Shown here: positions 1 through 64,000 of the stretch, piece after piece
Layout of the letters: the number at the start of each line of letters is the position of its first letter
How positions within the stretch are numbered: position 1 is the first letter of the stretch
Assembly: GCF_900110555.1 (NCBI RefSeq)
Contig: NZ_FOEE01000002.1
Location: 248,001 to 312,000 of the forward strand
Length of the DNA: 64,000 bases
Reading direction: 5' to 3'
From: Trujillonella endophytica
GTDB taxonomy: Bacteria > Actinomycetota > Actinomycetes > Mycobacteriales > Geodermatophilaceae
Notes under the pieces: model-generated
Seen by the model: only the letters and a program-made list of their open reading frames with translations
What the model was told of the DNA's origin: nothing
Databases searched by the model: none
Program-made: the position numbers and the translations under genes

Positions 1-380
1 CGGCGTCCGGCCCACCGGACCCGGACCCCGAGATCGTGCATCTCGTCGCGGCGGCGGCGGATGACGTCGCGGTTGAAGCCCATGAGGAAGCGGACCTCGT
101 CGGGGCTGCGCCGCCAGTTCTCGGTCGAGAAGGCGTACGCGGACAGAGCGCCGATCCCCAGCTCGATGGCGCCCTCGACGCAGTCGAACAGGGAGGACTC
201 CCCCGCCTCGTGCCCCGCCGTCCGGGGCAGGCCGCGCTGCTTGGCCCAGCGGCCGTTGCCGTCCATGACGACGGCGACGTGACCGGGCACCTTGTCCGCC
301 GGGATCTCCGGGGGCCGGGCACCGGTGGGGTGCGGGGTCGGCGCCTTCACCTCGCGCCGCCGGGCGGACCTCCTCACCAT
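1..380 (-). CDS. uppS: Isoprenyl transferase (undecaprenyl diphosphate synthase type), 3' end outside window
   Basis: Condenses isopentenyl diphosphate onto an allylic primer to make the polyprenyl carrier lipid for cell-wall synthesis. The N-terminal part of the protein is visible: after about 27 variable residues comes the signature [18 protein letters not shown] with the catalytic Asp of MDGNGRW, followed by [11 protein letters not shown], both diagnostic for cis-prenyltransferases. ATG at 378-380 is preceded by GGGAG. The reading frame runs off the left edge, so about half of the usual 240-290 residues is missing. It follows recO in the same direction, the usual actinobacterial order era-recO-uppS. 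Whether it makes a long or short-chain product cannot be judged from this fragment. Confidence 0.93.
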
Positions 381-447
381 TCGCTCCCGCGGGGCGTTCC
401 GCTCCTCGCTCGCCGGCGCTCGCTGCGATGCTCGCGCCCCTGTCCGC

Positions 448-1194
448 TCACGAGCGGTCGACGAGGGCCAGCGAGCGCAGCCCGCGCTCGAGGTGCCACT
501 GCAGCAGCGCGGCGACCAGGCCGCTGCCCTCCCGCCGCTGTGCCGCCTCGCTGGCCTCGGCGCGGGCCCAGTCCCCGGCCAGCAGCGCCTCGAGCAGCTC
601 GAGGGTGACCTGGCTGGGCATGCCGGAGCCGGCCGGCCGGCACTCGCGGCAGACCGAGCCCCCGGCGGGCACGGAGAAGTGCCGGTGCGGACCGTCCTCC
701 CCGCAGCGCGCGCAGGCGGTGAGCGCCGGCTCCCAGCCGGCGACGGACATGGCCCGGAGCAGGAAGGCGTCGAGCACCAGCGGCGCGGGGTGGCTGCGCT
801 CGGCCAGCGCCCGCAGCGCGCCGATGACCAGCAGGAACATCCGCAGCGACGGCTCCTTCTCCTCGGCGGTGAGCCGGTCGGCGGTCTCGAGGACGGCGGT
901 GCCCGCGGTGTAGCAGGGGTAGTCCGACACCACCGCCTGGCCGTAGGAGCGGATGGACTCGGCCTGGCTGACCACGTCGAGGTTGCGGCCGGTGTACAGC
1001 TGCAGGTCCACGTGGCTGAACGGCTCCAGGCGGGCGCCGAACTTGCTCTTGGTCCGGCGCACGCCCTTGGCGACGGCCCGCACCTTGCCGTGCCGGCGGG
1101 TGAGGACCGTGATGATGCGGTCGGCCTCCCCCAGCTTCTGGGTGCGCAGGACGACGCCCTCGTCGCGGTAGAGCGACTGCGGTGTGGTGCTCAA
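448..1194 (-). CDS. recO: DNA repair protein RecO
   Basis: RecO helps load RecA on SSB-coated single-stranded DNA in the RecFOR recombination pathway. The protein has the N-terminal OB fold ([37 protein letters not shown]) and a C-terminal helical domain with a zinc-type CARCG ... CREC knuckle. I choose a TTG start at 1192-1194, because it overlaps the era stop as TTGA and gives a 248-residue protein of normal length; an upstream in-frame start at 1233 would lie 43 bases inside era. Coupled translation with era is likely. Family assignment is secure; the start is an inference. Confidence 0.92.
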
Positions 1195-2105
1195 TACCCC
1201 AGCCTGTTCAGCTTCTTCGGATCGTCCTGCCACTCGCCGAGGACGGTGACGTGCAGGTCCAGGTGCACCCGGCCACCGAGCAGGACCTCCATGCCGGCCC
1301 GCGCCTCGCTGCCGATGGCCTTGATCGTCTGCCCGCCCTTGCCCAGCAGCATCGGCTTCTGGCTCGCCCGCTCGACGTGCAGCAGCGCGTGCACCTCGGT
1401 GAAGACGGCCTCGGCGTCGCGCGGGTCGGGCTTGCGGACGATCTCCTCGATGCTGACGGCCAGGGAGTGCGGCACCTCCTGGCGGACCTTCTCCAGGGCC
1501 GCCTCGCGCACCAGTTCCGCGAGCTGCCGCTCCACGTCCTCGTCGGTGGTCTGCTCCTGCGGGTACAGCGGCGGGCCCTCGGGCAGCATGCCGACCAGCA
1601 GCTCGGCCAGCAGCTCCACCTGGTCGCCGGCCACGGCGCTCACCGGCACGACCTCGCGGGCCTCCACCAGCTGGCTGGCGGCGACCAGCTGGGCGGTGAT
1701 CGCCTTCTTGCTCGCGACGTCGGTCTTGGTGACGACGAGGACGACCGGCGTGGTCACGTTCTTCAGCTGGCGCGCGATGTAGGCGTCACCGGCGCCGACG
1801 GGCTGATCGGCGGGGATGCAGAACACGATCACGTCGACGTCGGAGAGCGTGTCCCGGACGACGTCGTTCAGGCGCTGACCCAGCAGGCTCTTGGGCTTGT
1901 GCAGGCCGGGGGTGTCGACGAGCACGAGTTGCCCCGCCGGCCGGTGGACGACGCCGCGGATGGCGTGCCTCGTGGTCTGCGGGCGGTTGCTGACGATGCC
2001 GACCTTCTCGCCGACGAGGGCGTTGGTCAGCGTGGTCTTCCCCGCGTTCGGGCGACCGACGAGCGCGACGAAGCCGCTGCGGTACGGCTGGTCCGGCGTG
2101 CTCAC
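1191..2105 (-). CDS. era: GTPase Era
   Basis: Ras-like GTPase that binds the 3' end of 16S rRNA and assists 30S subunit maturation. The G1 motif GRPNAGKTTL, the switch region RPQTTRHAIRG, G3 DTPGLHKP and G4 TKTD are present in order, and the C-terminal KH domain carries LGKGGQTIKAIG. Length 304 residues is typical. The start is GTG at 2105 with GGGAG about nine bases upstream. Its stop overlaps the recO start, so the two are probably translationally coupled. The 196 bases upstream separate it from the deaminase-like gene. Confidence 0.97.
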   Translation of the reverse strand: MSTPDQPYRSGFVALVGRPNAGKTTLTNALVGEKVGIVSNRPQTTRHAIRGVVHRPAGQLVLVDTPGLHKPKSLLGQRLNDVVRDTLSDVDVIVFCIPADQPVGAGDAYIARQLKNVTTPVVLVVTKTDVASKKAITAQLVAASQLVEAREVVPVSAVAGDQVELLAELLVGMLPEGPPLYPQEQTTDEDVERQLAELVREAALEKVRQEVPHSLAVSIEEIVRKPDPRDAEAVFTEVHALLHVERASQKPMLLGKGGQTIKAIGSEARAGMEVLLGGRVHLDLHVTVLGEWQDDPKKLNRLGY

Positions 2106-2301
2106 CCGCTCAGTCTCCCACTACGGGCGGACGGTTCTCCCGCAGCCGATCCGCGCCCGGCCGGCAATCCGGCGTCCGCCGCTCCGGGCCGGAGCACTGC
2201 GGGTGCTCTTCGTGGGTTGCGGGTCCTGCAGCACGCTTGAAGCGCGAGGAACACCCGCAATGGGGGCCGCCGGGCCGGAGCGGGTGACGGCCCCGCGCGG
2301 A
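2106..2301. other. Intergenic stretch with an imperfect inverted repeat
   Basis: The spacer between the deaminase-like gene and era holds no convincing gene. Around 2200-2261 there are two roughly complementary arms (GCGGGTGCTC and GAACACCCGC, with mismatches) separated by about 40 bases. It may be a weak terminator or leader structure for era, but the match is imperfect and the reading is tentative. Confidence 0.3.
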
Positions 2302-2655
2302 TCAGGCCTGGGCGCGCACGGTCCCGTCGGGGCCGGCGAGGAACACCGGCGCGGCCGGCGTGAGGTCGCGCACCGCGGCCAGCCCGTCGGCCTCGACCGC
2401 GTCACCGGCGGCGGAGACGATCGCCGCGGCCTCCAGCCCGGTGACCCCGCTGGAGACGGCCGCGGCGACGGCGGCCTGCAGGGCCGACAGCTTCAGCGAC
2501 GGCAGGTCCACGGTGGCCGCCAGGTAGGTGCGCCCGTCGGTGTCGCGGACGGCCGCCCCCTCGGGGGCACCCGTGCGGCCCAGGGCGGAGCGGGCGAGGG
2601 TGACGAGCTTGGCGTCCTCGGGCTGCAGATCGGGCACCAGGGCATCCTCGCTCAT
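2302..2655 (-). CDS. Degenerate cytidine deaminase-like protein
   Basis: A 117-residue protein occupying the position of the cytidine deaminase-like gene found between the CBS-domain gene and era in many actinobacteria. The fold-type pattern can be followed (LVTLARSALGRTGAPEGAAVRD, LKLSALQAAVAAAVSSGV, ADGLAAVRDL), but the zinc-binding and catalytic (H/C)-A-E and P-C-x-x-C motifs of working deaminases are absent. It is therefore probably not a cytidine deaminase; a structural or regulatory role is possible but unknown. ATG at 2653-2655; the gene lies 71 bases after the CNNM/CBS gene and is probably in its operon. Confidence 0.75.
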   Translation of the reverse strand: MSEDALVPDLQPEDAKLVTLARSALGRTGAPEGAAVRDTDGRTYLAATVDLPSLKLSALQAAVAAAVSSGVTGLEAAAIVSAAGDAVEADGLAAVRDLTPAAPVFLAGPDGTVRAQA

Positions 2656-2726
2656 CGTCTCGGTCCGGCCCTCCCGCAGGGGCCCGCCGCGAGCCTGCGG
2701 GTGGCGGGGGGCAGGAGGGTCCTTCC

Positions 2727-4082
2727 TCAGCTTTCCAGCACGCCGGCCGGCTGCTCGGCGCGGGCCTGCTCTGGCGTCGCGGCGTCGTCCCCGGTGTCCT
2801 CGTCGGCGCCGGGCTCGGGGACCCGGGAGACCAGCAGCGTGTCGATCCGGTTCCGCCGTCCGCCGGTGCTCTCCGCGACCAGCCGGAGGCCGCCGACGTC
2901 CGTCGCCGACCCCTCGATCGGGACCATGCCCAGCTCGCGGGCGAGCAGCCCGCCCACGGTCTCCACGCCCTCGTCGGCCGGCAGCTCGACCGAGAACAGC
3001 TCGGCCAGGTCCTCCACCGGCAGCCGGGCGGTGACCCGCATCGACCCGTTGCCCAGGTCCTCCACCGGCGGCCGCTGGAAGCCGTCGTGCTCGTCGGCGA
3101 TCTCGCCGACGATCTCCTCGAGGATGTCCTCGATGGTCAGCAGCCCGGCGAAGCCGCCGTACTCGTCGACCACGATCGCGATGTGGATGCGCTGGGCCTG
3201 CATGTCGCGCAGCAGTTCGTCGACCGGCTTGGACTCCGGCACGAAGGTCGGCGTCCGCATCAGCTCCTCGATCCGCGGGCCGCGCCCGTCGCCGAGGTTC
3301 TGCGAGCGGCGCACCAGGTCCTTGAGATAGACGACCCCGACGACGTCGTCGACGTTCTCGCCGATGACGGGGATGCGGCTGAACCCGCTGCGCAGCGCCA
3401 GCGCCAGCGCCTGGCGCACCGTCTTGGTCCGCTCGATGTGCACGACCTCGGTGCGCGGGACCATGACCTCGCGGGCGATGGTGTCGCCCAGCTCGAAGAC
3501 CGAGTGGATCATGTTGCGCTCGCCCGACTCCACGACGCCGCGCTCCTCGGCCATGTCGACGAGCTCGCGGAGCTCGACCTCGGAGGAGAACGGGCCGTCG
3601 CGGAAGCCGCGGCCCGGGGTGATCGCGTTGCCGACGAGGATGAGCAGCGTGGCGACCGGGCCGAGCACCCGCCCGAGCAGCCGGACCACGCCCGCGGTGG
3701 CCAGCGCGAGGCCGTAGGCGTGCTGCTGGCCCAGCGTCCGCGGGCCGACGCCGATCAGCACGTAGCTGACCACCGTCATCACGCCCGCGGCCGTCAGCAC
3801 CGCGGCCCAGCCGCCGCCCCACAACTCGTAGAGGACGACGGTCACCAGCACCGCGGCGACCATCTCGCAGACGATCCGCAGCAGCAGGAGCAGCGACACG
3901 TGCCGGGCGCGCTCGGCGAGGACCTCGGCGAGCGCGCCGGCCCGCGCGGCGCCCTCCCGGCGCATCTCCTGCACCCGCGCGGCCGAGACCCGCTGCAGGG
4001 CGGCGTCCATCGCGCCGAACAGGCCGGCGAGCGGGACGAGCAGCACGGCGATCACCAGGAGGGTGGTCTGCGCCGACGTCAT
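2727..4082 (-). CDS. CNNM/CorC-family membrane protein with CBS domains
   Basis: Four hydrophobic segments make up the N-terminal CNNM (DUF21) membrane domain (about residues 1-140), followed by two CBS domains (about 200-330, with REVMVPRTEVVHI and IHIAIVVDEYGGFAGLLTIEDILEEIVGEI) and a C-terminal CorC_HlyC domain. The family was first named for haemolysins and is associated with magnesium/cobalt transport or tolerance. Length 451 is usual. The acidic tail after residue 425 is low complexity. It starts with ATG at 4082, ten bases after ybeY ends, in the conserved order phoH-ybeY-CBS. Substrate not determinable from sequence. Confidence 0.92.
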   Translation of the reverse strand: MTSAQTTLLVIAVLLVPLAGLFGAMDAALQRVSAARVQEMRREGAARAGALAEVLAERARHVSLLLLLRIVCEMVAAVLVTVVLYELWGGGWAAVLTAAGVMTVVSYVLIGVGPRTLGQQHAYGLALATAGVVRLLGRVLGPVATLLILVGNAITPGRGFRDGPFSSEVELRELVDMAEERGVVESGERNMIHSVFELGDTIAREVMVPRTEVVHIERTKTVRQALALALRSGFSRIPVIGENVDDVVGVVYLKDLVRRSQNLGDGRGPRIEELMRTPTFVPESKPVDELLRDMQAQRIHIAIVVDEYGGFAGLLTIEDILEEIVGEIADEHDGFQRPPVEDLGNGSMRVTARLPVEDLAELFSVELPADEGVETVGGLLARELGMVPIEGSATDVGGLRLVAESTGGRRNRIDTLLVSRVPEPGADEDTGDDAATPEQARAEQPAGVLES

Positions 4083-4092
4083 GGGGGTCCCG

Positions 4093-4596
4093 TCACCGAG
4101 CCGGGGGCTGCCGGTCGACGGGCTCGCCCGTGACCGGTTGGCGGGGGGCGGACCGCCACGCGTCGAGGAGCTTGCCCTGCAGGGCGAACATCTCCTTCTC
4201 GTCCTCGGGCTCCATGTGGTCGTAGCCGAGGATGTGCAGCACGCCGTGGGTGGCCAGCAGGACCAGTTCGTCGTCCATCGTGTGCCCGGCGGCCCGGGCC
4301 TGGCGGACGGCGACCGACGGGCAGAGGACGACGTCGCCGAGCAGCGCCGGGCCGGGATCGGGGTCGTCGGGGCGGGACGTGTCCAGCTCGTCCATGGGGA
4401 AGGCGAGCACGTCGGTGGGGCCCTTCTCGCCCATCCACCGCTCGTGCAGCGTGGCCATGTACTCGGTGTCCACGCACAGCACCGACAGCTCGGCCATCGC
4501 GTTCACGCCCATCTCGGCGAGGACGAACCGGCAGATCCCGGCCAGCTCCGCCTCGTCGACGGCGATCTCGGACTCGTTGGCGACCTCGACGGGCAC
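4093..4596 (-). CDS. ybeY: Endoribonuclease YbeY (rRNA maturation factor)
   Basis: Metal-dependent endoribonuclease acting in 16S rRNA 3' maturation and ribosome quality control. The signature [11 protein letters not shown] provides the three metal-binding histidines (about 117, 121 and 127). GTG at 4594-4596 is chosen as start, because it lies five bases after the phoH stop with GGGGAG about ten bases upstream and yields 167 residues starting MPVEVANES; a longer frame back to 4689 would overlap phoH by 88 bases. It forms the usual phoH-ybeY-CBS operon. Confidence 0.95.
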
Positions 4597-4601
4597 GGCG
4601 G

Positions 4602-6821
4602 TCAGCTCCCCTGTCGGCGCGGGCGGGGACCGCGCGCCGGCGCCGGACCGGTCGAGCGGGCGGAGGGCTGCTGCTGGGACGCGTCCCACCGCTCGTAGGC
4701 GTCCACGATGTCACCGACCAGCCGGTGCCGGACGACGTCGGAGCTGGTCAGGTTCGCGAAGTGGACGTCGTCGATGCCGTCGAGGATGTCGCGCACCACC
4801 CGCAGCCCGCTCTGCGCGCCCCCGGGGAGGTCGACCTGGGTGACGTCGCCGGTGACGACGATCTTCGAGCCGAAACCGAGGCGGGTGAGGAACATCTTCA
4901 TCTGTTCCGCGGTGGTGTTCTGCGCTTCGTCCAGGATCACGAACGCGTCGTTGAGGGTGTTGTGGGTGACGAGGAAGTCGTCGGTCACGTACAGGGAGTC
5001 CTGGGCAGCCACCTGGATGCACAGCGTCTCCTGCTCGCCCACGGGCTCGATGCTGTCGATGAACCGCATCGGCCGACCGCCGCCGGACTTCTCGTACACC
5101 CGGCGCTTGCGCTCCAGGCGGAACGGCTGCACGCCGGACGGGAGGCGGATGTCGAGGACGTAGGCGTCCTCGCGGTACTCCACGGGGCGGCCCGCGGCGA
5201 GGCCCGGGGGTCGCCCGGCCGCCTCCCTCAGGCGCGTGTACACGACGCCGCCGAGCGACCGCACGAGGAACGTCACGTCGTCCTTCAGGGACGGCGACGT
5301 CGTCGCGTACTGGATCCGGCACGTGCGGCCCCGCTGCGTCACGGGCCCGCCGTCGGAGTCCAACAGCCCCTGCAGGAGCGCCAGGCGGACCGCGCTCGAG
5401 TTGCGCAGGTAGTCCTCGGGCACGAACTTCGTGGCCGACGTCGTGCCTGCGAGGTCGAGCCGGCGCAGGACGGCGGTCACCGGGTTGGCGACCCTCAGGC
5501 CTCCGCGTCCGCCGCCCACGTGGCGGAGCACGTAGTCGTAGCCGCCCTTGTGTCGCACCTCGATGCCCTCGAGCGCCGCCTCGAGCGCGACGGCCAACTC
5601 CGGATCGGCCGTCGCGAAGGCCGGCGTCGTGGTGGTCGTCAGGCAGCCGTCACCGAGCAGCAGTCCGAGCGCGTAGGGGTCGAGCGGCACCTCGCGGGGC
5701 TCGAACTCCACCGGGGCGACGACGGGGAGCTCGTACCGGCGGGCCCGCGCCGCCCGCAGCTTTCCGATCATCTGCCGGGTCTCCAGCGTGCGCGTCTTCC
5801 CGCGACGACGATCGGACGCCGTGGTCACCGTCCACAGGTGCTCGCCGCACGCCAGCGTCCGTGCGCCGTCCTGCGTCGCCACGCGGTAGACCTCCCTGCG
5901 CCCCTGGGGATAGACCCCGAGCACCGGGGTCGGCAGGCCGTCCGAACCGATGACCAGGTCGCCGACCCGGAGGGTGCCGATGGGGAGGAAGCCCTGCGGG
6001 GTGAGGACCTGCGCGTCGTAGGGCTGCGCACGGCCACGCATGTATGCCAATGGCGCGACTTCAATTGTTCCGGACGCCATCAACCGGGGAATCGATTCCG
6101 GGTCGACCATGTCGTGCAGCGCGTCGTACAGCGGCCGCAGGTAGGGGTCGATCTTCTCCGACAGCGACCCTGGCAGGTAGCCCAGCCGCTCGCCGGCCTC
6201 GACCGCGGGGCGGGTCAGGATGATCCGGTTGACCTGCTTCATCTGCAGCGCCTGTACGGCCTTGGCCATCGCCAGGTAGGTCTTGCCGGTACCGGCCGGC
6301 CCGATGCCGAAGACGACGGTGTGCGCGTCGATCGCGTCGACGTACCGCTTCTGGTTCAGCGTCTTGGGCCGGATCGTGCGGCCCCGGCGGCTGATGATGT
6401 CGAGGCTGAGCACGTCGGCGGGCCGCTCGGAGCCGCCGCTGCGCAGCATGCCGATGACCCGGCGCACCGAGTCCGGGCGCAGTGCCTGGCCGGTGCCCAG
6501 CAGGGCGATGAGCTCGTCGAAGACCGCGACGGCGAAGGCGTTGTCGGCCGGCTGACCGGTCACGGAGATCTCGTTGCCGCGCACGTGCACGTCGGCGGCC
6601 ACGTCGGCCTCGACGAGGCGGAGCAGTTCGTCGCCCGAGCCGAGCAGCCCCACCATGGAGACGCTCTCGGGGACGGTGATCGTGGTGCGGACGGGTGCGG
6701 GCGTGGTGCCCGCCAGTGCCGACGTGCCCTCCGGGCCGCCGTCGATCGCGGCGGCCTGGGCGGAGGCCTCACGGGACGTGGGGGCTCCGGGTACGGGGAC
6801 GTTCGGGGAGGAGTCGGGCAA
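4602..6821 (-). CDS. phoH: PhoH-family ATPase interrupted by an intein
   Basis: PhoH-like P-loop ATPase, probably RNA-related, next to ybeY as in most bacteria. The host protein (382 residues after splicing) has Walker A GPAGTGKT (174-181), [10 protein letters not shown], and after the intein Walker B VILDEAQN (628-635) and TGDVTQ. The precursor is 739 residues because residues 265-621 are an intein inserted in the conserved MRGR/TLNDAF segment, between the two Walker motifs. Splicing is thus needed for a working ATPase. The assigned start is TTG at 6821, with GAGGG close upstream; the first 45 residues are low complexity, so the start is uncertain. Codons just before the insertion point are unlike the rest of the gene. 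Confidence 0.96.
4959..6029 (-). mobile_element. Class 3-type intein with LAGLIDADG homing endonuclease, in phoH
   Basis: A 357-residue protein-splicing element. It begins with Ala265 (sequence [20 protein letters not shown]), not Cys or Ser, and ends VTHN before Thr622. Block B has GEHLW with Trp330, block F has ETLCIQV with Cys601, and Thr619 precedes His620-Asn621: this is the Trp-Cys-Thr set known for class 3 inteins, in which the block F Cys starts splicing. Two dodecapeptides, [11 protein letters not shown] (Asp391) and [11 protein letters not shown] (Asp490), keep their acidic residues, so the endonuclease may be active. The GC content is as high as the host's. Boundaries are exact because the flanking PhoH sequence joins perfectly. 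Confidence 0.93.
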
Positions 6822-6912
6822 GAACCCTCGACCCTGCCTTCCTGCTGAGGCGGTGCGGACCGGGCCAGGATACCCGCGGAACGACCCCCGGAACCCGGCT
6901 CGCCCGAACGGG

Positions 6913-7728
6913 TCAGCGGCCCTCGTACGTGGCCTGCCCCGGCCCGTCGGTGAGGAACGAGGCCACCGCCCCGCGCAGGTCGGCGGTGCCGAACAGCGGG
7001 CCCGACACCTGGGGCGTGATCGCGTCGGCCGCGCGGACGCCGTCGCGCGCCGCCGTCCCCACCAGGCGCTTGGTCGCCGCGTGCGCCACCGTCGGTCCGG
7101 CGGCGAGCCGCGCGGTGAACGCGCGGGCCGCGTCGGCGAACCCCTCGTCGGGCAGCACCCGGTTGACCACGCCCCACCGCTCGAGCTCCGCGGCCGGGTA
7201 GCGCTCGCCGGTGTAGACGAGCTCCCGGGCCCGCGCCGGGCCCGCCCGCTCGGCGAGGCGCTGCGGCCCGCCCATCGACGGCGTCAGCCCGACGACGATC
7301 TCGACCAGCCCGAAGGAGGCCCGCTCGGCGGCCAGCAGGAGGTCGCAGGCCAGCGCCAGCTCGAACGCGGCGGTCAGGGTCAGGCCGTGCGCGGCGAACA
7401 CCGTCGGCACCGGCAGCTCCTCGAGCGTCTGCGCGACCCGCAGCAGCCGGGCCCACAACGCCGTCCCCTGGCCGACGGGGTCGGGGCCCTCGGCGATCGC
7501 CCGGAAGGCGTGGACGTCGACCCCGCCCGAGACCACCCGGCCACGGGCCTCCAGCAGCACGGCGCGGGCGCGGTCGGGTCGCCCGGGCGCGGTGAGCTCC
7601 TCGAGCTCGGCGACGGCCCGCTCGAAGCCGGCGAAGACGCTCTCGTCGAACAGGTTCAGCGGCGGTGCGTCCAGGACGACGACGGCGACGTCGCCGTCCC
7701 GCTCGACGCGCACGGGGCTCTCGCTCAT
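6913..7728 (-). CDS. Enoyl-CoA hydratase/isomerase (crotonase) family protein
   Basis: A crotonase-fold protein of 271 residues. The oxyanion-hole segments are recognisable (VVSGGVDVHAF and AAHGLTLTAAFELALACDLLLAAERASFG), as is VEIVVGLTPSMGG. The usual second catalytic Glu region reads EIVVGLTPSMGG, so hydratase chemistry is not assured. Acyl-CoA substrate unknown. ATG at 7726-7728; no strong ribosome-binding site. It sits between phoH and the HIT gene and is an accessory insert relative to the conserved gene order. Confidence 0.87.
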   Translation of the reverse strand: MSESPVRVERDGDVAVVVLDAPPLNLFDESVFAGFERAVAELEELTAPGRPDRARAVLLEARGRVVSGGVDVHAFRAIAEGPDPVGQGTALWARLLRVAQTLEELPVPTVFAAHGLTLTAAFELALACDLLLAAERASFGLVEIVVGLTPSMGGPQRLAERAGPARARELVYTGERYPAAELERWGVVNRVLPDEGFADAARAFTARLAAGPTVAHAATKRLVGTAARDGVRAADAITPQVSGPLFGTADLRGAVASFLTDGPGQATYEGR

Positions 7729-7820
7729 CCGGCCACCCTGACACCCCCGGTGCCGTGCCGCAGCGGCCGGTGCCGCGGTGCACCGCGGCGCCGGCCGCGA
7801 CAGCGCGGCACTCGCCCGGC

Positions 7821-8180
7821 TCAGCCGGGCGGCCAGCGGAGGTCGCGGCCGCCGAGGACGTGCAGGTGCAGGTGGTCGACCGACTGGCCGGACTGCGGGC
7901 CGGTGTTCGTGACCACGCGGTAGCCGGGCTCGATGCCCCCGTCGGTGACCAGGTCCTCCTGCCGCGCCACGTCCGCGGCGGCGCGCACCACCGCGCCCAG
8001 CAGGTCGGGGTCGGCCGCGGCCAGCGCGCCGAGGTTGCGGTGGTGGGCCTTGGGGATCACGAGCACGTGCGTGGGCGCCTGCGGGTTGATGTCCCGGAAG
8101 GCGAGCGTGCGGTCGGTCTCGTGGACGACGTCGGCCGGGATGTCGCCCGCGACCATGCGGCAGAACAGGCAGTCGGTCAC
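7821..8180 (-). CDS. HIT (histidine triad) family nucleotide-binding protein
   Basis: HINT-type purine nucleotide phosphoramidase or hydrolase. It has the N-terminal DCLFCRMVAGDIPADVV, the RDINPQAPTHVLVIPKAH segment, and the catalytic triad HLHLHVLGG near the C terminus. I prefer the GTG at 8178-8180 because AGGG lies eight bases upstream; a second GTG at 8189 has no spacing for a ribosome-binding site. Length 119 is typical. It lies downstream of rsmE in the same direction, separated by a strong hairpin. Confidence 0.94.
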   Translation of the reverse strand: MTDCLFCRMVAGDIPADVVHETDRTLAFRDINPQAPTHVLVIPKAHHRNLGALAAADPDLLGAVVRAAADVARQEDLVTDGGIEPGYRVVTNTGPQSGQSVDHLHLHVLGGRDLRWPPG

Positions 8181-8201
8181 GACGACCACCCTAGGTCGGG
8201 T

Positions 8202-8260
8202 TGATCATCGGCGAGTGGCTGCCCGACACGCAGGGGGCGGTAGCCGTCTGCCGATGATCA
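8202..8260. repeat. Long hairpin between rsmE and the HIT gene
   Basis: Perfect 11-base inverted repeat TGATCATCGGC (8202-8212) and GCCGATGATCA (8250-8260), with an inner GGCT/AGCC pair (8217-8220, 8242-8245) and a GCCC/GGGC pair inside that. The outer arms contain the palindrome TGATCA. It is positioned to end rsmE transcription, but lacks a T-run. It also looks like a dispersed palindromic element; a genome search would tell. Confidence 0.6.
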
Positions 8261-8276
8261 CGGGGCGCTCCGGACG

Positions 8277-9035
8277 TCAGGCCCAGCGGGTGCGCAGGCT
8301 GACCGCGGCGAGCGCGGCGGCGCCGGCCGTCGAGGTGCGCAGCACCTCCGGGCCCAGGCGCGCGGGCTCGGCACCGGCCGCGCGGAACGCCAGCACCTCA
8401 CCGTCGGTGAGGCCTCCCTCGGGGCCGACGACGATGACGACGGTGCCCCGCCCCGGCACCTCGACGGTGGAGATCCGCGCGCGGGCCTGCTCGTGCAGCA
8501 CGATCCCCAGGTCGGCCTCGGCCAGCTCGCCGCAGACGTCGCGGGTGCTGGCCAGGTCGGCGACCTCGGGCACCCGCGCCCGGCGGGACTGCTTGCTGGC
8601 CGCGTGCGCGGCCGACCGCCACTTGGCGACGCCCTTGGCGATCCGGTCCTCGCGCCAGCGCGTGACGCAGCGCGACGCCGCCCACGGCACGATCCGGTCG
8701 ACGCCGAGCTCGGTGGCCAGCTCCACCGCCAGCGGGCCCCGGTCGCCCTTGGGCAGCGCCTGCACCAGCACCAGCCGGGGCTCGGGCCGCGGCACCTCGA
8801 GCCGGGTCTCCACCCGGACCCGCAGCCCGTCCGGGCCGGCGGCGGCGACCTCGCCCTCGGCGATCGTGCCGCGCCCGTCGCCCACCCGCACGCGCTCGCC
8901 CGGGGTCAGCCGCAGGACGTCGACGGCGTGCCGACCCTCCGGGCCGCCGACCAGCAGCTCAGCGCCCTCGGGCAGCTCGTCGAGCAGGAACAGGGGGGCG
9001 CCGTCGAGCTCCGGCAGGCGCGCTTCGGTGCTCAT
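8277..9035 (-). CDS. rsmE: 16S rRNA (uracil(1498)-N(3))-methyltransferase
   Basis: SPOUT-class methyltransferase modifying U1498 of 16S rRNA. The N-terminal PUA-like domain (HAVDVLRLTPGERVRVGDG) is followed by the knotted SAM-binding domain with VGPEGGLTDGEV and LGPEVLRTSTAG, which are diagnostic. Length 252 is usual. ATG at 9033-9035. It is 26 bases downstream of dnaJ, the order also found in mycobacteria (rsmE-dnaJ2-hrcA region). Confidence 0.95.
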   Translation of the reverse strand: MSTEARLPELDGAPLFLLDELPEGAELLVGGPEGRHAVDVLRLTPGERVRVGDGRGTIAEGEVAAAGPDGLRVRVETRLEVPRPEPRLVLVQALPKGDRGPLAVELATELGVDRIVPWAASRCVTRWREDRIAKGVAKWRSAAHAASKQSRRARVPEVADLASTRDVCGELAEADLGIVLHEQARARISTVEVPGRGTVVIVVGPEGGLTDGEVLAFRAAGAEPARLGPEVLRTSTAGAAALAAVSLRTRWA

Positions 9036-9061
9036 GCCTTCGGTGCCTCGGTGCTCATGAC

Positions 9062-10195
9062 CTACTTCAGCACGTCCCGCAGCCGGGAGAACAGACCGCC
9101 CTGCCCCTCCGAGGTGGACCCGGGGCGGTCCTCCCCGCGCAGCACGGCGAGCTCGCGCAGCAGCTTCTCCTGCTCGGCGTCCAGGCGCGTCGGGGTCTCC
9201 ACCTCGACGTGCACCATCAGGTTGCCCCGGCCGGTGGCCCGCAGCCGCGGCGCGCCGCGACCGCGGAGGGTCAGCACGGTGCCCGACTGCGTGCCGGGGC
9301 GGATGTCGACGTCCTCCTCGCCGTCCAGCGTGGTCAGCGAGAGCGTCGTGCCCAGCGCGGCCGCGGTCATCGGCAGGGTGACCCGGCAGTGCAGGTCCTC
9401 CCCGTCGCGGGTGAACACCGGGTGCGGGCGCTCGTCGATCTCGACGTACAGGTCACCGGCCGGACCGCCACCGGGGCCGACCTCGCCCTGGCCGGTCAGC
9501 CGGATCCGCATGCCGTCCTCGACGCCGGCCGGCACCTTCACGGTGATGGTCCGGCGGGCCCGGACGCGCCCGTCGCCGCCACACGTGAAGCAGGGCTCGG
9601 GGATGACCTGGCCGGTGCCCTCGCAGGTCGGGCACACCCGGCTGGAGACCACCTGGCCGAGGAAGGAGCGCTGCACGCTCTGCACCTCGCCCCGGCCCGC
9701 GCAGGTGGTGCAGGTCGTGGGGTGGGTGCCCGGCGCGGTGCCGGCGCCGGCGCAGCCCTCGCACAGGACGGCGGTGTCGACGGTGATGTCCTTGGTGGTG
9801 CCGAACACCGACTCGTCGAGGTCCAGCCCCAGCCGGATGAGGGCGTCGCCGCCGGCCCGGGTGCGGCTGCGCGGGCCGCGCGCACCCATGCCGCCGCCGA
9901 AGAAGGCGTCCATGATGTCGCCCAGCCCGCCGAAGCCGGCGTTGCCGAACGGGCTGCCGCCGCCGCCCCCGCCGCCGTTGTCGAACGGGTCTCCGCCCAG
10001 GTCGACGATGCGGCGCTTCTCCGGGTCGGTCAGCGCCTGGTAGGCCTTGCTGACCTCCTGGAAGCGCTCCTTGGCCCCGGGGTCGGGGTTGACGTCGGGG
10101 TGCAGGTCGCGCGCGAGCCGGCGGTAGGCCTTCTTGATGTCGCTGTCGGACGCGCCGCGGGTCAGGCCGAGGACGCCGTAGTAGTCGGTTGCCAT
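9062..10195 (-). CDS. dnaJ: Chaperone protein DnaJ
   Basis: Hsp40 co-chaperone that stimulates DnaK. The J-domain has HPD at residues 32-34, then a short Gly-rich stretch, four zinc-binding CxxCxGxG repeats (Cys 145/148, 162/165, 188/191, 202/205) and the C-terminal substrate domain, giving 377 residues. The start is ATG at 10193-10195 ([10 protein letters not shown]); the open frame upstream runs into hrcA and is not used. It lies 16 bases after hrcA, so HrcA/CIRCE control of both is likely. The stop codon is TAG (9062-9064), notable because this organism's selenocysteine tRNA reads UAG. Confidence 0.97.
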
Positions 10196-10211
10196 GGGAG
10201 GGGTCTCAGCC

Positions 10212-11234
10212 TCAGCTCTCGGCCAGCAACTGGCCGACGTAGCGGGCCACGGCTCGGACCGCGGCCATGTTCGTTGGATAGTCCATGCGGGTGGGGCCGA
10301 CGATGCCCAGGCCACCGAGCGCCCGGTCGGGCGACCCGTACCCCACGGAGACGACGGAGGCGCCGGTGAGCGCCTCGTGCGCGTTCTCCTCGCCGATGCG
10401 GACGACGACGGTGCCGCCGGTGTCCACCTCGCTGATCAGCTTCAGCACGACGACCTGCTCCTCGAGGGCCTCGAGGATGGGGCGCACGGTGCCGGGGAGG
10501 TCCAGGGCGGTCCGGGTCAGGTTCGCCGTCCCGCCGACGACCAGGCGGTCCTCCCCCGGCTCGACCAGCGTCTCGACCAGGGCGGCGCTGACGGCGGCCA
10601 CGAGCGGGCGCAGGTGCAGTGGAGCGGTGTCGACCAGGTCGGGCACCTTGCCCCCGGCGTCGGCCAGCTTGGCGCCGGTGAAGGCGGAGTTCAGCAGCGC
10701 CCGCAGTTCGGCGACGCACTCGGCGTCGACGTCCACGGGGCACTCGACGACCCGCTGCTCGACGCGGCCGGTGTCGGTGATCAGCACCAGCAGCAGCCGC
10801 GAACCGGCGACCTGGACGACCTCCAGGTGGCGCACGGCGCTGCGCGACAGCGTCGGGTACTGGACGACGGCGACCTGCCGGGTCAGCTGCGCCAGCAGCC
10901 GGACCGTGCGGCCCAGCACGTCGTGCAGGTCGACCGCGCCGTCGAGGAACTTCTCGATGGCCTTGCGCTCGGCGCCCGACAGCGGCTTGACCGCGGAGAG
11001 CCGGTCGACGAACAACCGGTACCCCTTGTCGGTGGGCACCCGCCCGGCGCTGGTGTGCGGCTGCGCGATGTAGCCCTGCTCCTCGAGCACCGCCATGTCG
11101 TTGCGGATGGTGGCGGGCGAGACGCCGAGATCGTGCCGCTCGGCGAGGGCTTTGCTGCCCACGGGGTCGTTGGTGGAGACGAAGTCCTGGACGATCGCCC
11201 GCAGCACCTGCAGGCGCCGTTCGTCGTGCGCCAT
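10212..11234 (-). CDS. hrcA: Heat-inducible transcription repressor HrcA
   Basis: Represses heat-shock genes by binding CIRCE operators; GroEL modulates its activity. The N-terminal winged helix ([56 protein letters not shown]) and the GAF-like C-terminal domain ending IGPTRMDYP-type (here [19 protein letters not shown]) are typical. ATG at 11232-11234 has GGAGGTG just upstream; 340 residues. A CIRCE element 85 bases upstream indicates self-regulation. It heads the hrcA-dnaJ-rsmE operon. Confidence 0.97.
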
Positions 11235-11318
11235 GGAACACCTCCCCGGACCGGTCGACGCCCGTGCGAGGAGGCCGCAGCACCCGCTCGGCGAGCTTCG
11301 TCGCACCATCGGCTGGGC

Positions 11319-11343
11319 TGGCACTCGCACGGGCGGAGTGCCA
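11319..11343. promoter_or_regulatory. CIRCE operator of hrcA-dnaJ
   Basis: Inverted repeat TGGCACTC (11319-11326), nine bases, GAGTGCCA (11336-11343). This matches the CIRCE consensus GCACTC-N9-GAGTGC, the HrcA-binding site. A TATGCT box on the minus strand lies directly upstream (11348-11353), so bound HrcA would cover the start of transcription. Confidence 0.93.
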
Positions 11344-11347
11344 AACC

Positions 11348-11353
11348 AGCATA
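11348..11353 (-). promoter_or_regulatory. Probable -10 box of the hrcA promoter
   Basis: TATGCT on the minus strand fits the TANNNT -10 pattern of actinobacteria. The predicted start of transcription falls at the edge of or inside the CIRCE element. No clear -35 box was seen. Confidence 0.5.
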
Positions 11354-11551
11354 CGACCGCGGGCCCCGTCCGTCGCGCGGCTCGCGCGGAGCCCCGCAGC
11401 ACGGTCCGGCGGAGCGGAGGGAAGGGCGGCGCGGACGGACGAGCCGACCGACGAGCCGACCGTGGACCGGCGGCGGCGGGCCCGGACGGCGGTCGATAGG
11501 CTGGCCTGCGGTCGCGACAGTCGCGGGACGGTCCGGACGGAGGTCGGTTCC

Positions 11552-11872
11552 CTGATCTTCAAAGCGGTGCGCGAGGGCCGCCCGTATCCCGAGCACGGCA
11601 TGTCGACCAAGGACTGGGCGATGATCCCGCCGCGGCAGATCCGGCTGGACACCCTGGTCACGACCAAGCGCGAGCTCGCCCTCGACGCCCTCCTCGCCGA
11701 CGACTCCACCTTCTACGGCGACCTGTTCCCGCACGCCGTCCTGTGGCACGGCGAGATGTACCTCGAGGACGGCCTGCACCGGGCGCTGCGGGCCGCGCTG
11801 CAGCAGCGCACCGTCATCCACGTGCGGGTGCTCGACCTCGACGCGCTGATGCCGGCCGAACCCGCCCGCTGA
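11552..11872 (+). CDS. Conserved actinobacterial hypothetical protein next to hrcA (Rv2375-like), probable CTG start
   Basis: A 106-residue protein ([16 protein letters not shown] ... [28 protein letters not shown]) that I recognise from memory as the conserved neighbour of hrcA in mycobacteria (Rv2375). Function unknown. The segment [21 protein letters not shown] resembles the DGxHR helix and strand of ParB/sulfiredoxin-like folds, a weak similarity only. Homologues start MIFKAV; here that position is CTG (11552-11554) with a perfect GGAGG eight bases upstream. Other possible starts are a GTG at 11567 inside the conserved region or a GTG upstream in non-conserved sequence. It is divergent from hrcA. 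Confidence 0.8.
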
Positions 11873-11885
11873 GGCCGCCCGCCGC

Positions 11886-13616
11886 TCAGCCCTCCGGAGG
11901 CCGGCCGTGCCGCGCCGCGTACCAGTCGCGGTAGCCCGCGACCGCGGTGGGCAGGGTGGGGAAGACCCGGTCGGCGCCGATCCGGTCGACCAGCCCGGCG
12001 GCCTCCAGCCACACCCGCAGGTCCTCCTTGACCCGGGCCATCGCGAGGACGACGCCCCGGCGCGCCAGCTCCTGGCGGAGCTCCTCCAGCGCGTCGAGCG
12101 CGGTCAGGTCCACCTCGACGTTGGACTCGGCGTTGAGCACGAACCACTCCGTGGGCGTCGCTGCGTCGTCGACGGCCGCCAGCGCCCGGGCCCGGAAGTC
12201 CTCGGCATTGGCGAAGAACAGCGGCGAGTCGTAGCGGTAGACCACCAGGCCGGGCAGGAGCCGGGCGTCGGGATGGTCGTCGACGTCGTGCATCCCGGCG
12301 AGCCCGTCGACGAAGCCGAGCACCCCGTCGTGCGGGCGGGCCACCCGGCGCAGCAGCTCCGCGACCGACAGCCCGACCGCGACGAGGACGCCGGGCAGGA
12401 CGCCGAGCACGACCACGCCGACCGTCGTGGCCAGGGCCAGCAGCAGCTCGCTGCGGCGGAAGGAGGCGAAGCGGCGGAACTCGCCGAGGTCGACGAGCGA
12501 CAGCGCGGCGAAGACCACGATGGCCCCCAGCGCGGCGGTCGGGAACGTGCCCAGCGCCGGGCCGAGGAACGTCACCGCCAGGACGACCGTGGCCAGCGCG
12601 ACGAGGGAGTGCAGCTGGCTCCGGCTCCCCAGGGCGTCGCCGATCACGGTCCGGCTGCCGCTGCTGCTCACCGGGAACCCCTGGGCGAGTCCGGTGCCGA
12701 GGTTGACCACCCCGAGGGCGAGCAGCTCCTGGTTGGCGTCGACGCGGTAGTGGTTGCGGTCGGCGAAGGCGCGCGAGGTGAGCACGTTGTCGGAGAACCC
12801 GACCATCGCCACCCCCAGCGCGGGCAGCACCAGGGCGGTGAGGTCGTCGATCGCGACGGGGGGCCAGCCCGGCGTCGGGAGGCCGGCCGAGATCTCCCCC
12901 ACCCGCCGGACGCCGTGCTCGGTCAGCGAGAAGGCGGCCACCGCCGCCGAGGCGGCGACGATGCCCACCAGCGGCGCGGGCACCCGGGGCAGCCACCGGT
13001 GCAGGACCAGCAGCAGGACCAGGACGCTCGCGCCGAGCAGCGCCGTCGGCCCGTGCAACCGGTCCAGGCCGCCGAGGAAGGACCGCAGCTCCTCCACCAC
13101 GCCGTCCCCGGAGACCGGCACGCCGGTCACCCGCTCGAGCTGGCTGACGATCATGAGCACGGCGATCCCGGCCATGTAGCCGACCAGCACCGGCTTGGAC
13201 AGCAGGTCGGACAGGAAGCCGATGCGGGCGGCCCGGGCCAGCAGGCACACCACGCCCACCACGATCGCGAGGGCCGCCGCCAGCGCCGCGTAGCGGGCCG
13301 GGTCCCCTCCGGCGAGCGGGGCGACGACGACGGCGGTCATCAGCGCCGTCGTCGACTCCGGGCCGACGGACATCTGCCGGGAGGACCCGAACACGGCGTA
13401 GAGCAGCAGCGCCACGCCGATCGCCCACAGACCGGACAGCGGCGGCAAACCGGCGACGGCGGCGTAGGCCATCACCTGCGGGACCAGGTAGGCGGCCACG
13501 CCCACGCCGGCCACCACGTCCGGCCGCAGCCAGCCGCGCTCGTAGTGGCGCAGCCGGTGCAGCCCGGGGACGAACCGCCAGGCCCCCGGCGCCACCGCGG
13601 GGCGGGCGTGGGTCAC
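11886..13616 (-). CDS. SulP-family anion (sulfate) transporter with STAS domain
   Basis: Membrane transporter of the SLC26/SulP family. Ten or more hydrophobic segments span residues about 30-420, including VVAGVGVAAYLVPQVMAYAAVAGLPPLSGLWAIG, SVGPESTTALMTA and VSSSGSRTVIGDALGSRSQLHSL, all hallmark stretches. The C-terminal STAS domain (about 450-560) contains VVYRYDSPLFFANAEDFRARAL and NAESNVEVDLTALDALEEL. Length 576 is normal. Substrate may be sulfate, bicarbonate or another anion. It converges on the small hrcA-neighbour gene, with 13 bases between. Confidence 0.93.
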   Translation of the reverse strand: MTHARPAVAPGAWRFVPGLHRLRHYERGWLRPDVVAGVGVAAYLVPQVMAYAAVAGLPPLSGLWAIGVALLLYAVFGSSRQMSVGPESTTALMTAVVVAPLAGGDPARYAALAAALAIVVGVVCLLARAARIGFLSDLLSKPVLVGYMAGIAVLMIVSQLERVTGVPVSGDGVVEELRSFLGGLDRLHGPTALLGASVLVLLLVLHRWLPRVPAPLVGIVAASAAVAAFSLTEHGVRRVGEISAGLPTPGWPPVAIDDLTALVLPALGVAMVGFSDNVLTSRAFADRNHYRVDANQELLALGVVNLGTGLAQGFPVSSSGSRTVIGDALGSRSQLHSLVALATVVLAVTFLGPALGTFPTAALGAIVVFAALSLVDLGEFRRFASFRRSELLLALATTVGVVVLGVLPGVLVAVGLSVAELLRRVARPHDGVLGFVDGLAGMHDVDDHPDARLLPGLVVYRYDSPLFFANAEDFRARALAAVDDAATPTEWFVLNAESNVEVDLTALDALEELRQELARRGVVLAMARVKEDLRVWLEAAGLVDRIGADRVFPTLPTAVAGYRDWYAARHGRPPEG

Positions 13617-13680
13617 GGGCGGTCATCCTGCCGTGGCCGGCGCCCGGCGGGTCGGTCCCTGGGCTCGCGGCGCGCTCCGT

Positions 13681-14517
13681 TCAGTCGAGGGTCTTGAGGT
13701 GGCCGCCGGCGTCGCAGTTGATGAACTGGCCGGTCAGGTACTTCGAGGCGTCGGAGGCCAGGAACAGCACGAGCTCGCTGACGTCCTCGGGCTCGATCCA
13801 GGGCACCGGCATCTGCTGCAGGGTCGCCATCGCCGGGGCGGCGTCCTCCCTGGTCGGGTTCTCCAGGTCGGGCCGGAAGATCCGGTAGAGCCCGTCGTTC
13901 TGCAGCAGGTCGGTGTTGCAGTTGGTCGGGTGGACGCCGTTGACGCGGATGAACTCCTTGGCCACGGCGGCCGCCGTCGCCTGGACGAACGGCACCAGCG
14001 ACCGCTTGGCGAGGGTGTAGGCGCTGCCGCTCTCGCCGATCCCGCCCTTGAGCAGGGCCGCCAGCGAGCCGGTGACGATCACCGATCCGCCGCGCGGCAG
14101 GTGCGGCAGCCCGGCCAGCACGGTGTTGATCACGCCCACCAGGTTCACGTTGAGCACGTCGATGTAGTGCTGGCGGGTCTGCTCGGCCGCGTACGAGGCG
14201 ATGCCGGCGTTGGCGCAGATGACGTCGACCTTGCCCAGTTCGGCGATCCCGGTCTCGAACGCCGCGGCCATGGCGTTGGGGTCGCGGACGTCGGCCACGA
14301 TCTTCACGGCGCGGCGGTCGAGGGCCTCGACCGCCTTGACGGTCTGGTCGAGCTCCTCCTGGGTGCCCATGGGATAGCCGACCGTGTCGTAGTCCTGGCA
14401 GAGGTCGACGGCGACGATGTCGGCGCCCTCCTGCGCGAGGCGGATCGCGTGGCTGCGCCCCTGCCCGTGCGCGGCTCCGGTGATGAACGCGACCTTGCCC
14501 TCGACCCGTCCTGCCAT
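13681..14517 (-). CDS. Mycofactocin-coupled SDR family oxidoreductase
   Basis: Short-chain dehydrogenase of 278 residues. The start GRVEGKVAFITGAAHGQGRSHAIRLA and ADIVAVDLCQDYDTVGYPMGT, with extra loops around EELDQTVKAVEALDRRAV, are the hallmark of the SDR subfamily that holds its nicotinamide tightly and passes electrons to mycofactocin. Catalytic residues appear as VTGSLAALLKGG and SAYTLAKRSL (Tyr-x-x-x-Lys). ATG at 14515-14517 with an AGAGGA ribosome-binding site. No mycofactocin biosynthesis genes occur in this window. Alcohol substrate unknown. Confidence 0.88.
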   Translation of the reverse strand: MAGRVEGKVAFITGAAHGQGRSHAIRLAQEGADIVAVDLCQDYDTVGYPMGTQEELDQTVKAVEALDRRAVKIVADVRDPNAMAAAFETGIAELGKVDVICANAGIASYAAEQTRQHYIDVLNVNLVGVINTVLAGLPHLPRGGSVIVTGSLAALLKGGIGESGSAYTLAKRSLVPFVQATAAAVAKEFIRVNGVHPTNCNTDLLQNDGLYRIFRPDLENPTREDAAPAMATLQQMPVPWIEPEDVSELVLFLASDASKYLTGQFINCDAGGHLKTLD

Positions 14518-14634
14518 GTCGGAGTCCTCTCCTGGTGCACCCGCGGGACCCTCGGCCCCGCCGGACGGTCGGCCCGTCCTGTGCCGCACCTAACACGGCT
14601 CCGGTCGGTTCGGTCCAGAACGACGTTCCCGCTA

Positions 14635-15858
14635 TTAGTCGGTGAGCTCCCGGACGACGGCGTCGGCGAGCAGCCGGCCCCGGTCGGTGAGGACGGCGCG
14701 GCCGGCGGCGTGCGCCGCGCCGTCCAGCAGCCCCCGGACGACGGCGTCGGCGGCCCGCAGCCGACCCGCGGGGGACAGCCGCGTCAGCCGCAGCCCGTCG
14801 CGCAGCCGCAGGCCGAGCATCACGGCCTCGAGCGCGCGGTCGTCGTCGTCCAGCAGCTCGGAACCGGCGGCCGGGCTCTCCCCCGCCGCCACCCGCGCCG
14901 CGTGCGCGGCCGGGTGCTTGACGTTCCACCAGCGCAGGCCGCCGACGTGGCTGTGGGCGCCGGGACCGACGCCCCACCAGTTGGCGTTGGCCCAGTACAG
15001 CTCGTTGTGCCGGCAGCGGGCCGCCGGGCCGGTCGCCCAGTTGGAGACCTCGTACCAGTCGAGACCGCCCCGGCGCAGGGTGGCGTCGGCCTGCTCGTAG
15101 CGGTCGGCCAGCACGTCGTCGTCGGGCATCGGCAGCTCGCCTCGGGCGATCCGCCGGGCCAGCCGGGTGCCCTGCTCGACGATGAGCGCGTAGGCGCTGA
15201 CATGGTCGACGGGCGAGGAGAGGACGACGTCGAGGGAGGCGGCCCAGTCGGCGTCGGTCTCCCCCGGCGTGCCGTAGATCAGGTCGAGGTTGACGTGTTC
15301 GAAGCCCGCGGCCCGCGCCTCGGCGGCGGCCTCGGCGGCCCGGCCCGGGGTGTGCCGGCGGTCCAGGACCGCGAGCACGTGCTCGGCGGCCGACTGCATC
15401 CCGAGACTGATCCGGGTGAAGCCGCCCGCGCGGAGCCGGGCCAGCGACGCCGGCGTGACCGACTCGGGGTTGGCCTCGGTGGTCACCTCGACGTCGGCGG
15501 CCACCGGGAACAGCTCGCGGACGGCGGCCAGGACGGCGACCAGGTCCTCGGCCGGCAGCAGGGTCGGGGTGCCGCCGCCCACGAAGACCGTCGACACCTC
15601 CGGCCGGTCGGGGCCGAGCTCTTCGGCGGCGCGGCGCAGCTCCGCGACCACGGTGCCGGCGTACTCGGACCGGTTCGCGCCCGGGCCCAGCTCGTCGGAG
15701 GTGTAGGTGTTGAAGTCGCAGTAGCCGCACCGGGTCGCGCAGAACGGCACGTGCACGTACAGCCCGAACGGGGTGCTCGACAGCCCCTCGCGCGCCGACC
15801 CGGGCAGCGAGAAGGGTGCCGCCGGCGGGGCGGGCAGCAGGGGCAGGGCGGTGTCCAT
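14635..15858 (-). CDS. hemW: Radical SAM heme chaperone HemW
   Basis: Coproporphyrinogen oxidase-like radical SAM protein that acts as a heme-trafficking chaperone. LYVHVPFCATRCGYCDFNTY supplies the CxxxCxxC cluster ligands (Cys 40, 44, 47), followed by FVGGGTPTLLP, TTEANPESV and ISLGMQS. The HemN-specific second-SAM features and extra cysteines are lacking, supporting HemW. ATG at 15856-15858; 407 residues; stop is TAA. It is divergent from the crotonase gene 50 bases away. Confidence 0.92.
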   Translation of the reverse strand: MDTALPLLPAPPAAPFSLPGSAREGLSSTPFGLYVHVPFCATRCGYCDFNTYTSDELGPGANRSEYAGTVVAELRRAAEELGPDRPEVSTVFVGGGTPTLLPAEDLVAVLAAVRELFPVAADVEVTTEANPESVTPASLARLRAGGFTRISLGMQSAAEHVLAVLDRRHTPGRAAEAAAEARAAGFEHVNLDLIYGTPGETDADWAASLDVVLSSPVDHVSAYALIVEQGTRLARRIARGELPMPDDDVLADRYEQADATLRRGGLDWYEVSNWATGPAARCRHNELYWANANWWGVGPGAHSHVGGLRWWNVKHPAAHAARVAAGESPAAGSELLDDDDRALEAVMLGLRLRDGLRLTRLSPAGRLRAADAVVRGLLDGAAHAAGRAVLTDRGRLLADAVVRELTD

Positions 15859-15907
15859 CTGCGACCAGTGTGCCGCGCCGCGCGGCGGCGCCCGGCAGGA
15901 TCGGCCT

Positions 15908-16669
15908 GTGACTCCCGACCGCGTGCTCCAGGTCTCCGTCGAGGGGGGCGTGGCGCGGCTGACCCTCGACTCCCCCGCCAACCGCAACGCGCTGTCGCGC
16001 GCGCTGCTCGCCGGGCTGCGGAGCGCGATCGACGACGCCGTGGCCGACGACGCGGTGCGGGTGCTCGTCCTCGACCACACCGGGCGGGTCTTCTGCTCCG
16101 GGATGGACCTCGCCGAGGCCGCCGGCACCGGCAGCGGCGACCAGGGGGTGCACGCCTTCCCCGACCTGCTCACCGCCCTGTGGCACTCCCCCAAGCCGGT
16201 GCTGGCCGCGGTCCGGGGCCCGGCCCGGGCGGGGGGCATCGGGCTGATGGCCGCCTGCGACGTCGTCGTCGCCGGGGCCTCGGCGACGTTCGGGATCAGC
16301 GAGGTGCGCGTCGGGCTGGTGCCCGCCGTCATCTCCGCGGTGCTCGCGCCGCGGATGACCCCGCACCTGCTGCACCGGCTGGCGCTCACCGGCGAGGTGT
16401 TCGGCCCCGACCTCGCGGAGCGGGCGGGCCTGGTCGACCTGGTGGCCCCCGACGGCGAGGTCGACGCCGTGGTGGCGGCGCAGGTCGCCGCGCTCGCGGC
16501 CGGGGCGCCCGCCGCGCTCGCCGAGACCAAGCGGCTGCTGCGTGCCGGCGGCCTGCGCGGGTCGTTCGACGACCTGTCGGAGATCTCCGCCCGGTTCTTC
16601 GCGAGCGAGGAGGGTCAGGAGGGCATCGCGGCCTTCCGGCAGAAGCGCCCGGCCCGCTGGGTGCCCTGA
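15908..16669 (+). CDS. Enoyl-CoA hydratase-related protein (crotonase family)
   Basis: A 253-residue crotonase. LTLDSPANRNALSRALLAGL, LDHTGRVFCSGMDLAEAAG and VRGPARAGGIGLMAACDVVVAGASATFGISEVRVGLVPAVI give both oxyanion-hole elements and the ExxxG helix. GTG at 15908-15910 with AGGA seven bases upstream is chosen; the longer frame starts inside hemW. Substrate unknown; possibly a branched-chain or fatty acyl-CoA. It converges on ppk2, eight bases away. Confidence 0.9.
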   Translation: MTPDRVLQVSVEGGVARLTLDSPANRNALSRALLAGLRSAIDDAVADDAVRVLVLDHTGRVFCSGMDLAEAAGTGSGDQGVHAFPDLLTALWHSPKPVLAAVRGPARAGGIGLMAACDVVVAGASATFGISEVRVGLVPAVISAVLAPRMTPHLLHRLALTGEVFGPDLAERAGLVDLVAPDGEVDAVVAAQVAALAAGAPAALAETKRLLRAGGLRGSFDDLSEISARFFASEEGQEGIAAFRQKRPARWVP

Positions 16670-16676
16670 CGCCGGG

Positions 16677-17624
16677 TCAGTCGTCCACCACGGCGGCGTC
16701 CAGTCCCTCCTCGGGTTCGGGGTACCGCGGATCCATCGCCTCGAGGGTGTCGGCGATGGTCCGGGCGATCACGAGGTTGCGATACCACTTGTTGTTCGCC
16801 GGGACGACGTACCACGGCGCGTACTCGGTCGACGTGGTGGCGATCGCCTCCTCGAACGCCGTCATGTACGCGTCCCAGTGCCGGCGCTCCCGCAGGTCGT
16901 TGGCGGAGAACTTCCACCGCTTGTCGGGGTCGGCGAGCCGGCTCTCCAGCCGCCGCTTCTGCTCGTCCTTGGAGATGTGCAGGTAGAACTTCAGCACCGT
17001 GACGCCGCTGAGGGTGAGCGACTGCTCGAACTGGTTGATCACCGCGTACCGCGGCCGCCAGACGTCCTCGGGGACCAGCCCCTTCACCCGCACCACGAGC
17101 ACGTCCTCGTAGTGCGAGCGGTTGAAGATGCCGATGAGGCCGCGGGACGGGACGCGCTGGTGGTAGCGCCAGAGGAAGTCGTGCGCGATCTCCTCGGCGC
17201 TGGGCGCCTTGAACGACCAGACCTGGCAGCCCTGCGGGTTCACCCCCTGGAAGACGTGCTTGATCGTGCCGTCCTTCCCGCCGGTGTCCAGGGCCTGGAG
17301 CACGAGCAGCAGGCTGCGCCGGTTCTCGGCGTACAGGCGCGACTGGAGTTCCGCGATCCGGTCGCGCGTGCTCTCCAGTTCCGGGAGGACGTCCTTCTGC
17401 TTCGCGTAGTGCTCGGACTCGTCCGGGTCGACGTCGGCCAGTCGCACGCCCTCCCCGGGCTCGACCCGGTACCGCGGGTAGTCCGGCTCGGGGGGCGATC
17501 CGGTCACACCGAGCCGCTCCGGCCGGGTCACCCGCGCCTCCTTCGCGGTGGCGTCCGCGGCCGCCTTCCGCGTCCGCTGCGACGCGGCTGCGGCCGCCCG
17601 CTTGCTCCTGCTCCCGTCGGCCAT
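16677..17624 (-). CDS. Polyphosphate kinase 2 family protein
   Basis: PPK2-type enzyme transferring phosphate between polyphosphate and nucleotides. The P-loop LVLQALDTGGKDGTIKHV, the lid and Walker B region IGIFNRSHYEDVLVVRV and the KWKFSANDLRERRHWDAYMTAFEEAI block are diagnostic. The first 35 residues are Ala/Lys/Arg-rich and variable. ATG at 17622-17624 after GGAGGG; 315 residues. The family includes NDP- and NMP-phosphorylating subclasses, which I cannot tell apart here. Confidence 0.92.
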   Translation of the reverse strand: MADGSRSKRAAAAASQRTRKAAADATAKEARVTRPERLGVTGSPPEPDYPRYRVEPGEGVRLADVDPDESEHYAKQKDVLPELESTRDRIAELQSRLYAENRRSLLLVLQALDTGGKDGTIKHVFQGVNPQGCQVWSFKAPSAEEIAHDFLWRYHQRVPSRGLIGIFNRSHYEDVLVVRVKGLVPEDVWRPRYAVINQFEQSLTLSGVTVLKFYLHISKDEQKRRLESRLADPDKRWKFSANDLRERRHWDAYMTAFEEAIATTSTEYAPWYVVPANNKWYRNLVIARTIADTLEAMDPRYPEPEEGLDAAVVDD

Positions 17625-17719
17625 GCCGCCCTCCCTGACGCCCCGGCCCCGCCTCGTCCCGGCCGCTGCCGGGTGGAGTGCTCCCGTACCCGCTCGGCGC
17701 GCGCCCGATGCCCGAGGGC

Positions 17720-18385
17720 TCAGGCGAGCAGCAGCCGCACCCACGCATCGGCCAGCCAGGCGGCGTAGCGGTCCGCGGGCCACCCGCGGTCGTCGACGAG
17801 CAGCGCCCGGTACTCGGCGGAGTTCATGCTCCAGACGACGTCGGCGACCTCGTCGTCGGTCAGGTCGGCGCGCAGCTCGCCGGTGGCCCGCAGGTCGGCG
17901 GCGAACAGCCGCATGTTGGCCGCCCGTCGGGCGTTGATCTCCGCCCGCAGGGCGGCGCACCCGGCGTCGGTGCGCGCCGCCTCGGCGAGCGCCCGGTGCA
18001 CGGGGGCCATCCGGACGCCGATCTCGGCGACCGCGGCGGCGTAGATCCCGATCTTCTCCCGGCCCGTACCGGCCGCCCGGACCCGGCGGACGTAGTCCCG
18101 CTCCGCCGCCGGCACCACCTCGTCGGTGCCCGACAGCGCCGTCTCCAGCACCTCGCGAAGCAGCTGCGGCTTGCGCCCCACCGCCGCGTAGACGGTGTCG
18201 ACGGCGACCCCCGCCGCCTCGGCGACGGCCGCCACCGTGGTCGCCGCGAACCCCCGCTCGCCGAACAGCTCGCGGGCCGCCCGCAGGACGGCCCGCCGGG
18301 TCGCCGCCGCCTGCTCGGTCCGGGCCGGGGACGTGTACCGGCGACGGGCCGGGGGTCCCTTGACGGCGTCGCTCACGAGGGGCAC
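17720..18385 (-). CDS. TetR-family transcriptional regulator
   Basis: The N-terminal helix-turn-helix RRAVLRAARELFGERGFAATTVAAVAEAAGVAVDTVYAAVGRKPQLL (residues about 30-75) is typical TetR; the C-terminal ligand domain is unassigned. It is divergent from the small monooxygenase-like gene at 18436, and an imperfect palindrome in the 50-base gap is a likely operator, so it probably controls that gene and itself. Confidence 0.9.
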   Translation of the reverse strand: MPLVSDAVKGPPARRRYTSPARTEQAAATRRAVLRAARELFGERGFAATTVAAVAEAAGVAVDTVYAAVGRKPQLLREVLETALSGTDEVVPAAERDYVRRVRAAGTGREKIGIYAAAVAEIGVRMAPVHRALAEAARTDAGCAALRAEINARRAANMRLFAADLRATGELRADLTDDEVADVVWSMNSAEYRALLVDDRGWPADRYAAWLADAWVRLLLA

Positions 18386-18394
18386 GGTACCGGT

Positions 18395-18422
18395 ATTCGT
18401 CCGAAGGTGGTTCGGACCGAAT
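18395..18422. promoter_or_regulatory. Putative TetR operator
   Basis: ATTCGTCCGAA (18395-18405), five bases, TTCGGACCGAAT (18411-18422): an inverted repeat with one inserted base, located between the divergent TetR gene and the gene at 18436. Position and symmetry suit a TetR site; binding is inferred. Confidence 0.55.
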
Positions 18423-18435
18423 CTGGAGGGCCGCC

Positions 18436-18738
18436 ATGACCTACGCCTACATCCAGGACGTCCCCATCGACGCCGAGCTGTACGGCCGGATCCTCGAGCA
18501 CCTCGGCGAGGAGCCGATGGAGGGGCAGCTGCTGCACCTGTGCGTGCGGCGACCCGAGGGCGGGCTGCGCTACATCGACGTGTGGGAGTCCGAGGGGCAC
18601 TGCGCCCGCGCGTTCGACGAGCGCATCCACCCGGCCGTCGACGCGGCCTTCGGTGGGCACCGGCCGCCGGGCGAGCCCACCGTCACCCGCCTCGACGTCG
18701 TCGACGTCCGGGGCGCGGCCATCGGGGTGCGGACCTGA
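18436..18738 (+). CDS. Small dimeric alpha/beta-barrel (antibiotic biosynthesis monooxygenase-like) protein
   Basis: A 100-residue protein (MTYAYIQDVPIDAELYGRIL ... YIDVWESEGHCARAFDERIHP). The pattern of strand, helix and IDVWES-type strand is that of ABM/DIM-barrel proteins. It begins with the same MTYA and carries the same VWES block as the protein at 44882, so the two are paralogues. GGAGG precedes the ATG. Divergent TetR gene suggests inducible expression. Enzymatic activity unknown. Confidence 0.82.
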   Translation: MTYAYIQDVPIDAELYGRILEHLGEEPMEGQLLHLCVRRPEGGLRYIDVWESEGHCARAFDERIHPAVDAAFGGHRPPGEPTVTRLDVVDVRGAAIGVRT

Positions 18739-18785
18739 CCGCCGCCACCCTTGCCCGTCCGCGTGCGGGCGCGGACCCTGCGGGG

Positions 18786-18938
18786 ATGACCGCACCGGAG
18801 GACGCCCGCACCCGCTTCCGCTCGCTGCCCGAGCCGGTGCGCCCCGAGGACACGGTGGAGTCGCTGGACACGTCGACCCTGCCGGTGCCCGACGAGGGGG
18901 ACGACCGCGACCAGCTGCTCCGGCACGTCGGCGGATAG
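18786..18938 (+). CDS. Small acidic hypothetical protein (50 residues)
   Basis: MTAPEDARTRFRSLPEPVRP ... DEGDDRDQLLRHVGG. It has no transmembrane segment and no domain I recognise. Support is moderate: the composition is protein-like rather than random, and it follows the gene at 18436 on the same strand. The ribosome-binding site is weak (GGGG next to ATG). It ends in TAG (18936-18938), three bases before the convergent selB stop. Read-through of that TAG would continue only through antisense of selB. Confidence 0.55.
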   Translation: MTAPEDARTRFRSLPEPVRPEDTVESLDTSTLPVPDEGDDRDQLLRHVGG

Positions 18939-18941
18939 AGC

Positions 18942-20687
18942 TCAGCGCAGCCGGCGGGTCGCGTCCGGCAGCCGCTCGGTGACCCCGCGCCCGTCCAGCC
19001 ACTCCATCAGCGGGACGGCGACCCGGCGGCTGGTGCCCCAGGCCGTGCGGGCCTGGCCGAGGGAGAACGGGGCGGGCAGCCGCGCGAGCCGGTCGCGGGC
19101 CACCCGCTCGATGCCCGGCGCGAGGTGCACGCCGTCGGCGATGCGCACCAGCTGACCGTCCCGGACGGCGGCGGCGAGCTCGCGCGGCCCCAGGCCGGCG
19201 GAGGCCAGCTGCTCGGCGTCCGGCGCCGCGAACGGATCGTCGGCCAGCCGGGCCCGGATCGCGTCGACCGCGCGCTGCACCGCCGGCGGCAGGCCCGCCG
19301 CCGGCGCGGCGACGCGGCCCTCGCGCAGCACCAGCGGCGGGCGGACGACGGCGCGGACCAGCTCGTCGTCGGGCAGGTCGAGCTCGCGGCGGACGACGGC
19401 GACCGGCGGCCCGGCCTCGAGCGGACGCGCGGACCGGTGGGCGGCCACCACCGACGGCAGCGCCGCGGCCAGCTCGTCGAGCAGGCCCGGGGCCGCCAGC
19501 CACGGCCCGACCCGGTCGGCGCCCGGCGGCACCGGCCACCCCATCGCGGCGAAGTCGGCCGCCCGCACGACCCGGCGGCGGGCCAGGTCGGCCGCGGCCC
19601 CCGCGGATCCGGCCGGGGCGGTGGCCAGCTCGGCGCCCCGCTGCCGGGCGGCGCCGCGGCGGCGCAGCTCCGGCGGGGCGACGTCGCGGACGTCGGCACC
19701 GAGCACGCGGCGGGCGCCGGGATCGCGCAGCAGCAGGCGGTCGCCGATCCGCAGCGGCAGCGGCGCGGACAGCTGCAGCCGCACCGCCGTCCCCCCCAGG
19801 GGACGAACACGGGCCGCGACGGCCGCCGACCCGACGTGCACCACCAGCTCGGCCGGCAGCCGCCCCTCCGGCGCGCCGGTCAGGGTGACGTCGACGAGGC
19901 CGGTGGAGCGGAAGGCCCCCGGGGTCAGCAGCGCGTCCCCCCGGGAGAGCTCCTCGACCGCGACCCCGCGCAGGTTGAGCGCCACGCGGGCGGTGGCGGC
20001 GGCCCGCGGCACGGGCTCGCCCAGCGCGTGCACGCCGCGCACCCCGACCTCGCGCGCACCGAGGGCCAGCCGGTCCCCGGCGGCGACGGTGCCCGCGCCG
20101 AGGGTGCCGGTCACGACCGTGCCCGCCCCGGAGATCGGGAACGCCCGGTCGATCCAGAGCCGGACCGGCGCGGCGGCATCCGGTGCGGGGAGGCCGGCCA
20201 GCAGGGCCTCCAGGGCGGCGGCCAGCTCGGGGACCCCGGCGCCGGTGACGCCGCTGACCACGACGCCCGGCACCGCGCCCATCGACGTCCCGGCGAGCCG
20301 CTCGGTCGCATCGGCGAGCACCGGAGCGGGATCGGCCAGGTCGGCCTTGGTCACCGCCAGCAGGGCGTGGCGGACGCCGAGCGCGTCGAGGACCGCGACG
20401 TGCTCGGCCGTCTGTGCCGACCAGCCGTCGTCGGCGGCGACGACCACGAGCGCCGCGGGCACCGGGCCGACACCCGCGAGCATGTTCCCGACGAACCGCT
20501 CGTGCCCGGGGACGTCGACCACCGCCACCCGCCGCCCCGACGGCAGCGTCGTCCAGGCGAAGCCGAGGTCGATGGTCAGCCCGCGGCGGCGCTCCTCCTC
20601 CCACCGGTCGGGCTCCATCCCGGTGAGCGCGCGGACGAGCGTGGACTTGCCGTGGTCGACGTGCCCGGCGGTGGCGATCACGTCCAT
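18942..20687 (-). CDS. selB: Selenocysteine-specific elongation factor SelB
   Basis: Brings Sec-tRNA(Sec) to the ribosome at a recoded stop codon by recognising a SECIS hairpin in the mRNA. GTPase motifs are [10 protein letters not shown] (8-17), [21 protein letters not shown] and TKADL. EF-Tu-like domains 2 and 3 follow, and the C-terminal third (about 390-581) is the winged-helix array that binds SECIS RNA, ending [20 protein letters not shown]. Length 581 fits. It starts ten bases after selA and forms a selA-selB operon. Since the tRNA here reads UAG, this SelB should act at UAG codons. Confidence 0.95.
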
Positions 20688-20697
20688 GCGCGCCTCG

Positions 20698-22008
20698 TCA
20701 CCGCCCGGCCGCCGCCAGCACGGCGGTCGCGAGCGCCTCGTCGTCCTCCGGCGGCACGCTGCGCAGGTCCAGCAGCGTGCGGCCGCCCTCGACGTAGCCG
20801 ACGACGGGCGGCGCGCCCGCCCGCAGCGGCCCCGCCAGATCCGCCGGGAGGGAGACCGCGGCGGAGGGCAGCGGATGCTCCGGCGCCCCTCCCCCGCCGA
20901 CCCGGGCCTCGCTGTCGACCGCCGCGGCGTCGACCCCGGCGGCCGCCAGCCGCGCGGCCAGTGCCGCGGCCCGGGCGCGGAGCCCGGCGAGGTCGGCGGC
21001 GAGCATCCGGCGCACCGGCGGCAGCGGTCCCCGCAGCGTCGCCTCCAGCGCCGCGAGGGTGGTCTTGTCCACGCGCAGCGCGCGGTAGAGGGGGTGCCGG
21101 CGCAGCCGCTGGATCAGGTCCGCCCGGCCGAGCACGAGCCCGGCCTGCGGGCCGCCGAGCAGCTTGTCGCCGCTGGCCAGGACGAGGTCGGCGCCGTCGG
21201 CCAGGGTGGTCTGCAGGTCCGGCTCGTCGGGCAGCGCGGGCTCCGGCGCCGGCAGGCCCGACCCGACGTCGGCGACCAGCGGCACGCCGGACCCGGCCAG
21301 CGCCGCGGCCAGTTCGGCGACGGGCACGGCCCGGGTGAAGCCGCGGACGACGAAGTTCGACGGGTGCACCTTGAGCACCGCGCCGGTGTCGGGCCCGAGC
21401 GCACGGGTGTAGTCCTCCGCGGTCACCCGGTTCGTCGTCCCCACCTCGCGGAGCCTGGCGCCGGTGGACTCGAGGAGCTCGGGGATCCGGAAGCCGTCCC
21501 CGATCTCGACCAGCTCGCCCCGCGCGATCACCAGCTCGCGGCCCTGGCCGAGGGCCGTGGCGGCCAGGGCGAGCGCGGCGGCGCAGTTGTTGACCACGAG
21601 CGCGGCGCCGGCGGCGGGGACGGCGGCGCGCAGCGCGGCGAGCGCGGCCTCGCCCCGGGGACCCCGGCGGCCGGTGCGCAGGTCCAGCTCGACGTCGGTG
21701 GTGCCGGCCGCCGCGGTGAGCGCCGCGACCGCCGACAGGGACAGCGGGGCCCGGCCCAGGTTGGTGTGCACGAGGACGCCGGTGGCGTTGAGGACGGGCC
21801 GCAGGCTCGCGGCGGTGTCGGGCAGGGCGGCGAGGACCTCGGCGACGGCGTCGGCGGGGGCCAGCCCACCGGCCCGGATCCGGGCCTGCACGGTGCGTAC
21901 CGCCTCTCTCACCAGATCGCGACCGAGGCGCTCGACGGCGGGCACGATCTGCCCGTCCGCGAGCAGCGTGTCGGTGCGCGGCACCTGCCGGCGCGGGTCG
22001 GCACTCAT
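20698..22008 (-). CDS. selA: L-seryl-tRNA(Sec) selenium transferase SelA
   Basis: PLP enzyme that converts Ser-tRNA(Sec) to Sec-tRNA(Sec) with selenophosphate. [21 protein letters not shown] and the PLP-binding Lys282 in [14 protein letters not shown] are diagnostic; [13 protein letters not shown] and [11 protein letters not shown] are also typical. 436 residues; ATG at 22006-22008, 51 bases downstream of the 3' end of the tRNA-Sec gene on the same strand, so tRNA, selA and selB may share transcription. Confidence 0.96.
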
Positions 22009-22059
22009 CGACTGCGGAGCGTAGGCGCCGGGCCGGGGGGCGGCCCGGCGCCGGCCGGC

Positions 22060-22155
22060 TGGCGGAGGCGGACGGGAATCGAACCCGCCTGACCGAGGTG
22101 CTCGGCCACGTCGGCTTTAGAGGCCGCGGGGGCCACCAGGCGCCCTGACGCCTCC
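22060..22155 (-). tRNA. selC: Selenocysteine tRNA with anticodon CUA (reads UAG)
   Basis: On the minus strand the gene starts GGAGGCG (from 22155) and ends CGCCTCC, G and an encoded CCA. The T arm is GCGGG-TTCGATT-CCCGT, the D arm is long, and a large variable arm (GTGGCCGAGCACCTCGGTC) lies between anticodon and T arms, as in tRNA-Sec. The anticodon arm is CGGC-CTCTAAA-GCCG; numbering the seven-base loop from position 32 gives anticodon CTA at 34-36, where the standard tRNA-Sec has TCA. Total 96 bases. The eighth acceptor pair would be U-C. Adjacent selA and selB confirm identity. Confidence 0.94.
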
Positions 22156-22162
22156 GGCCACG

Positions 22163-22168
22163 ACAGTA
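22163..22168 (-). promoter_or_regulatory. Probable -10 box of the tRNA-Sec gene
   Basis: TACTGT on the minus strand, seven bases before the first tRNA base, fits TANNNT spacing for transcription starting at the tRNA 5' end. No convincing -35 was seen. Confidence 0.45.
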
Positions 22169-22275
22169 CTTGCCAACGCGTTCTCGGCGTGTCGCCCGGC
22201 GTGTCGCAGGAACACGGTTCGCCACTCGGCGTCGCACCACCAGAACTGTCGGTGGCCGGTGCCAGCATCCCCGAT

Positions 22276-22893
22276 GTGAGCCGCCGCACCGAGCCCCGCC
22301 ACTCCGCGACGCTGCCTCCGGTCGCCCTGACCCCCGAGGAGGCCGCCGCCGTCGCCGTCGCCCTCGCAGCCGGGCCCGACGGCCCCTATGCCGACGCCGG
22401 TCGCGGCGCACTCGAGAAGGTGCTCGCCGTGCTGGAGCCCGATCCGCAGCGCCGCGCGCAGCTGCTGGCCACCAGCCTGTGGGTGAGCGCCGAGGCGGGC
22501 CGCTCCGCCGAGCTGCGGGCGACCGTCGAGCGGGCCGTGACCCAGCGCCGGGTGGTCGTCCTGCACTACCGCGACGGCAAGGGCCGGGCCGGCCGGCGGG
22601 AGGTCGAGCCGCAGCTGCTCACCCGCAGCAGCGACCACTGGTACCTCGTGGCCTGGTGCCGCGAGCGGCAGGCGCCGCGCTGGTTCCGGGAGGACCGGAT
22701 CGAGTCGGTCGAGCTGACCGGCGAGGCGGCGCCGCGCCGCGACCCGGGCATCTTCGGCGCCCCGTCCACCACCCACCCCGCCGGCCGGGCGCTCGGCCGC
22801 GGCGCCACCGCACGCGTGCCCGCCGCGCGGGAGCCGGTGGCCGAGACGCTGCCCCCGCGGCTGCGCGTGCTGCAGGGCGGCCGGGAGGGCTGA
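22276..22893 (+). CDS. WYL-domain protein lacking its DNA-binding domain
   Basis: The WYL domain is clear: VEPQLLTRSSDHWYLVAWCRERQAPRWFREDRIESVEL, preceded by the linker PPVALTPEEAAAVAVALAAG that in full-length YafY-type regulators follows the helix-turn-helix. The HTH (about 60-70 residues) is missing, as the gene begins right beside tRNA-Sec. Starts are uncertain: GTG at 22276 or GTG at 22189, neither with a good ribosome-binding site. It may be a truncated remnant or an HTH-less ligand-binding protein. Confidence 0.72.
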   Translation: MSRRTEPRHSATLPPVALTPEEAAAVAVALAAGPDGPYADAGRGALEKVLAVLEPDPQRRAQLLATSLWVSAEAGRSAELRATVERAVTQRRVVVLHYRDGKGRAGRREVEPQLLTRSSDHWYLVAWCRERQAPRWFREDRIESVELTGEAAPRRDPGIFGAPSTTHPAGRALGRGATARVPAAREPVAETLPPRLRVLQGGREG

Positions 22894-22981
22894 TGACGGG
22901 CCCCGTCCTCCTCATCCCTCGCACTCTCGGGACGAGCCTCTGGACGGGGCCTGCGGCAGGCCGTCGGACACCACGGCCACA

Positions 22982-22987
22982 TAGATT
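22982..22987 (+). promoter_or_regulatory. Probable -10 box of selD (leaderless)
   Basis: TAGATT ends six bases before the GTG start of selD, the TANNNT spacing found at leaderless actinobacterial genes. There is no Shine-Dalgarno sequence, which agrees with leaderless translation. Confidence 0.5.
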
Positions 22988-22993
22988 CAGCTG

Positions 22994-24001
22994 GTGACCA
23001 GCGCGCCCGCCCGCATCCGGCTCACCCAGTACGCGCACGGCGGCGGCTGCGCCTGCAAGATCCCGCCCGGCGAGCTGGAGCAGGTGGTCGCCGGGCTCGG
23101 CCTGGGCGGCCCCGCCTCACCGGCCGCGGAGCTGGTGGTCGGCCTCGACGACGGTGACGACGCCGCGGTGGTGCGCCTCGCCGGCGGCCAGGGCATCGTG
23201 CTGACGACCGACTTCTTCACCCCGGTCGTCGACGACGCGTTCACCTTCGGCCGCATCGCCGCCGCCAACGCGCTCTCCGACGTGTACGCGATGGGCGGCA
23301 CCCCGGTGGTGGCCGTGAACCTGCTCGGCTGGCCCCGCGACGTGCTCCCGGCCGAGCTCGCCGCCGAGGTGCTCCGCGGCGGCCTCGAGGTGGCCCACGA
23401 GGCCGGCTGCCACGTGGGCGGCGGCCACTCGATCGACGACCCGGAACCCAAGTACGGGATGGCGGTCACCGGGGTGGTCGACGTCGACCGGATCATCACC
23501 AACTCCGCGGCCGTGGCCGGCACCCCGCTGTCGCTCACCAAGCCGCTGGGCGTCGGCGTGCTGAACAGCCGGATGAAGGCCACCGGCGAGGTGTCGGAGG
23601 AGGCCGTCGCGTCGATGACCGCGCTCAACCGCGACGCCGGCCGGGCCGCGGTGGCCGCCGGCATCCGGGCCGGCACCGACGTCACGGGCTTCGGCCTGCT
23701 CGGCCACCTCTACAAGATGGCCCGGGCCAGCGGGGTGACCGCGGTGGTCGACGCGGCCGCCGTCCCCTACCTGGCCGGTGCGCGGGAGGCGCTCGCCGCG
23801 GGCCACGTGTCCGGCGGCACCCGGCGCAACCTGGACTGGGTGCGCCCGCACACCGACCTGTCGGCGGTGGGCGAGGGCGAGGCGCTGCTGCTCGCGGACG
23901 CGCAGACCTCGGGCGGCCTGCTGCTGGGCGGCGAAGTGGCGGGGGCGCCGGTGATCGGCGAGTTCGTGCCCCGCGGGGAGCACGTCGTCGTCGTCCGCTG
24001 A
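22994..24001 (+). CDS. selD: Selenide, water dikinase SelD
   Basis: Makes selenophosphate from selenide and ATP, the selenium donor for SelA. The N terminus has YAHGGGCACKIPPGE, with the catalytic Cys19 and Lys22 at the positions of E. coli Cys17 and Lys20; Cys19 is encoded by TGC, so this SelD is not itself a selenoprotein. DDAAVVRL, LTTDFFTPVVDDAFTFGRIAAANALSDVYAMGG and GGHSIDDPEPKYGMAVTG are AIRS-family ATP and substrate motifs. 335 residues from GTG at 22994. With selA, selB and the tRNA it completes the pathway. Confidence 0.96.
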   Translation: MTSAPARIRLTQYAHGGGCACKIPPGELEQVVAGLGLGGPASPAAELVVGLDDGDDAAVVRLAGGQGIVLTTDFFTPVVDDAFTFGRIAAANALSDVYAMGGTPVVAVNLLGWPRDVLPAELAAEVLRGGLEVAHEAGCHVGGGHSIDDPEPKYGMAVTGVVDVDRIITNSAAVAGTPLSLTKPLGVGVLNSRMKATGEVSEEAVASMTALNRDAGRAAVAAGIRAGTDVTGFGLLGHLYKMARASGVTAVVDAAAVPYLAGAREALAAGHVSGGTRRNLDWVRPHTDLSAVGEGEALLLADAQTSGGLLLGGEVAGAPVIGEFVPRGEHVVVVR

Positions 24002-24017
24002 CAGCCGCGAGATTCCC

Positions 24018-24159
24018 GGGCAATTTCGCGCTACTGCCCCGGGGCAACTTCGCACCTCGCCCCGGGGCAATTTTGCGCTTCCGCCCCGGGGCAATTTCGC
24101 GCTTCTGCCCCGTGCAACTTCGCGCTTCCGCCCCGGGGCAATTTCGCGCTTCTGCTCGG
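24018..24159. repeat. Six tandem copies of a 23-24 base repeat
   Basis: Units begin GGGCAATTTCGCGCTTC and end GCCCC, starting at 24018, 24042, 24065, 24089, 24112 and 24136. Each junction makes the palindrome GCCCCGGGGC (one copy has GTGC). Copies differ by a few substitutions. The array lies 16 bases after selD and before the oxidoreductase gene. The third-base AT content of AATTT stands out from the surroundings. Function unknown; it could fold into serial hairpins and end selD transcription. Confidence 0.88.
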
Positions 24160-24202
24160 TCGGGGGGCGAGGACCCGCGTCGCTGCTGGTCGGGGCCTCG
24201 GC

Positions 24203-24208
24203 TAGCGT
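24203..24208 (+). promoter_or_regulatory. Probable -10 box for the oxidoreductase gene (leaderless)
   Basis: TAGCGT, seven bases before the ATG at 24216, with no ribosome-binding site between. Fits a leaderless transcript. Confidence 0.4.
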
Positions 24209-24215
24209 CGCGAGC

Positions 24216-25184
24216 ATGCTGGCTGCCTTCGTCTCGACCCCGTCCCCGGAGGACCCGCTCTCGGTCCTGGAGATCGGCGACCGCCCCGATCCCGAGCCCC
24301 GCGAGGGCTGGACGACGGTGCAGGTCAAGGCCGTCTCGCTCAACCACCACGACCTGTTCAGCCTGCGCGGCGTGGGGCTGCCGCAGGAGCGGATGCCGAT
24401 GATCCTGGGCACCGACGCGGCGGGCGTGGACGAGGACGGCAACGAGGTGGTCGTGTCCGGCGTCGTCGTCGGCACCCCGGGCTGGACCGGCGACGAGACC
24501 CTCGACCCCAAGCGCACGCTCTTCTCCGAGCTGCACCAGGGCACCATGGCCGAGCGGGTGGTCGTGCCTCGCCGCAACCTGCTGCCCAAGCCGGCGGAGC
24601 TGACGTTCGGCGAGGCCGCCTGCCTGCCGACCGCGTGGCTGACCGCCTACCGGATGCTGTTCGTGAAGTCCGGTCTCCGCCCGGGGCAGACCGTGCTGGT
24701 GCAGGGCGCCAGCGGCGGCGTCGCGACCGCGCTGGTGGTGCTCGGGCGGGCCGCCGGGCTGCGGGTGTGGGTCACCGGCCGCAGCGAGGACAAGCGCAGC
24801 GCCGCGCTGGCGCTCGGCGCCGACCAGGCCTTCGAGTCCGGTGCGCGGCTGCCCGAGCGGGTGGACGGCGTCATGGAGACCGTCGGCGAGGCGACCTGGT
24901 CGCACAGCGTCAAGTCGCTCAAGCCCGGCGGCGTCATCGTCACCTCGGGCGCGACGACCGGCTTCAACCCGGGCGCCGAGCTCAACCGCGTCTTCTTCAC
25001 CCAGCTGTCGGTGATCGGCTCCACGATGGGCACCCGCGACGAGCTGGCCGACCTCATCGCGATGTGCCGGACGACCGGTGTCCGGCCGCAGATCGACGTC
25101 GAGCTCCCGCTCGGCGAGGCCCGCGAGGGGTTCGCGCGCATGCTCGAGGGCCGCACGAACGGGAAGATCGTCTTCACCCTCTGA
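24216..25184 (+). CDS. Zinc-binding-dehydrogenase family (MDR) quinone oxidoreductase-like protein
   Basis: Medium-chain dehydrogenase/reductase of 322 residues. GroES-like N domain (VQVKAVSLNHHDLFSLRGVG, ILGTDAAGVDEDG) and Rossmann domain (GQTVLVQGASGGVATALVVLGRA, VWVTGRSEDKR). The structural-zinc cysteines are missing, as in zinc-free quinone oxidoreductases. NAD(P)H-dependent activity is expected; substrate unknown. It overlaps in direction with the small gene at 25199, which follows after 14 bases. Confidence 0.9.
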   Translation: MLAAFVSTPSPEDPLSVLEIGDRPDPEPREGWTTVQVKAVSLNHHDLFSLRGVGLPQERMPMILGTDAAGVDEDGNEVVVSGVVVGTPGWTGDETLDPKRTLFSELHQGTMAERVVVPRRNLLPKPAELTFGEAACLPTAWLTAYRMLFVKSGLRPGQTVLVQGASGGVATALVVLGRAAGLRVWVTGRSEDKRSAALALGADQAFESGARLPERVDGVMETVGEATWSHSVKSLKPGGVIVTSGATTGFNPGAELNRVFFTQLSVIGSTMGTRDELADLIAMCRTTGVRPQIDVELPLGEAREGFARMLEGRTNGKIVFTL

Positions 25185-25198
25185 CCGACGGAGGCGTC

Positions 25199-25507
25199 GT
25201 GATCGCACGGACGTGGCGCGGCTGGGTCCGCACCGACGATCGCGACGCCTACGTGGCCTACGTCGAGGAGACCGGGATGGCGCACTACCGCCGGACCCCG
25301 GGCAACCGCGGCGCGCACCTGCTCACCCGTGACCTCGGCGACGGCCGGACCGAGGTCCTGACGTTCAGCCTCTGGGACTCGCTGGACGTGATCGCGGGCT
25401 TCGCCGGCGCCGACATCTCCCGCGCCGTCTTCTATCCCGAGGACGAGCGCTACCTGGTCGACCGCGAGGTCACCGTCAACCACTACGAGGTCCACGAGCC
25501 CGCCTGA
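25199..25507 (+). CDS. Antibiotic biosynthesis monooxygenase-like small protein
   Basis: A 102-residue DIM-barrel-type protein: MIARTWRGWVRTDDRDAYVA, LLTRDLGDGRTEVLTFSLWDSLDVIAGFAGADISRAVFYPEDERYL, VNHYEV. The pattern RTWRGWV ... LSLWDS ... HYEV is common in ABM-like proteins. GTG at 25199 has GGAGG five bases upstream. It is likely co-transcribed with the preceding oxidoreductase. Activity not known. Confidence 0.84.
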   Translation: MIARTWRGWVRTDDRDAYVAYVEETGMAHYRRTPGNRGAHLLTRDLGDGRTEVLTFSLWDSLDVIAGFAGADISRAVFYPEDERYLVDREVTVNHYEVHEPA

Positions 25508-25548
25508 CCGGGCACCCTCCCCCGCGCCCGCTGTCGGACGGCACCCCC

Positions 25549-25602
25549 CTTCGTGTCAACGTGCATTGACACGGCCGACCGACGCAACCTAGGTTGACAG
25601 CC
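25549..25602 (+). promoter_or_regulatory. Palindromic promoter/operator of the HTH-Clp_N pair
   Basis: TTGACA (25566-25571), 18 bases, TAGGTT (25590-25595), then seven bases to the ATG at 25603: a good promoter and apparently a leaderless gene. The -35 is the right arm of GTGTCAA-N6-TTGACAC, and the -10 lies in the perfect palindrome CAACCTAGGTTG. Both dyads share TCAA/TTGA half-sites, so one regulator, perhaps the encoded HTH protein, could bind both. Confidence 0.7.
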
Positions 25603-25836
25603 ATGGCGGACACGGTGGCGGTGGCGGCAGCAGCCGCCGACGACGACCCGGCCGTGGGCCTGCGTGCCGTCCGGTCGCTCCGGGTGCTGGTGGAGCGGCT
25701 GGAGGCCCTGCAGGTCGCACAGGCCCGGAGTCGGGGCTGGACCTGGGAGCAGATCGCCCACCTGTTGGGCGTGAGCCGCCAGGCCGTGCACAAGAAGCAC
25801 GCGAGCGGTCGCGGGCCGCTCCGGCGGAAGGACTGA
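25603..25836 (+). CDS. Small helix-turn-helix DNA-binding protein
   Basis: A 77-residue protein; an Ala/Asp-rich N terminus is followed by a helix (VRSLRVLVERLEALQVAQAR) and a helix-turn-helix SRGWTWEQIAHLLGVSRQAVHKKHASG. ATG at 25603. It precedes a Clp-N protein by two bases, a pairing I know as common in actinobacteria. It likely represses its own promoter and controls the Clp-N partner. Confidence 0.88.
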   Translation: MADTVAVAAAAADDDPAVGLRAVRSLRVLVERLEALQVAQARSRGWTWEQIAHLLGVSRQAVHKKHASGRGPLRRKD

Positions 25837-25838
25837 GC

Positions 25839-26369
25839 ATGTTCGAGCGATTCAGCCAGGAAGCACGCGCGGCGGTGGTCGGGGCCCGGACGGAGGCCCA
25901 CCGCCTGCACAGCGAGCGCATCGGCACCGAGCACCTGCTCCTCGCCCTCCTCGACCGGCCCACCCCCACCTCCGCCGTGCTCGCCCGGCACGGGCTCACC
26001 CGGGAGGCCGTCACCGCGGCGGTGACCCGGCTGGGCGGCGACCTGGACGCGCAGGCGCTGGGCACCTTCGGCATCGACCTCGACGCCGTGCGGGACCGGG
26101 TGGAGGCCACCTTCGGCCGCGGCGCGCTCGACCGGCGCCCGGGCGACAGCTCCGCCGGCGGGCACCTGCCCTTCGACCGGCAGGCCAAGAAGGTCCTGGA
26201 GCTCTCGCTGCGGGAGACCCTCGCGATGCGGCAGAAGACGATCACCGACGGGCACATCGCCCTCGGCCTGATCCGGGAGGGCCAGGGGCTCGCGACGGCG
26301 GTGATCGCCGACGGCGACGTCGACCGCGCGCAACTGGCCCGGGAGATCAGGACCGCGCTGCTGACCTGA
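25839..26369 (+). CDS. Clp N-terminal domain protein (two Clp_N repeats)
   Basis: A stand-alone relative of the ClpC/ClpB N domain, with MFERFSQEARAAVVGARTEAHRLHSERIGTEHLLLALL (1-40) and the second repeat LPFDRQAKKVLELSLRETLAMRQKTITDGHIALGLI (about 108-148). No ATPase modules are present. Such proteins may modulate Clp substrate choice; that is inference. The start lies two bases after the HTH gene stop, so the two are co-translated. Confidence 0.9.
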   Translation: MFERFSQEARAAVVGARTEAHRLHSERIGTEHLLLALLDRPTPTSAVLARHGLTREAVTAAVTRLGGDLDAQALGTFGIDLDAVRDRVEATFGRGALDRRPGDSSAGGHLPFDRQAKKVLELSLRETLAMRQKTITDGHIALGLIREGQGLATAVIADGDVDRAQLAREIRTALLT

Positions 26370-26419
26370 CCACGGCGGGCGTCCTTCCCCGGATCACTCC
26401 GGTGCGGAAGGCTGCGGGT

Positions 26420-28885
26420 GTGCCACTCGCGCCGGGGGACGTCTTCGCCGGTTACACCATCATCCGACCCCTGGGCACCGGCGGGATGGGCGCGGTGTAC
26501 CTGGCCCGCCACCCACGGTTGCCCCGCACCGACGCGCTCAAGGTGCTGCGGCCCGAGCACTCCGCCGATCCGGACTTCGCTCGCCGCTTCGAGCGGGAGG
26601 CGGACCTGGTGGCACGCCTGGCGCACCGCAACGTCGTCCCCGTGCTCGACCGCGGCGAGCATGCCGGGCAGCTGTGGCTGTCCATGCGCTACGTCGAGGG
26701 GATGGACGCCGAGCAGGCACTCGCCGAGGCCGGCGGGCTGCTGCCGCCGGAGCGGGCCGTGCGCATCGTCACCGGCGTGGCGGCGGCGCTCGACGCCGCC
26801 CACCGCCACTCGCTCGTGCACCGCGACGTGAAGCCGGCGAACGTGCTGCTGGCCCCGGGCGACGACGACGAGCCCGAGCAGGTGTTCCTCACCGACTTCG
26901 GGATCGCCAAAGCGCTCGACGGCGGAACCTCGCTGACCCGCACCGGCATCGTCGTCGCGACCTTCGAGTACGCCTCCCCCGAGCAGTTCGAGGCCAAGCC
27001 GCTGGACCCCCGCTCCGACGTCTACTCGCTGGGCTGCCTGCTGTACCGGCTGATCGCCGGGAGCGTCCCCTTCCCCGGGCACTCGGTGGCCGCGGCGCTG
27101 CACGGCCACCTCGCCCTGCCCCCGCCGCGGCCGACCGCGATGGCCCCGTGGCTGCCCCCCGGCCTGGACGACGTCGTCGTCCGCGCCATGGCGAAGGACC
27201 CGGCCGACCGGTTCCCCACCTGCCGGGCCCTGGCAGTCGCCGCCGTCGCCGCGCTGGACGACCTCCCCCCCGCGCCCGCGCCGCCCTACCGGGTGGCCGT
27301 GTCCACGGGCGGAGTCACCACCGGTCCGGTCCGGACCGACGGGCTGTCGGCCGCCGAGACCGACCGCCTGGTCGCGCTCGTCCGCCGGACCCGCTTCTTC
27401 GGGCTGCCGGCCAGCCTGCCGGTCGACCCCTCCGGCGAGACGACCCGGTCGACGATTCCCGCCCGGCCGGTGACGCTGGAGATCGCCACGGGCGCGGGGG
27501 TGCACCGGGTGAGCGCCGACCTGGCCGACCCGCGCCGCCCCCCGGACCTCGACGAACTCGTCGCCCTCGTCGAGTCGGCCGCCCGGCGCACGGCCGGGGG
27601 GCCGCCGCCTGCGACCACGGTCCATCCACCGGCCGCGGTGACCGTGGTCGGCGCGCCGACCGGCCGGGAGTCCGCCGTGCACCGCACCGGCCCCCTGCCG
27701 CCCCCGCCGCCGGTGTCGGGGGCCGCCTACCTCCCCCGGCCGGCGCCCACTCCTCCGCCGGCGGCCACTCCCCCTCCGGCGGCCCCTCCGACGTACGTCC
27801 CAGCAGCTCCACCGGCTGCCCGACCCCCGGCCGCCCTCCCGTCCGCGCGTCCGTCCCGCCGGAACCGGTGGATCGTCGCGGCGGTGGCCGTCGTCGCCCT
27901 CGCCGGCGCCGGCGGGGCGGTGCTCCTGCTGGACGGCGACGACCCGGGCGACCCGGCGGCCACCGGGAACGGTGCCGGCGCGAGCACCTCCGCCTCCGGG
28001 ACGGCGGAGCCCGTCCTCCCCACCGGCGCCCCCCTGGCCGACGACCTCCTCGTGCAGCCCCGGGACGTCGGCGGGGAGGTGGACCTGCACTCGGTGGACT
28101 CGGCCACCGGGGAGACGGCGAACTTCCTGACGACGGCGGCCGGGCCCGACGTCGATCCGGTGGTCTCGCCGGACCGGCGCACCGTGGTCTACCGGCACGA
28201 GACCAACGGCGGCTCGGAACTGCGCGCCGTCGCGAGCGACGGGACCGGGGACCGGCCGCTGTTCGACCCGCCGCTGGAGAACTGCCCGGAGCCGGGCCGC
28301 CCGGCCTGGAACCCGGCGGACCCGCACCTGCTGGCCCTCACCTGCACCGCCGGGAACACGACGACCCTGCTGCTCGCGGGCCTGGACGGCACGGTGCAGG
28401 AGCTCGACCCCGGCCGGGCGTACATCGGCGACCTCGCGTTCGGCGCGGACGGCACGCGGGTCGTGTACTGGGGCACCGACACCCCCGGCCGGGACGGCGG
28501 CGAGCTTTTCGCACTGCCGATCGACGGCTCGGGTCCCGCCGAGCAGCTGACCGAGTCCGGCCCGGGCATCGACGCCGACCCCTCGGTCTCGCCCGACGGG
28601 ACCCGGATCGCGTTCCGCCGCGAGGCCGAGGACGGGAGCCGGGAGATCTATGTCCTGGCCGTGGACGACGGCAGCCTGACGCGCCTGACCGAGGGCTGGT
28701 TCGAGCAGGACCCGATCTGGTCGCCCGACGGCACGCAGATCGCCTTCAAGAGCAACCGCACCGGCCCGCAGGGAGAGGGAACCGACCACCTGTGGGTGAT
28801 GACCGCCGACGGCGAGGACCTCACCCAGCTCGCCACCGACGACGCCGAGGCCGACGGCTACGCGCCGGCGTGGGGGCGGCGCTGA
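26420..28885 (+). CDS. Transmembrane Ser/Thr protein kinase with emfourin-like domain and extracytoplasmic beta-propeller
   Basis: Kinase domain at residues about 11-280: GTGGMGAVYLA, Lys41 in ALKVLR, HRDVKPANVLL, DFGIAK, YASPEQ. Next, about 295-390, comes LSAAETDRLVALVRRTRFFGLPASLP ... RPVTLEIATGAGVHRVSADL ... LDELVALVESA, similar to emfourin/protealysin-inhibitor-like domains. A Pro-rich linker leads to a membrane helix (484-504, IVAAVAVVALAGAGGAVLLL) and a C-terminal propeller with repeated DGTRIAFRR and SPDGTQIAF (PD40/TolB-like) units. PASTA repeats are absent. GTG at 26420 is preferred because GGAAGG precedes it; a GTG at 26402 is possible. Ligand and targets unknown. Confidence 0.92.
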   Translation: MPLAPGDVFAGYTIIRPLGTGGMGAVYLARHPRLPRTDALKVLRPEHSADPDFARRFEREADLVARLAHRNVVPVLDRGEHAGQLWLSMRYVEGMDAEQALAEAGGLLPPERAVRIVTGVAAALDAAHRHSLVHRDVKPANVLLAPGDDDEPEQVFLTDFGIAKALDGGTSLTRTGIVVATFEYASPEQFEAKPLDPRSDVYSLGCLLYRLIAGSVPFPGHSVAAALHGHLALPPPRPTAMAPWLPPGLDDVVVRAMAKDPADRFPTCRALAVAAVAALDDLPPAPAPPYRVAVSTGGVTTGPVRTDGLSAAETDRLVALVRRTRFFGLPASLPVDPSGETTRSTIPARPVTLEIATGAGVHRVSADLADPRRPPDLDELVALVESAARRTAGGPPPATTVHPPAAVTVVGAPTGRESAVHRTGPLPPPPPVSGAAYLPRPAPTPPPAATPPPAAPPTYVPAAPPAARPPAALPSARPSRRNRWIVAAVAVVALAGAGGAVLLLDGDDPGDPAATGNGAGASTSASGTAEPVLPTGAPLADDLLVQPRDVGGEVDLHSVDSATGETANFLTTAAGPDVDPVVSPDRRTVVYRHETNGGSELRAVASDGTGDRPLFDPPLENCPEPGRPAWNPADPHLLALTCTAGNTTTLLLAGLDGTVQELDPGRAYIGDLAFGADGTRVVYWGTDTPGRDGGELFALPIDGSGPAEQLTESGPGIDADPSVSPDGTRIAFRREAEDGSREIYVLAVDDGSLTRLTEGWFEQDPIWSPDGTQIAFKSNRTGPQGEGTDHLWVMTADGEDLTQLATDDAEADGYAPAWGRR

Positions 28886-28904
28886 GGCTCGGCCGGCGGG
28901 TACC

Positions 28905-29561
28905 TCAGCCGGCGTGGGCGACCCGGGCAGCGATGCGGCCGGCGATCCTCTCGCGGGTCCGCTCGGGGAGCACGGGGACGGCGGGCGCCAGCTCGGGCAG
29001 CCGCTGCTTCTGCGTCGTGTAGGCGCGGAACGCCGTCCCGACGGTGACGCCGTGCGCGGGCCGGTCGATCACCTCGACGTCGTCCCCCGCGCCGATCTCG
29101 CCGGTCTCGAGCACCCGCAGGTAGGCGCCGGGGGCCCCGTGCACGGTGAATCGCCTGACCAGCTGCGGCACGCCCCAGAAGCGCTCGAAGTTGGCGCACG
29201 GGATGCGGCAGTCGGTGACCTGCAGCAGCGCGGTGCCGACCCGCCAGCGCTCGCCGAGGACGGCGCCGGTGAGGTGGAGCCCGGCGGTGCGGAGGTTCTC
29301 GCCGAAGCGCCCCGGCGGCAGCTCCCGGTCGAGCTCCGCGGCCCACCAGTCGGCGTCCTCCTGGGCGTAGGCGTAGAGCGCCTGGCCCTCGCCGCCGTGG
29401 TAGCGGCGGTTGACCTGGACGTCGCCGTCCAGACCGAGCGGGTGGACGGCGACCCGGCCGGGCACCGGCCGCTTGTCGATGCCGGTGCGCTGCGGCTTGC
29501 GCTCGGGGACGGACGGGAGGTCCGTACCCGAGACGCAGACGGCCTCGAGCCGGCCGCTCAC
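28905..29561 (-). CDS. MOSC domain-containing protein
   Basis: A 218-residue protein related to Yii[62 protein letters not shown], and the conserved Cys in [18 protein letters not shown] proteins bind molybdenum cofactor or carry sulfur for it. The ATG overlaps the lepA stop as ATGA, so it is translationally coupled to lepA. Substrate unknown. Confidence 0.91.
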
Positions 29562-31387
29562 TTCTTGGAGGCGGTGGACTCGTTGGTGGAGAGCGCGGCC
29601 ACGAAGGCCTCCTGGGGGACCTCGACGCGGCCGACCATCTTCATCCGCTTCTTGCCCTCCTTCTGCTTCTCCAGCAGCTTCCGCTTGCGGGTGATGTCAC
29701 CGCCGTAGCACTTGGCGAGGACGTCCTTGCGGATGGCGCGGACGGTCTCGCGGGCGATCACCCGGGAGCCGACGGCGGCCTGGATGGGCACCTCGAACTG
29801 CTGCCGCGGGATGAGCTCGCGCAGCTTGCCGGCCATCATCACGCCGTAGCTATAGGCCTTGTCCTTGTGCACGATCGCGCTGAAGGCGTCGACGGCCTCG
29901 CCCTGCAGCAGGATGTCGACCTTGACCAGCGAGGACTCCTGCTCGCCGGCCTCGGAGTAGTCGAGGGAGGCGTAGCCGCGGGTCTTGGACTTCAGCGCGT
30001 CGAAGAAGTCGAAGATGATCTCGCCGAGCGGCAGCGTGTAGCGCAGCTCGACGCGGGACTCGCTCAGATAGTCCATGCCCCCCAGCTGGCCGCGGCGGCC
30101 CTGGCAGAGCTCCATGATCGCGCCGGTGTAGTCACTGGGGGCGATGACCGTGGCGTTGACGATCGGCTCGTAGACCTTGTCGATCTTGCCCTCGGGCCAG
30201 TCGCTCGGGTTGGTCACGGTGATCTCGCTGCCGTCCTCCATGACCACGCGGTAGACGACGTTGGGCGCGGTGGAGATGAGGCTGATGCCGGCCTCGCGCT
30301 CCAGCCGCTCGCGGACGATCTCCAGGTGCAGCAGGCCGAGGAAGCCGACGCGGAAGCCGAACCCGAGCGCCGCGGAGGTCTCCGGCTCGTAGGTCAGGGC
30401 GGCGTCGTTGAGCAGCAGCTTGTCCAGCGCCTCGCGCAGCAGCGGGTAGTCGCTGCCGTCGATGGGATAGAGGCCGGAGTAGACCATCGGCTTGGGGTCG
30501 CGGTAGCCGCCGATCGACTCGGTGGCCGGCTTGTGCTGCAGCGTCACGGTGTCGCCGACGCGGGACTGCCGGACGTCCTTCACTCCGGTGATGAAGTAGC
30601 CGACCTCGCCCACGCCGAGGGAGGTCACGGGCTTGGGCTCGGGCGAGATGACACCGATCTCGAGCAGCTCGTGGGTGGCGCCGGTCGACATCATCTTGAT
30701 CTTGTCGCGGGCGGAGATCCGGCCGTCGACCACCCGCACGTAGGTGATGACACCGCGGTAGATGTCGTAGACGGAGTCGAAGATCATCGCGCGCGCGGGC
30801 CCGTCGTCGGCACCCGTGGGCGCCGGGATCTCGGCGACGATGCGGTCGAGGAGCTCCGGCACGCCGACGCCGGTCTTGCCGCTGACCCGCATCACGTCGT
30901 CGGGCTCGCAGCCGATGATGTGCGCGATCTCCTCGGCGTACCGCTCGGGCTGGGCGGCCGGCAGGTCGATCTTGTTGAGCACCGGGATGATCGCGAGGTC
31001 GTTCTCCAACGCCAGGTACAGGTTGGCCAGTGTCTGCGCCTCGATGCCCTGGGCGGCGTCGACGAGGAGCACGGCGCCCTCGCAGGCGGCCAGCGACCGG
31101 GACACCTCGTAGGTGAAGTCGACGTGGCCGGGGGTGTCGATCATGTCGAGCACGTACTCGGTGCCGCCGGCGCTCCACGGCAGGCGCACGTTCTGCGCCT
31201 TGATCGTGATGCCGCGCTCACGCTCGATGTCCATGCGGTCGAGGTACTGGGCGCGCATGTTGCGCCCCTCGACCAGGCCGGTCACTTCCAGCATCCGGTC
31301 GGCCAGCGTCGACTTGCCGTGGTCGATGTGGGCGATGATGCAGAAGTTCCGGATCAGGTCCGGGTCGGTGGCAGCGGGAGTCGTCAC
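29558..31387 (-). CDS. lepA: Translation elongation factor 4 (LepA)
   Basis: Ribosome-associated GTPase. Motifs: [39 protein letters not shown]; the EF4-specific C-terminal domain ends [25 protein letters not shown]. The chosen start, GTG at 31385-31387 ([15 protein letters not shown]), gives the normal 609 residues; the longer open frame lies in the divergent promoter region towards rpsT. Stop overlaps the MOSC start. Confidence 0.97.
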
Positions 31388-31595
31388 AGTGGGCCCATCG
31401 TCCCATGCCGCCTCCGGAGCGGGAGCGCCTTCCCGGCAGCGCGGCGTGGCCGGGTGCTTTCCGGTGCCCGTGGGCGATGTGGGGCGATCGCCGCGGCGCT
31501 GGTATCTTGGGTGGCCGGTCCGTGATCGCAGGCCTCGAGCCCGCGCGTCCGGACGCATTGTCAGACTCCCTCCAGCGAGACACCGAGGCTCACGC

Positions 31596-31862
31596 GTGGC
31601 GAACATCAAGTCCCAGATCAAGCGGATCAAGACCAACGAGAAGGCGCGTCAGCGCAACGTCGCGGTCAAGTCCGCGCTGAAGACGGCCGTCCGGCGCGTC
31701 CGCTCCGCCGCCGAGGCCGGGGACGCCGCCGCCGCGGCCACCGCCTTCCAGGTCGCCGCGAAGCAGCTCGACAAGGCCGCCAGCAAGGGCGTCATCCACA
31801 AGAACCAGGCCGCCAACCGCAAGTCGGGGCTGGCCAAGCAGGTCGCAGGCCTCCAGGGCTGA
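31596..31862 (+). CDS. rpsT: 30S ribosomal protein S20
   Basis: 88-residue basic protein starting [20 protein letters not shown] and containing [19 protein letters not shown], diagnostic of bS20. Start is GTG at 31596. It is divergent from lepA as in many actinobacteria, and is followed by a strong terminator. Confidence 0.97.
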
Positions 31863-31876
31863 CCTCAGCTCTTCGA

Positions 31877-31911
31877 CGAGCCCCCCTCCCGCCGCGCGGG
31901 AGGGGGGCTCG
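31877..31911. terminator. Bidirectional terminator between rpsT and holA
   Basis: A perfect 16-base-pair stem, CGAGCCCCCCTCCCGC with its complement, and a three-base loop, 14 bases after the rpsT stop. There is no T-run, as is common in high-GC genomes. It separates the convergent rpsT and holA. Confidence 0.85.
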
Positions 31912-31972
31912 ACGCATGTCGGGCCCCGGCCGGACTCCGGTGCGGGCGGACTGCCCGGGCGGACCCCGGTCG

Positions 31973-32079
31973 GGCGGCCGGCCCGGCGGTAGGACGGATC
32001 TCGACGGCGGCCGGCCCGGCGGTGCGCCGGATCTCAACGGCGGCCGGCCCGGCCGGGCGCGGGATCTCAGCGGCGGCCG
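31973..32079. repeat. Three tandem 33-base repeats reaching into the holA 3' end
   Basis: Units begin GGCGGCCGGCCCGG and end GGATCTCAAC or similar: 31973-32005, 32006-32038, 32039-32071, plus a partial GGCGGCCG at 32072. The third unit contains the holA stop codon (TCA, 32067-32069). The array looks like duplication of the end of holA. Confidence 0.8.
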
Positions 32080-33050
32080 CCGGTGGTGGCGCGGATCGCG
32101 AGAAGCCGTCGGACCGCGCGCTCCAGTGCGTAGTCGGCGCTCGCGGCGGCACCCTTGACGTCGGCGTTGAGCTCGGCGGTCACCGCGACGGCCTGCGAGA
32201 GACCGTCGATGCTCCAGCCCCGGGCGTGCTTGAGGCCGTTCTCGGCCTTCCGCTTGGGCCACTTGAAGGTCCGCATCAGCTCGCCGTAGGAGCGGACGTC
32301 GACCCCCTTCGCGCGGGCCGCGGTGCGCACCCCCTCGGCCAGTGCGTCGGCGATGAGCACGTGCGGCACCCCGCCGTTGAGCGCCCAGCGGAGCACCTCG
32401 AGGGAGCCGGCGCCGTCGCCCATCATGACCTTGTCGGCCACCGCGAAGCCGTTGGCCTCGGCCTGGCCGCGGTGGAAGTGCGCGACAGCGTCCACGTCGA
32501 TCGTGCCGCCGAAGTCGGAGACCAGCTGGCTCGCGGCCGACGACAGTTCCCGCAGGTCGTGCCCCACGGCCTCCACGAGGGCGAGGACGGCGTCGGCGGT
32601 GATCCGGCCGCCGGCCAGCCGCACCTCGTTGCGAACGAAGCCGCCGAGCTCGTTCGGCCAGATCTTGGGGCACTCGTCGACGGCCGCCCCGGCGGCCTTG
32701 AATGCCTTGAGCAGGGCCTCGTTGCGCTTTCCGCCGTGGTGCACCACGACGAGCGTCAGGTCGGGGTCCGGAACCTTGGCGTAGCCGGTGAGCGCGTCGC
32801 ACAACGCACCGGCGGCCTCGTGCACGCCGAGGACGACGACGAGCCGGTGCCCGCCGAACAGCGAGGGCGCCAGCACGTCGGCCAGGTCGCCGAGGGGCAG
32901 GCCTGCTGCGGTCAGGTCGTGCTGCTCGAGGTCGGGGTGGCGGGCGAGCGCGGCGGCGCGGACGGCGGACACTGCGCGGCTGCGCAGCAGCTCCTCCTCC
33001 CCCACGACGACCCGCAGGTGCGACGTCGGGGCGGGGGGTGCAGCGGCCAC
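32067..33050 (-). CDS. holA: DNA polymerase III subunit delta
   Basis: Clamp-loader delta subunit, 327 residues. VVVGEEELLRSRAVSAVRAA, the AAA-like FGGHRLVVVLGVHEA region, and the C-terminal KWPKRKAENGLKHARGWSIDGLSQAVAVTAELNADVKG with YALERAVRRLL are typical of actinobacterial HolA. GTG start at 33050, 12 bases after comEC. Walker motifs are absent, as expected for delta. Confidence 0.92.
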   Translation of the reverse strand: MAAAPPAPTSHLRVVVGEEELLRSRAVSAVRAAALARHPDLEQHDLTAAGLPLGDLADVLAPSLFGGHRLVVVLGVHEAAGALCDALTGYAKVPDPDLTLVVVHHGGKRNEALLKAFKAAGAAVDECPKIWPNELGGFVRNEVRLAGGRITADAVLALVEAVGHDLRELSSAASQLVSDFGGTIDVDAVAHFHRGQAEANGFAVADKVMMGDGAGSLEVLRWALNGGVPHVLIADALAEGVRTAARAKGVDVRSYGELMRTFKWPKRKAENGLKHARGWSIDGLSQAVAVTAELNADVKGAAASADYALERAVRRLLAIRATTGGRR

Positions 33051-33062
33051 CCCGGCATGGTG

Positions 33063-35510
33063 TCACGAGCCGCCGACGGTCCCGGGCCGCCGCCACGGGC
33101 CCGCGCCGGGGCGGGCGGGCATCGGCGCCGGCAGCGGCTGGGACGAGGGCTCCGATGCCTCAGCGCTGGGGGCGGCGGTGCTGCCGTCCGCGCCGCGCGG
33201 GACGACGGCCCACTCCCCCGCCGTCCCGGCCACGGCGACGTCCCCGGAGCGGTCTGTGCGGTACACCCGCATGCCGGCGCGGGACAGCCAGCCCAGCAGG
33301 CGCCGGGTCGGGTGGCCGTAGGTGTTGTCCGCCCCGACGCTGACGAGCGCGACACGGGCACCGCTGGCGGCGAGGAAGTCCGGGTCGTTGTCCGCGCTGC
33401 CGTGGTGAGGCACCTTCAGCACGTCGGCCCGCAGGTCGACGCCGCGGCGCATCAGTCGCTGCTCCGCCTGCGCGCTCAGGTCCCCGGTGAGCAGGACGCG
33501 CAGGCCGCGCACGGTCACCCGGAGGACGAGGGAGAGATCGTTGGGATCGGCGCTCGCGGTCGCGATCTCCGGCGCCGGCGCGAGCACCTCGACCGTGGCC
33601 GGCCCGATCCGGCGACGCTCCCCGGGGACGAGCACCTCCTGCCGCGCCCCCGCCTCGCGCGCGGCCCGGGAGAGCGCGGCGCCGCGGTCGTCGGCGGGCG
33701 AGAGCATCCCGGTCGCCACCACGCCCACCTCCCGCCCCGCGAGCGCCCCGGCCAGGCCACCCACGTGGTCGGCGTCCAGGTGCGAGAGCAGCACGACCGG
33801 CAACCGGTCGATGCCCAGCCGGTCCAGGCAGCGGTCGATCGGGGCCACCTCCGGACCGGCGTCGACCAGCACCGCCTCGCCCGGACCCGTCGGGACGACC
33901 AGGGCGTCGCCCTGGCCGACGTCACAGGCCACCAGCACCGCCCCTGCCGGCGGCCAGCCTCGGGTCACCTGGCGCAGCGGCCAGCCCAGGAGCACCGCAC
34001 CCACGACCAGCGCCAGGGCGAGCGCCCGCAGCCGCGGCCACCGCCAGAGGGCCAGCGCCCCGATCGCCAGCAGGCCGGTCAGCACGAGGGCGCCGGTGCT
34101 GCCGGCCGGCCATCCGGTCGCCGCGTCGGGCAGGCCGGCGGCGGTCCGGGCGACGAGGACCAGCCAGCGGACCGGCCAACCCGCCAGCCAGGTGAGGCAG
34201 TCTGCGAGCGGAGCCGCCAGCGGACCGGCTCCGGCCGCCAGCAGGCCGAGCACGGTGGCGGGCGGCACCGCCGGGGCGGCGAGCAGGTTGGCGGGCAGGG
34301 AGACGAGGCTGACCTCGCCGGACAGCCCGGCGATCAGGGGCGCGGTGGCCAGGCCGGCCGCGGAGCTCACCGCGACCGCGTCCGCGAGCAGGCGGGGCCA
34401 GCCATGGGTCCGCAGCCTCCGGGACCAGCCCGGGGCCAGGAGCACGATGGCGGCGGTCGCCGCCACGGACAGGGCGAAGCCCGCGTCACGCGCCAGCCGA
34501 GGGTCGACCAGCAGCAGGACGACCACGGTCGCGCTCAGGGCCGGCACCGCGACGCGGGACCGCCCCGAGGCCAGGGCCAGCAGCGAGACGGCGCCCATCG
34601 CCGCTGCCCGGAGCACGCTGGCCGTCGGCCGGGCCAGCAGCACGAACCCGGCCAGGGCCAGGCCGGCCACCACCGCCTGCGCACGGCGGTCGACGGCCCG
34701 GCGGCGCAGCGGGGCCAGCACGCCGGCGAGCACGATCGCGACATTGGCCCCCGAGACGGCCGTCAGGTGCGAGAGCCCGGCGCGCCGGAACTCCTCCGCC
34801 AGGACCGGGTCCAGCTCCGTGGTGTCCCCCACGACGAGCCCGGGCAGCAGGCCGGCCGCGGGCTGGTCCAAGGTCCGGGCCGCCGAGGAGGCGAGCGCCG
34901 CCCGGAGGTCCCCTGCCGCGCGCTGCACCCACGGCGGCCGGCCGAGCAGTTCGGGAAGGCCCCGCGCCGACACCCGGGCCGCCACGCCGTCGGCCGGATC
35001 GGCCGGCCCGACCGCGGCGCGCGTGCGCAGGGCCTGCCCGGGGAGGAGCCCGGCCCAACCCTCCGCCGGGGCGAAGACGACCACCCGGTCGTCGAGGACG
35101 ACGGCGTCCGCGCCGTCCGAGAGCCGCGTCACCGTCGCCTCGACGACGACCCTCGGCGGCCCGACCCCAGCCACCCGGCGCGGGTCCGAGTCGGTCTCCA
35201 GCTCGAGCATCACCGTGCCGCCGGCCCCCGGCAGGGGCGACCCTGCGCGATCCCACGAGCGCGCGGCCGCGCCCGCCGCGGTCAGGGACAGCACCGCCAG
35301 GACGGCCGACACCACCAGCGCCGCGCCCGCCGGCCGTCCACGGGTCAGGGCGCCTGCTGCCGCGGCCGCCGCGCCGGCGAGCACCGCCAGGACCTGCCAG
35401 GACACCGACGGCGCGGCCAGGGTGAGTGCCCAGGCGCCGGCCGCGGCAGGGACCAGCCGCAGGTCGGTCCACATCCACCGGCGATCCGCCGCCACCGGTA
35501 CGCCGCTCAC
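33063..35510 (-). CDS. comEC: ComEC/Rec2 family DNA-uptake channel protein
   Basis: Inner-membrane channel for single-stranded DNA in natural transformation. Several N-terminal membrane helices and an OB-like region precede the competence domain (GLVVGDTTELDPVLAEEFRRAGLSHLTAVSGANVAIVLAGV), more helices, and a C-terminal metallo-beta-lactamase-like domain with CDVGQGDALVV, LSHLDADHVGGLAGAL and KVPHHGSADND. GTG at 35508-35510 overlaps the comEA stop as GTGA, giving 815 residues. The Pro/Ser tail is variable. Confidence 0.93.
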   Translation of the reverse strand: MSGVPVAADRRWMWTDLRLVPAAAGAWALTLAAPSVSWQVLAVLAGAAAAAAGALTRGRPAGAALVVSAVLAVLSLTAAGAAARSWDRAGSPLPGAGGTVMLELETDSDPRRVAGVGPPRVVVEATVTRLSDGADAVVLDDRVVVFAPAEGWAGLLPGQALRTRAAVGPADPADGVAARVSARGLPELLGRPPWVQRAAGDLRAALASSAARTLDQPAAGLLPGLVVGDTTELDPVLAEEFRRAGLSHLTAVSGANVAIVLAGVLAPLRRRAVDRRAQAVVAGLALAGFVLLARPTASVLRAAAMGAVSLLALASGRSRVAVPALSATVVVLLLVDPRLARDAGFALSVAATAAIVLLAPGWSRRLRTHGWPRLLADAVAVSSAAGLATAPLIAGLSGEVSLVSLPANLLAAPAVPPATVLGLLAAGAGPLAAPLADCLTWLAGWPVRWLVLVARTAAGLPDAATGWPAGSTGALVLTGLLAIGALALWRWPRLRALALALVVGAVLLGWPLRQVTRGWPPAGAVLVACDVGQGDALVVPTGPGEAVLVDAGPEVAPIDRCLDRLGIDRLPVVLLSHLDADHVGGLAGALAGREVGVVATGMLSPADDRGAALSRAAREAGARQEVLVPGERRRIGPATVEVLAPAPEIATASADPNDLSLVLRVTVRGLRVLLTGDLSAQAEQRLMRRGVDLRADVLKVPHHGSADNDPDFLAASGARVALVSVGADNTYGHPTRRLLGWLSRAGMRVYRTDRSGDVAVAGTAGEWAVVPRGADGSTAAPSAEASEPSSQPLPAPMPARPGAGPWRRPGTVGGS

Positions 35511-36391
35511 ACCGCCACCAGGCCGGCCAGGTCGTCGAAGGTGGCCGGCCCGATGCCCGGAACGTCCTCGAGCTGCTCGACGGCGGTGAACGGCCCGTGC
35601 TCGTCGCGGTGGTCCACGATGCGCTGCGCCAGCACGGGCCCGATCCCCGGCAGCGCGTCCAGCTGGGCGGCGGTGGCGCTGTTGAGCGGAACCCGGCCGG
35701 CCGCCGCCGGTGGGGCCGCCCCGGGGGCAGCGGCGGCGCCGGGGACCCCGACCGCGATCTGCTGCCCGTCGGCGAGGACCGCAGCGAGGTTGACGACGGC
35801 CGGATCGGCCCCCGGCAACAGGCCGCCGGCCGCGGCCACGGCGTCGGCCACCCGCGACCCCTGGGGCAGCTCGACCAGGCCGGGGCGCACGACCTGACCC
35901 ACGACGGCCACCGTGACGGTGGGCGCGGTCTCGGCGGCCGTACCGACCGAGGGCGCCGCCGCGGCCGGTGCCGCGGCCGGCTCCGCCGTCGCCGCCGCGC
36001 CGAACCGGTCGCCCACCGGCTCCGCCCGTGGCCGGTCCAGCCACGTCCACGCGACCAGCAGGACCGCGCCGAGCAGCGCGGCCAGCAGCAGCCCCCGGAC
36101 GCTCCGCCGACCGGGCGCGATGCGCACCGCCGGACCCGGGGCCCGGTGGCGGCCGAGACCCGCGGGCAGGGCCTCCCGCGCCGACTCCTCGTCGACCGGC
36201 TCCTCGTCGACGCGCGCCTCGGGCCGCCCCGCCGCGGCCGGTGGCGGACGCGTAGCGGGCAGCGCGCAGTCGTCGACCCCCGGCAACTCGTCGGGCAGCC
36301 AGCCCCCGGTGCGACGCCCCTCGTCGAGCAGGACGCGCAACCGGGCCCGGATCAGGTCGGCGTCGTCGACACGGCGGGAGGAGAGGCGCAC
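35507..36391 (-). CDS. comEA: ComEA-type DNA-binding protein (SLBB plus helix-hairpin-helix)
   Basis: Periplasm-side DNA receptor of the competence system. A single membrane helix (about 97-115, SVRGLLLAALLGAVLLVAWTW) follows a cytoplasmic N terminus; then an SLBB domain (VVGQVVRPGLVELPQGSRVADAVAAAGGLLPGAD) and a double helix-hairpin-helix with LNSATAAQLDALPGIGPVLAQRIVDHR and EDVPGIGPATFDDL. GTG start. Overlaps comEC by four bases, so they are coupled. Confidence 0.94.
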   Translation of the reverse strand: MRLSSRRVDDADLIRARLRVLLDEGRRTGGWLPDELPGVDDCALPATRPPPAAAGRPEARVDEEPVDEESAREALPAGLGRHRAPGPAVRIAPGRRSVRGLLLAALLGAVLLVAWTWLDRPRAEPVGDRFGAAATAEPAAAPAAAAPSVGTAAETAPTVTVAVVGQVVRPGLVELPQGSRVADAVAAAGGLLPGADPAVVNLAAVLADGQQIAVGVPGAAAAPGAAPPAAAGRVPLNSATAAQLDALPGIGPVLAQRIVDHRDEHGPFTAVEQLEDVPGIGPATFDDLAGLVAV

Positions 36392-36526
36392 CCGGCGGAC
36401 GCTAGGCAGCCGTGCCGCTGCGAATGCCGGTGCGCTCCGGGCTGTGGACGGGCGAGCTGCCTGTGGACGGCCGACCGGGTCCCGTCGGCCCGTGCGGGCA
36501 GGGTGCCGCCCGTGCCGATCACCCGC

Positions 36527-37492
36527 TCAGTGCGCCGCGCCCTCCGTGCCGGCCGCACCATGGTCGCCCGGGGAGCCGTCGTCCCCGCTGCCGTCCGCAC
36601 CGTCGTCCGCGCCGTCGTCCGCGTCGGCGTCCGCGTCGTCCGGGGCCGCCCTGGGCGAGACGACGACCCCCAGCGCCCCGGGCCCGACGTGCGCGCCGAT
36701 CGCGGCACCCAGCTCGCTCACCAGTGGCTCCCCGGCCTCCGGGAGTGCCTGGCGCAGCTCGCCCGCCAGCCGCTGTGCCCGCTCCGGCGCGGCGAGGTAG
36801 TGCACGGCCAGGTCCACCGGCCTTCCGGCCGCCGCCTCGACGGCCCGCTGCACCAGGCGGGCGAGCGCCCGCGCGGAGGTGCGGACCTTCTCCAGCGGCA
36901 CGACCCGCCCGTCGGCCACGTGGAGGAGGGGCTTCACCGCGAGCGCGGTGCCGAACAGCGAGGCCGCCGAGCCGATCCGGCCGCCCCGGCGCAGGTGCTC
37001 GAGGGTGTCGACCACGAACAGCGTCCGTGTGCTGCCCGCCGTGGTGCGCGCAGCGTCGGCGACGGCCGCGGCGTCCCCGCCCGCCTGTGCGACGCGGGCC
37101 GCGGCGAGCACGGCGAAGCCGCAGCCCATGGCGGCCGAGCGGGAGTCGATCACGGTGACGAGGTGCTCGCCGACCTGGGCCGCGGCCAGTCGGGCGGCGT
37201 CCCACGTCCCCGAGAGCTCGGCGGACAGATGGATCGACACGACCCGCTCGGCGCCGGCGTCCAGGCACCGGCGGTAGGCGGTGACGAAGTCGCCGGTGGT
37301 CGGTCGCGAGGTCGAGACCTGCTGACCCCGTACCCCCATCGCGCGGGCCACGTCCTGCGGGGAGATCTCGGTGCCTTCCCGACCCGAGCGCCCGGCCAGG
37401 ACGACGTAGAGCGGGACGACCTCGATCCCGTGACGCTCGACGAGGTCGGCGGGCAGATAGGCCGTGGAGTCGGTGACCACGGCGACGGACAT
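36527..37492 (-). CDS. DegV family (fatty acid-binding) protein
   Basis: DegV/FakB-type protein binding a fatty acyl chain. VAVVTDSTAYLPADLVERHGIEVVPLYV, TSRPTTGDFV, SIHLSAELSGTWDAARLAA and DTLEHLRRGGRIG are the family blocks. 321 residues; the last 40 residues are an Asp/Gly-rich acidic tail not part of the fold. A role in fatty acid uptake with a kinase (FakA) is known in Firmicutes; here it is inferred only. It lies between the com genes and the nadD group, as in mycobacteria. Confidence 0.92.
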   Translation of the reverse strand: MSVAVVTDSTAYLPADLVERHGIEVVPLYVVLAGRSGREGTEISPQDVARAMGVRGQQVSTSRPTTGDFVTAYRRCLDAGAERVVSIHLSAELSGTWDAARLAAAQVGEHLVTVIDSRSAAMGCGFAVLAAARVAQAGGDAAAVADAARTTAGSTRTLFVVDTLEHLRRGGRIGSAASLFGTALAVKPLLHVADGRVVPLEKVRTSARALARLVQRAVEAAAGRPVDLAVHYLAAPERAQRLAGELRQALPEAGEPLVSELGAAIGAHVGPGALGVVVSPRAAPDDADADADDGADDGADGSGDDGSPGDHGAAGTEGAAH

Positions 37493-37572
37493 TCCGCGAG
37501 GTTAGCCGGGCCGATCGGCGTGGCTTCGCGACCGTGGCGACCCCGCCGGGGACCGTCTCGACCCCGTCCCTG

Positions 37573-38316
37573 TCAGGCGACCGCGTCCGCGTCCTGCGCC
37601 GGGGGCGCCGCGTCCTCGGGCGGAGCCCCGCCGGGCCGTGCCCGGCGGGGCACGCCGTCCCGCTGCGCGGAGGAGTCGACCGAGGGCGCCGACCAGTTGT
37701 GCCGCAGCACGCGCCAGCGCGGGCCCTGCGGCACCAGCTCGCTCCAGGCGCAGTTGCCCAGCGGCCCGAACACGCGCCGGTGCTCCGGGCCCAGCTCCAG
37801 CAGGGCCTCCAGCAGGCGGCCGCTGGTGCCGCCGTGGGTGACCAGGACGGCGACGCGGGCCGGCGGCAGGTCGTCGACGAGTGACAGCGCGCGTGCGGCG
37901 ACCGCCGCGGGGTCCTCGCCGCCCCGGCCCGGAACGGGTCGGCCGGCCTGCCAGTCGGCGAACTGCTCGGGGTGCCGGGCGGCCACCTCGTCGCGCGTGA
38001 GGCCCTCCCAGACCCCCAGGCCGTGCTCGCGCAGCCGGGCGTCGACCGCCAGGGGCAGCCCGAGCAGGTCGGTCAGCGCGGCGGCGGTCTGCACCGCGCG
38101 GTCCAGGTCGCTGGAGACGACGACGGTGTCCTCGGTCGCCAGGCCCAGCAGGGACACCAGGTGCGCGGCCGCGACGGTCGCCTGTCGGCGGCCCTCACCA
38201 TCCAGCGGCGGGTCCTGCTGCCCCTGGAAGCGTCCCGTGGCGTTCCACTCGGTGCGCCCGTGCCGCCACAGGACGAGGCGGGACACCCCGGCGGGCGACT
38301 CGGGCGCGGCGCTCAC
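37573..38316 (-). CDS. Histidine phosphatase (phosphoglycerate mutase-like) family protein
   Basis: Catalytic LVLWRHGRTEWNATGRFQGQQDPPLD, with the phosphorylated His in RHG, SSDLDRAVQTA and VTHGGTSGRLLEALL. GTG at 38314-38316 overlaps the rsfS stop as GTGA and gives 247 residues. It corresponds to the gpm2-like gene next to rsfS in mycobacteria. It might act on glucosyl-3-phosphoglycerate or another sugar phosphate; the substrate cannot be read from sequence. Confidence 0.92.
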   Translation of the reverse strand: MSAAPESPAGVSRLVLWRHGRTEWNATGRFQGQQDPPLDGEGRRQATVAAAHLVSLLGLATEDTVVVSSDLDRAVQTAAALTDLLGLPLAVDARLREHGLGVWEGLTRDEVAARHPEQFADWQAGRPVPGRGGEDPAAVAARALSLVDDLPPARVAVLVTHGGTSGRLLEALLELGPEHRRVFGPLGNCAWSELVPQGPRWRVLRHNWSAPSVDSSAQRDGVPRRARPGGAPPEDAAPPAQDADAVA

Positions 38317-38822
38317 CGCTCGGGAGCCGCGTCCGCGGCCGGCCCCGCGTCGTCCGCCCCGTCCGGCGCCGGCTCCCCGTCGTCGGCCCCGTCGGTGGCC
38401 GGCTCCACTGCCGACGACTCGGCAGGCTCCCCTGCTGGCGACGCGTCGGGTGCCGCCGGGGCGGCGCGGTCGACGAAGGGGATGGTCGGGCAGTCCTTCC
38501 ACAGCCGCTCGAGGGCGTAGTACGCCCGCTCCTCGGCGTGCTGGACGTGGACGACGACGTCGATGAAGTCCAGCAGCACCCAGCGGCCCTCGGTCAGGCC
38601 CTCCCGGCGCACGGGCTTGATCCCGTGCTCGCGCAGCCGCTCCTCCACCTCGTCGACGATGGCCTGCACCTGCCGCTCGCTGGGCGCGGACGCGAGGACG
38701 AAGGCGTCGGTGATCGCCAGCCGGTCGCTCACGTCGACGATGGACACATCGGTGGCGAGCTTGTCCGCCGCGGCCTGTGCAGCCCACTGTGCGGTCTCCC
38801 GCGCCTCGACCGATGCGGTCAT
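38313..38822 (-). CDS. rsfS: Ribosomal silencing factor RsfS
   Basis: Binds uL14 and blocks subunit joining when nutrients are scarce. [60 protein letters not shown] and [14 protein letters not shown] are the family blocks. The last 45 residues are an acidic, repetitive tail. ATG overlaps the nadD stop as ATGA; its own stop overlaps the phosphatase start. Confidence 0.95.
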
Positions 38823-39553
38823 CGGGGTACCTCCTGGTGATCGGTGGCCGGCGTTCCGCCGGCAGGGTCGGCGGCAGGGGTGCCGCCGGGTGGGGGTCGG
38901 TCGTGGGTCGACCGGGCCCCGGATGCATGTGGACCTCGGGTGGGCCCGGCGGGGCGCGCCCGCGGGGTCGTCCGGTACAGCCCGCGCTTCTCGATGTACT
39001 GCACGACGCCGTCGGGCACGAGGTACCAGACGGGCATGCCCCGCTCCACGCGGTCACGGCAGTCGGTGGAGCTGATCGCCAGCGCCGGGACCTCGACCAG
39101 GCTCACGGTGCCCTGCGGGAGATGCCCGTCGGCGAGCTGGTACCCGGGCCGGGTGACGCCGATGAAGTGGGCCAGCGCCAGGAAGCGCTCGCTGTCGCGC
39201 CAGCTGAGGATCTGCGACAGCGCGTCGGCGCCGGTGATGAAGAACAGCTCGGCGTCGGGTCGCTGGGCCCGCAGGTCGGTGAGCGTGTCGATCGTGTACG
39301 TGGGGCCGCCTCGGTCGAGGTCGACCCGGCTGACCGAGAACCGCGGGTTGGAGGCCGTCGCGATGACCGTCATGAGGTAGCGGTCCTCCGCCGGGCTGAC
39401 GTCGCGCTCGCTCTTCTGCCACGGCTGGCCCGTCGGCACGAACACGACCTCGTCGAGGCCGAACAGGCCCGCGACCTCGCTCGCGGCCACGAGGTGACCG
39501 TGGTGGATGGGATCGAACGTCCCACCCATGACACCGACCCGACCACCCGCCAC
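38819..39553 (-). CDS. nadD: Nicotinate-nucleotide adenylyltransferase
   Basis: Adenylates NaMN to deamido-NAD. [22 protein letters not shown] holds the HxGH-type HHGH site and [28 protein letters not shown] the ISSTxxR motif. The core ends near residue 195; the remaining 50 residues (Pro/Gly/Ala/Thr-rich) are a low-complexity extension. It heads nadD-rsfS-phosphatase with overlapping codons. Confidence 0.95.
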
Positions 39554-40073
39554 CGATCGAGCCTATCCGGGCGCCGCCACCCGTCGTCCCTCCCGGGATG
39601 AGACGGCGCCCGCCGCGGCCCCGCGTCCGGGGCCTGCCCGCCGCAGGACCGGCCAGGACCGTGGCTCCGGACGTCCCCGGCCGGGGACGGGTGCTCCGCA
39701 CGACCGGCTCCCCCGTGCCGCCGGTCGTTCCCCGTCCACCGGCCAGGGCCCGCCGGACCGGCACCGGGTCGACCCCGGCACCCGTCCTGCTCCAACGCCG
39801 GCGACGGCGTCCGGATACGGGTCCCCGGCGTGTCGGCGGACGACGCGGCCCACTCCCGGCACCCCGCCGCTCCCGGCGCCCACCGGCGATGGCGGCGATG
39901 GCGGCGATGGCCCCCAGCCGGCAGGCACCCCAGCGGGCATGGCGCGCCGACGACGACGGCCCCGCGGGATCGACAGGTCGACGGGTCGCGATATCGACAT
40001 CCCGACGAGTCGCGGTGCCGACATCTCGACCGGCCGCGGGGACGGCACCCCCGACCGGCCGGCGCGGCGGCCC
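39554..40073. other. 520-base gene-free region with short repeats
   Basis: No supported gene. The open frames here encode Arg/Pro/Gly-rich shadows. It includes a GGCGAT trinucleotide-type run at about 39887-39910 and a degenerate 24-30 base repeat with TCGCG(A/G)T(A/G)(T/C)CGACATC(T/C)CGAC at about 39977-40035. Upstream sequences for nadD must lie at the left end. Confidence 0.6.
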
Positions 40074-41510
40074 TCAGAGGGTCGTGACGAAGTCCGCCAG
40101 CTGGGCGGCGTTGCGGCACTCGACCATGTCGACCACCTCGGCGTACTTGAGCGCCGCGGAGTCGCCGCTGCCCCACAACCGGCGCGGCTCCGGGTTGAGC
40201 CAGTGCGCCGACCGGGACCTGTTCACGAGGTCGGCCAGCACCGGCAGACCCGGCGGCCGGTAGTTGGTCCGCCCGTCGCCGAGGACGAGCAGCGAGCTCT
40301 TCGGGCCCACGACCGTGGGCCAGCGGTCGGCGAACACCTCCAGGGCGTTGCCGTAGTCGCTGTGCCCCTCGAACGCGACCACGTCGGCCTCCCGGCCGAT
40401 GCGGCGGATCGCGTCGGCGACGTCGGCCCCGGGAGTGAAGAACCGCGTCACCTCGTCGGTGGAGTCGACGAACGCGAACGCCCGAACACCGGAGAAGTGC
40501 TCGCGCAGCGCCTGGGTGAGCATGAGCGTGAAGTGGCTGAAGCCGGCCACCGAGCCGCTGATGTCGCACAGCACGACGAGCTCGGGCTTGTGGATCTTCC
40601 GCGGCCGGTGATGGGTCACCACGGGCACGCCGCCGGTGCCGAGCGAGGCGCGCACCGTCTTGCGGAAGTCCAGCCGACCCTGGCGGCCCATCCGGCGCCG
40701 CGCGGACAGCCGCACCGCCAGCCGCCGCGCCAGGGGCGCCACCATCCGCCGCAGCTCCGCGAGGTCCCCCTGCTGGGCCCGGAGGAAGTCGATCTGGTCG
40801 GCCAGCGGCTTCACCGCGCTCTTGGCGATCCGGTCCCGGCCGCGCTCCTCGGCCTGTCGGCGGCGGACCTCGGTGTCGACGGCGGCCTTGAACGTCGCCA
40901 GCCGCTCCCGGATCTCGCCCCGGGCGACCTGCTCGGCCATCCCGCCGCGCCCGCCGCCGCCCAGCAGCCCCTCGAGCAGCTGGGTGACCAGCGAGTCCGG
41001 CGACAGCGCCCGCATCACCCGGTAGCTGAACCACGACTGGCCCGACGGCGAGGGCGAGGTCTGCCCCAGCAACGCCACCGCGCGGCGGGCGAACCGCGCC
41101 AGCTCCGCCTCGTCGCCCTCGGCCAGCAACCGCGCCAGCTCCTCGCGCAGCCGGGCCGAGGGGTCCAGCTCGCCACCGGCATCCGGCGCGTCGAGGGTCA
41201 CCGCCTCGCCGTCGCCGTCCGGCTCCCCGTCGTCCGCGACCGCGACCGGCCTGTCGCCCAGGGGCCACCACAGGTCGAACAGGGTGTCGTAGATGGCGCG
41301 CTGGTTCCCCCGCTGCAACAGCACCGCCGCCAGCCCGTGCCGCAGCTGCTCGCGGTCGAGCAGGTCGACCACCGTCAGGATCTCCGCGGCGTCCACGGCC
41401 TGGCTGATCCCGACCGGGATGCCGGCCTCGCGGACCGCGCGCACGAACCCGTCGAGGTGACCGCCCAGCCCGCCGGGCGCCCCCGCCGACGACACCACGG
41501 CCCCGCTCAT
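40074..41510 (-). CDS. VWA domain protein, CoxE-like
   Basis: A 478-residue protein whose C-terminal half is a von Willebrand A domain with metal site DISGSVAGFSHF, and GHSDYGNAL. The N half (AILTVVDLLDREQLRHGLAAVLLQRGNQRAIYDTLFDLWW) is typical of CoxE-like proteins. Its ATG shares a base with the stop of the MoxR-like ATPase (TGATG). Such pairs act as chaperone-like modules assembling metal enzymes; here the client is unknown. Confidence 0.92.
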   Translation of the reverse strand: MSGAVVSSAGAPGGLGGHLDGFVRAVREAGIPVGISQAVDAAEILTVVDLLDREQLRHGLAAVLLQRGNQRAIYDTLFDLWWPLGDRPVAVADDGEPDGDGEAVTLDAPDAGGELDPSARLREELARLLAEGDEAELARFARRAVALLGQTSPSPSGQSWFSYRVMRALSPDSLVTQLLEGLLGGGGRGGMAEQVARGEIRERLATFKAAVDTEVRRRQAEERGRDRIAKSAVKPLADQIDFLRAQQGDLAELRRMVAPLARRLAVRLSARRRMGRQGRLDFRKTVRASLGTGGVPVVTHHRPRKIHKPELVVLCDISGSVAGFSHFTLMLTQALREHFSGVRAFAFVDSTDEVTRFFTPGADVADAIRRIGREADVVAFEGHSDYGNALEVFADRWPTVVGPKSSLLVLGDGRTNYRPPGLPVLADLVNRSRSAHWLNPEPRRLWGSGDSAALKYAEVVDMVECRNAAQLADFVTTL

Positions 41511-42397
41511 CAGTTCAGCCGCAGCTCGGCGGCCGCACGCTCCTGGTCGCTGGCGTGCTTGAGCACCACGCCGAGCGTGTCACCGATCGCGCCCTCGTCG
41601 AGGGTGTCCAGCCCGAGCTCCAGCAGGGTCTGCGCCCAGTCCAGGGTCTCCGAGATCGACGGCGACTTCTTGAGCTCCAGCGCGCGCAGCGCCCGGATGG
41701 TGCGCACCAGCTGGTCGGCCAGCCCCGGGGCCAGGTCGGGCACCCGCGACAGCACGATCTCCCGCTCCCGCTCGGCGCTGGGGTAGTCCAGCGCCAGGTA
41801 CAGGCAGCGCCGCTTGAGCGCCTCGGACAGCTCACGGGTGGCGTTCGAGGTGAGGACGACGGTCGGGCGGCGGGTGGCCACGACCGTGCCGAGCTCGGGG
41901 ATGGTGACCTGGAAGTCGCTGAGGACCTCCAGCAGCAGGCCCTCCACCTCGACGTCGGCCTTGTCGGTCTCGTCGATGAGCAGCACGGTCGGCTCGGTCC
42001 GCCGGATCGCGGTGAGCAGCGGCCGGGAGAGCAGGAACTCCTCGCCGAAGATGTCGTCGTGGACGCTGTCCCAGTTCGCGCCGCCCTCGGCCTGCGAGGC
42101 CTGGATGCGCAGCAGCTGCTTCTTGTAGTTCCACTCGTAGAGCGCGCGGGCCTCGTCCAGGCCCTCGTAGCACTGCAGGCGGATCAGCTCGGCGTCCGTC
42201 GCGGCCGCCAGCGCCTTCGCCAGCTCGGTCTTGCCGGTGCCGGCCGGACCCTCCACCAGCAGCGGCTTGCCCAGCCGGTCGGCGAGGAAGACGGTCGTGG
42301 CGATCTGCTTGTCCGTCAGGTACCCCGCCGCCGACAGCCGCTTGGCGACGTCGGAGACCGAGGAGAACTGCGGGAGCTGCGTCGGGGGGCGGGGCAT
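41510..42397 (-). CDS. MoxR-family AAA+ ATPase
   Basis: Walker [18 protein letters not shown], Walker B VLLIDETDKADVEVEGLLLEVL, sensor SNATRELSEALKRRC. 295 residues from ATG at 42395-42397, preceded by GGAG. Operon with the VWA gene downstream. MoxR ATPases remodel or activate protein complexes with VWA partners. Confidence 0.94.
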   Translation of the reverse strand: MPRPPTQLPQFSSVSDVAKRLSAAGYLTDKQIATTVFLADRLGKPLLVEGPAGTGKTELAKALAAATDAELIRLQCYEGLDEARALYEWNYKKQLLRIQASQAEGGANWDSVHDDIFGEEFLLSRPLLTAIRRTEPTVLLIDETDKADVEVEGLLLEVLSDFQVTIPELGTVVATRRPTVVLTSNATRELSEALKRRCLYLALDYPSAEREREIVLSRVPDLAPGLADQLVRTIRALRALELKKSPSISETLDWAQTLLELGLDTLDEGAIGDTLGVVLKHASDQERAAAELRLN

Positions 42398-42423
42398 GGA
42401 ACTCCAGACGGGAGGGCGGAGCG

Positions 42424-43677
42424 TCAGCGGGTGTGACCGGCTCCGGTGACGACGTAGGTGGTCGAGGTGAGCTCCGGCAGGCCCAGCGGCCCCCGGGCGT
42501 GCAGCTTCTGGGTGGAGATGCCGATCTCGGCGCCGAAGCCGAACTCGCCACCGTCGGTGAACCGCGTCGAGGCGTTGACCATGACCGCGGCCGAGTCGAC
42601 CCCGGCGGTGAAGTCGGCGATGGCGCGGGCGGAGTCGGCCACGATCGCCTCGGTGTGCCCGCTCCCCCACCGCGCGATGTGCTCCAGCGCCGCGGGCAGG
42701 TCGTCGACGACGCGCACGGCCATGTCCATCGAGAGGTACTCGGTGGCCCAGTCCTCGTCGGTGGCGGCCACGACGGCGGGGTGGGCGGCGCGGGCCGCGT
42801 CGTCCCCGTGCAGCGTCACGCCGGCGTCGGCGAGCGCCCCCAGCAGCCGCGGAAGGAACGGCACGTCCCGGTGCACCAGCAGCGTCTCGGCCGAGTTGCA
42901 GACGCTGACCCGGTGGGTCTTGGAGTTGAGCACGATCGCCTCGGCCATCGCCGCATCGGCGGAGGCGTCGACGTAGACGTGCACGTTGCCGACGCCGGTC
43001 TCGATCACCGGCACCTTCGCCTCGGTCACCACCCGCTCGATCAGCGAGGCCCCGCCCCGCGGGATGACCACGTCGACGAACCCGCGCGCGCCCAGCAGCT
43101 CCCCGACCGATGCGCGGTCGGCCGGCAGCAGCTCGATCGACCCGGCCGGCAGCCCGGCCTTCTCCGCCGCCTCGGTGAGAACGGCGACCAGGGCCGTGTT
43201 GGTGCGGAAGGCCGACGCCGAACCGCGCAGCAGCGCCGCGTTGCCGCTCTTGAGGCACAGCCCTGCCGCGTCCACGGTCACGTTGGGCCGCGCCTCGTAG
43301 ACGATGCCCACCACCCCGAAGGGCACCCGCACCTGGCGCAGCTGCAGCCCGTTGGGCAGCCGCGATCCGCGGACGACGTCGCCGACCGGGTCGGGCAGCG
43401 CGACGAGTTCGCGCAGGGCCGCGGCCACGCCGGCGACCCGGGCCGGGTCCAGCCGCAGCCGGTCGAGCACCGACTCCGGCGTGCCCTCGGCGGCCGCCGC
43501 GTCGACGTCGGCGGTGTTGGCGGCCAGGATCTCGTCGGTCCGCTCGACCAGGGCGTCGGCCATCGCGGCGAGCGCGGCGTCCTTGACGTCGGTCGGCAGC
43601 GTGCGCAGCACCCGGGAGGCGGCGCGGGCACGCAGCGCGGCGGCCCCGATCAGCGGCAGGGAGGCGACGTCGGACAC
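42424..43677 (-). CDS. proA: Gamma-glutamyl phosphate reductase
   Basis: Second step of proline synthesis, reducing glutamyl-5-phosphate with [35 protein letters not shown], the catalytic Cys in [16 protein letters not shown] and [32 protein letters not shown] are diagnostic. 417 residues, ATG start. proB is about 3 kb away, with MarR and other genes between. Confidence 0.97.
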
Positions 43678-43716
43678 CCCGCGAGGGTAGCGCGCAGATC
43701 GCGGGCTCCCGGCCGC

Positions 43717-44151
43717 TCAGCGCCAGGGGTCGGTGACCTCGCGCAGCCGGGTGAGCGACTCCCGCAGGGCCCGCGCCGACTCCTCGCCCAGGTGGGCCGT
43801 CCACTCCGCCTCGACGGCGGCCTCCACCCGACGCGCCACGGCGACGGCGGCCCGGCCGCGCTCGGCGAAGCAGACCAGCCGGGCGCGACCGTCGGTGGGG
43901 TCGGGCAGCCGGCGCACGTACCCGGCGCGCTCCAGCTGGTCCACGAGGAACCCGGCGGTCTGCTTGGTCACCTGCGCCTGCTCGGCCAGCTCGGTCAGGC
44001 GGGTGCCGCGCTCGCCGATCCGGGCCGCGATGCGGCCCTGCGCCAGCGTCATGTCGTCGAAGCCGGCCTCGGCGAGCGCGGCCAGCACCCGCCCCTCCAG
44101 CGCCCGGTACGGGAAGAAGCAGAGCAGGCCCAGGTTCGGCTGGACGGACAC
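43717..44151 (-). CDS. MarR-family transcriptional regulator
   Basis: Winged-helix repressor type: RGTRLTELAEQAQVTKQTAGFLVDQLERAGYVRRLPDPTDGRARLV. I take the GTG at 44149-44151, with AAGGGG six bases upstream; a GTG at 44157 would add two residues. It is divergent from the DinB-like gene and is probably its regulator. Confidence 0.9.
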   Translation of the reverse strand: MSVQPNLGLLCFFPYRALEGRVLAALAEAGFDDMTLAQGRIAARIGERGTRLTELAEQAQVTKQTAGFLVDQLERAGYVRRLPDPTDGRARLVCFAERGRAAVAVARRVEAAVEAEWTAHLGEESARALRESLTRLREVTDPWR

Positions 44152-44168
44152 GCACACCCCTTGACGAT

Positions 44169-44195
44169 GGTCAGCTTATCTGACGAGACTGTCAG
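44169..44195. promoter_or_regulatory. Putative MarR operator region
   Basis: Overlapping dyads GTCAG-N5-CTGAC (44170-44184) and CTGAC-N6-GTCAG (44180-44195) lie between the divergent marR-like gene and its neighbour. Repeated TCAG/CTGA half-sites suit a dimeric MarR protein. Confidence 0.5.
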
Positions 44196-44225
44196 GCAAG
44201 CTTACTAGTGGACGCGGGAGTCGCC

Positions 44226-44885
44226 GTGGACGTGGACGCCGTCTGGCGCACGATCGACACCGAGCGCGCGAGCCTGGCCGACCTGGTGGAGGACCTCTCC
44301 CCCGCCGAGTGGCAGGCGGCGTCCCTGTGCGACGCGTGGCGGGTGGGCGACGTCGCGGCCCACCTGACCCAGGCCCACATGGGCTACCGGGACGCCGCGC
44401 TGGCCGCCGTCCGTGCCCGCGGCAGCTTCGACCGGATGTTGCGCGACTCCGCAGTGCGCGCCACCGGCCGGCCGCCGGCGGAGCACGCCCGACGCCTCCG
44501 CGCGATGGTCGGCTCCCGGCGGACGGCGCCGTTCCTCACCCCGCTGGAGCCGCTGATCGACGTCCTGGTCCACGGACAGGACATGACCCTGCCGCTGGGG
44601 CGGATCCGGCCGGTGCCCGAGGCCGCCGCGGCAGCCGCGGCCCAGCGGGTCTGGGAGATGGGCTTCCCCTTCCGTGCCCGGCGGCGGCTCGCCGGCCTGC
44701 GGCTGACGGCGACCGACGTCGACTGGACCGCCGGCTCGGGCGCACCCGTCGAGGGGCCCGTGGCGGCGCTCCTGCTGCTCCTCACGGGGCGCACCGCGGC
44801 GCTGGACCGGCTCACCGGCGAGGGCACCGAGCACTTCGCGGCGGCACGAGGCCTCCGCGGCGGCAGGACGAGGGAGACGCCATGA
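44226..44885 (+). CDS. Maleylpyruvate isomerase family mycothiol-dependent (DinB-like) protein
   Basis: The N half is a DinB/MDMPI four-helix bundle: DLSPAEWQAASLCDAWRVGDVAAHLTQAHMGYRDAA, and LIDVLVHGQDM with the metal-type His. The C half resembles the MDMPI C-terminal domain (VEGPVAALLLLLTGRTAALDRLTGEG). GTG at 44226 has GGGAG five bases before it; a GTG at 44208 is also possible but overlaps a TACTAG -10-like box. Substrate unknown. ATGA overlap with the next gene. Confidence 0.86.
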   Translation: MDVDAVWRTIDTERASLADLVEDLSPAEWQAASLCDAWRVGDVAAHLTQAHMGYRDAALAAVRARGSFDRMLRDSAVRATGRPPAEHARRLRAMVGSRRTAPFLTPLEPLIDVLVHGQDMTLPLGRIRPVPEAAAAAAAQRVWEMGFPFRARRRLAGLRLTATDVDWTAGSGAPVEGPVAALLLLLTGRTAALDRLTGEGTEHFAAARGLRGGRTRETP

Positions 44886-45187
44886 CCTACGCTATGACCA
44901 TGGACGTGCCCGCACCCGTCGAGGTGTACGACGCGGTGCACCGGGAGGTGCTGGCCCGCAGCGGCGGGACCGCCGACGGCCTGCTGGTCCACCTCGCCCG
45001 GGCGACCGAGGGCGGCTTCCAGGTGATCGAGGTGTGGGAGTCGCGGGACCAGTGCGAGCGTTACAGCCGCGAGATCGTCGGGCCGGTGCTGGCCGAGGTC
45101 ACGCGGGGGGCGCCGCAGCCGCCGGAGGCACCGGCCGAGTTCGAGGTCCGCGGCCTGGTGCTGCCCCGGGCGGGCGTCGTCGTCTGA
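44882..45187 (+). CDS. Small ABM-like protein, paralogue of the gene at 18436
   Basis: 101 residues, MTYAMTMDVPAPVEVYDAVH ... GGFQVIEVWESRDQCERYSREIVGPV. Shares MTYA and the VWES-x-x-x-C block with the 18436 protein. Its ATG overlaps the stop of the DinB-like gene (ATGA), so both are made together under probable MarR control. Function unknown. Confidence 0.85.
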   Translation: MTYAMTMDVPAPVEVYDAVHREVLARSGGTADGLLVHLARATEGGFQVIEVWESRDQCERYSREIVGPVLAEVTRGAPQPPEAPAEFEVRGLVLPRAGVVV

Positions 45188-45193
45188 CGACCC

Positions 45194-45976
45194 TCAGTTC
45201 AGGGGCCGCGTTCCCGGGGGCAGCGTGCCGCCCGCCACCATCCCGGCGGTGGCGTCCTGCAGGGCGGTCAGGGCCGCCCGCTGGGTGAACGGCCCCGTGG
45301 ACACGCGGGCCACCCCCAGCTCCTGCAGCTCGCGGGCCGGGAGCGAGACGCCGGGCACGCTGATGAGCGTCAGCCGGCCTCGGCCGAGGCCCTCGACGAC
45401 CGCGGCGATCTCCTCCCGGTCCACCAGCCGCGGGACGAACACCACGGGCGCCCCCGCCTCGAGGAAGGCCCGCCCGCGGCGGATGGTCTCGGCGACCAGC
45501 TCGCCGCGGTCGGCACCCTCGGCGGCGCGCACGTAGGCGTCGGTGCGGGCGTTGAGCACGAAGTCGATGCCGGCGTCCCGGCCGGCCCGCAGCACCGCCT
45601 CGACGGCGGCGACCGCCTCGTCGAGCGGCCTCATCCCGTCCTCGAGGTTCCCGCCGACGACGCCGGCGGCGATCGCCCGGCGGGCGGTCTCGCCGGCGTC
45701 GGAGTAGCCGGCCTCCATGTCCATGCTGACCGGCAGGTCGACCGCGGCGGCGATCCGGGCGACCATGTCCAGGTGCAGGTCGAGCGGGATGTTCTCGCCG
45801 TCCTCGTAGCCGAAGGTGGCGGCGATGCTGTGGCTCGCGGTGGCCAGGGCGCGCACGCCGTCGGTCGCGGCCACCACCCCGGCGGACACCACGTCCCAGA
45901 CGTTGGCCAGGACGAGGATCTCCGGCGCGGTGTGCAGGTCCAGGAGCGTGCGGGCGCGCGTGGCGAGGTCGGTCAC
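45194..45976 (-). CDS. Isocitrate lyase/PEP mutase family protein
   Basis: TIM-barrel protein of 260 residues: ILVLANVWDVVSAGVVAATDGVRALATASHSIAATFGYEDGENIPLD, PVSMDMEAGY, VVGGNLEDG and NARTDAYVRA. The Asp/Glu metal ligands of the superfamily are recognisable; the isocitrate lyase KKCGH motif is missing. Members include carboxyvinyl-carboxyphosphonate and oxaloacetate hydrolases; the reaction here is unknown. GTG start. Confidence 0.9.
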   Translation of the reverse strand: MTDLATRARTLLDLHTAPEILVLANVWDVVSAGVVAATDGVRALATASHSIAATFGYEDGENIPLDLHLDMVARIAAAVDLPVSMDMEAGYSDAGETARRAIAAGVVGGNLEDGMRPLDEAVAAVEAVLRAGRDAGIDFVLNARTDAYVRAAEGADRGELVAETIRRGRAFLEAGAPVVFVPRLVDREEIAAVVEGLGRGRLTLISVPGVSLPARELQELGVARVSTGPFTQRAALTALQDATAGMVAGGTLPPGTRPLN

Positions 45977-45983
45977 CCCTGGG

Positions 45984-45989
45984 ACCGTA
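45984..45989 (-). promoter_or_regulatory. Probable -10 box of the PEP-mutase family gene (leaderless)
   Basis: TACGGT on the minus strand, seven bases before the GTG start at 45976. The spacing suits a leaderless transcript. Confidence 0.4.
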
Positions 45990-45995
45990 GCGCCG

Positions 45996-46478
45996 CTACC
46001 GGGAGTTGAGCGCGCGGAGGGCCGCCTTGCGGGCGTCCCCGGTGAGCCGGTCGAGGAAGACCTTGCCGTCGAGGTGGTCGACCTCGTGCTGCAGGCACCG
46101 GGCCATGAGGCCGCTGCCGGCCAGCCGCACCGGCTCCCCGTGCACGTCGAACCCCTCGACGACGGCGTGCAGTCCGCGCACGGTCGGCGCCCAGATGCCG
46201 GGGACCGACAGGCAGCCCTCGTCGCCGTCCTGCGTCTCCTCCGACACCTCCACCAGCCGCGGGTTCACCACGGAGCCGATGACGCCGTCGATGTTGTAGC
46301 TGAAGGCGCGGGCGCTCACCCCGATCTGCGGCGCCGCCAGCCCGGCGCGGCCGGGGTGGTCGACGGTCTCCTCGAGGTCGCGGACCAGGGCGGCGAGCTC
46401 GCGGTCGAAGGCGCGGACGGGGTCGGCCGGGGTGCGCAGCACCGGGTCGCCGAGCTCGCGGATCGGGCGGATCGTCAC
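45996..46478 (-). CDS. def: Peptide deformylase
   Basis: Removes the N-formyl group from new proteins. The three motifs GLAAPQIGV, EGCLSVPG (Cys89) and QHEVDHLDG (His131, Glu132, His135) are complete. 160 residues. Stop codon is TAG (45996-45998). It lies 13 bases after proB in the same direction. Confidence 0.96.
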   Translation of the reverse strand: MTIRPIRELGDPVLRTPADPVRAFDRELAALVRDLEETVDHPGRAGLAAPQIGVSARAFSYNIDGVIGSVVNPRLVEVSEETQDGDEGCLSVPGIWAPTVRGLHAVVEGFDVHGEPVRLAGSGLMARCLQHEVDHLDGKVFLDRLTGDARKAALRALNSR

Positions 46479-46491
46479 GCGGCGCAGTCTC

Positions 46492-47628
46492 TCAGGCGGG
46501 CGTGACCGGCCTCGGGGCCCGGTGCCCGACGAGCACCATCTCGTCGCGGTGCACGACCTCGCGGCGGTACTCGGGGTCGAGCTCGCCGGTCTTGCGGCCG
46601 AACAGCGCCGGCAGCTCGCGGGCGTCGTAGGCGACCAGTCCGCGTGCTACGACCGCGCCGTCCGGGCCGACCAGCTCGACCGGGTCGTCGGCCAGGAAGT
46701 CCCCCGTGGCGCCGGTGATCCCGGCGGCCAGCAGGGAGGCACCGCGCTCGCGGACGGCCCGCACCGCGCCGTCGTCCAGGATCAGCCGGCCGCGGGGCCG
46801 GCTGGCGTAGCGCAGCCAGAACTGGCGGGCCGAGGGACGCCGTCCGAACGGCTCGAACAGCGTGCCCACCCGCTCGCCCGCCAGCGCGGCCGCCGCCTGC
46901 AGGGTCGAGGTGACGACGACGGGGACGCCGGCCCGGGCGGCGATCAGGGCCGCCTCGACCTTGGTGGCCATCCCGCCGGTGCCGACGCCGTTGCGCGAGG
47001 CCGAGCCGAGGGTGACCGCGGCGAGATCGGCCGGGCCGGTGACCGTGTCGATCAGCTGGGCCGGGCCGGTGCGGGGGTCACCGTCGTAGACGCCGTCGAC
47101 GTCGGAGAGCAGCAGCAGGGCGTCGGCCTGCGCGACGTGCGCGACCAGCGCGGCGAGCCGGTCGTTGTCCCCGAAGCGGATCTCCTCCGTGGCGACCGTG
47201 TCGTTCTCGTTGACGACCGGCAGCACGCCCAGGGTCAGCAGCCGGTCCACGGTGCGGTGGGCGTTGCGGTAGTGGCTGCGCCGGGTCAGGTCGTCGGCAG
47301 TCAGCAGCACCTGGCCGACGGTGACGCCGTGCCGGGCGAAGGCGTCGGCGTAGGTCTGCACCAGCCGCAGCTGCCCGACGCTCGCGGCGGCCTGCGCGGT
47401 CGCGAGGTCCCGCGGCCGGCCCTCCACGCCCAGCGGCGCCAGCCCGGCGGCGATGGCCCCCGACGACACCAGCACGACCTCCCGGCCGGAGGCGCGGGCG
47501 GCACCGAGCACGTCGACCAGGGCCGTCAGCCGGGTGACGTCGAGGCCGCCGGGCAGCGTGGTCAGCGACGAGGAGCCGACCTTGACCACGACCCGGCGGG
47601 CACCGGCGATCCCGGCACGGGCCGTCAC
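46492..47628 (-). CDS. proB: Glutamate 5-kinase
   Basis: First step of proline synthesis. [53 protein letters not shown] and [15 protein letters not shown] are amino acid kinase blocks; a C-terminal PUA domain (residues about 285-365) is present. GTG at 47626-47628 overlaps the obgE stop as GTGA; 378 residues. Confidence 0.96.
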
Positions 47629-49109
47629 GGCTGCTCCTCGGGAAGCTCCTCGTCGGTCCAGGTCTCGGTGAGCTCGTAGGGCACCCGGCGGGCCTTCTTG
47701 GCGGCCAGCCGCTCGGCGGCCCGCACGCGGTGCGGGGCGTCGATGCGCGAGTCCGTGCCGCGGCCGCCGAGCCCGGCGGTCTCCTCGATCGTGAGGGTGC
47801 CGGCGGGCAGGGTCGGCACGAAGTCGAAGGTGACGTCGCCGATGGTGACCGCGTCGCCCTCCCGCGCCCCGGCCTTCTCCAGCGCGTCCTCCACGCCGAG
47901 CCTGTTGAGGCGGTCGGCGAGGAAGCCGACGGCCTCGTCGTTGGTGAAGTCGGTCTGGCGCACCCACCGCTGCGGCTTGACGCCGTGGACGACGAAGCCG
48001 GCCTCGTCCTCCGGGCCTCCGGTGACGGTGAAGCCGGTGTCGTCGACCGCGCGGGGGGTGAGCGTGATGCGCACCGGCTCGGGCGCGGGCAGCGCGGCGC
48101 GGTGCTGCTCCACCGCGGCGGCCAGGGCGTAGCCGAGCTCGGCCAGCCCCTCCCCCGTGACGGCGCTGATCGCGAACACCTGCAGGCCGCGCTCCTCGAG
48201 GGTCGCGCGGACCAGGTCGACCAGCTCCCGGGCCTCCGGGACGTCGATCTTGTTGAGGACGGCGATCCGCAGCCGGCCCACGAGGTCGAGCTCCTCGCCG
48301 CTGTACTCGGCCAGCTCGTGCTCGAGCGCCTCGATGTCGGTCTCCGGGTCGCGGCCGGGCTCCATGGTGGCCATGTCGACGACGTGCACCAGGACGGCGC
48401 AGCGCTCGATGTGGCGCAGGAACTCCAGGCCGAGGCCCTTGCCGATCGAGGCGCCCGGGATCAGCCCGGGGACGTCGGCCATCGTGTAGACGGTGTCGCC
48501 CGACCGGACCACGCCGAGGTTGGGCACCAGCGTGGTGAACGGGTAGTCGGCGATCTTCGGGCGCGCCGCCGACATGGCCGCGACCAGCGAGGACTTCCCG
48601 GCCGACGGGAACCCGACCAGCCCGACGTCGGCGATGCTCTTGAGCTCGATGACGACGTCGAGGGTCTCCCCCGGCTCGCCGAGCAGCGCGAACCCGGGCG
48701 CCTTGCGCCGGGTGTTGGCGAGGGCCGCGTTGCCGAGGCCGCCCTTGCCGCCGTGGGCGAGGACGACGCGGGTGCCCGCGCCGACGAGGTCGGCCAGCAC
48801 CTCGCCGTCGGTGGTGCTGACCACGCTGCCCGGGGGCACGCGCAGCACGCGCTCCTCCCCGCGGGCGCCGTGCCGGTTGCTGCCCTCGCCGGGGCGGCCG
48901 TTGCCGGCCTTGTGGTGCGGGCGGTGGTGGAAGTCCAGCAGCGTGTGCACGCTGGGATCGACCTCGAGGACGACGTCGCCCCCGTTGCCTCCGTTGCCGC
49001 CGTCGGGCCCGCCGAGCGGCTTGAACTTCTCGCGGTGGATCGAGGCCACGCCGTGCCCGCCGTTGCCGGCGGTGACGTGGACGATCACGCGGTCGACGAA
49101 AGCGGCCAT
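47625..49109 (-). CDS. obgE: GTPase ObgE/CgtA
   Basis: Ribosome-assembly and stress GTPase. Gly-rich Obg fold (1-158) with [20 protein letters not shown] domain [49 protein letters not shown]-terminal OCT domain from about residue 350 ([35 protein letters not shown]). 494 residues. Coupled with proB by overlapping codons. Confidence 0.97.
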
Positions 49110-49144
49110 GACCGTGCCGCCTCCTACTCCTGCATCAAGCGAAA

Positions 49145-49175
49145 CCAGCGCACGGGCCGGCGGCCCGTGCGCTGG
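49145..49175 (-). terminator. Hairpin 1 between rpmA and obgE
   Basis: A 14-base perfect stem, CCAGCGCACGGGCC with its complement, and loop GGC. It lies downstream of rpmA, about 35 bases before the obgE start. It may lower read-through from rplU-rpmA into obgE. Confidence 0.6.
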
Positions 49176-49193
49176 TCCGCACGTACTCGATGG

Positions 49194-49243
49194 CCCCCTC
49201 GCAGGGTCCCGCCGCCGGCTTGCCGGCGGCGGGGGCGAGGGGG
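49194..49243 (-). terminator. Hairpin 2 after rpmA (two-part stem)
   Basis: Inner stem CCCGCCGCCGGC (49208-49219) with GCCGGCGGCGGG (49222-49233); outer stem CCCCCTCGC (49194-49202) with GCGAGGGGG (49235-49243). It lies directly after the rpmA stop, a natural terminator or attenuator position. Confidence 0.65.
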
Positions 49244-49250
49244 TCCGTGA

Positions 49251-49508
49251 TCAGGCCTCGACGGCCGTGATCGAGATGGTCTTGCGACCGCGGCGCATGC
49301 CGAAGGTCACCGAGCCGGGCTCGAGCGCGAACAGCGTGTCGTCGCCGCCGCGGCCGACGCCCAGGCCCGGGTGGAAGTGCGTGCCACGCTGGCGGACGAT
49401 GATCTCGCCGGCCTTGACGACCTGGCCACCGAACCGCTTCACGCCGAGGCGCTGGGCGTTCGAGTCGCGGCCGTTGCGGGAGGACGAGGCGCCCTTCTTG
49501 TGTGCCAT
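49251..49508 (-). CDS. rpmA: 50S ribosomal protein L27
   Basis: 85 residues, [20 protein letters not shown] and [24 protein letters not shown], diagnostic of bL27. It follows rplU by seven bases. No N-terminal cleavage extension is present. Confidence 0.98.
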
Positions 49509-49515
49509 GTCGTCG

Positions 49516-49827
49516 TCAGCCCTTCGTGATGTCGCGGACGACCACGTCGGTGAGGGGCTGACGGTGCCCCTGCCGCTTGTGGTAGCCGGTCTTGTTCTTG
49601 AACTTGTGGATGCGGATCTTCGGGCCCTTGCCGTGCTCGACGATCTCGCCGGTCACCGTGACCCCGGCCAGCGTGGCCGCGTCGGTGGTGACGGTGTCAC
49701 CGTCGACGAGCAGGATCGCGGGGAGCGCGACGGTGTCGCCCGCCTCGCCGGCCAGGCGGTTGACCGTGAACCGGTCACCCACGGCCACCTTGTGCTGCCG
49801 GCCTCCGGCCTTGACGACTGCGTACAC
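49516..49827 (-). CDS. rplU: 50S ribosomal protein L21
   Basis: 103 residues, [20 protein letters not shown] and [21 protein letters not shown]. Of two adjacent GTG codons, the one at 49825-49827 gives the family's MYAVV start; GAGGAG lies seven bases upstream. First gene of rplU-rpmA. Confidence 0.97.
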
Positions 49828-50062
49828 CACTGACTCCTCGATCGCCTGCTCGTGTCTGTCCTGGGCGCACACCCGCGGGGGACGCGGGGTGCGGGACGGG
49901 CTGCGCGCCCTCTGGGCGGCACCGGCTTCGGTGCGCTGCCCGTGGCGATGCAACCCGACCAGCGTACCCGAGGCGCCGGATCCCGGTCGAACGGGGGAAG
50001 GACCCCCCGTCCTCCACCGGTCGCCCGCTCGCGGCGGGCCCCTGCGGGGGCCGGGACGGGCC
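49828..50062 (-). promoter_or_regulatory. Leader and promoter region of rplU-rpmA, with rne terminator
   Basis: ACGGGGG (49991-49997) and CCCCCGT (50004-50010) form a short hairpin about 53 bases after the rne stop, a plausible rne terminator. Nearer rplU, GCACCG-GCTT-CGGTGC (49919-49934) inside a GGGC/GCCC outer pair forms a second hairpin that could be an L21 leader for autoregulation. The roles are inferred from position. Confidence 0.45.
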
Positions 50063-53000
50063 TCAGGAGGCCGGCGGTCCGGCCGGCCGGCTGGCCGCCC
50101 GACGACGGCGCGGCCGCCCGCCCGCGAGCACCGCGCGAGCGGCCGGCTCGTCGGGGCCGGCACCGGCGGGGACGTCGTCCTCGTCGGCTGCCTCCTCCTC
50201 CGGCGGCGCGGGCGGCGCCTCCGGGGCCACGGGGGCCTCCACGGGCGGGACCACGGCGGCCTCGGCCGCCTCGTGCGGCAGCTCCGGTGTGGCGTCCGGC
50301 GACGGGGCGCCCACGGGGACGTCCAGGACCTCCGCGAGCACCTCGGGCGCGAAGCCCGGGGCACCGGCCGGGCTCCCGTCCGCCGGGCTTCCGTCCGTCG
50401 GGACGCCGGGCGCGGAAGTCTCCTCGGCCGCCGGGGCGGTCTCGCGGGCAGCCGCGTCGGCGGGCGCGTCAGCGGCGTCCCCGTCGGCAGCGTCCCCCTC
50501 GGCAGCAGCCTCGGCGGTGTCGCTCCCGACGGCGGCGAGCACGGCGGCGTCCTCGGCCGCGCGCTCCTCCCCGGACTGGCCGCGGTTGCGCCGGCCTCGG
50601 TTGCGCCGCCCACCGGAGCGCGGCTCGCCGCCCTCGGCGGGCGGCTCGTCGGCGGTCGCCTCGGCAGCCTCGGCGGGGGCCTCGGCACGCTCGGACCGGT
50701 TCTGGTCGCGGGTCTCGGCCCTGCCCGACTCGCGGGTCTCGGACCGGTTCTGGTCCCGCCGCCCGCCGCCCGGGCCGTTGCCGCCGGAGCCGGCCGAGCC
50801 GCCGGCACCCCCCGAGCCGCCGGAGGCGCCACCCCCGCGGCGCTTCTCGTCGACCGGGTCGGTGTGCACGACGATCCCGCGCCCGCGGCAGTGCTCGCAG
50901 GGCTCGCTGAACACCTCGAGCAGGCCCTGACCCACCCGCTTGCGGGTCATCTGCACCAGCCCCAGCGAGGTCACCTCGGCGACCTGGTGCTTGGTCCGGT
51001 CCCGGCCCAGGCACTCGGTCAGCCGGCGCAGCACGAGGTCGCGGTTGCTCTCCAGGACCATGTCGATGAAGTCGATGACGATGATCCCGCCGATGTCGCG
51101 CAGCCGGAGCTGGCGGACGATCTCCTCCGCCGCCTCCATGTTGTTGCGCGTCACCGTCTGCTCGAGGTTGCCGCCCGAGCCGACGAACTTGCCGGTGTTG
51201 ACGTCGACGACCGTCATCGCCTCGGTGCGGTCGATGACCAGCGAACCGCCCGAGGGCAGCCAGACCTTGCGGTCCAGGGCCTTCGCCAGCTGCTCGTCGA
51301 TGCGCAGGTCGTGGAAGACGTCGCCCTCGCCGGTGTAGCGGGACAGCCGGCCGACCAGCTCCGGGGAGACGTGCGCGACGTAGGCCTCGACGGTGTCCCA
51401 GGCGTCGTCGCCCTGGACCACGAGCGAGGTGAAGTCCTCGTTGAACACGTCGCGGATGACGCGGATGGCGAGGTCGGGCTCGCCGTAGAGCAGCGACGGC
51501 GCGTTGGAGGAGGACTCGGACTTCTTCTGGATGACGTCCCACTGGGCCTGCAGCCGGGCCACGTCGCGGGTGAGCTCCTCCTCCGAGGCGCCCTCCGCCG
51601 CGGTGCGGATGATCACGCCGGCGTCGGCGGGGACGATCTTCTTGAGGATGTCCTTGAGCCGCTGCCGCTCGGTGTCGGGCAGCTTGCGGCTGATCCCCGT
51701 CATCGACCCGCCCGGCACGTAGACCAGGAAGCGCCCGGGCAGGTTGATCTGCTGGGTCAGCCGCGCGCCCTTGTGCCCGATCGGGTCCTTGGTGACCTGC
51801 ACCAGCACCTTGTCGCCGGACTTCATCGCCGTCTCGATGGACCGCTGCTTGCCCGACAGGCCCGCGGCGTCCCAGTTCACCTCACCGGCGTAGAGGACGG
51901 CGTTGCGCCCCTTGCCGATGTCGACGAACGCCGCCTCCATGCTGGGCAGCACGTTCTGCACGCGGCCCAGGTAGACGTTCCCGGCGAACGAGGTGGCCGA
52001 CGCCTGGGTGACGTAGTGCTCGACGAGGACGTCGTCCTCGAGGACGGCGATCTGGGTCCGCTCGCCGCGCTGGCGGATGACCATCGCGCGGTCCACGGCC
52101 TCGCGCCGGGCGAGGAACTCGGCCTCGGTGAGGATCGGCGCCCGCCGGCGGCCGGTGTCCCGCCCGTCCCGGCGCCGCTGCCGCTTGGCCTCGAGGCGGG
52201 TGGAGCCGGCGACGCCCTTGACGTCGTCGTCGCTGGTGGTGCGGCCGTTGCGGCCGGCCCGCTCGGGGCGGTCGGCGTCGTCGGACGCGGCGGTGTCCCC
52301 GCCGGTGTCCGAGCTGCCACGCCGGCGGCGGCGGCGCCGGCGGCGGGTGCTGGAGCCGGCCTCGCCCTCGTCGCCGTCGGAGTCGCCGTCGTCGTCGCCG
52401 GTCTCGTCGACGTCCTCGGCCTCGTCGGAGTCCTCGTCGGCGTCGTCGCGGCGCTGCTCGTCGGCCTCGGCGTCGTCTCCGGTCTCGTCGGCGGCGTCGT
52501 CGCCGTCCTCGCCGGTGCGACCGCGGCCGCGGCCCCGGCGCCCTCGCCGGCGGCGGCGGCTGCCGGCGCCGCCCTCGTCGCGGTCCTCGGCGCCCTCGTC
52601 GTCGGAGTCGTCGGTGTCGGCGTCGATGTCGGAGTCGGTGTCGGCCGGGCTGTCGACGGCGGCGTCGGCACCGGCATCACCGGTGGCGCCCCGGCGCCGC
52701 GAGCGGCCGCGCCGGGAGCGAGGCGCGGGGGGCTCGTCCTCGTCGTCCATGGGCGCGACGTCGACGTCCTCCGGCTCCTCGGGGGACTCGGCCAGCGGCC
52801 GGCGGCTGCGCCGGCGGGACACCGGGGCCTCGGCCTCGGCCGGCGCCACGAAGCTGATGAAGGCCGGGACCGCCGGCGGGGCCGCCGGCGCCGGCTCGAC
52901 GGAGTCCGGATCGGCCGGTGCGGCCGGGCGGGTGGCGCGGCGGCGGGGGCGGGCGATCACCGCGGTGGGCTCCGGAGAGCTGAACTGGGCCCCGAACCGG

Positions 53001-53230
53001 GAGACCGGCTCGGCGTCGAGGTCGGGCTCGGGATCCTCGGCGGGCAGGTCGGCGGCGCCGGGAGCGACCGCCGCGAGGGCGTCGTCCTCGTCGCCTGCCA
53101 CGGCCTCCGGCTCGGCGGCCTGGCCGGCCAGGCCGGTCGCGGGGGCCGGGGCGCTCTCCCCGTGCTCGCCGGCGGGGGCCGCCGCGGTGTCCTCGGTCGT
53201 CGAGGTGGTGTCGTCGTCCTGGTCGGCCAC
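50063..53230 (-). CDS. rne: Ribonuclease E/G family protein
   Basis: Main endoribonuclease of mRNA decay and rRNA processing. The first about 390 residues are a low-complexity extension of acidic and Arg-rich blocks. The conserved core follows: S1 domain ([36 protein letters not shown]), DNase I-like catalytic region ([31 protein letters not shown] with catalytic Asp residues) and zinc-link CEHCRGRG. A second long disordered tail (about 250 residues) ends the 1055-residue protein. GTG start with GGAGG about ten bases upstream. Rho, RNA or enzyme partners may bind the tails (inference). Confidence 0.95.
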
Positions 53231-53514
53231 GAAGGGCTCGCCTCCTGTGTGGTGCCCCCGGGCGCCGATCGCTACGGCGGCCGCGCAGGGGCACGGGTTG
53301 GGCGGGTCGGGCGCCCCACGGATCTGACGCGGATCGCCCGTCCTGCGAAGTCTGTGTACGGCTCGGCCGCGACGGTTGCCGCGGCCGGGGGCCGGTGATG
53401 CGGGTCGTGCGGGGTACCCGGTCCTGCTGGTACCCCGGTGGCGCTGAGTGGTGCTGGCTCTCGGTGCGTCACGCCTGGCAGCCGTGCCGCGCGACGTCGC
53501 GGGCGCTCTGCGGC
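53231..53514. other. Spacer upstream of rne
   Basis: 284 bases holding the rne promoter region and leader, with no credible gene. The perfect inverted repeat CGGGGTACC (53410-53418) and GGTACCCCG (53429-53437) lies about 78 bases after the end of the gene at 53515 and may terminate it. Confidence 0.5.
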
Positions 53515-54282
53515 TCAGACCGTTGCGCGCTCCCCCTGGCAGTGGGTGCGCGCGAGCCGGTCGGGCCCGAGCGGATCGGCCACCCTCCCGGTGTCGTCGA
53601 GCCGGCCCTGCGCCTCACGCACGGCCCGGGTGGGCGACGGCGGGCGCAGGTCGGCGACGGCAGCCAGGGCGGCCACCACGTCGTCTGGTCGAACGGCGGG
53701 CGTCACCTGCCGGACGACCACGGTCAGTATGGCACAGCCGGGGTCCCCGGCCACGGTCGCCGCGGCCACGGCGGCGCGGGCGTCGACGTCGACCGGGCCG
53801 TTCTTGCCGCGCTTCGCGACGGTCACCTCCTCGCGGGCGAGGAACGCGGCCACCGCCGAACCGAGCTCCGCCGGCTCGACCCCGGCGAGCTCCAGGCGCC
53901 ACACCGAGGCGTCGATCCGGTCGGCCAGCGAGCCCGTCCCCTGCCCCGCCTCCACGCACTCGACGACGTCGATGCCCGCCGGCAGCGCGGCGTCCAGGGC
54001 GACCCGCACGGCCTCGGGATCGCAGGGCCGGGTCACCCCGATCTCCAGGTACTCGGCCTCGCTGGCCGCGCCCGTCGGCGCCGCCCCGACGTAGCTGATC
54101 TTCGGGTGCGGGCTGAAGCCGGCGGAGAAGGCCATGGGCACCTGCGCCCGCCGCAGGGCGCGCTCCAGGGCGCGGGCGAGGTCGCGGTGGGAGGCGAAGC
54201 GGAGCGGCCCGCGCTTGGTGTAGCGCAGCCGCAGTTTCTGGACGGTCGGCGGCGGGGGCGGCCCGTCGGGCTGGCGGGCCAC
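53515..54282 (-). CDS. TIGR03936 family radical SAM-associated protein (DUF2344)
   Basis: KLRLRYTKRGPLRFASHRDLARALERALRRAQVPMAFSAGFSPHPKISY is the family signature, with AEYLEIGV. 255 residues. It starts one base after the TIGR03960 radical SAM gene; in other bacteria the two are fused or adjacent. Function unknown, presumably RNA or protein modification with its partner. Confidence 0.93.
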   Translation of the reverse strand: MARQPDGPPPPPTVQKLRLRYTKRGPLRFASHRDLARALERALRRAQVPMAFSAGFSPHPKISYVGAAPTGAASEAEYLEIGVTRPCDPEAVRVALDAALPAGIDVVECVEAGQGTGSLADRIDASVWRLELAGVEPAELGSAVAAFLAREEVTVAKRGKNGPVDVDARAAVAAATVAGDPGCAILTVVVRQVTPAVRPDDVVAALAAVADLRPPSPTRAVREAQGRLDDTGRVADPLGPDRLARTHCQGERATV

Positions 54283-54283
54283 G

Positions 54284-56218
<1,935 letters not shown>

Positions 56219-56265
56219 GACCCGTCCAGGGTAGACGGGTGCCCCGCCCGCGCCCGGGCGGTCGC

Positions 56266-57120
56266 CTACTCGACCTCGACCCACCCGTTGCGCAGCACCG
56301 TCTGTCCCCCGGAGGTGGCCTCGAAGGCGAACGCCCGGCGCCCACCGGTCGTCGTCCCGGCGTCGTACACCGAGACGGCGACCTCGTCGCCGGGGTAGGC
56401 GTAGCGGCTGAACCGGACGGCGACGCGCCGGATCCGGTTCGGGTCGCCGCCGGCGGCCAGGGCCACGAGTGCCCGGGTGCCGATGCCGAGCGTGCACAGG
56501 CCCTGCAGGAACTTGCCGCGGTCGCTGCCGGTGGCCCGCTTCGCCGCGCGGTCGTCGACGTGGATGATCGCGCGGTCGCCGGAGGCACCGGCGTAGCGGA
56601 AGGTCTGGTCCGCCGTGGTGCCGAGCACCATCGTGCCGACCGGCCGGGAGCGGGCCTCGTCCGGGAACGAGTGGTCGGCGAGCTCGCGGCCCTGGTCGCC
56701 GCCCGTCGTCGGGCCGACGTACATCACCGACCAGAACTGCTCGTAGACCAGCTCCCCGGCCTCGTCGACGCTGGCCACCCGGTTGAACACGTTCATCCCG
56801 GCCTTGTTGACCGAGACGGAGCAGACCTCCGACGTCGTGGTCAACACCGTGCCCGGGCGGGGCACCTTGTGGATGTGCAGGTCGTGCTCGCCGTGCCCGG
56901 CGCCGAACCCGCTCTCGGTCGCCTCGGCCGGGAGGGCCACCGACGCCAGGAACGGCTGCAGCCCGGGGACGGCGGCGTAGGTCGGGGGCACAGCGCGGCC
57001 GTCGGCGTACAGCGGGCTGTCGTCGTTGACCGCGAGGGCGAACGCGGCGATCTCGCCGGGGTCGCAGGTGGTCTCGAACGGTGCGCTCGTCCGCCCCAGC
57101 GGGACCTTCGTCGTGTCCAT
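56266..57120 (-). CDS. MaoC-like (double hot-dog) hydratase family protein
   Basis: 284 residues with two hot-dog-like halves. The N half has FALAVNDDSPLYADGRAVPPTYAAVPGLQPF and the C half FRYAGASGDRAIIHVDDRAAKRATGSDRGKFLQGLCTLGIGTRAL, where the hydratase Asp/His motif (normally D-x-N-P-x-H) reads RAIIHVDD. Probably adds water to an enoyl-CoA made by the neighbouring dehydrogenases. ATG shares a base with the upstream stop (TGATG). Ends in TAG (56266-56268). Confidence 0.86.
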   Translation of the reverse strand: MDTTKVPLGRTSAPFETTCDPGEIAAFALAVNDDSPLYADGRAVPPTYAAVPGLQPFLASVALPAEATESGFGAGHGEHDLHIHKVPRPGTVLTTTSEVCSVSVNKAGMNVFNRVASVDEAGELVYEQFWSVMYVGPTTGGDQGRELADHSFPDEARSRPVGTMVLGTTADQTFRYAGASGDRAIIHVDDRAAKRATGSDRGKFLQGLCTLGIGTRALVALAAGGDPNRIRRVAVRFSRYAYPGDEVAVSVYDAGTTTGGRRAFAFEATSGGQTVLRNGWVEVE

Positions 57121-58313
57121 CAGCGGACCAGCTGCTTGTCCCCGGGCAGCCGCAGGCGCGGCAGGCCGAGGACGTGCTGGGCGATGATGTTCTTGAAGAC
57201 GTCGGTCGTGCCGCCGTAGGTCGCCGTCCCCTGCGCGAACCGGTGCGCGTAGTCGATCGCACCCCCGTCGACGGCGCCCTCGCCGCCGTGCGCGATCAGT
57301 GCCTCCGGGCCGACCAGGTCGACCAGCTCGGCGATGCCGGCGATGAACGACAGCGAGGCCTTGTTGCGCCCCATCGGGCCGGGGGTCGCGTCCGCCGCCT
57401 CGGTCTCCACGACGAGCCGGCCGAGCCGGTCGAGGAAGACCGGGTCGTCGGCGACGAGCGTGCCGTCGGGCCGGCTGGTCCGCTTGGCCCAGCGGGCGGC
57501 GGCGTCGATGGCCCGCTGGAACTCCCGCGTGTAGCCGACGCCGATGGAGAGGTCGTCCAGGCCGTTGCCGCGGCCGTCCCCGTGCTCCTCGTCCAGCGGG
57601 CCGCGCAGCACCGCCCAGCCGCCGTTCACCTCGCCGAGGCGGTAGCGGTCGGCGACGTGCACGTCGGAGTAGTAGACGGCGTTGGTGCGCTCACCGCCGT
57701 AGGTGTGGATCGCCTGGATCTCCACGCCCGGTGAGTCCAGCGGCACGAGGATCATCGTCAGGCCCTTGTGCTTCGGGGCCTCGGGGTCGGTGCGCGTGAT
57801 CAGGAACGTGTACTGGCAGTTGTGCGCACCGGTGGTCCACATCTTCGACCCGTTGATCACCCACTCGTCACCGTCCCGGACGGCGCGGGTGTGCGAGGCG
57901 GCGATGTCCGAGCCGCTCTCCGGGTCGCTGTAGCCCAGGCAGAAGCGCACCCGGCCGGTGGCCACCTGGGGCCGCAGTTCGGCGACGAGGTCGGGGGCGC
58001 CGTACCGCTCGACGGCGGGCCAGACGCCGCCGGTCGTGCCGGAGGTGACGTACGGGACGCGCCGGCGGGCGAGCTCGAGCGCGAGGATGCGTGCGCAGAC
58101 GTCGTCCAGACCCGCGCCGCCGTGCTCGACCGGCCAGGTGGGGAACAGCCAGCCCCGGCTGCCCAGCGCCAGGTGCACGCGCTCGTCGAAACCGTCGCCG
58201 GTGCGCCGCTCGTGCTCGTGCACCTCCTCGGTGACGATCTCGTCGAGGAAGGCGCGGACCTCCCGCTGGAAGGCCTGCTGCTCGGGGGTCAGCTCGACAG
58301 GGGCGAAGTCCAT
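57120..58313 (-). CDS. Acyl-CoA dehydrogenase, paralogue 1
   Basis: 397 residues: RVRFCLGYSDPESGSDIAASHTRAVRDGDEWVINGSKMWTTGAHNCQY is the FAD/substrate region and GTATYGGTTDVFKNIIAQHVLGLPR the C terminus. The canonical catalytic Glu is replaced by the GGTTDVFKNI context, as in several FadE proteins of steroid-type operons. Very similar to the next gene, including MDF...LTPEQ and EVHEHERRTGDGF. Start lies one base after the paralogue's stop. Confidence 0.92.
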   Translation of the reverse strand: MDFAPVELTPEQQAFQREVRAFLDEIVTEEVHEHERRTGDGFDERVHLALGSRGWLFPTWPVEHGGAGLDDVCARILALELARRRVPYVTSGTTGGVWPAVERYGAPDLVAELRPQVATGRVRFCLGYSDPESGSDIAASHTRAVRDGDEWVINGSKMWTTGAHNCQYTFLITRTDPEAPKHKGLTMILVPLDSPGVEIQAIHTYGGERTNAVYYSDVHVADRYRLGEVNGGWAVLRGPLDEEHGDGRGNGLDDLSIGVGYTREFQRAIDAAARWAKRTSRPDGTLVADDPVFLDRLGRLVVETEAADATPGPMGRNKASLSFIAGIAELVDLVGPEALIAHGGEGAVDGGAIDYAHRFAQGTATYGGTTDVFKNIIAQHVLGLPRLRLPGDKQLVR

Positions 58314-58314
58314 G

Positions 58315-59508
58315 TCAGCGCACCCACTGCTTGCTGCCGGGCAGGTTGAGCCGCGGGAGGCCCAGGACGTGCTGGGCGATCATGCCCTTGAAGACCTCGG
58401 TGGTGCCGCCGTAGGTGGCGGTCCCCTGGGCGAAGCGGTGGGCGAAGTCGATCTCGCCGCCCTCGATGGCGCCCTCGGCGCCGTGGGCGAGCACCGCCTC
58501 GGGTCCGACCATGTCCATCAGCTCCGCGATGCCGGCGATGAAGGACAGCGAGCTCTTGGTCCGCCCCATCGCGGCGGGGGTGACCCAGCTGGCCTCGGTG
58601 GAGACGGCGAGCCGGCCCAGCCGGTCGAGGAAGGCCGGGTCGTCGGCGACCAGCGTGCCGTCCGGCCGGGACGTCCGCTTGGCCCAGCGGGCCGCCGCGT
58701 CGATGGCCCGCTCGAACTCCCGGGTGCCCATGAACATGGCGATGTCGGACAGGCCGTCGTCCGGCCGGCCCGCGCCGTGCTCGGCCGACAGCGGGCCCTG
58801 CAGGGTCGCCCAGCCGCCGTTGACCTCGCCCATCCGGTACCGGTCGGCCACGTGCACGTCGGTGTAGTAGACGGCGTTGGTGCGCTCGCCGCCGTAGGTG
58901 CGGATCGCCTGGATCTCCACGCCCGGGGCGTCCAGCGGCACCAGGAACATGGTCAGGCCCTTGTGCTTCGGGGCCTCGGGGTCGGTCCGGGTGAGCAGGA
59001 ACGTGTACTGGCAGTTGTGCGCACCGGTGGTCCACAGCTTCGAGCCGTTGAGCACCCACTCGTCGCCGTCCCGGACGGCGCGCAGGGTGGCCCCGGCGAT
59101 GTCCGAGCCGCCCTCCGGGTCGCTGTAGCCCAGGCAGAAGCGCACCCGGCCCGCGGCGACCTCCGGCTTGAGCTCGGCGGTCAGCTCCGGGTCGCAGGAC
59201 AGCTCGACCGCGGCCCAGACCAGGTTGGTGGTGCCCATGGTGATCGTGGGGACCTGGTGGCGGGCGATCTCCAGGGCGAGGATGCGCTGGCAGACGCGGT
59301 CCAGGCCGGCGCCGCCGTCCTCGACCGGCCAGGCGGGGAACAGCCACCCGCGGCTGCCCAGGGCCAGGTGCACGCCCTCGTTGAAGCCGTCGCCGGTGCG
59401 GCGCTCGTGCTCGTGCACCTCCTCGGTCATGATCTCGCCGAGGACGGCCCGGACCTCCCGCTGGAAGGCCTCCTGCTCGGGGGTCAGGTCGACGGTGCCG
59501 AAGTCCAT
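58315..59508 (-). CDS. Acyl-CoA dehydrogenase, paralogue 2
   Basis: 397 residues, same length as its neighbour and aligning along the whole sequence (GRVRFCLGYSDPEGGSDIAGATLRAV, GSKLWTTGAHNCQYTFLLTRTDPEAPKHKGLTM). Start ATG at 59506-59508 (MDFGTVDLTPEQEAF). The pair arose by tandem duplication. FAD-dependent alpha,beta-dehydrogenation of an acyl-CoA is expected; substrate unknown. Confidence 0.92.
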   Translation of the reverse strand: MDFGTVDLTPEQEAFQREVRAVLGEIMTEEVHEHERRTGDGFNEGVHLALGSRGWLFPAWPVEDGGAGLDRVCQRILALEIARHQVPTITMGTTNLVWAAVELSCDPELTAELKPEVAAGRVRFCLGYSDPEGGSDIAGATLRAVRDGDEWVLNGSKLWTTGAHNCQYTFLLTRTDPEAPKHKGLTMFLVPLDAPGVEIQAIRTYGGERTNAVYYTDVHVADRYRMGEVNGGWATLQGPLSAEHGAGRPDDGLSDIAMFMGTREFERAIDAAARWAKRTSRPDGTLVADDPAFLDRLGRLAVSTEASWVTPAAMGRTKSSLSFIAGIAELMDMVGPEAVLAHGAEGAIEGGEIDFAHRFAQGTATYGGTTEVFKGMIAQHVLGLPRLNLPGSKQWVR

Positions 59509-59522
59509 GTCGTCGTCCCCCC

Positions 59523-60560
59523 TCAGACCGAGGCCAGCAGCGCGGCGGCGACCTGGCGGCGGTCGGCGCCGGGGTCGCCCCCGAGGACGCTCCAGCCCTT
59601 GGCGCGCAGGAAGAACAGGCTGATGTCGGCCTCGACGGTGAAGCCGAGCCCGCCCTGGGTGTGCGCGGACACCCACGCGGACTCCGTGGCGGCGTGCGCG
59701 GCCTGGACGAAGGCCGCCAGGGGCAGGTCGGGCCGCGCCCCGGGCTCGTGCGAGGCGTACCAGGCGGCCTTGTAGGTCAGGTTGCGCGCGCCGGCGATCT
59801 CGGTGACGACGTCGGCCAGCGGGAACGCGACTCCCTGGAGGGAGCCGATGGAGACGCCCAGGGTGCGGCGGCTCTTCGCGAACTCGACGCCCAGGTTCAG
59901 GGCGGAGTCGGCGAGGCCCACCAGCGCGGCGGCCGTCAGCAGCTTCCACTCGGCGACGGCGGCGCGGAACAACGCCTCCGCCTCGGGACCGCTCGCGAGG
60001 ACCGTCCGCTCCCCCGCGGCCGGGTCGAACCAGGCCAGCGGGGTCGAGCCCTGGTTGGGCACGTGCGCGGCCGGCTCGGCGAGCGTGTGCAGCGCGAGGC
60101 CGTCGGCCGACCAGGCGAGCACGTCTCGGGAGACCGCGGCGTCGGGCACGAGCTGCCGGTTGCTCCCGACGACGGGCTGCAGGGCGAGCGTGACGATCCG
60201 CTCGCCGCCCGCCGCAGCGGTCAGCAGCTCGGCGGCACCTCCGGCGCGGGCCAGAAGCCGCGAGGCCACGACGTGCGAGACCAGCGGCACCGGGGCGACG
60301 ACCTTGCCGAGCTCCTCGGCCACGAGCACGAGGTCTACCAGGGTCGCGTCGTCACCGCCGGCCGCCTCGGGCAGCGCCATCGACGTCGCGCCCATGGCCA
60401 CCAGGCGCTGCCAGAGGTCGGCGTCGAAGCCGAGCGGCTCCGCGTCGCGCACCCGCGAGGAGGGGACCTCCTTGGTGAAGAAGTCGCCGAACCCCTCGCG
60501 CACCGCCTGCTGGTCGTCGTCCAGGCTGAAGTCCTGGAGTCGCAGCTCGAATCGTTCCAT
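59523..60560 (-). CDS. Acyl-CoA dehydrogenase-like protein, short (beta-type) subunit
   Basis: 345 residues. Helical N domain (DDDQQAVREGFGDFFTKEVPSSRVRDAEPLGFDADLW, MALPEAAGGDDATLVDLVLVAEELG) and C-terminal helical domain (SRRTLGVSIGSLQGVAFPLADV, HTQGGLGFTVEADISLFFLRAKGW). It is shorter and divergent from the two 397-residue proteins, as in alpha2beta2 acyl-CoA dehydrogenases of actinobacterial sterol side-chain operons. It heads the four-gene operon (60560 to 56266). Confidence 0.88.
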   Translation of the reverse strand: MERFELRLQDFSLDDDQQAVREGFGDFFTKEVPSSRVRDAEPLGFDADLWQRLVAMGATSMALPEAAGGDDATLVDLVLVAEELGKVVAPVPLVSHVVASRLLARAGGAAELLTAAAGGERIVTLALQPVVGSNRQLVPDAAVSRDVLAWSADGLALHTLAEPAAHVPNQGSTPLAWFDPAAGERTVLASGPEAEALFRAAVAEWKLLTAAALVGLADSALNLGVEFAKSRRTLGVSIGSLQGVAFPLADVVTEIAGARNLTYKAAWYASHEPGARPDLPLAAFVQAAHAATESAWVSAHTQGGLGFTVEADISLFFLRAKGWSVLGGDPGADRRQVAAALLASV

Positions 60561-60638
60561 GCCTGTAAATGCATCACACCGCCGCCGCAGCCGACAAGTG
60601 GCCCCTCGGCGGGTCGCGCACAGGACGGTCCCCGCCGC

Positions 60639-60654
60639 CCCGCCGGACGGCGGG
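60639..60654 (-). terminator. Short hairpin after ndk
   Basis: CCCGCC-GGAC-GGCGGG, 27 bases past the ndk stop. Stem of six G-C pairs; weak but well placed between ndk and the dehydrogenase operon. Confidence 0.4.
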
Positions 60655-60681
60655 ACGCGGGTCGGGCGCGGCCGCCGAGGG

Positions 60682-61092
60682 CTATGTCAGGGCGGGGAAG
60701 AACAGGCCGATCTCGCGCGCGGCCGACTCCGGGGAGTCCGAGCCGTGCACGATGTTGCGCTGCACCTCGAGGGCGAGGTCGCCGCGGATCGTGCCGGGGC
60801 CGGCCTTCACCGGATCGGTGGCGCCGGCCAGCGCCCGGAACGCCTCGATGGCCCGGGGGCCCTCGACGACGAGGGCGACCAGCGGGCCGCCGGTGATGAA
60901 CTCGACCAGCGAGGGGAAGAAGGGCTTGTCGCGGTGCTCGCCGTAGTGCTGCTCCGCGACCTCCCGGGGCAGGGTGCGCAGCTCGGCGGCGACCAGGCGC
61001 AGGCCCTTGGCCTCCAACCGGGAGATCACCTCGCCGACCAGGCCGCGGGCCACTCCGTCGGGCTTGACCAGGACAAGCGTGCGTTCCGTCAC
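60682..61092 (-). CDS. ndk: Nucleoside diphosphate kinase
   Basis: 136 residues: [28 protein letters not shown] and the active-site His116 in [16 protein letters not shown] at 61090-61092 lacks a ribosome-binding site, but TAGGCT lies eight bases upstream, suiting a leaderless start. Stop codon is TAG (60682-60684). In mycobacteria ndk adjoins rne; here the dehydrogenase operon lies between. Confidence 0.97.
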
Positions 61093-61100
61093 GGTGCGGG

Positions 61101-61106
61101 AGCCTA
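61101..61106 (-). promoter_or_regulatory. Probable -10 box of ndk (leaderless)
   Basis: TAGGCT on the minus strand, eight bases before the GTG start codon of ndk; no Shine-Dalgarno sequence between. Confidence 0.45.
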
Positions 61107-61185
61107 ACGACCCCGCCACCCCGAGCCCCGGTCGGTCGCGGGCGGGGGCTCGACGGCGGGCACCGCACTGCGGTACTGCTCCGGC

Positions 61186-61968
61186 ATGGACACCCACCAC
61201 TCGGTCCACGACCTGCCCGCCGCGGACGGTGGCTCGGTCCCCACCCTGGTGGTCCGGCCGCCGACACCCGGGCCGCACCCCGCCGTGATCCTCGGCGTGG
61301 AGGCCTACGGGCCCAACCGCTTCGCCACCGAGGTCGCCACCCGGCTCGCCGAGGCCGGCCACGTGGTCGTCGTGCCGGACTACTACCGCGGGGCCGGACC
61401 GGGCGACCCCGAGGCCTACACCGACTTCACCGAGGTGATGCGGTTCATCGACGCGCTGGACTTCCGCCGCGGGACGCGCGACCTGCTGACCGCGGTGGCC
61501 TACGCCGCCGGCTGCGACGACGTCGACCCCGACCGGATCGCCGTCTGGGGCTACTGCACCGGCGGCACCCTCGCCCTGCTGGCCGCGGAGCTCAGCGACC
61601 GGATCGCCGCCGCGGTCCTCTTCTTCCCGAGCCAGCCGTGGTTCGCCGAGTTGACCCCGCGCACACCGGTCCACCCCGTCGACCTGCTCTGGGCGCTGCG
61701 GTGCCCGGCGCTGTTCCTGTACGGCGACCGCGATCCCGTGCTGCCGCCCGAGCGGCTCGAGGACCTCCGCGACCGGCTGGCGGGGACCACCGGCGGGCAC
61801 CGGCTGCTCGTGTCCCCGGACGCCGGGCACGCGTTCTGCGCTCCGGTGGCGCCGCTGCGCGACGACGCCGCCGACCGCGCCTCCTGGGCCGACGCCACCG
61901 CCTTCCTGCGCGCGCACCTGAGCGGTTCCTCCGGCGTCGGCGGGACCGGACCGGGCGCGGACGCGTGA
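61186..61968 (+). CDS. Dienelactone hydrolase family protein
   Basis: Alpha/beta hydrolase of 260 residues with Cys124 as nucleophile in [16 protein letters not shown], the acid in [10 protein letters not shown] and the His in [11 protein letters not shown], the Cys-Asp-His triad of the family. Substrate not known. It is divergent from ndk and followed 46 bases later by a TetR gene on the same strand. Confidence 0.91.
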
Positions 61969-62014
61969 CGGCTACCGTGGTGCCCCACGCCGCAGGACGG
62001 ACGGAGGGGCGTCG

Positions 62015-62665
62015 ATGACAGCGGACGCCGCCGAGGGCGCCCCCGCCGCGTCCCCGCGGGAGGAGCGGCGGCAGCAGCGCGTCGACCTGTTCCGGTCGCA
62101 GGTGCTCGACGCCGCCGAGGAGATGTTCGCCGAGCTCGGCTACCACGGCACCAACCTGAAGGCGATCGCCGCGCGGTGCGAGGTCTCGGTCGGCTCGCTG
62201 TACTCGGTGTTCGACGGCAAGGACGCGCTGTTCGCCGCCGTCCTGGCGCGCTCCGGCGAGGGGCTGACCCCGCGGATGACGGAACTCGCCCGGGACGACG
62301 CCCCGGCCGACGTCCGCCTGCTGCGCCTGGCCGAGCTGCAGGTCCGCTGGTTCCGGGAGCACCCGAACTGGGCCCGGATCACCACGGCGTTCGTCTCCCC
62401 CGGCGCCCGCGCCGACCTGCCCGGGGGTGAGATCGCCCGCAACTACGAGGGGGGCTACCGCTGGGCGATGGAGCTCCAGGCGGGGGTCATCGCCGCCGGG
62501 CAGCGCGACGGGCTGCTGCGCACCGGCGACCCCGGCGCCCTGGCCCGGATGTTCTCCGCGATGGTCAGCGCGCACCACGTCATCGACGAGCAGGCCGGCG
62601 CCGCCCTGACGCTGGAGGAGTTCCTCGACCTGCTGCGCGCGACGTTCGTCGTCCGACCCGCCTGA
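62015..62665 (+). CDS. TetR/AcrR-family transcriptional regulator
   Basis: HTH at about residues 27-73 (SQVLDAAEEMFAELGYHGTNLKAIAARCEVSVGSLYSVFDGKDALF); C-terminal ligand-binding helices. GGAGGGG precedes the ATG. Its stop directly abuts the convergent P450 stop. Candidate regulator of the P450 and neighbouring acyl-CoA genes (inference from location). Confidence 0.92.
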   Translation: MTADAAEGAPAASPREERRQQRVDLFRSQVLDAAEEMFAELGYHGTNLKAIAARCEVSVGSLYSVFDGKDALFAAVLARSGEGLTPRMTELARDDAPADVRLLRLAELQVRWFREHPNWARITTAFVSPGARADLPGGEIARNYEGGYRWAMELQAGVIAAGQRDGLLRTGDPGALARMFSAMVSAHHVIDEQAGAALTLEEFLDLLRATFVVRPA

Positions 62666-63853
62666 TCAGCGCGGGTCGAACTCCAGCTGCAGGTCCGGGA
62701 TGCCGCGCAGCACCGGCGAGTACACCGGCTCGTAGCCCTCGGCCAGCCGGTACGCGGGGATGCGCTGGTGCCACACCTCCAGCGCGATCCGCAGCTCCAG
62801 CCGGGCGAGGTTGGAGCCCAGGCAGCGGTGCCGGCCGAGGCCGAACGTCGCGTGCCGGTTGGCGGGGCGGGCCAGGTCGACGGTGAGCGGGTCGGGGAAC
62901 TTGTCCGGGTCGAAGTTCCAGGTGCCCTGGACGACGCTGACGTGCGTCCCGGCGGGGATGTGGACGCCGCCGACGTCCGCGTCCTGCACCGCGCGCCGCG
63001 TCTGGGACGGGCTGGTGGCGGCCCAGCGCAGCAGCTCCTCGACCGCGAACGGGACGGCGGCGGGGTCGGCGAGGGCGGGCTGCAGGTCCGGACGCCGGGC
63101 GAGGAGCCCGAACGCGCACTCCAGGGTTCCGGTGACGGTGTCCAGGCCGGCGATGAGCAGCTGGTGGCAGATGTTGATCGAGTTCTCCCGGCTGAGGTCG
63201 CCGGCGCGTTCCCGCTCGACGAGGGCCGTCAGCAGGTCGTCGCGGGGGGCGCCCTCGCGCTCGGTGAGCGCCTCCTGGAACAGCGCCGAGATCTCCGCTC
63301 CCGCGTGGCGGCGGACCGCCATCGACTGCTCGAGGGTGCCGCCGACGCCCCCGCGGATGATGTCGTCCTTGAGCCGGACGAACTCCGGCAGCCCCGACTG
63401 GGGCAGGCCGAGCAGGTCGAGGAAGGTCCCCACCGGGTACGGGACGGCGACCTCCCGGCCGAAGTCGCAGCGGCCCCGGCCGGCGAACGCGTCGATGCAC
63501 TCGTGCATCAGCGCCCGCAGCCCCGGCTCCAGCGGCGCGACGCGCTTCGGCGAGAACATGGGGTCGAGGATCCGGCGGTAGCGGGCGTGCTCGGGCGGGT
63601 CGATCTGCAGCGGGATGAGCCCCGACTCCGACCCGAGGAAGCTGCCCTCGGGGCCGGAGGAGAACACCCCCGGCTCGTGCAGGACCCGGTCGACGTCCGC
63701 CGAGGCGGTCACCACCACCTCCGCGCCGACCCGCCGCGGCGGCTGCGACGACAGGTCGTGCCAGACCTGCGGGGCGTCGTCGTCCCAGACGATCCCGTAC
63801 TGGTTGGTGAGCAGCGTCTGGACGACGTCGTCGGCCGACATGGTCTGGGTCAT
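62666..63853 (-). CDS. Cytochrome P450
   Basis: 395 residues, soluble bacterial class. I-helix LLIAGLDTVTGTLE, ExxR in VEELLRWAA, and heme-binding FGLGRHRCLGSNLAR with the Cys thiolate at residue 344. Needs a ferredoxin and reductase, not present here. Substrate unknown; the neighbourhood of acyl-CoA dehydrogenases suggests lipid or sterol, but this is weak. ATG at 63851-63853. Confidence 0.95.
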   Translation of the reverse strand: MTQTMSADDVVQTLLTNQYGIVWDDDAPQVWHDLSSQPPRRVGAEVVVTASADVDRVLHEPGVFSSGPEGSFLGSESGLIPLQIDPPEHARYRRILDPMFSPKRVAPLEPGLRALMHECIDAFAGRGRCDFGREVAVPYPVGTFLDLLGLPQSGLPEFVRLKDDIIRGGVGGTLEQSMAVRRHAGAEISALFQEALTEREGAPRDDLLTALVERERAGDLSRENSINICHQLLIAGLDTVTGTLECAFGLLARRPDLQPALADPAAVPFAVEELLRWAATSPSQTRRAVQDADVGGVHIPAGTHVSVVQGTWNFDPDKFPDPLTVDLARPANRHATFGLGRHRCLGSNLARLELRIALEVWHQRIPAYRLAEGYEPVYSPVLRGIPDLQLEFDPR

Positions 63854-64000
63854 GGGTCGCTTCCCCTTCGGTCGCGGTGGGCGCAGACAAGACCCGCGCG
63901 GGCATCGCCGTCAAGGCCTTGTCGTGACGTGCGCCACTCCGATACGTTCAGCACTGAACCATGGATCCAGATTCCGAACCACCGTTCAGATTTTTCCGCC
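63854..64000. promoter_or_regulatory. Upstream region of the P450 gene at the window edge
   Basis: Contains the perfect inverted repeat GTTCAG-CA-CTGAAC (63946-63959), a candidate operator about 95 bases upstream of the P450 start. The last 40 bases are more AT-rich than the surroundings. An ATG at 63961 opens a frame that runs off the edge, too short to judge. Confidence 0.45.

Follow-up and report, generated by a model that had tools for sequence, protein, structure and literature searches.

A selenocysteine tRNA with anticodon CUA in Trujillonella endophytica and the apparent reading of UAG as selenocysteine

Bacteria make selenocysteine (Sec) on its own tRNA, which is charged with serine before SelA converts the serine to Sec using selenophosphate supplied by SelD, and the elongation factor SelB then delivers the product at a SECIS hairpin. 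In the standard form of this system the codon is UGA and the anticodon of tRNA-Sec is UCA. A UAG-decoding tRNA-Sec of Geodermatophilus and Blastococcus was reportedly described by Mukai and colleagues in Angewandte in 2016. In its available parts, PMC5330540 devotes a section to the Geodermatophilaceae tRNA-Sec with its CUA anticodon and gives formate dehydrogenase, UGSC and AhpC examples of this UAG-Sec system. Sec at UAG in Geodermatophilaceae has therefore already been published and the phenomenon is not new; the literature that the initial annotation of the present locus had pointed to is real. The same codon-anticodon pair has also been built in the laboratory: the accessible portion of PMC3834832 describes an E. 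coli tRNA-Sec(CUA) that, with UAG and a SECIS, gave 448 U/l as against 308 U/l for the UGA/UCA pair on the matching plasmid.

Codons seldom change their meaning in nature, and the history of such changes is mostly lost. Here we describe a tRNA-Sec gene with anticodon CUA in Trujillonella endophytica, together with its neighbours, its distribution and the selenoprotein genes that accompany it. From the sequences compared, we consider it very probable that this tRNA reads UAG as Sec, that the switch took place inside one GTDB family and that genes changed over from UGA to UAG on more than one occasion.

The tRNA-Sec gene and its locus

We analysed a stretch of 64,000 nucleotides from T. endophytica (contig NZ_FOEE01000002.1, positions 248,001 to 312,000), referred to here as the window. 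In the window ARAGORN predicts a single tRNA gene (22060-22155, minus strand), with anticodon cta and the label Pyl. The Rfam tRNA-Sec model RF01852 matches 22064-22155 on the same strand over the full model (1-91), with 64.2 bits against a cut-off of 47 (E 2.1e-11). This gene, selC, has a long D stem, a long variable arm and an encoded CCA, and both the sequence and the Rfam alignment place the anticodon CUA at 22118..22120 (minus strand) in the loop CUCUAAA. The initial annotation had put a tRNA-Sec with anticodon CUA at exactly these coordinates and on this strand, and had named a covariance fold with a UCA anticodon as an outcome that would speak against it; the alignment keeps CUA. Measured against bacterial tRNA-Sec, selC fits the covariance model at full length and departs from the UCA anticodon, CUA being the published variant, so that its membership in the wider tRNA-Sec family stands on features other than the anticodon.

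The eighth acceptor pair had also been singled out, as apparently U-C. The pair is indeed U.C, but it is common to both kinds of gene (78 of 78 with CUA and 32 of the 37 with UCA that were read), so it is no peculiarity of selC and we rejected it as a special feature. The 78 CUA genes are the window's own and those of 77 further loci, leaving out one locus (L061) that is cut by a contig end, and the 37 UCA genes comprise seven from genera g6-g8 and 30 from outside Geodermatophilaceae. At position 31-39, C-G is found in 78/78 CUA genes, and the UCA genes have U-A in 34/37 and C-G in three.

The genes expected for Sec synthesis and delivery lie beside selC, as had been claimed, and all score above their NCBIfam cut-offs. 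On the minus strand are selA (20698..22008; L-seryl-tRNA(Sec) selenium transferase, 436 aa; TIGR00474, 420.9 bits, cut-off 267.9) and selB (18942..20687; Sec-specific elongation factor, 581 aa; TIGR00475, 268.4 bits, cut-off 242.25), whose product ends in a C-terminal winged helix (PF09107 SelB-wing_3, 46.7 bits). On the plus strand is selD (22994..24001; selenide water dikinase, 335 aa; TIGR00476, 381.6 bits, cut-off 125), the translation of which has Cys, not Sec, near the N terminus. A WYL-domain gene (22189..22893, plus strand; PF13280, 67.1 bits) separates selD from selC; a relative occupies the same place in locus L223, and the gene may be a regulator of the locus.

Among the matches listed, the nearest named SelA proteins are those of Blastococcus and Geodermatophilus, at up to 90% identity, and a SelA tree places this genome with Blastococcus, within Geodermatophilaceae. 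The CUA clade of this tree adjoins five rows, of which two are Saccharopolyspora and three belong to family f15 (support 99/96), and not the UCA genera, and an AU test does not reject a single clade for the SelA of Geodermatophilaceae (p 0.121). Exchange of the sel module between lineages is possible on this topology. One contig of Blastococcus endophyticus holds two sel loci (L018 and L027), separated by about 59 kb; both include selA and a CUA tRNA-Sec, and the two tRNA sequences differ.

Extent of the CUA anticodon

We examined 80 of 193 selA loci, those from named genomes; two belong to Saccharopolyspora and 78 are Geodermatophilaceae-like. ARAGORN reads CUA in 77 of these 78, and L061, the locus cut by a contig end, has CUA in the Rfam alignment. 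Two of the Geodermatophilaceae-like selA loci bear other labels: L055, which has a CUA tRNA-Sec, is titled Bacillus sp. AZ43 (unverified) and is mislabelled or mixed, and L059 is labelled as a Frankiales MAG.

In a sample of 397 genomes from the order, which did not extend to genera g6-g8, the CUA pattern was found in 75/75 members of the family and in 3/322 other genomes, none of them convincing. In G230 the match lies on a 4.8-kb contig (locus L223) with a CUA tRNA-Sec, a partial selA, a WYL gene, selD and a quinone reductase gene, arranged in the Geodermatophilaceae order and with protein identities of 78% for the selA part, 88% for selD and 87% for the quinone reductase; given this order and identity, the contig has probably strayed into the G230 assembly. 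In G236, ARAGORN finds no tRNA around the match, and in G234 the letters are, by eye, unlike tRNA-Sec.

Within the same GTDB family, seven genomes of three genera carry a closely similar tRNA-Sec with anticodon UCA: G067, G069 and G070 of g6, G071 of g7 and G073-G075 of g8. These genera comprise nine genomes, the remaining two of which (G068 and G072) gave no tRNA-Sec, and nine other genomes searched together with them gave CUA. The seven assemblies are fragmented, 76-98% complete and probably metagenome bins, and their placement in the family rests on GTDB. Genus g8 has a formate dehydrogenase of another type, with TGA at its site. Outside the family every tRNA-Sec read has UCA (30/30; 28 of the 46 selA-bearing relatives found among 80 genomes searched, plus the two Saccharopolyspora). 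The CUA switch thus appears to have a boundary within the GTDB family, three genera of which keep UCA.

Selenoprotein genes and the codon before Sec

The assembly of T. endophytica (4.87 Mb, 34 contigs, 99.64% complete) contains, on contig C30, a formate dehydrogenase gene with an in-frame TAG at 40211-40213. It reads NQARI(TAG)HSSTVPGLG, a site that we take to be the position where the formate dehydrogenase family carries Sec or Cys, and the frame runs on to a TGA at 42938-42940. Four of the eight rows matched by the family in this genome are pieces of the C30 gene, and one of these pieces has one TAG; the piece around the TAG matches Pfam Molybdop_Fe4S4 and Molybdopterin.

A hairpin of seven pairs with a GGTCT loop begins at base 15 counted from the T of TAG. 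Across 64 distinct sites drawn from the two codes, 96.4% of cells are paired, three of the seven pairs have changed on both sides, and the covariation score is 0.294 compared with 0.128 for shuffles, none of 500 of which scored as high. Most of this covariation comes from one pair (columns 18 and 30, 29 cells), and the outermost pair fails in 16/64 sites. The fold energy of the T. endophytica hairpin is no better than that of shuffles (z 0.15), so the case for a SECIS after the TAG rests on covariation. A formate dehydrogenase with in-frame TAG and a SECIS-like hairpin, which the initial annotation had suggested seeking, is thus present on C30.

The search for selenoproteins in this genome covered three families, and no in-frame TGA was found in formate dehydrogenase (8 rows), UGSC (1) or AhpC-TSA (6). 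The UGSC protein has Cys, encoded by TGT, at the Sec site. An AhpC selenoprotein has been reported from Blastococcus saxobsidens; none of the six AhpC-TSA rows here contains a stop, and neither do the other Mo-oxidoreductase matches, on contigs C10, C15 and C20. A search of the genome with RF01852 at E up to 0.001 found no second tRNA-Sec, the other six matches being tRNAs for Ser (3), Tyr, Leu and Met. A second tRNA-Sec with UCA alongside TGA selenoproteins, which would have told against the UAG reading, did not appear in these searches. With the sel genes, the TAG dehydrogenase and CUA in the one tRNA-Sec found in the assembly, T. endophytica appears to encode Sec by UAG instead of UGA, as first proposed.

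Among 73 crude gene calls over 114 kb, 64 end in TGA, eight in TAG and one in TAA; one of the eight TAG ends is the dehydrogenase's own TAG, which leaves 7/72. UAG therefore seems to end ordinary genes too, and would be shared with termination. With TGA as the main stop, UAG may have offered recoding a less crowded codon.

In the pathway established for bacteria, seryl-tRNA synthetase would charge the selC product with serine, SelA would convert the serine to Sec using selenophosphate from SelD, and SelB would bring the Sec-tRNA to a ribosome stopped at a UAG with the SECIS hairpin downstream, where insertion would compete with release factor 1. The anticodon would most simply have changed from UCA to CUA inside this GTDB family, along with U31-A39 to C31-G39, and the rewriting of UGA to UAG in selenoprotein genes would have taken place on more than one occasion.

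The family's selenoprotein genes follow its tRNA. Exactly one TAG is present in 118/123 formate dehydrogenase match rows, which represent 98 of the 100 matching genomes (112 searched); the other five rows (four fragments from G080 and one row from G034) lie off the Sec site, and one G080 fragment has a TGA elsewhere. Although G080 carries a CUA tRNA-Sec, both of its formate dehydrogenase copies (L221 on C12 and L222 on C4) lack some two dozen codons in the region of the Sec codon and the hairpin; the codons were either truly deleted twice or lost through faulty assembly at the hairpin. Relatives outside the family (the two Saccharopolyspora and 46 selA-bearing genomes) gave 42 rows at 67% identity or more, 40 of them with one TGA, two with no stop and none with TAG. 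UGSC gave 95 match rows in 54/112 genomes of the family, 72 with one TAG, 23 with no stop and none with TGA.

Several genomes of the family hold a second, divergent dehydrogenase. The copies that can be checked are not contamination: G001 has its second copy and its CUA tRNA on one contig, G039 and G058 have theirs on the same contigs as TAG UGSC genes, and in G007, G009 and G024 the copy lies on a contig of more than 4 Mb. A tree of 59 dehydrogenase rows (29 TAG rows, being 11 of the 32 main-clade genes and all 18 other family copies, each fetched, and 30 TGA relatives) requires the code to change six times (bootstrap range 5-6), and five of the six changes are forced by well supported branches; the tree gives no direction of change. 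As the TAG dehydrogenases are not one clade, genes must have crossed between codes repeatedly, most simply, it would seem, when genes transferred from UGA users were afterwards recoded.

The codon directly before the Sec codon also differs between the two codes. It is ATA in 50/50 TAG dehydrogenases read (30 best-scoring family loci and 20 picked, mostly second or divergent copies, of the 118 rows), and in 30 of the relatives' 42 rows it is ATT (26), ATA (3) or GTT (1), with no ATC. As the dehydrogenase genes are related, the 50 are not independent cases, and the tree has five or six code changes. Among other Ile codons within 140 codons, ATC accounts for 613 of 642 in the TAG set (ATA 27, ATT 2) and for 375 of 386 in the TGA set (ATT 8, ATA 3). 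In 38 of the 72 UGSC TAG rows, the codon before TAG is GAT in 25 and GAC in 13, compared with GAT at 5/218 other Asp codons, and all eight Cys versions read have GAC; four UGSC loci with no stop (L341-L344) are without the searched motif and stand outside the count. This pattern suggests that C directly before the Sec codon is disfavoured, and that the dehydrogenase preference moved from U to A along with the codon. The base there, which is A or U and more rarely C, may provide a context in which SelB has the advantage over the release factor. Pairing of this base with position 37 of the tRNA was considered and rejected by reasoning, since A37 fits the U before UGA but not the A before UAG.

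These observations leave several other readings to be weighed. That the tRNA is a pyrrolysine tRNA or another amber suppressor with no tie to selenium is suggested by the ARAGORN label, and a pyrrolysine tRNA would have the CUA anticodon in common with selC. Pyrrolysine tRNA has, however, a fold and a charging enzyme unlike those of tRNA-Sec, and the full-length match to RF01852, the fact that Rfam matched tRNA-Sec alone within 15000-30000, the adjoining selA, selB and selD, the tRNA-SeC label that ARAGORN itself gives to closely similar UCA genes and the in-frame TAG at the Sec site of formate dehydrogenase make this reading extremely unlikely. It is also very unlikely that the TAG dehydrogenases are one old lineage and that the tree was misled by a short, conserved protein fragment; the alignment has only 469 columns and 11 of 56 inner branches are weak, but holding the 29 TAG rows as one clade costs 147.8 log units and is rejected (AU p 5.4e-5), and five changes are forced by supported branches.

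The remaining alternatives concern how the rewriting came about. On the evidence of these alignments, the passage from UGA to UAG may have been a rewrite in several parts, involving the anticodon, the 31-39 pair and, in each selenoprotein gene, the Sec codon with the codon preceding it (ATT-TGA to ATA-TAG, and a preference for A or U over C in another family). Genes that came into the family from UGA users would have undergone this rewriting some five or six times, with a codon-specific 5' context favouring SelB over RF1 or RF2 and the codon acting as a gate on gene transfer; we consider this proposal about evenly poised between right and wrong. A substantial though smaller share of our belief goes to gene conversion over a short tract, with a TAG copy already in the genome as donor; this would have spread an ATATAG block, with ATA hitchhiking and not under selection. 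All 50 TAG genes read share ATATAG, and since the surrounding codons hardly vary from copy to copy, a conversion tract of about 30 bases would leave no trace. In four comparisons, on the other hand, the flanks of the extra copies L312 and L317 resemble TGA relatives at least about as closely as they do a main-clade TAG copy, while those of L316/L319 and of L320 show no clearly better match to TGA relatives, and UGSC, a separate family, also has less C before TAG than expected. That the preceding codon simply reflects codon usage or the hairpin we regard as improbable, since Ile elsewhere is mostly ATC in both sets and the site lies outside the counted hairpin, within which no partner for the base before Sec was seen by eye.

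Comparison with described systems

Within the titles and abstract openings searched, and in the available parts of PMC5330540, PMC8124441, PMC10778597, PMC7609411, PMC13188914 and PMC3834832, we found no account of the UCA genera, the polyphyly of the TAG dehydrogenases or the pattern in the codon before Sec; as most subscription literature falls outside this scope, this is weak evidence of novelty, and we claim for these three points only that they were not found. Since UCA and CUA occur in one GTDB family, with orthologues in both codes, the changes needed besides that of the codon become testable. The base before the Sec codon matters for the question of how SelB prevails over release factors and for the design of systems in which UAG encodes selenocysteine. 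If the multi-part rewrite is true, the codon would be a gate on gene transfer whose passing can be observed.

The closest described system is that of Geodermatophilus and Blastococcus, which belong to the same family and share the anticodon CUA and a TAG formate dehydrogenase; the system itself is no different here. Compared with those reports, the UGSC of T. endophytica has Cys (TGT) and its AhpC-TSA rows are without a stop. The engineered E. coli tRNA-Sec(CUA) has the same codon-anticodon pair and likewise depends on SelB and a SECIS, but it was made in the laboratory, and the portion of PMC3834832 available mentions neither a C31-G39 change nor an adapted 5' context. The standard UGA/UCA system, represented by the selABCD genes of E. 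coli and by Saccharopolyspora, uses the same factors, and the orthologous dehydrogenase of Saccharopolyspora shares the hairpin and its GGTCT loop. In contrast to that system, the pair here is CUA and UAG, the competitor would be RF1 and not RF2, and the codon before Sec is ATA in place of ATT.
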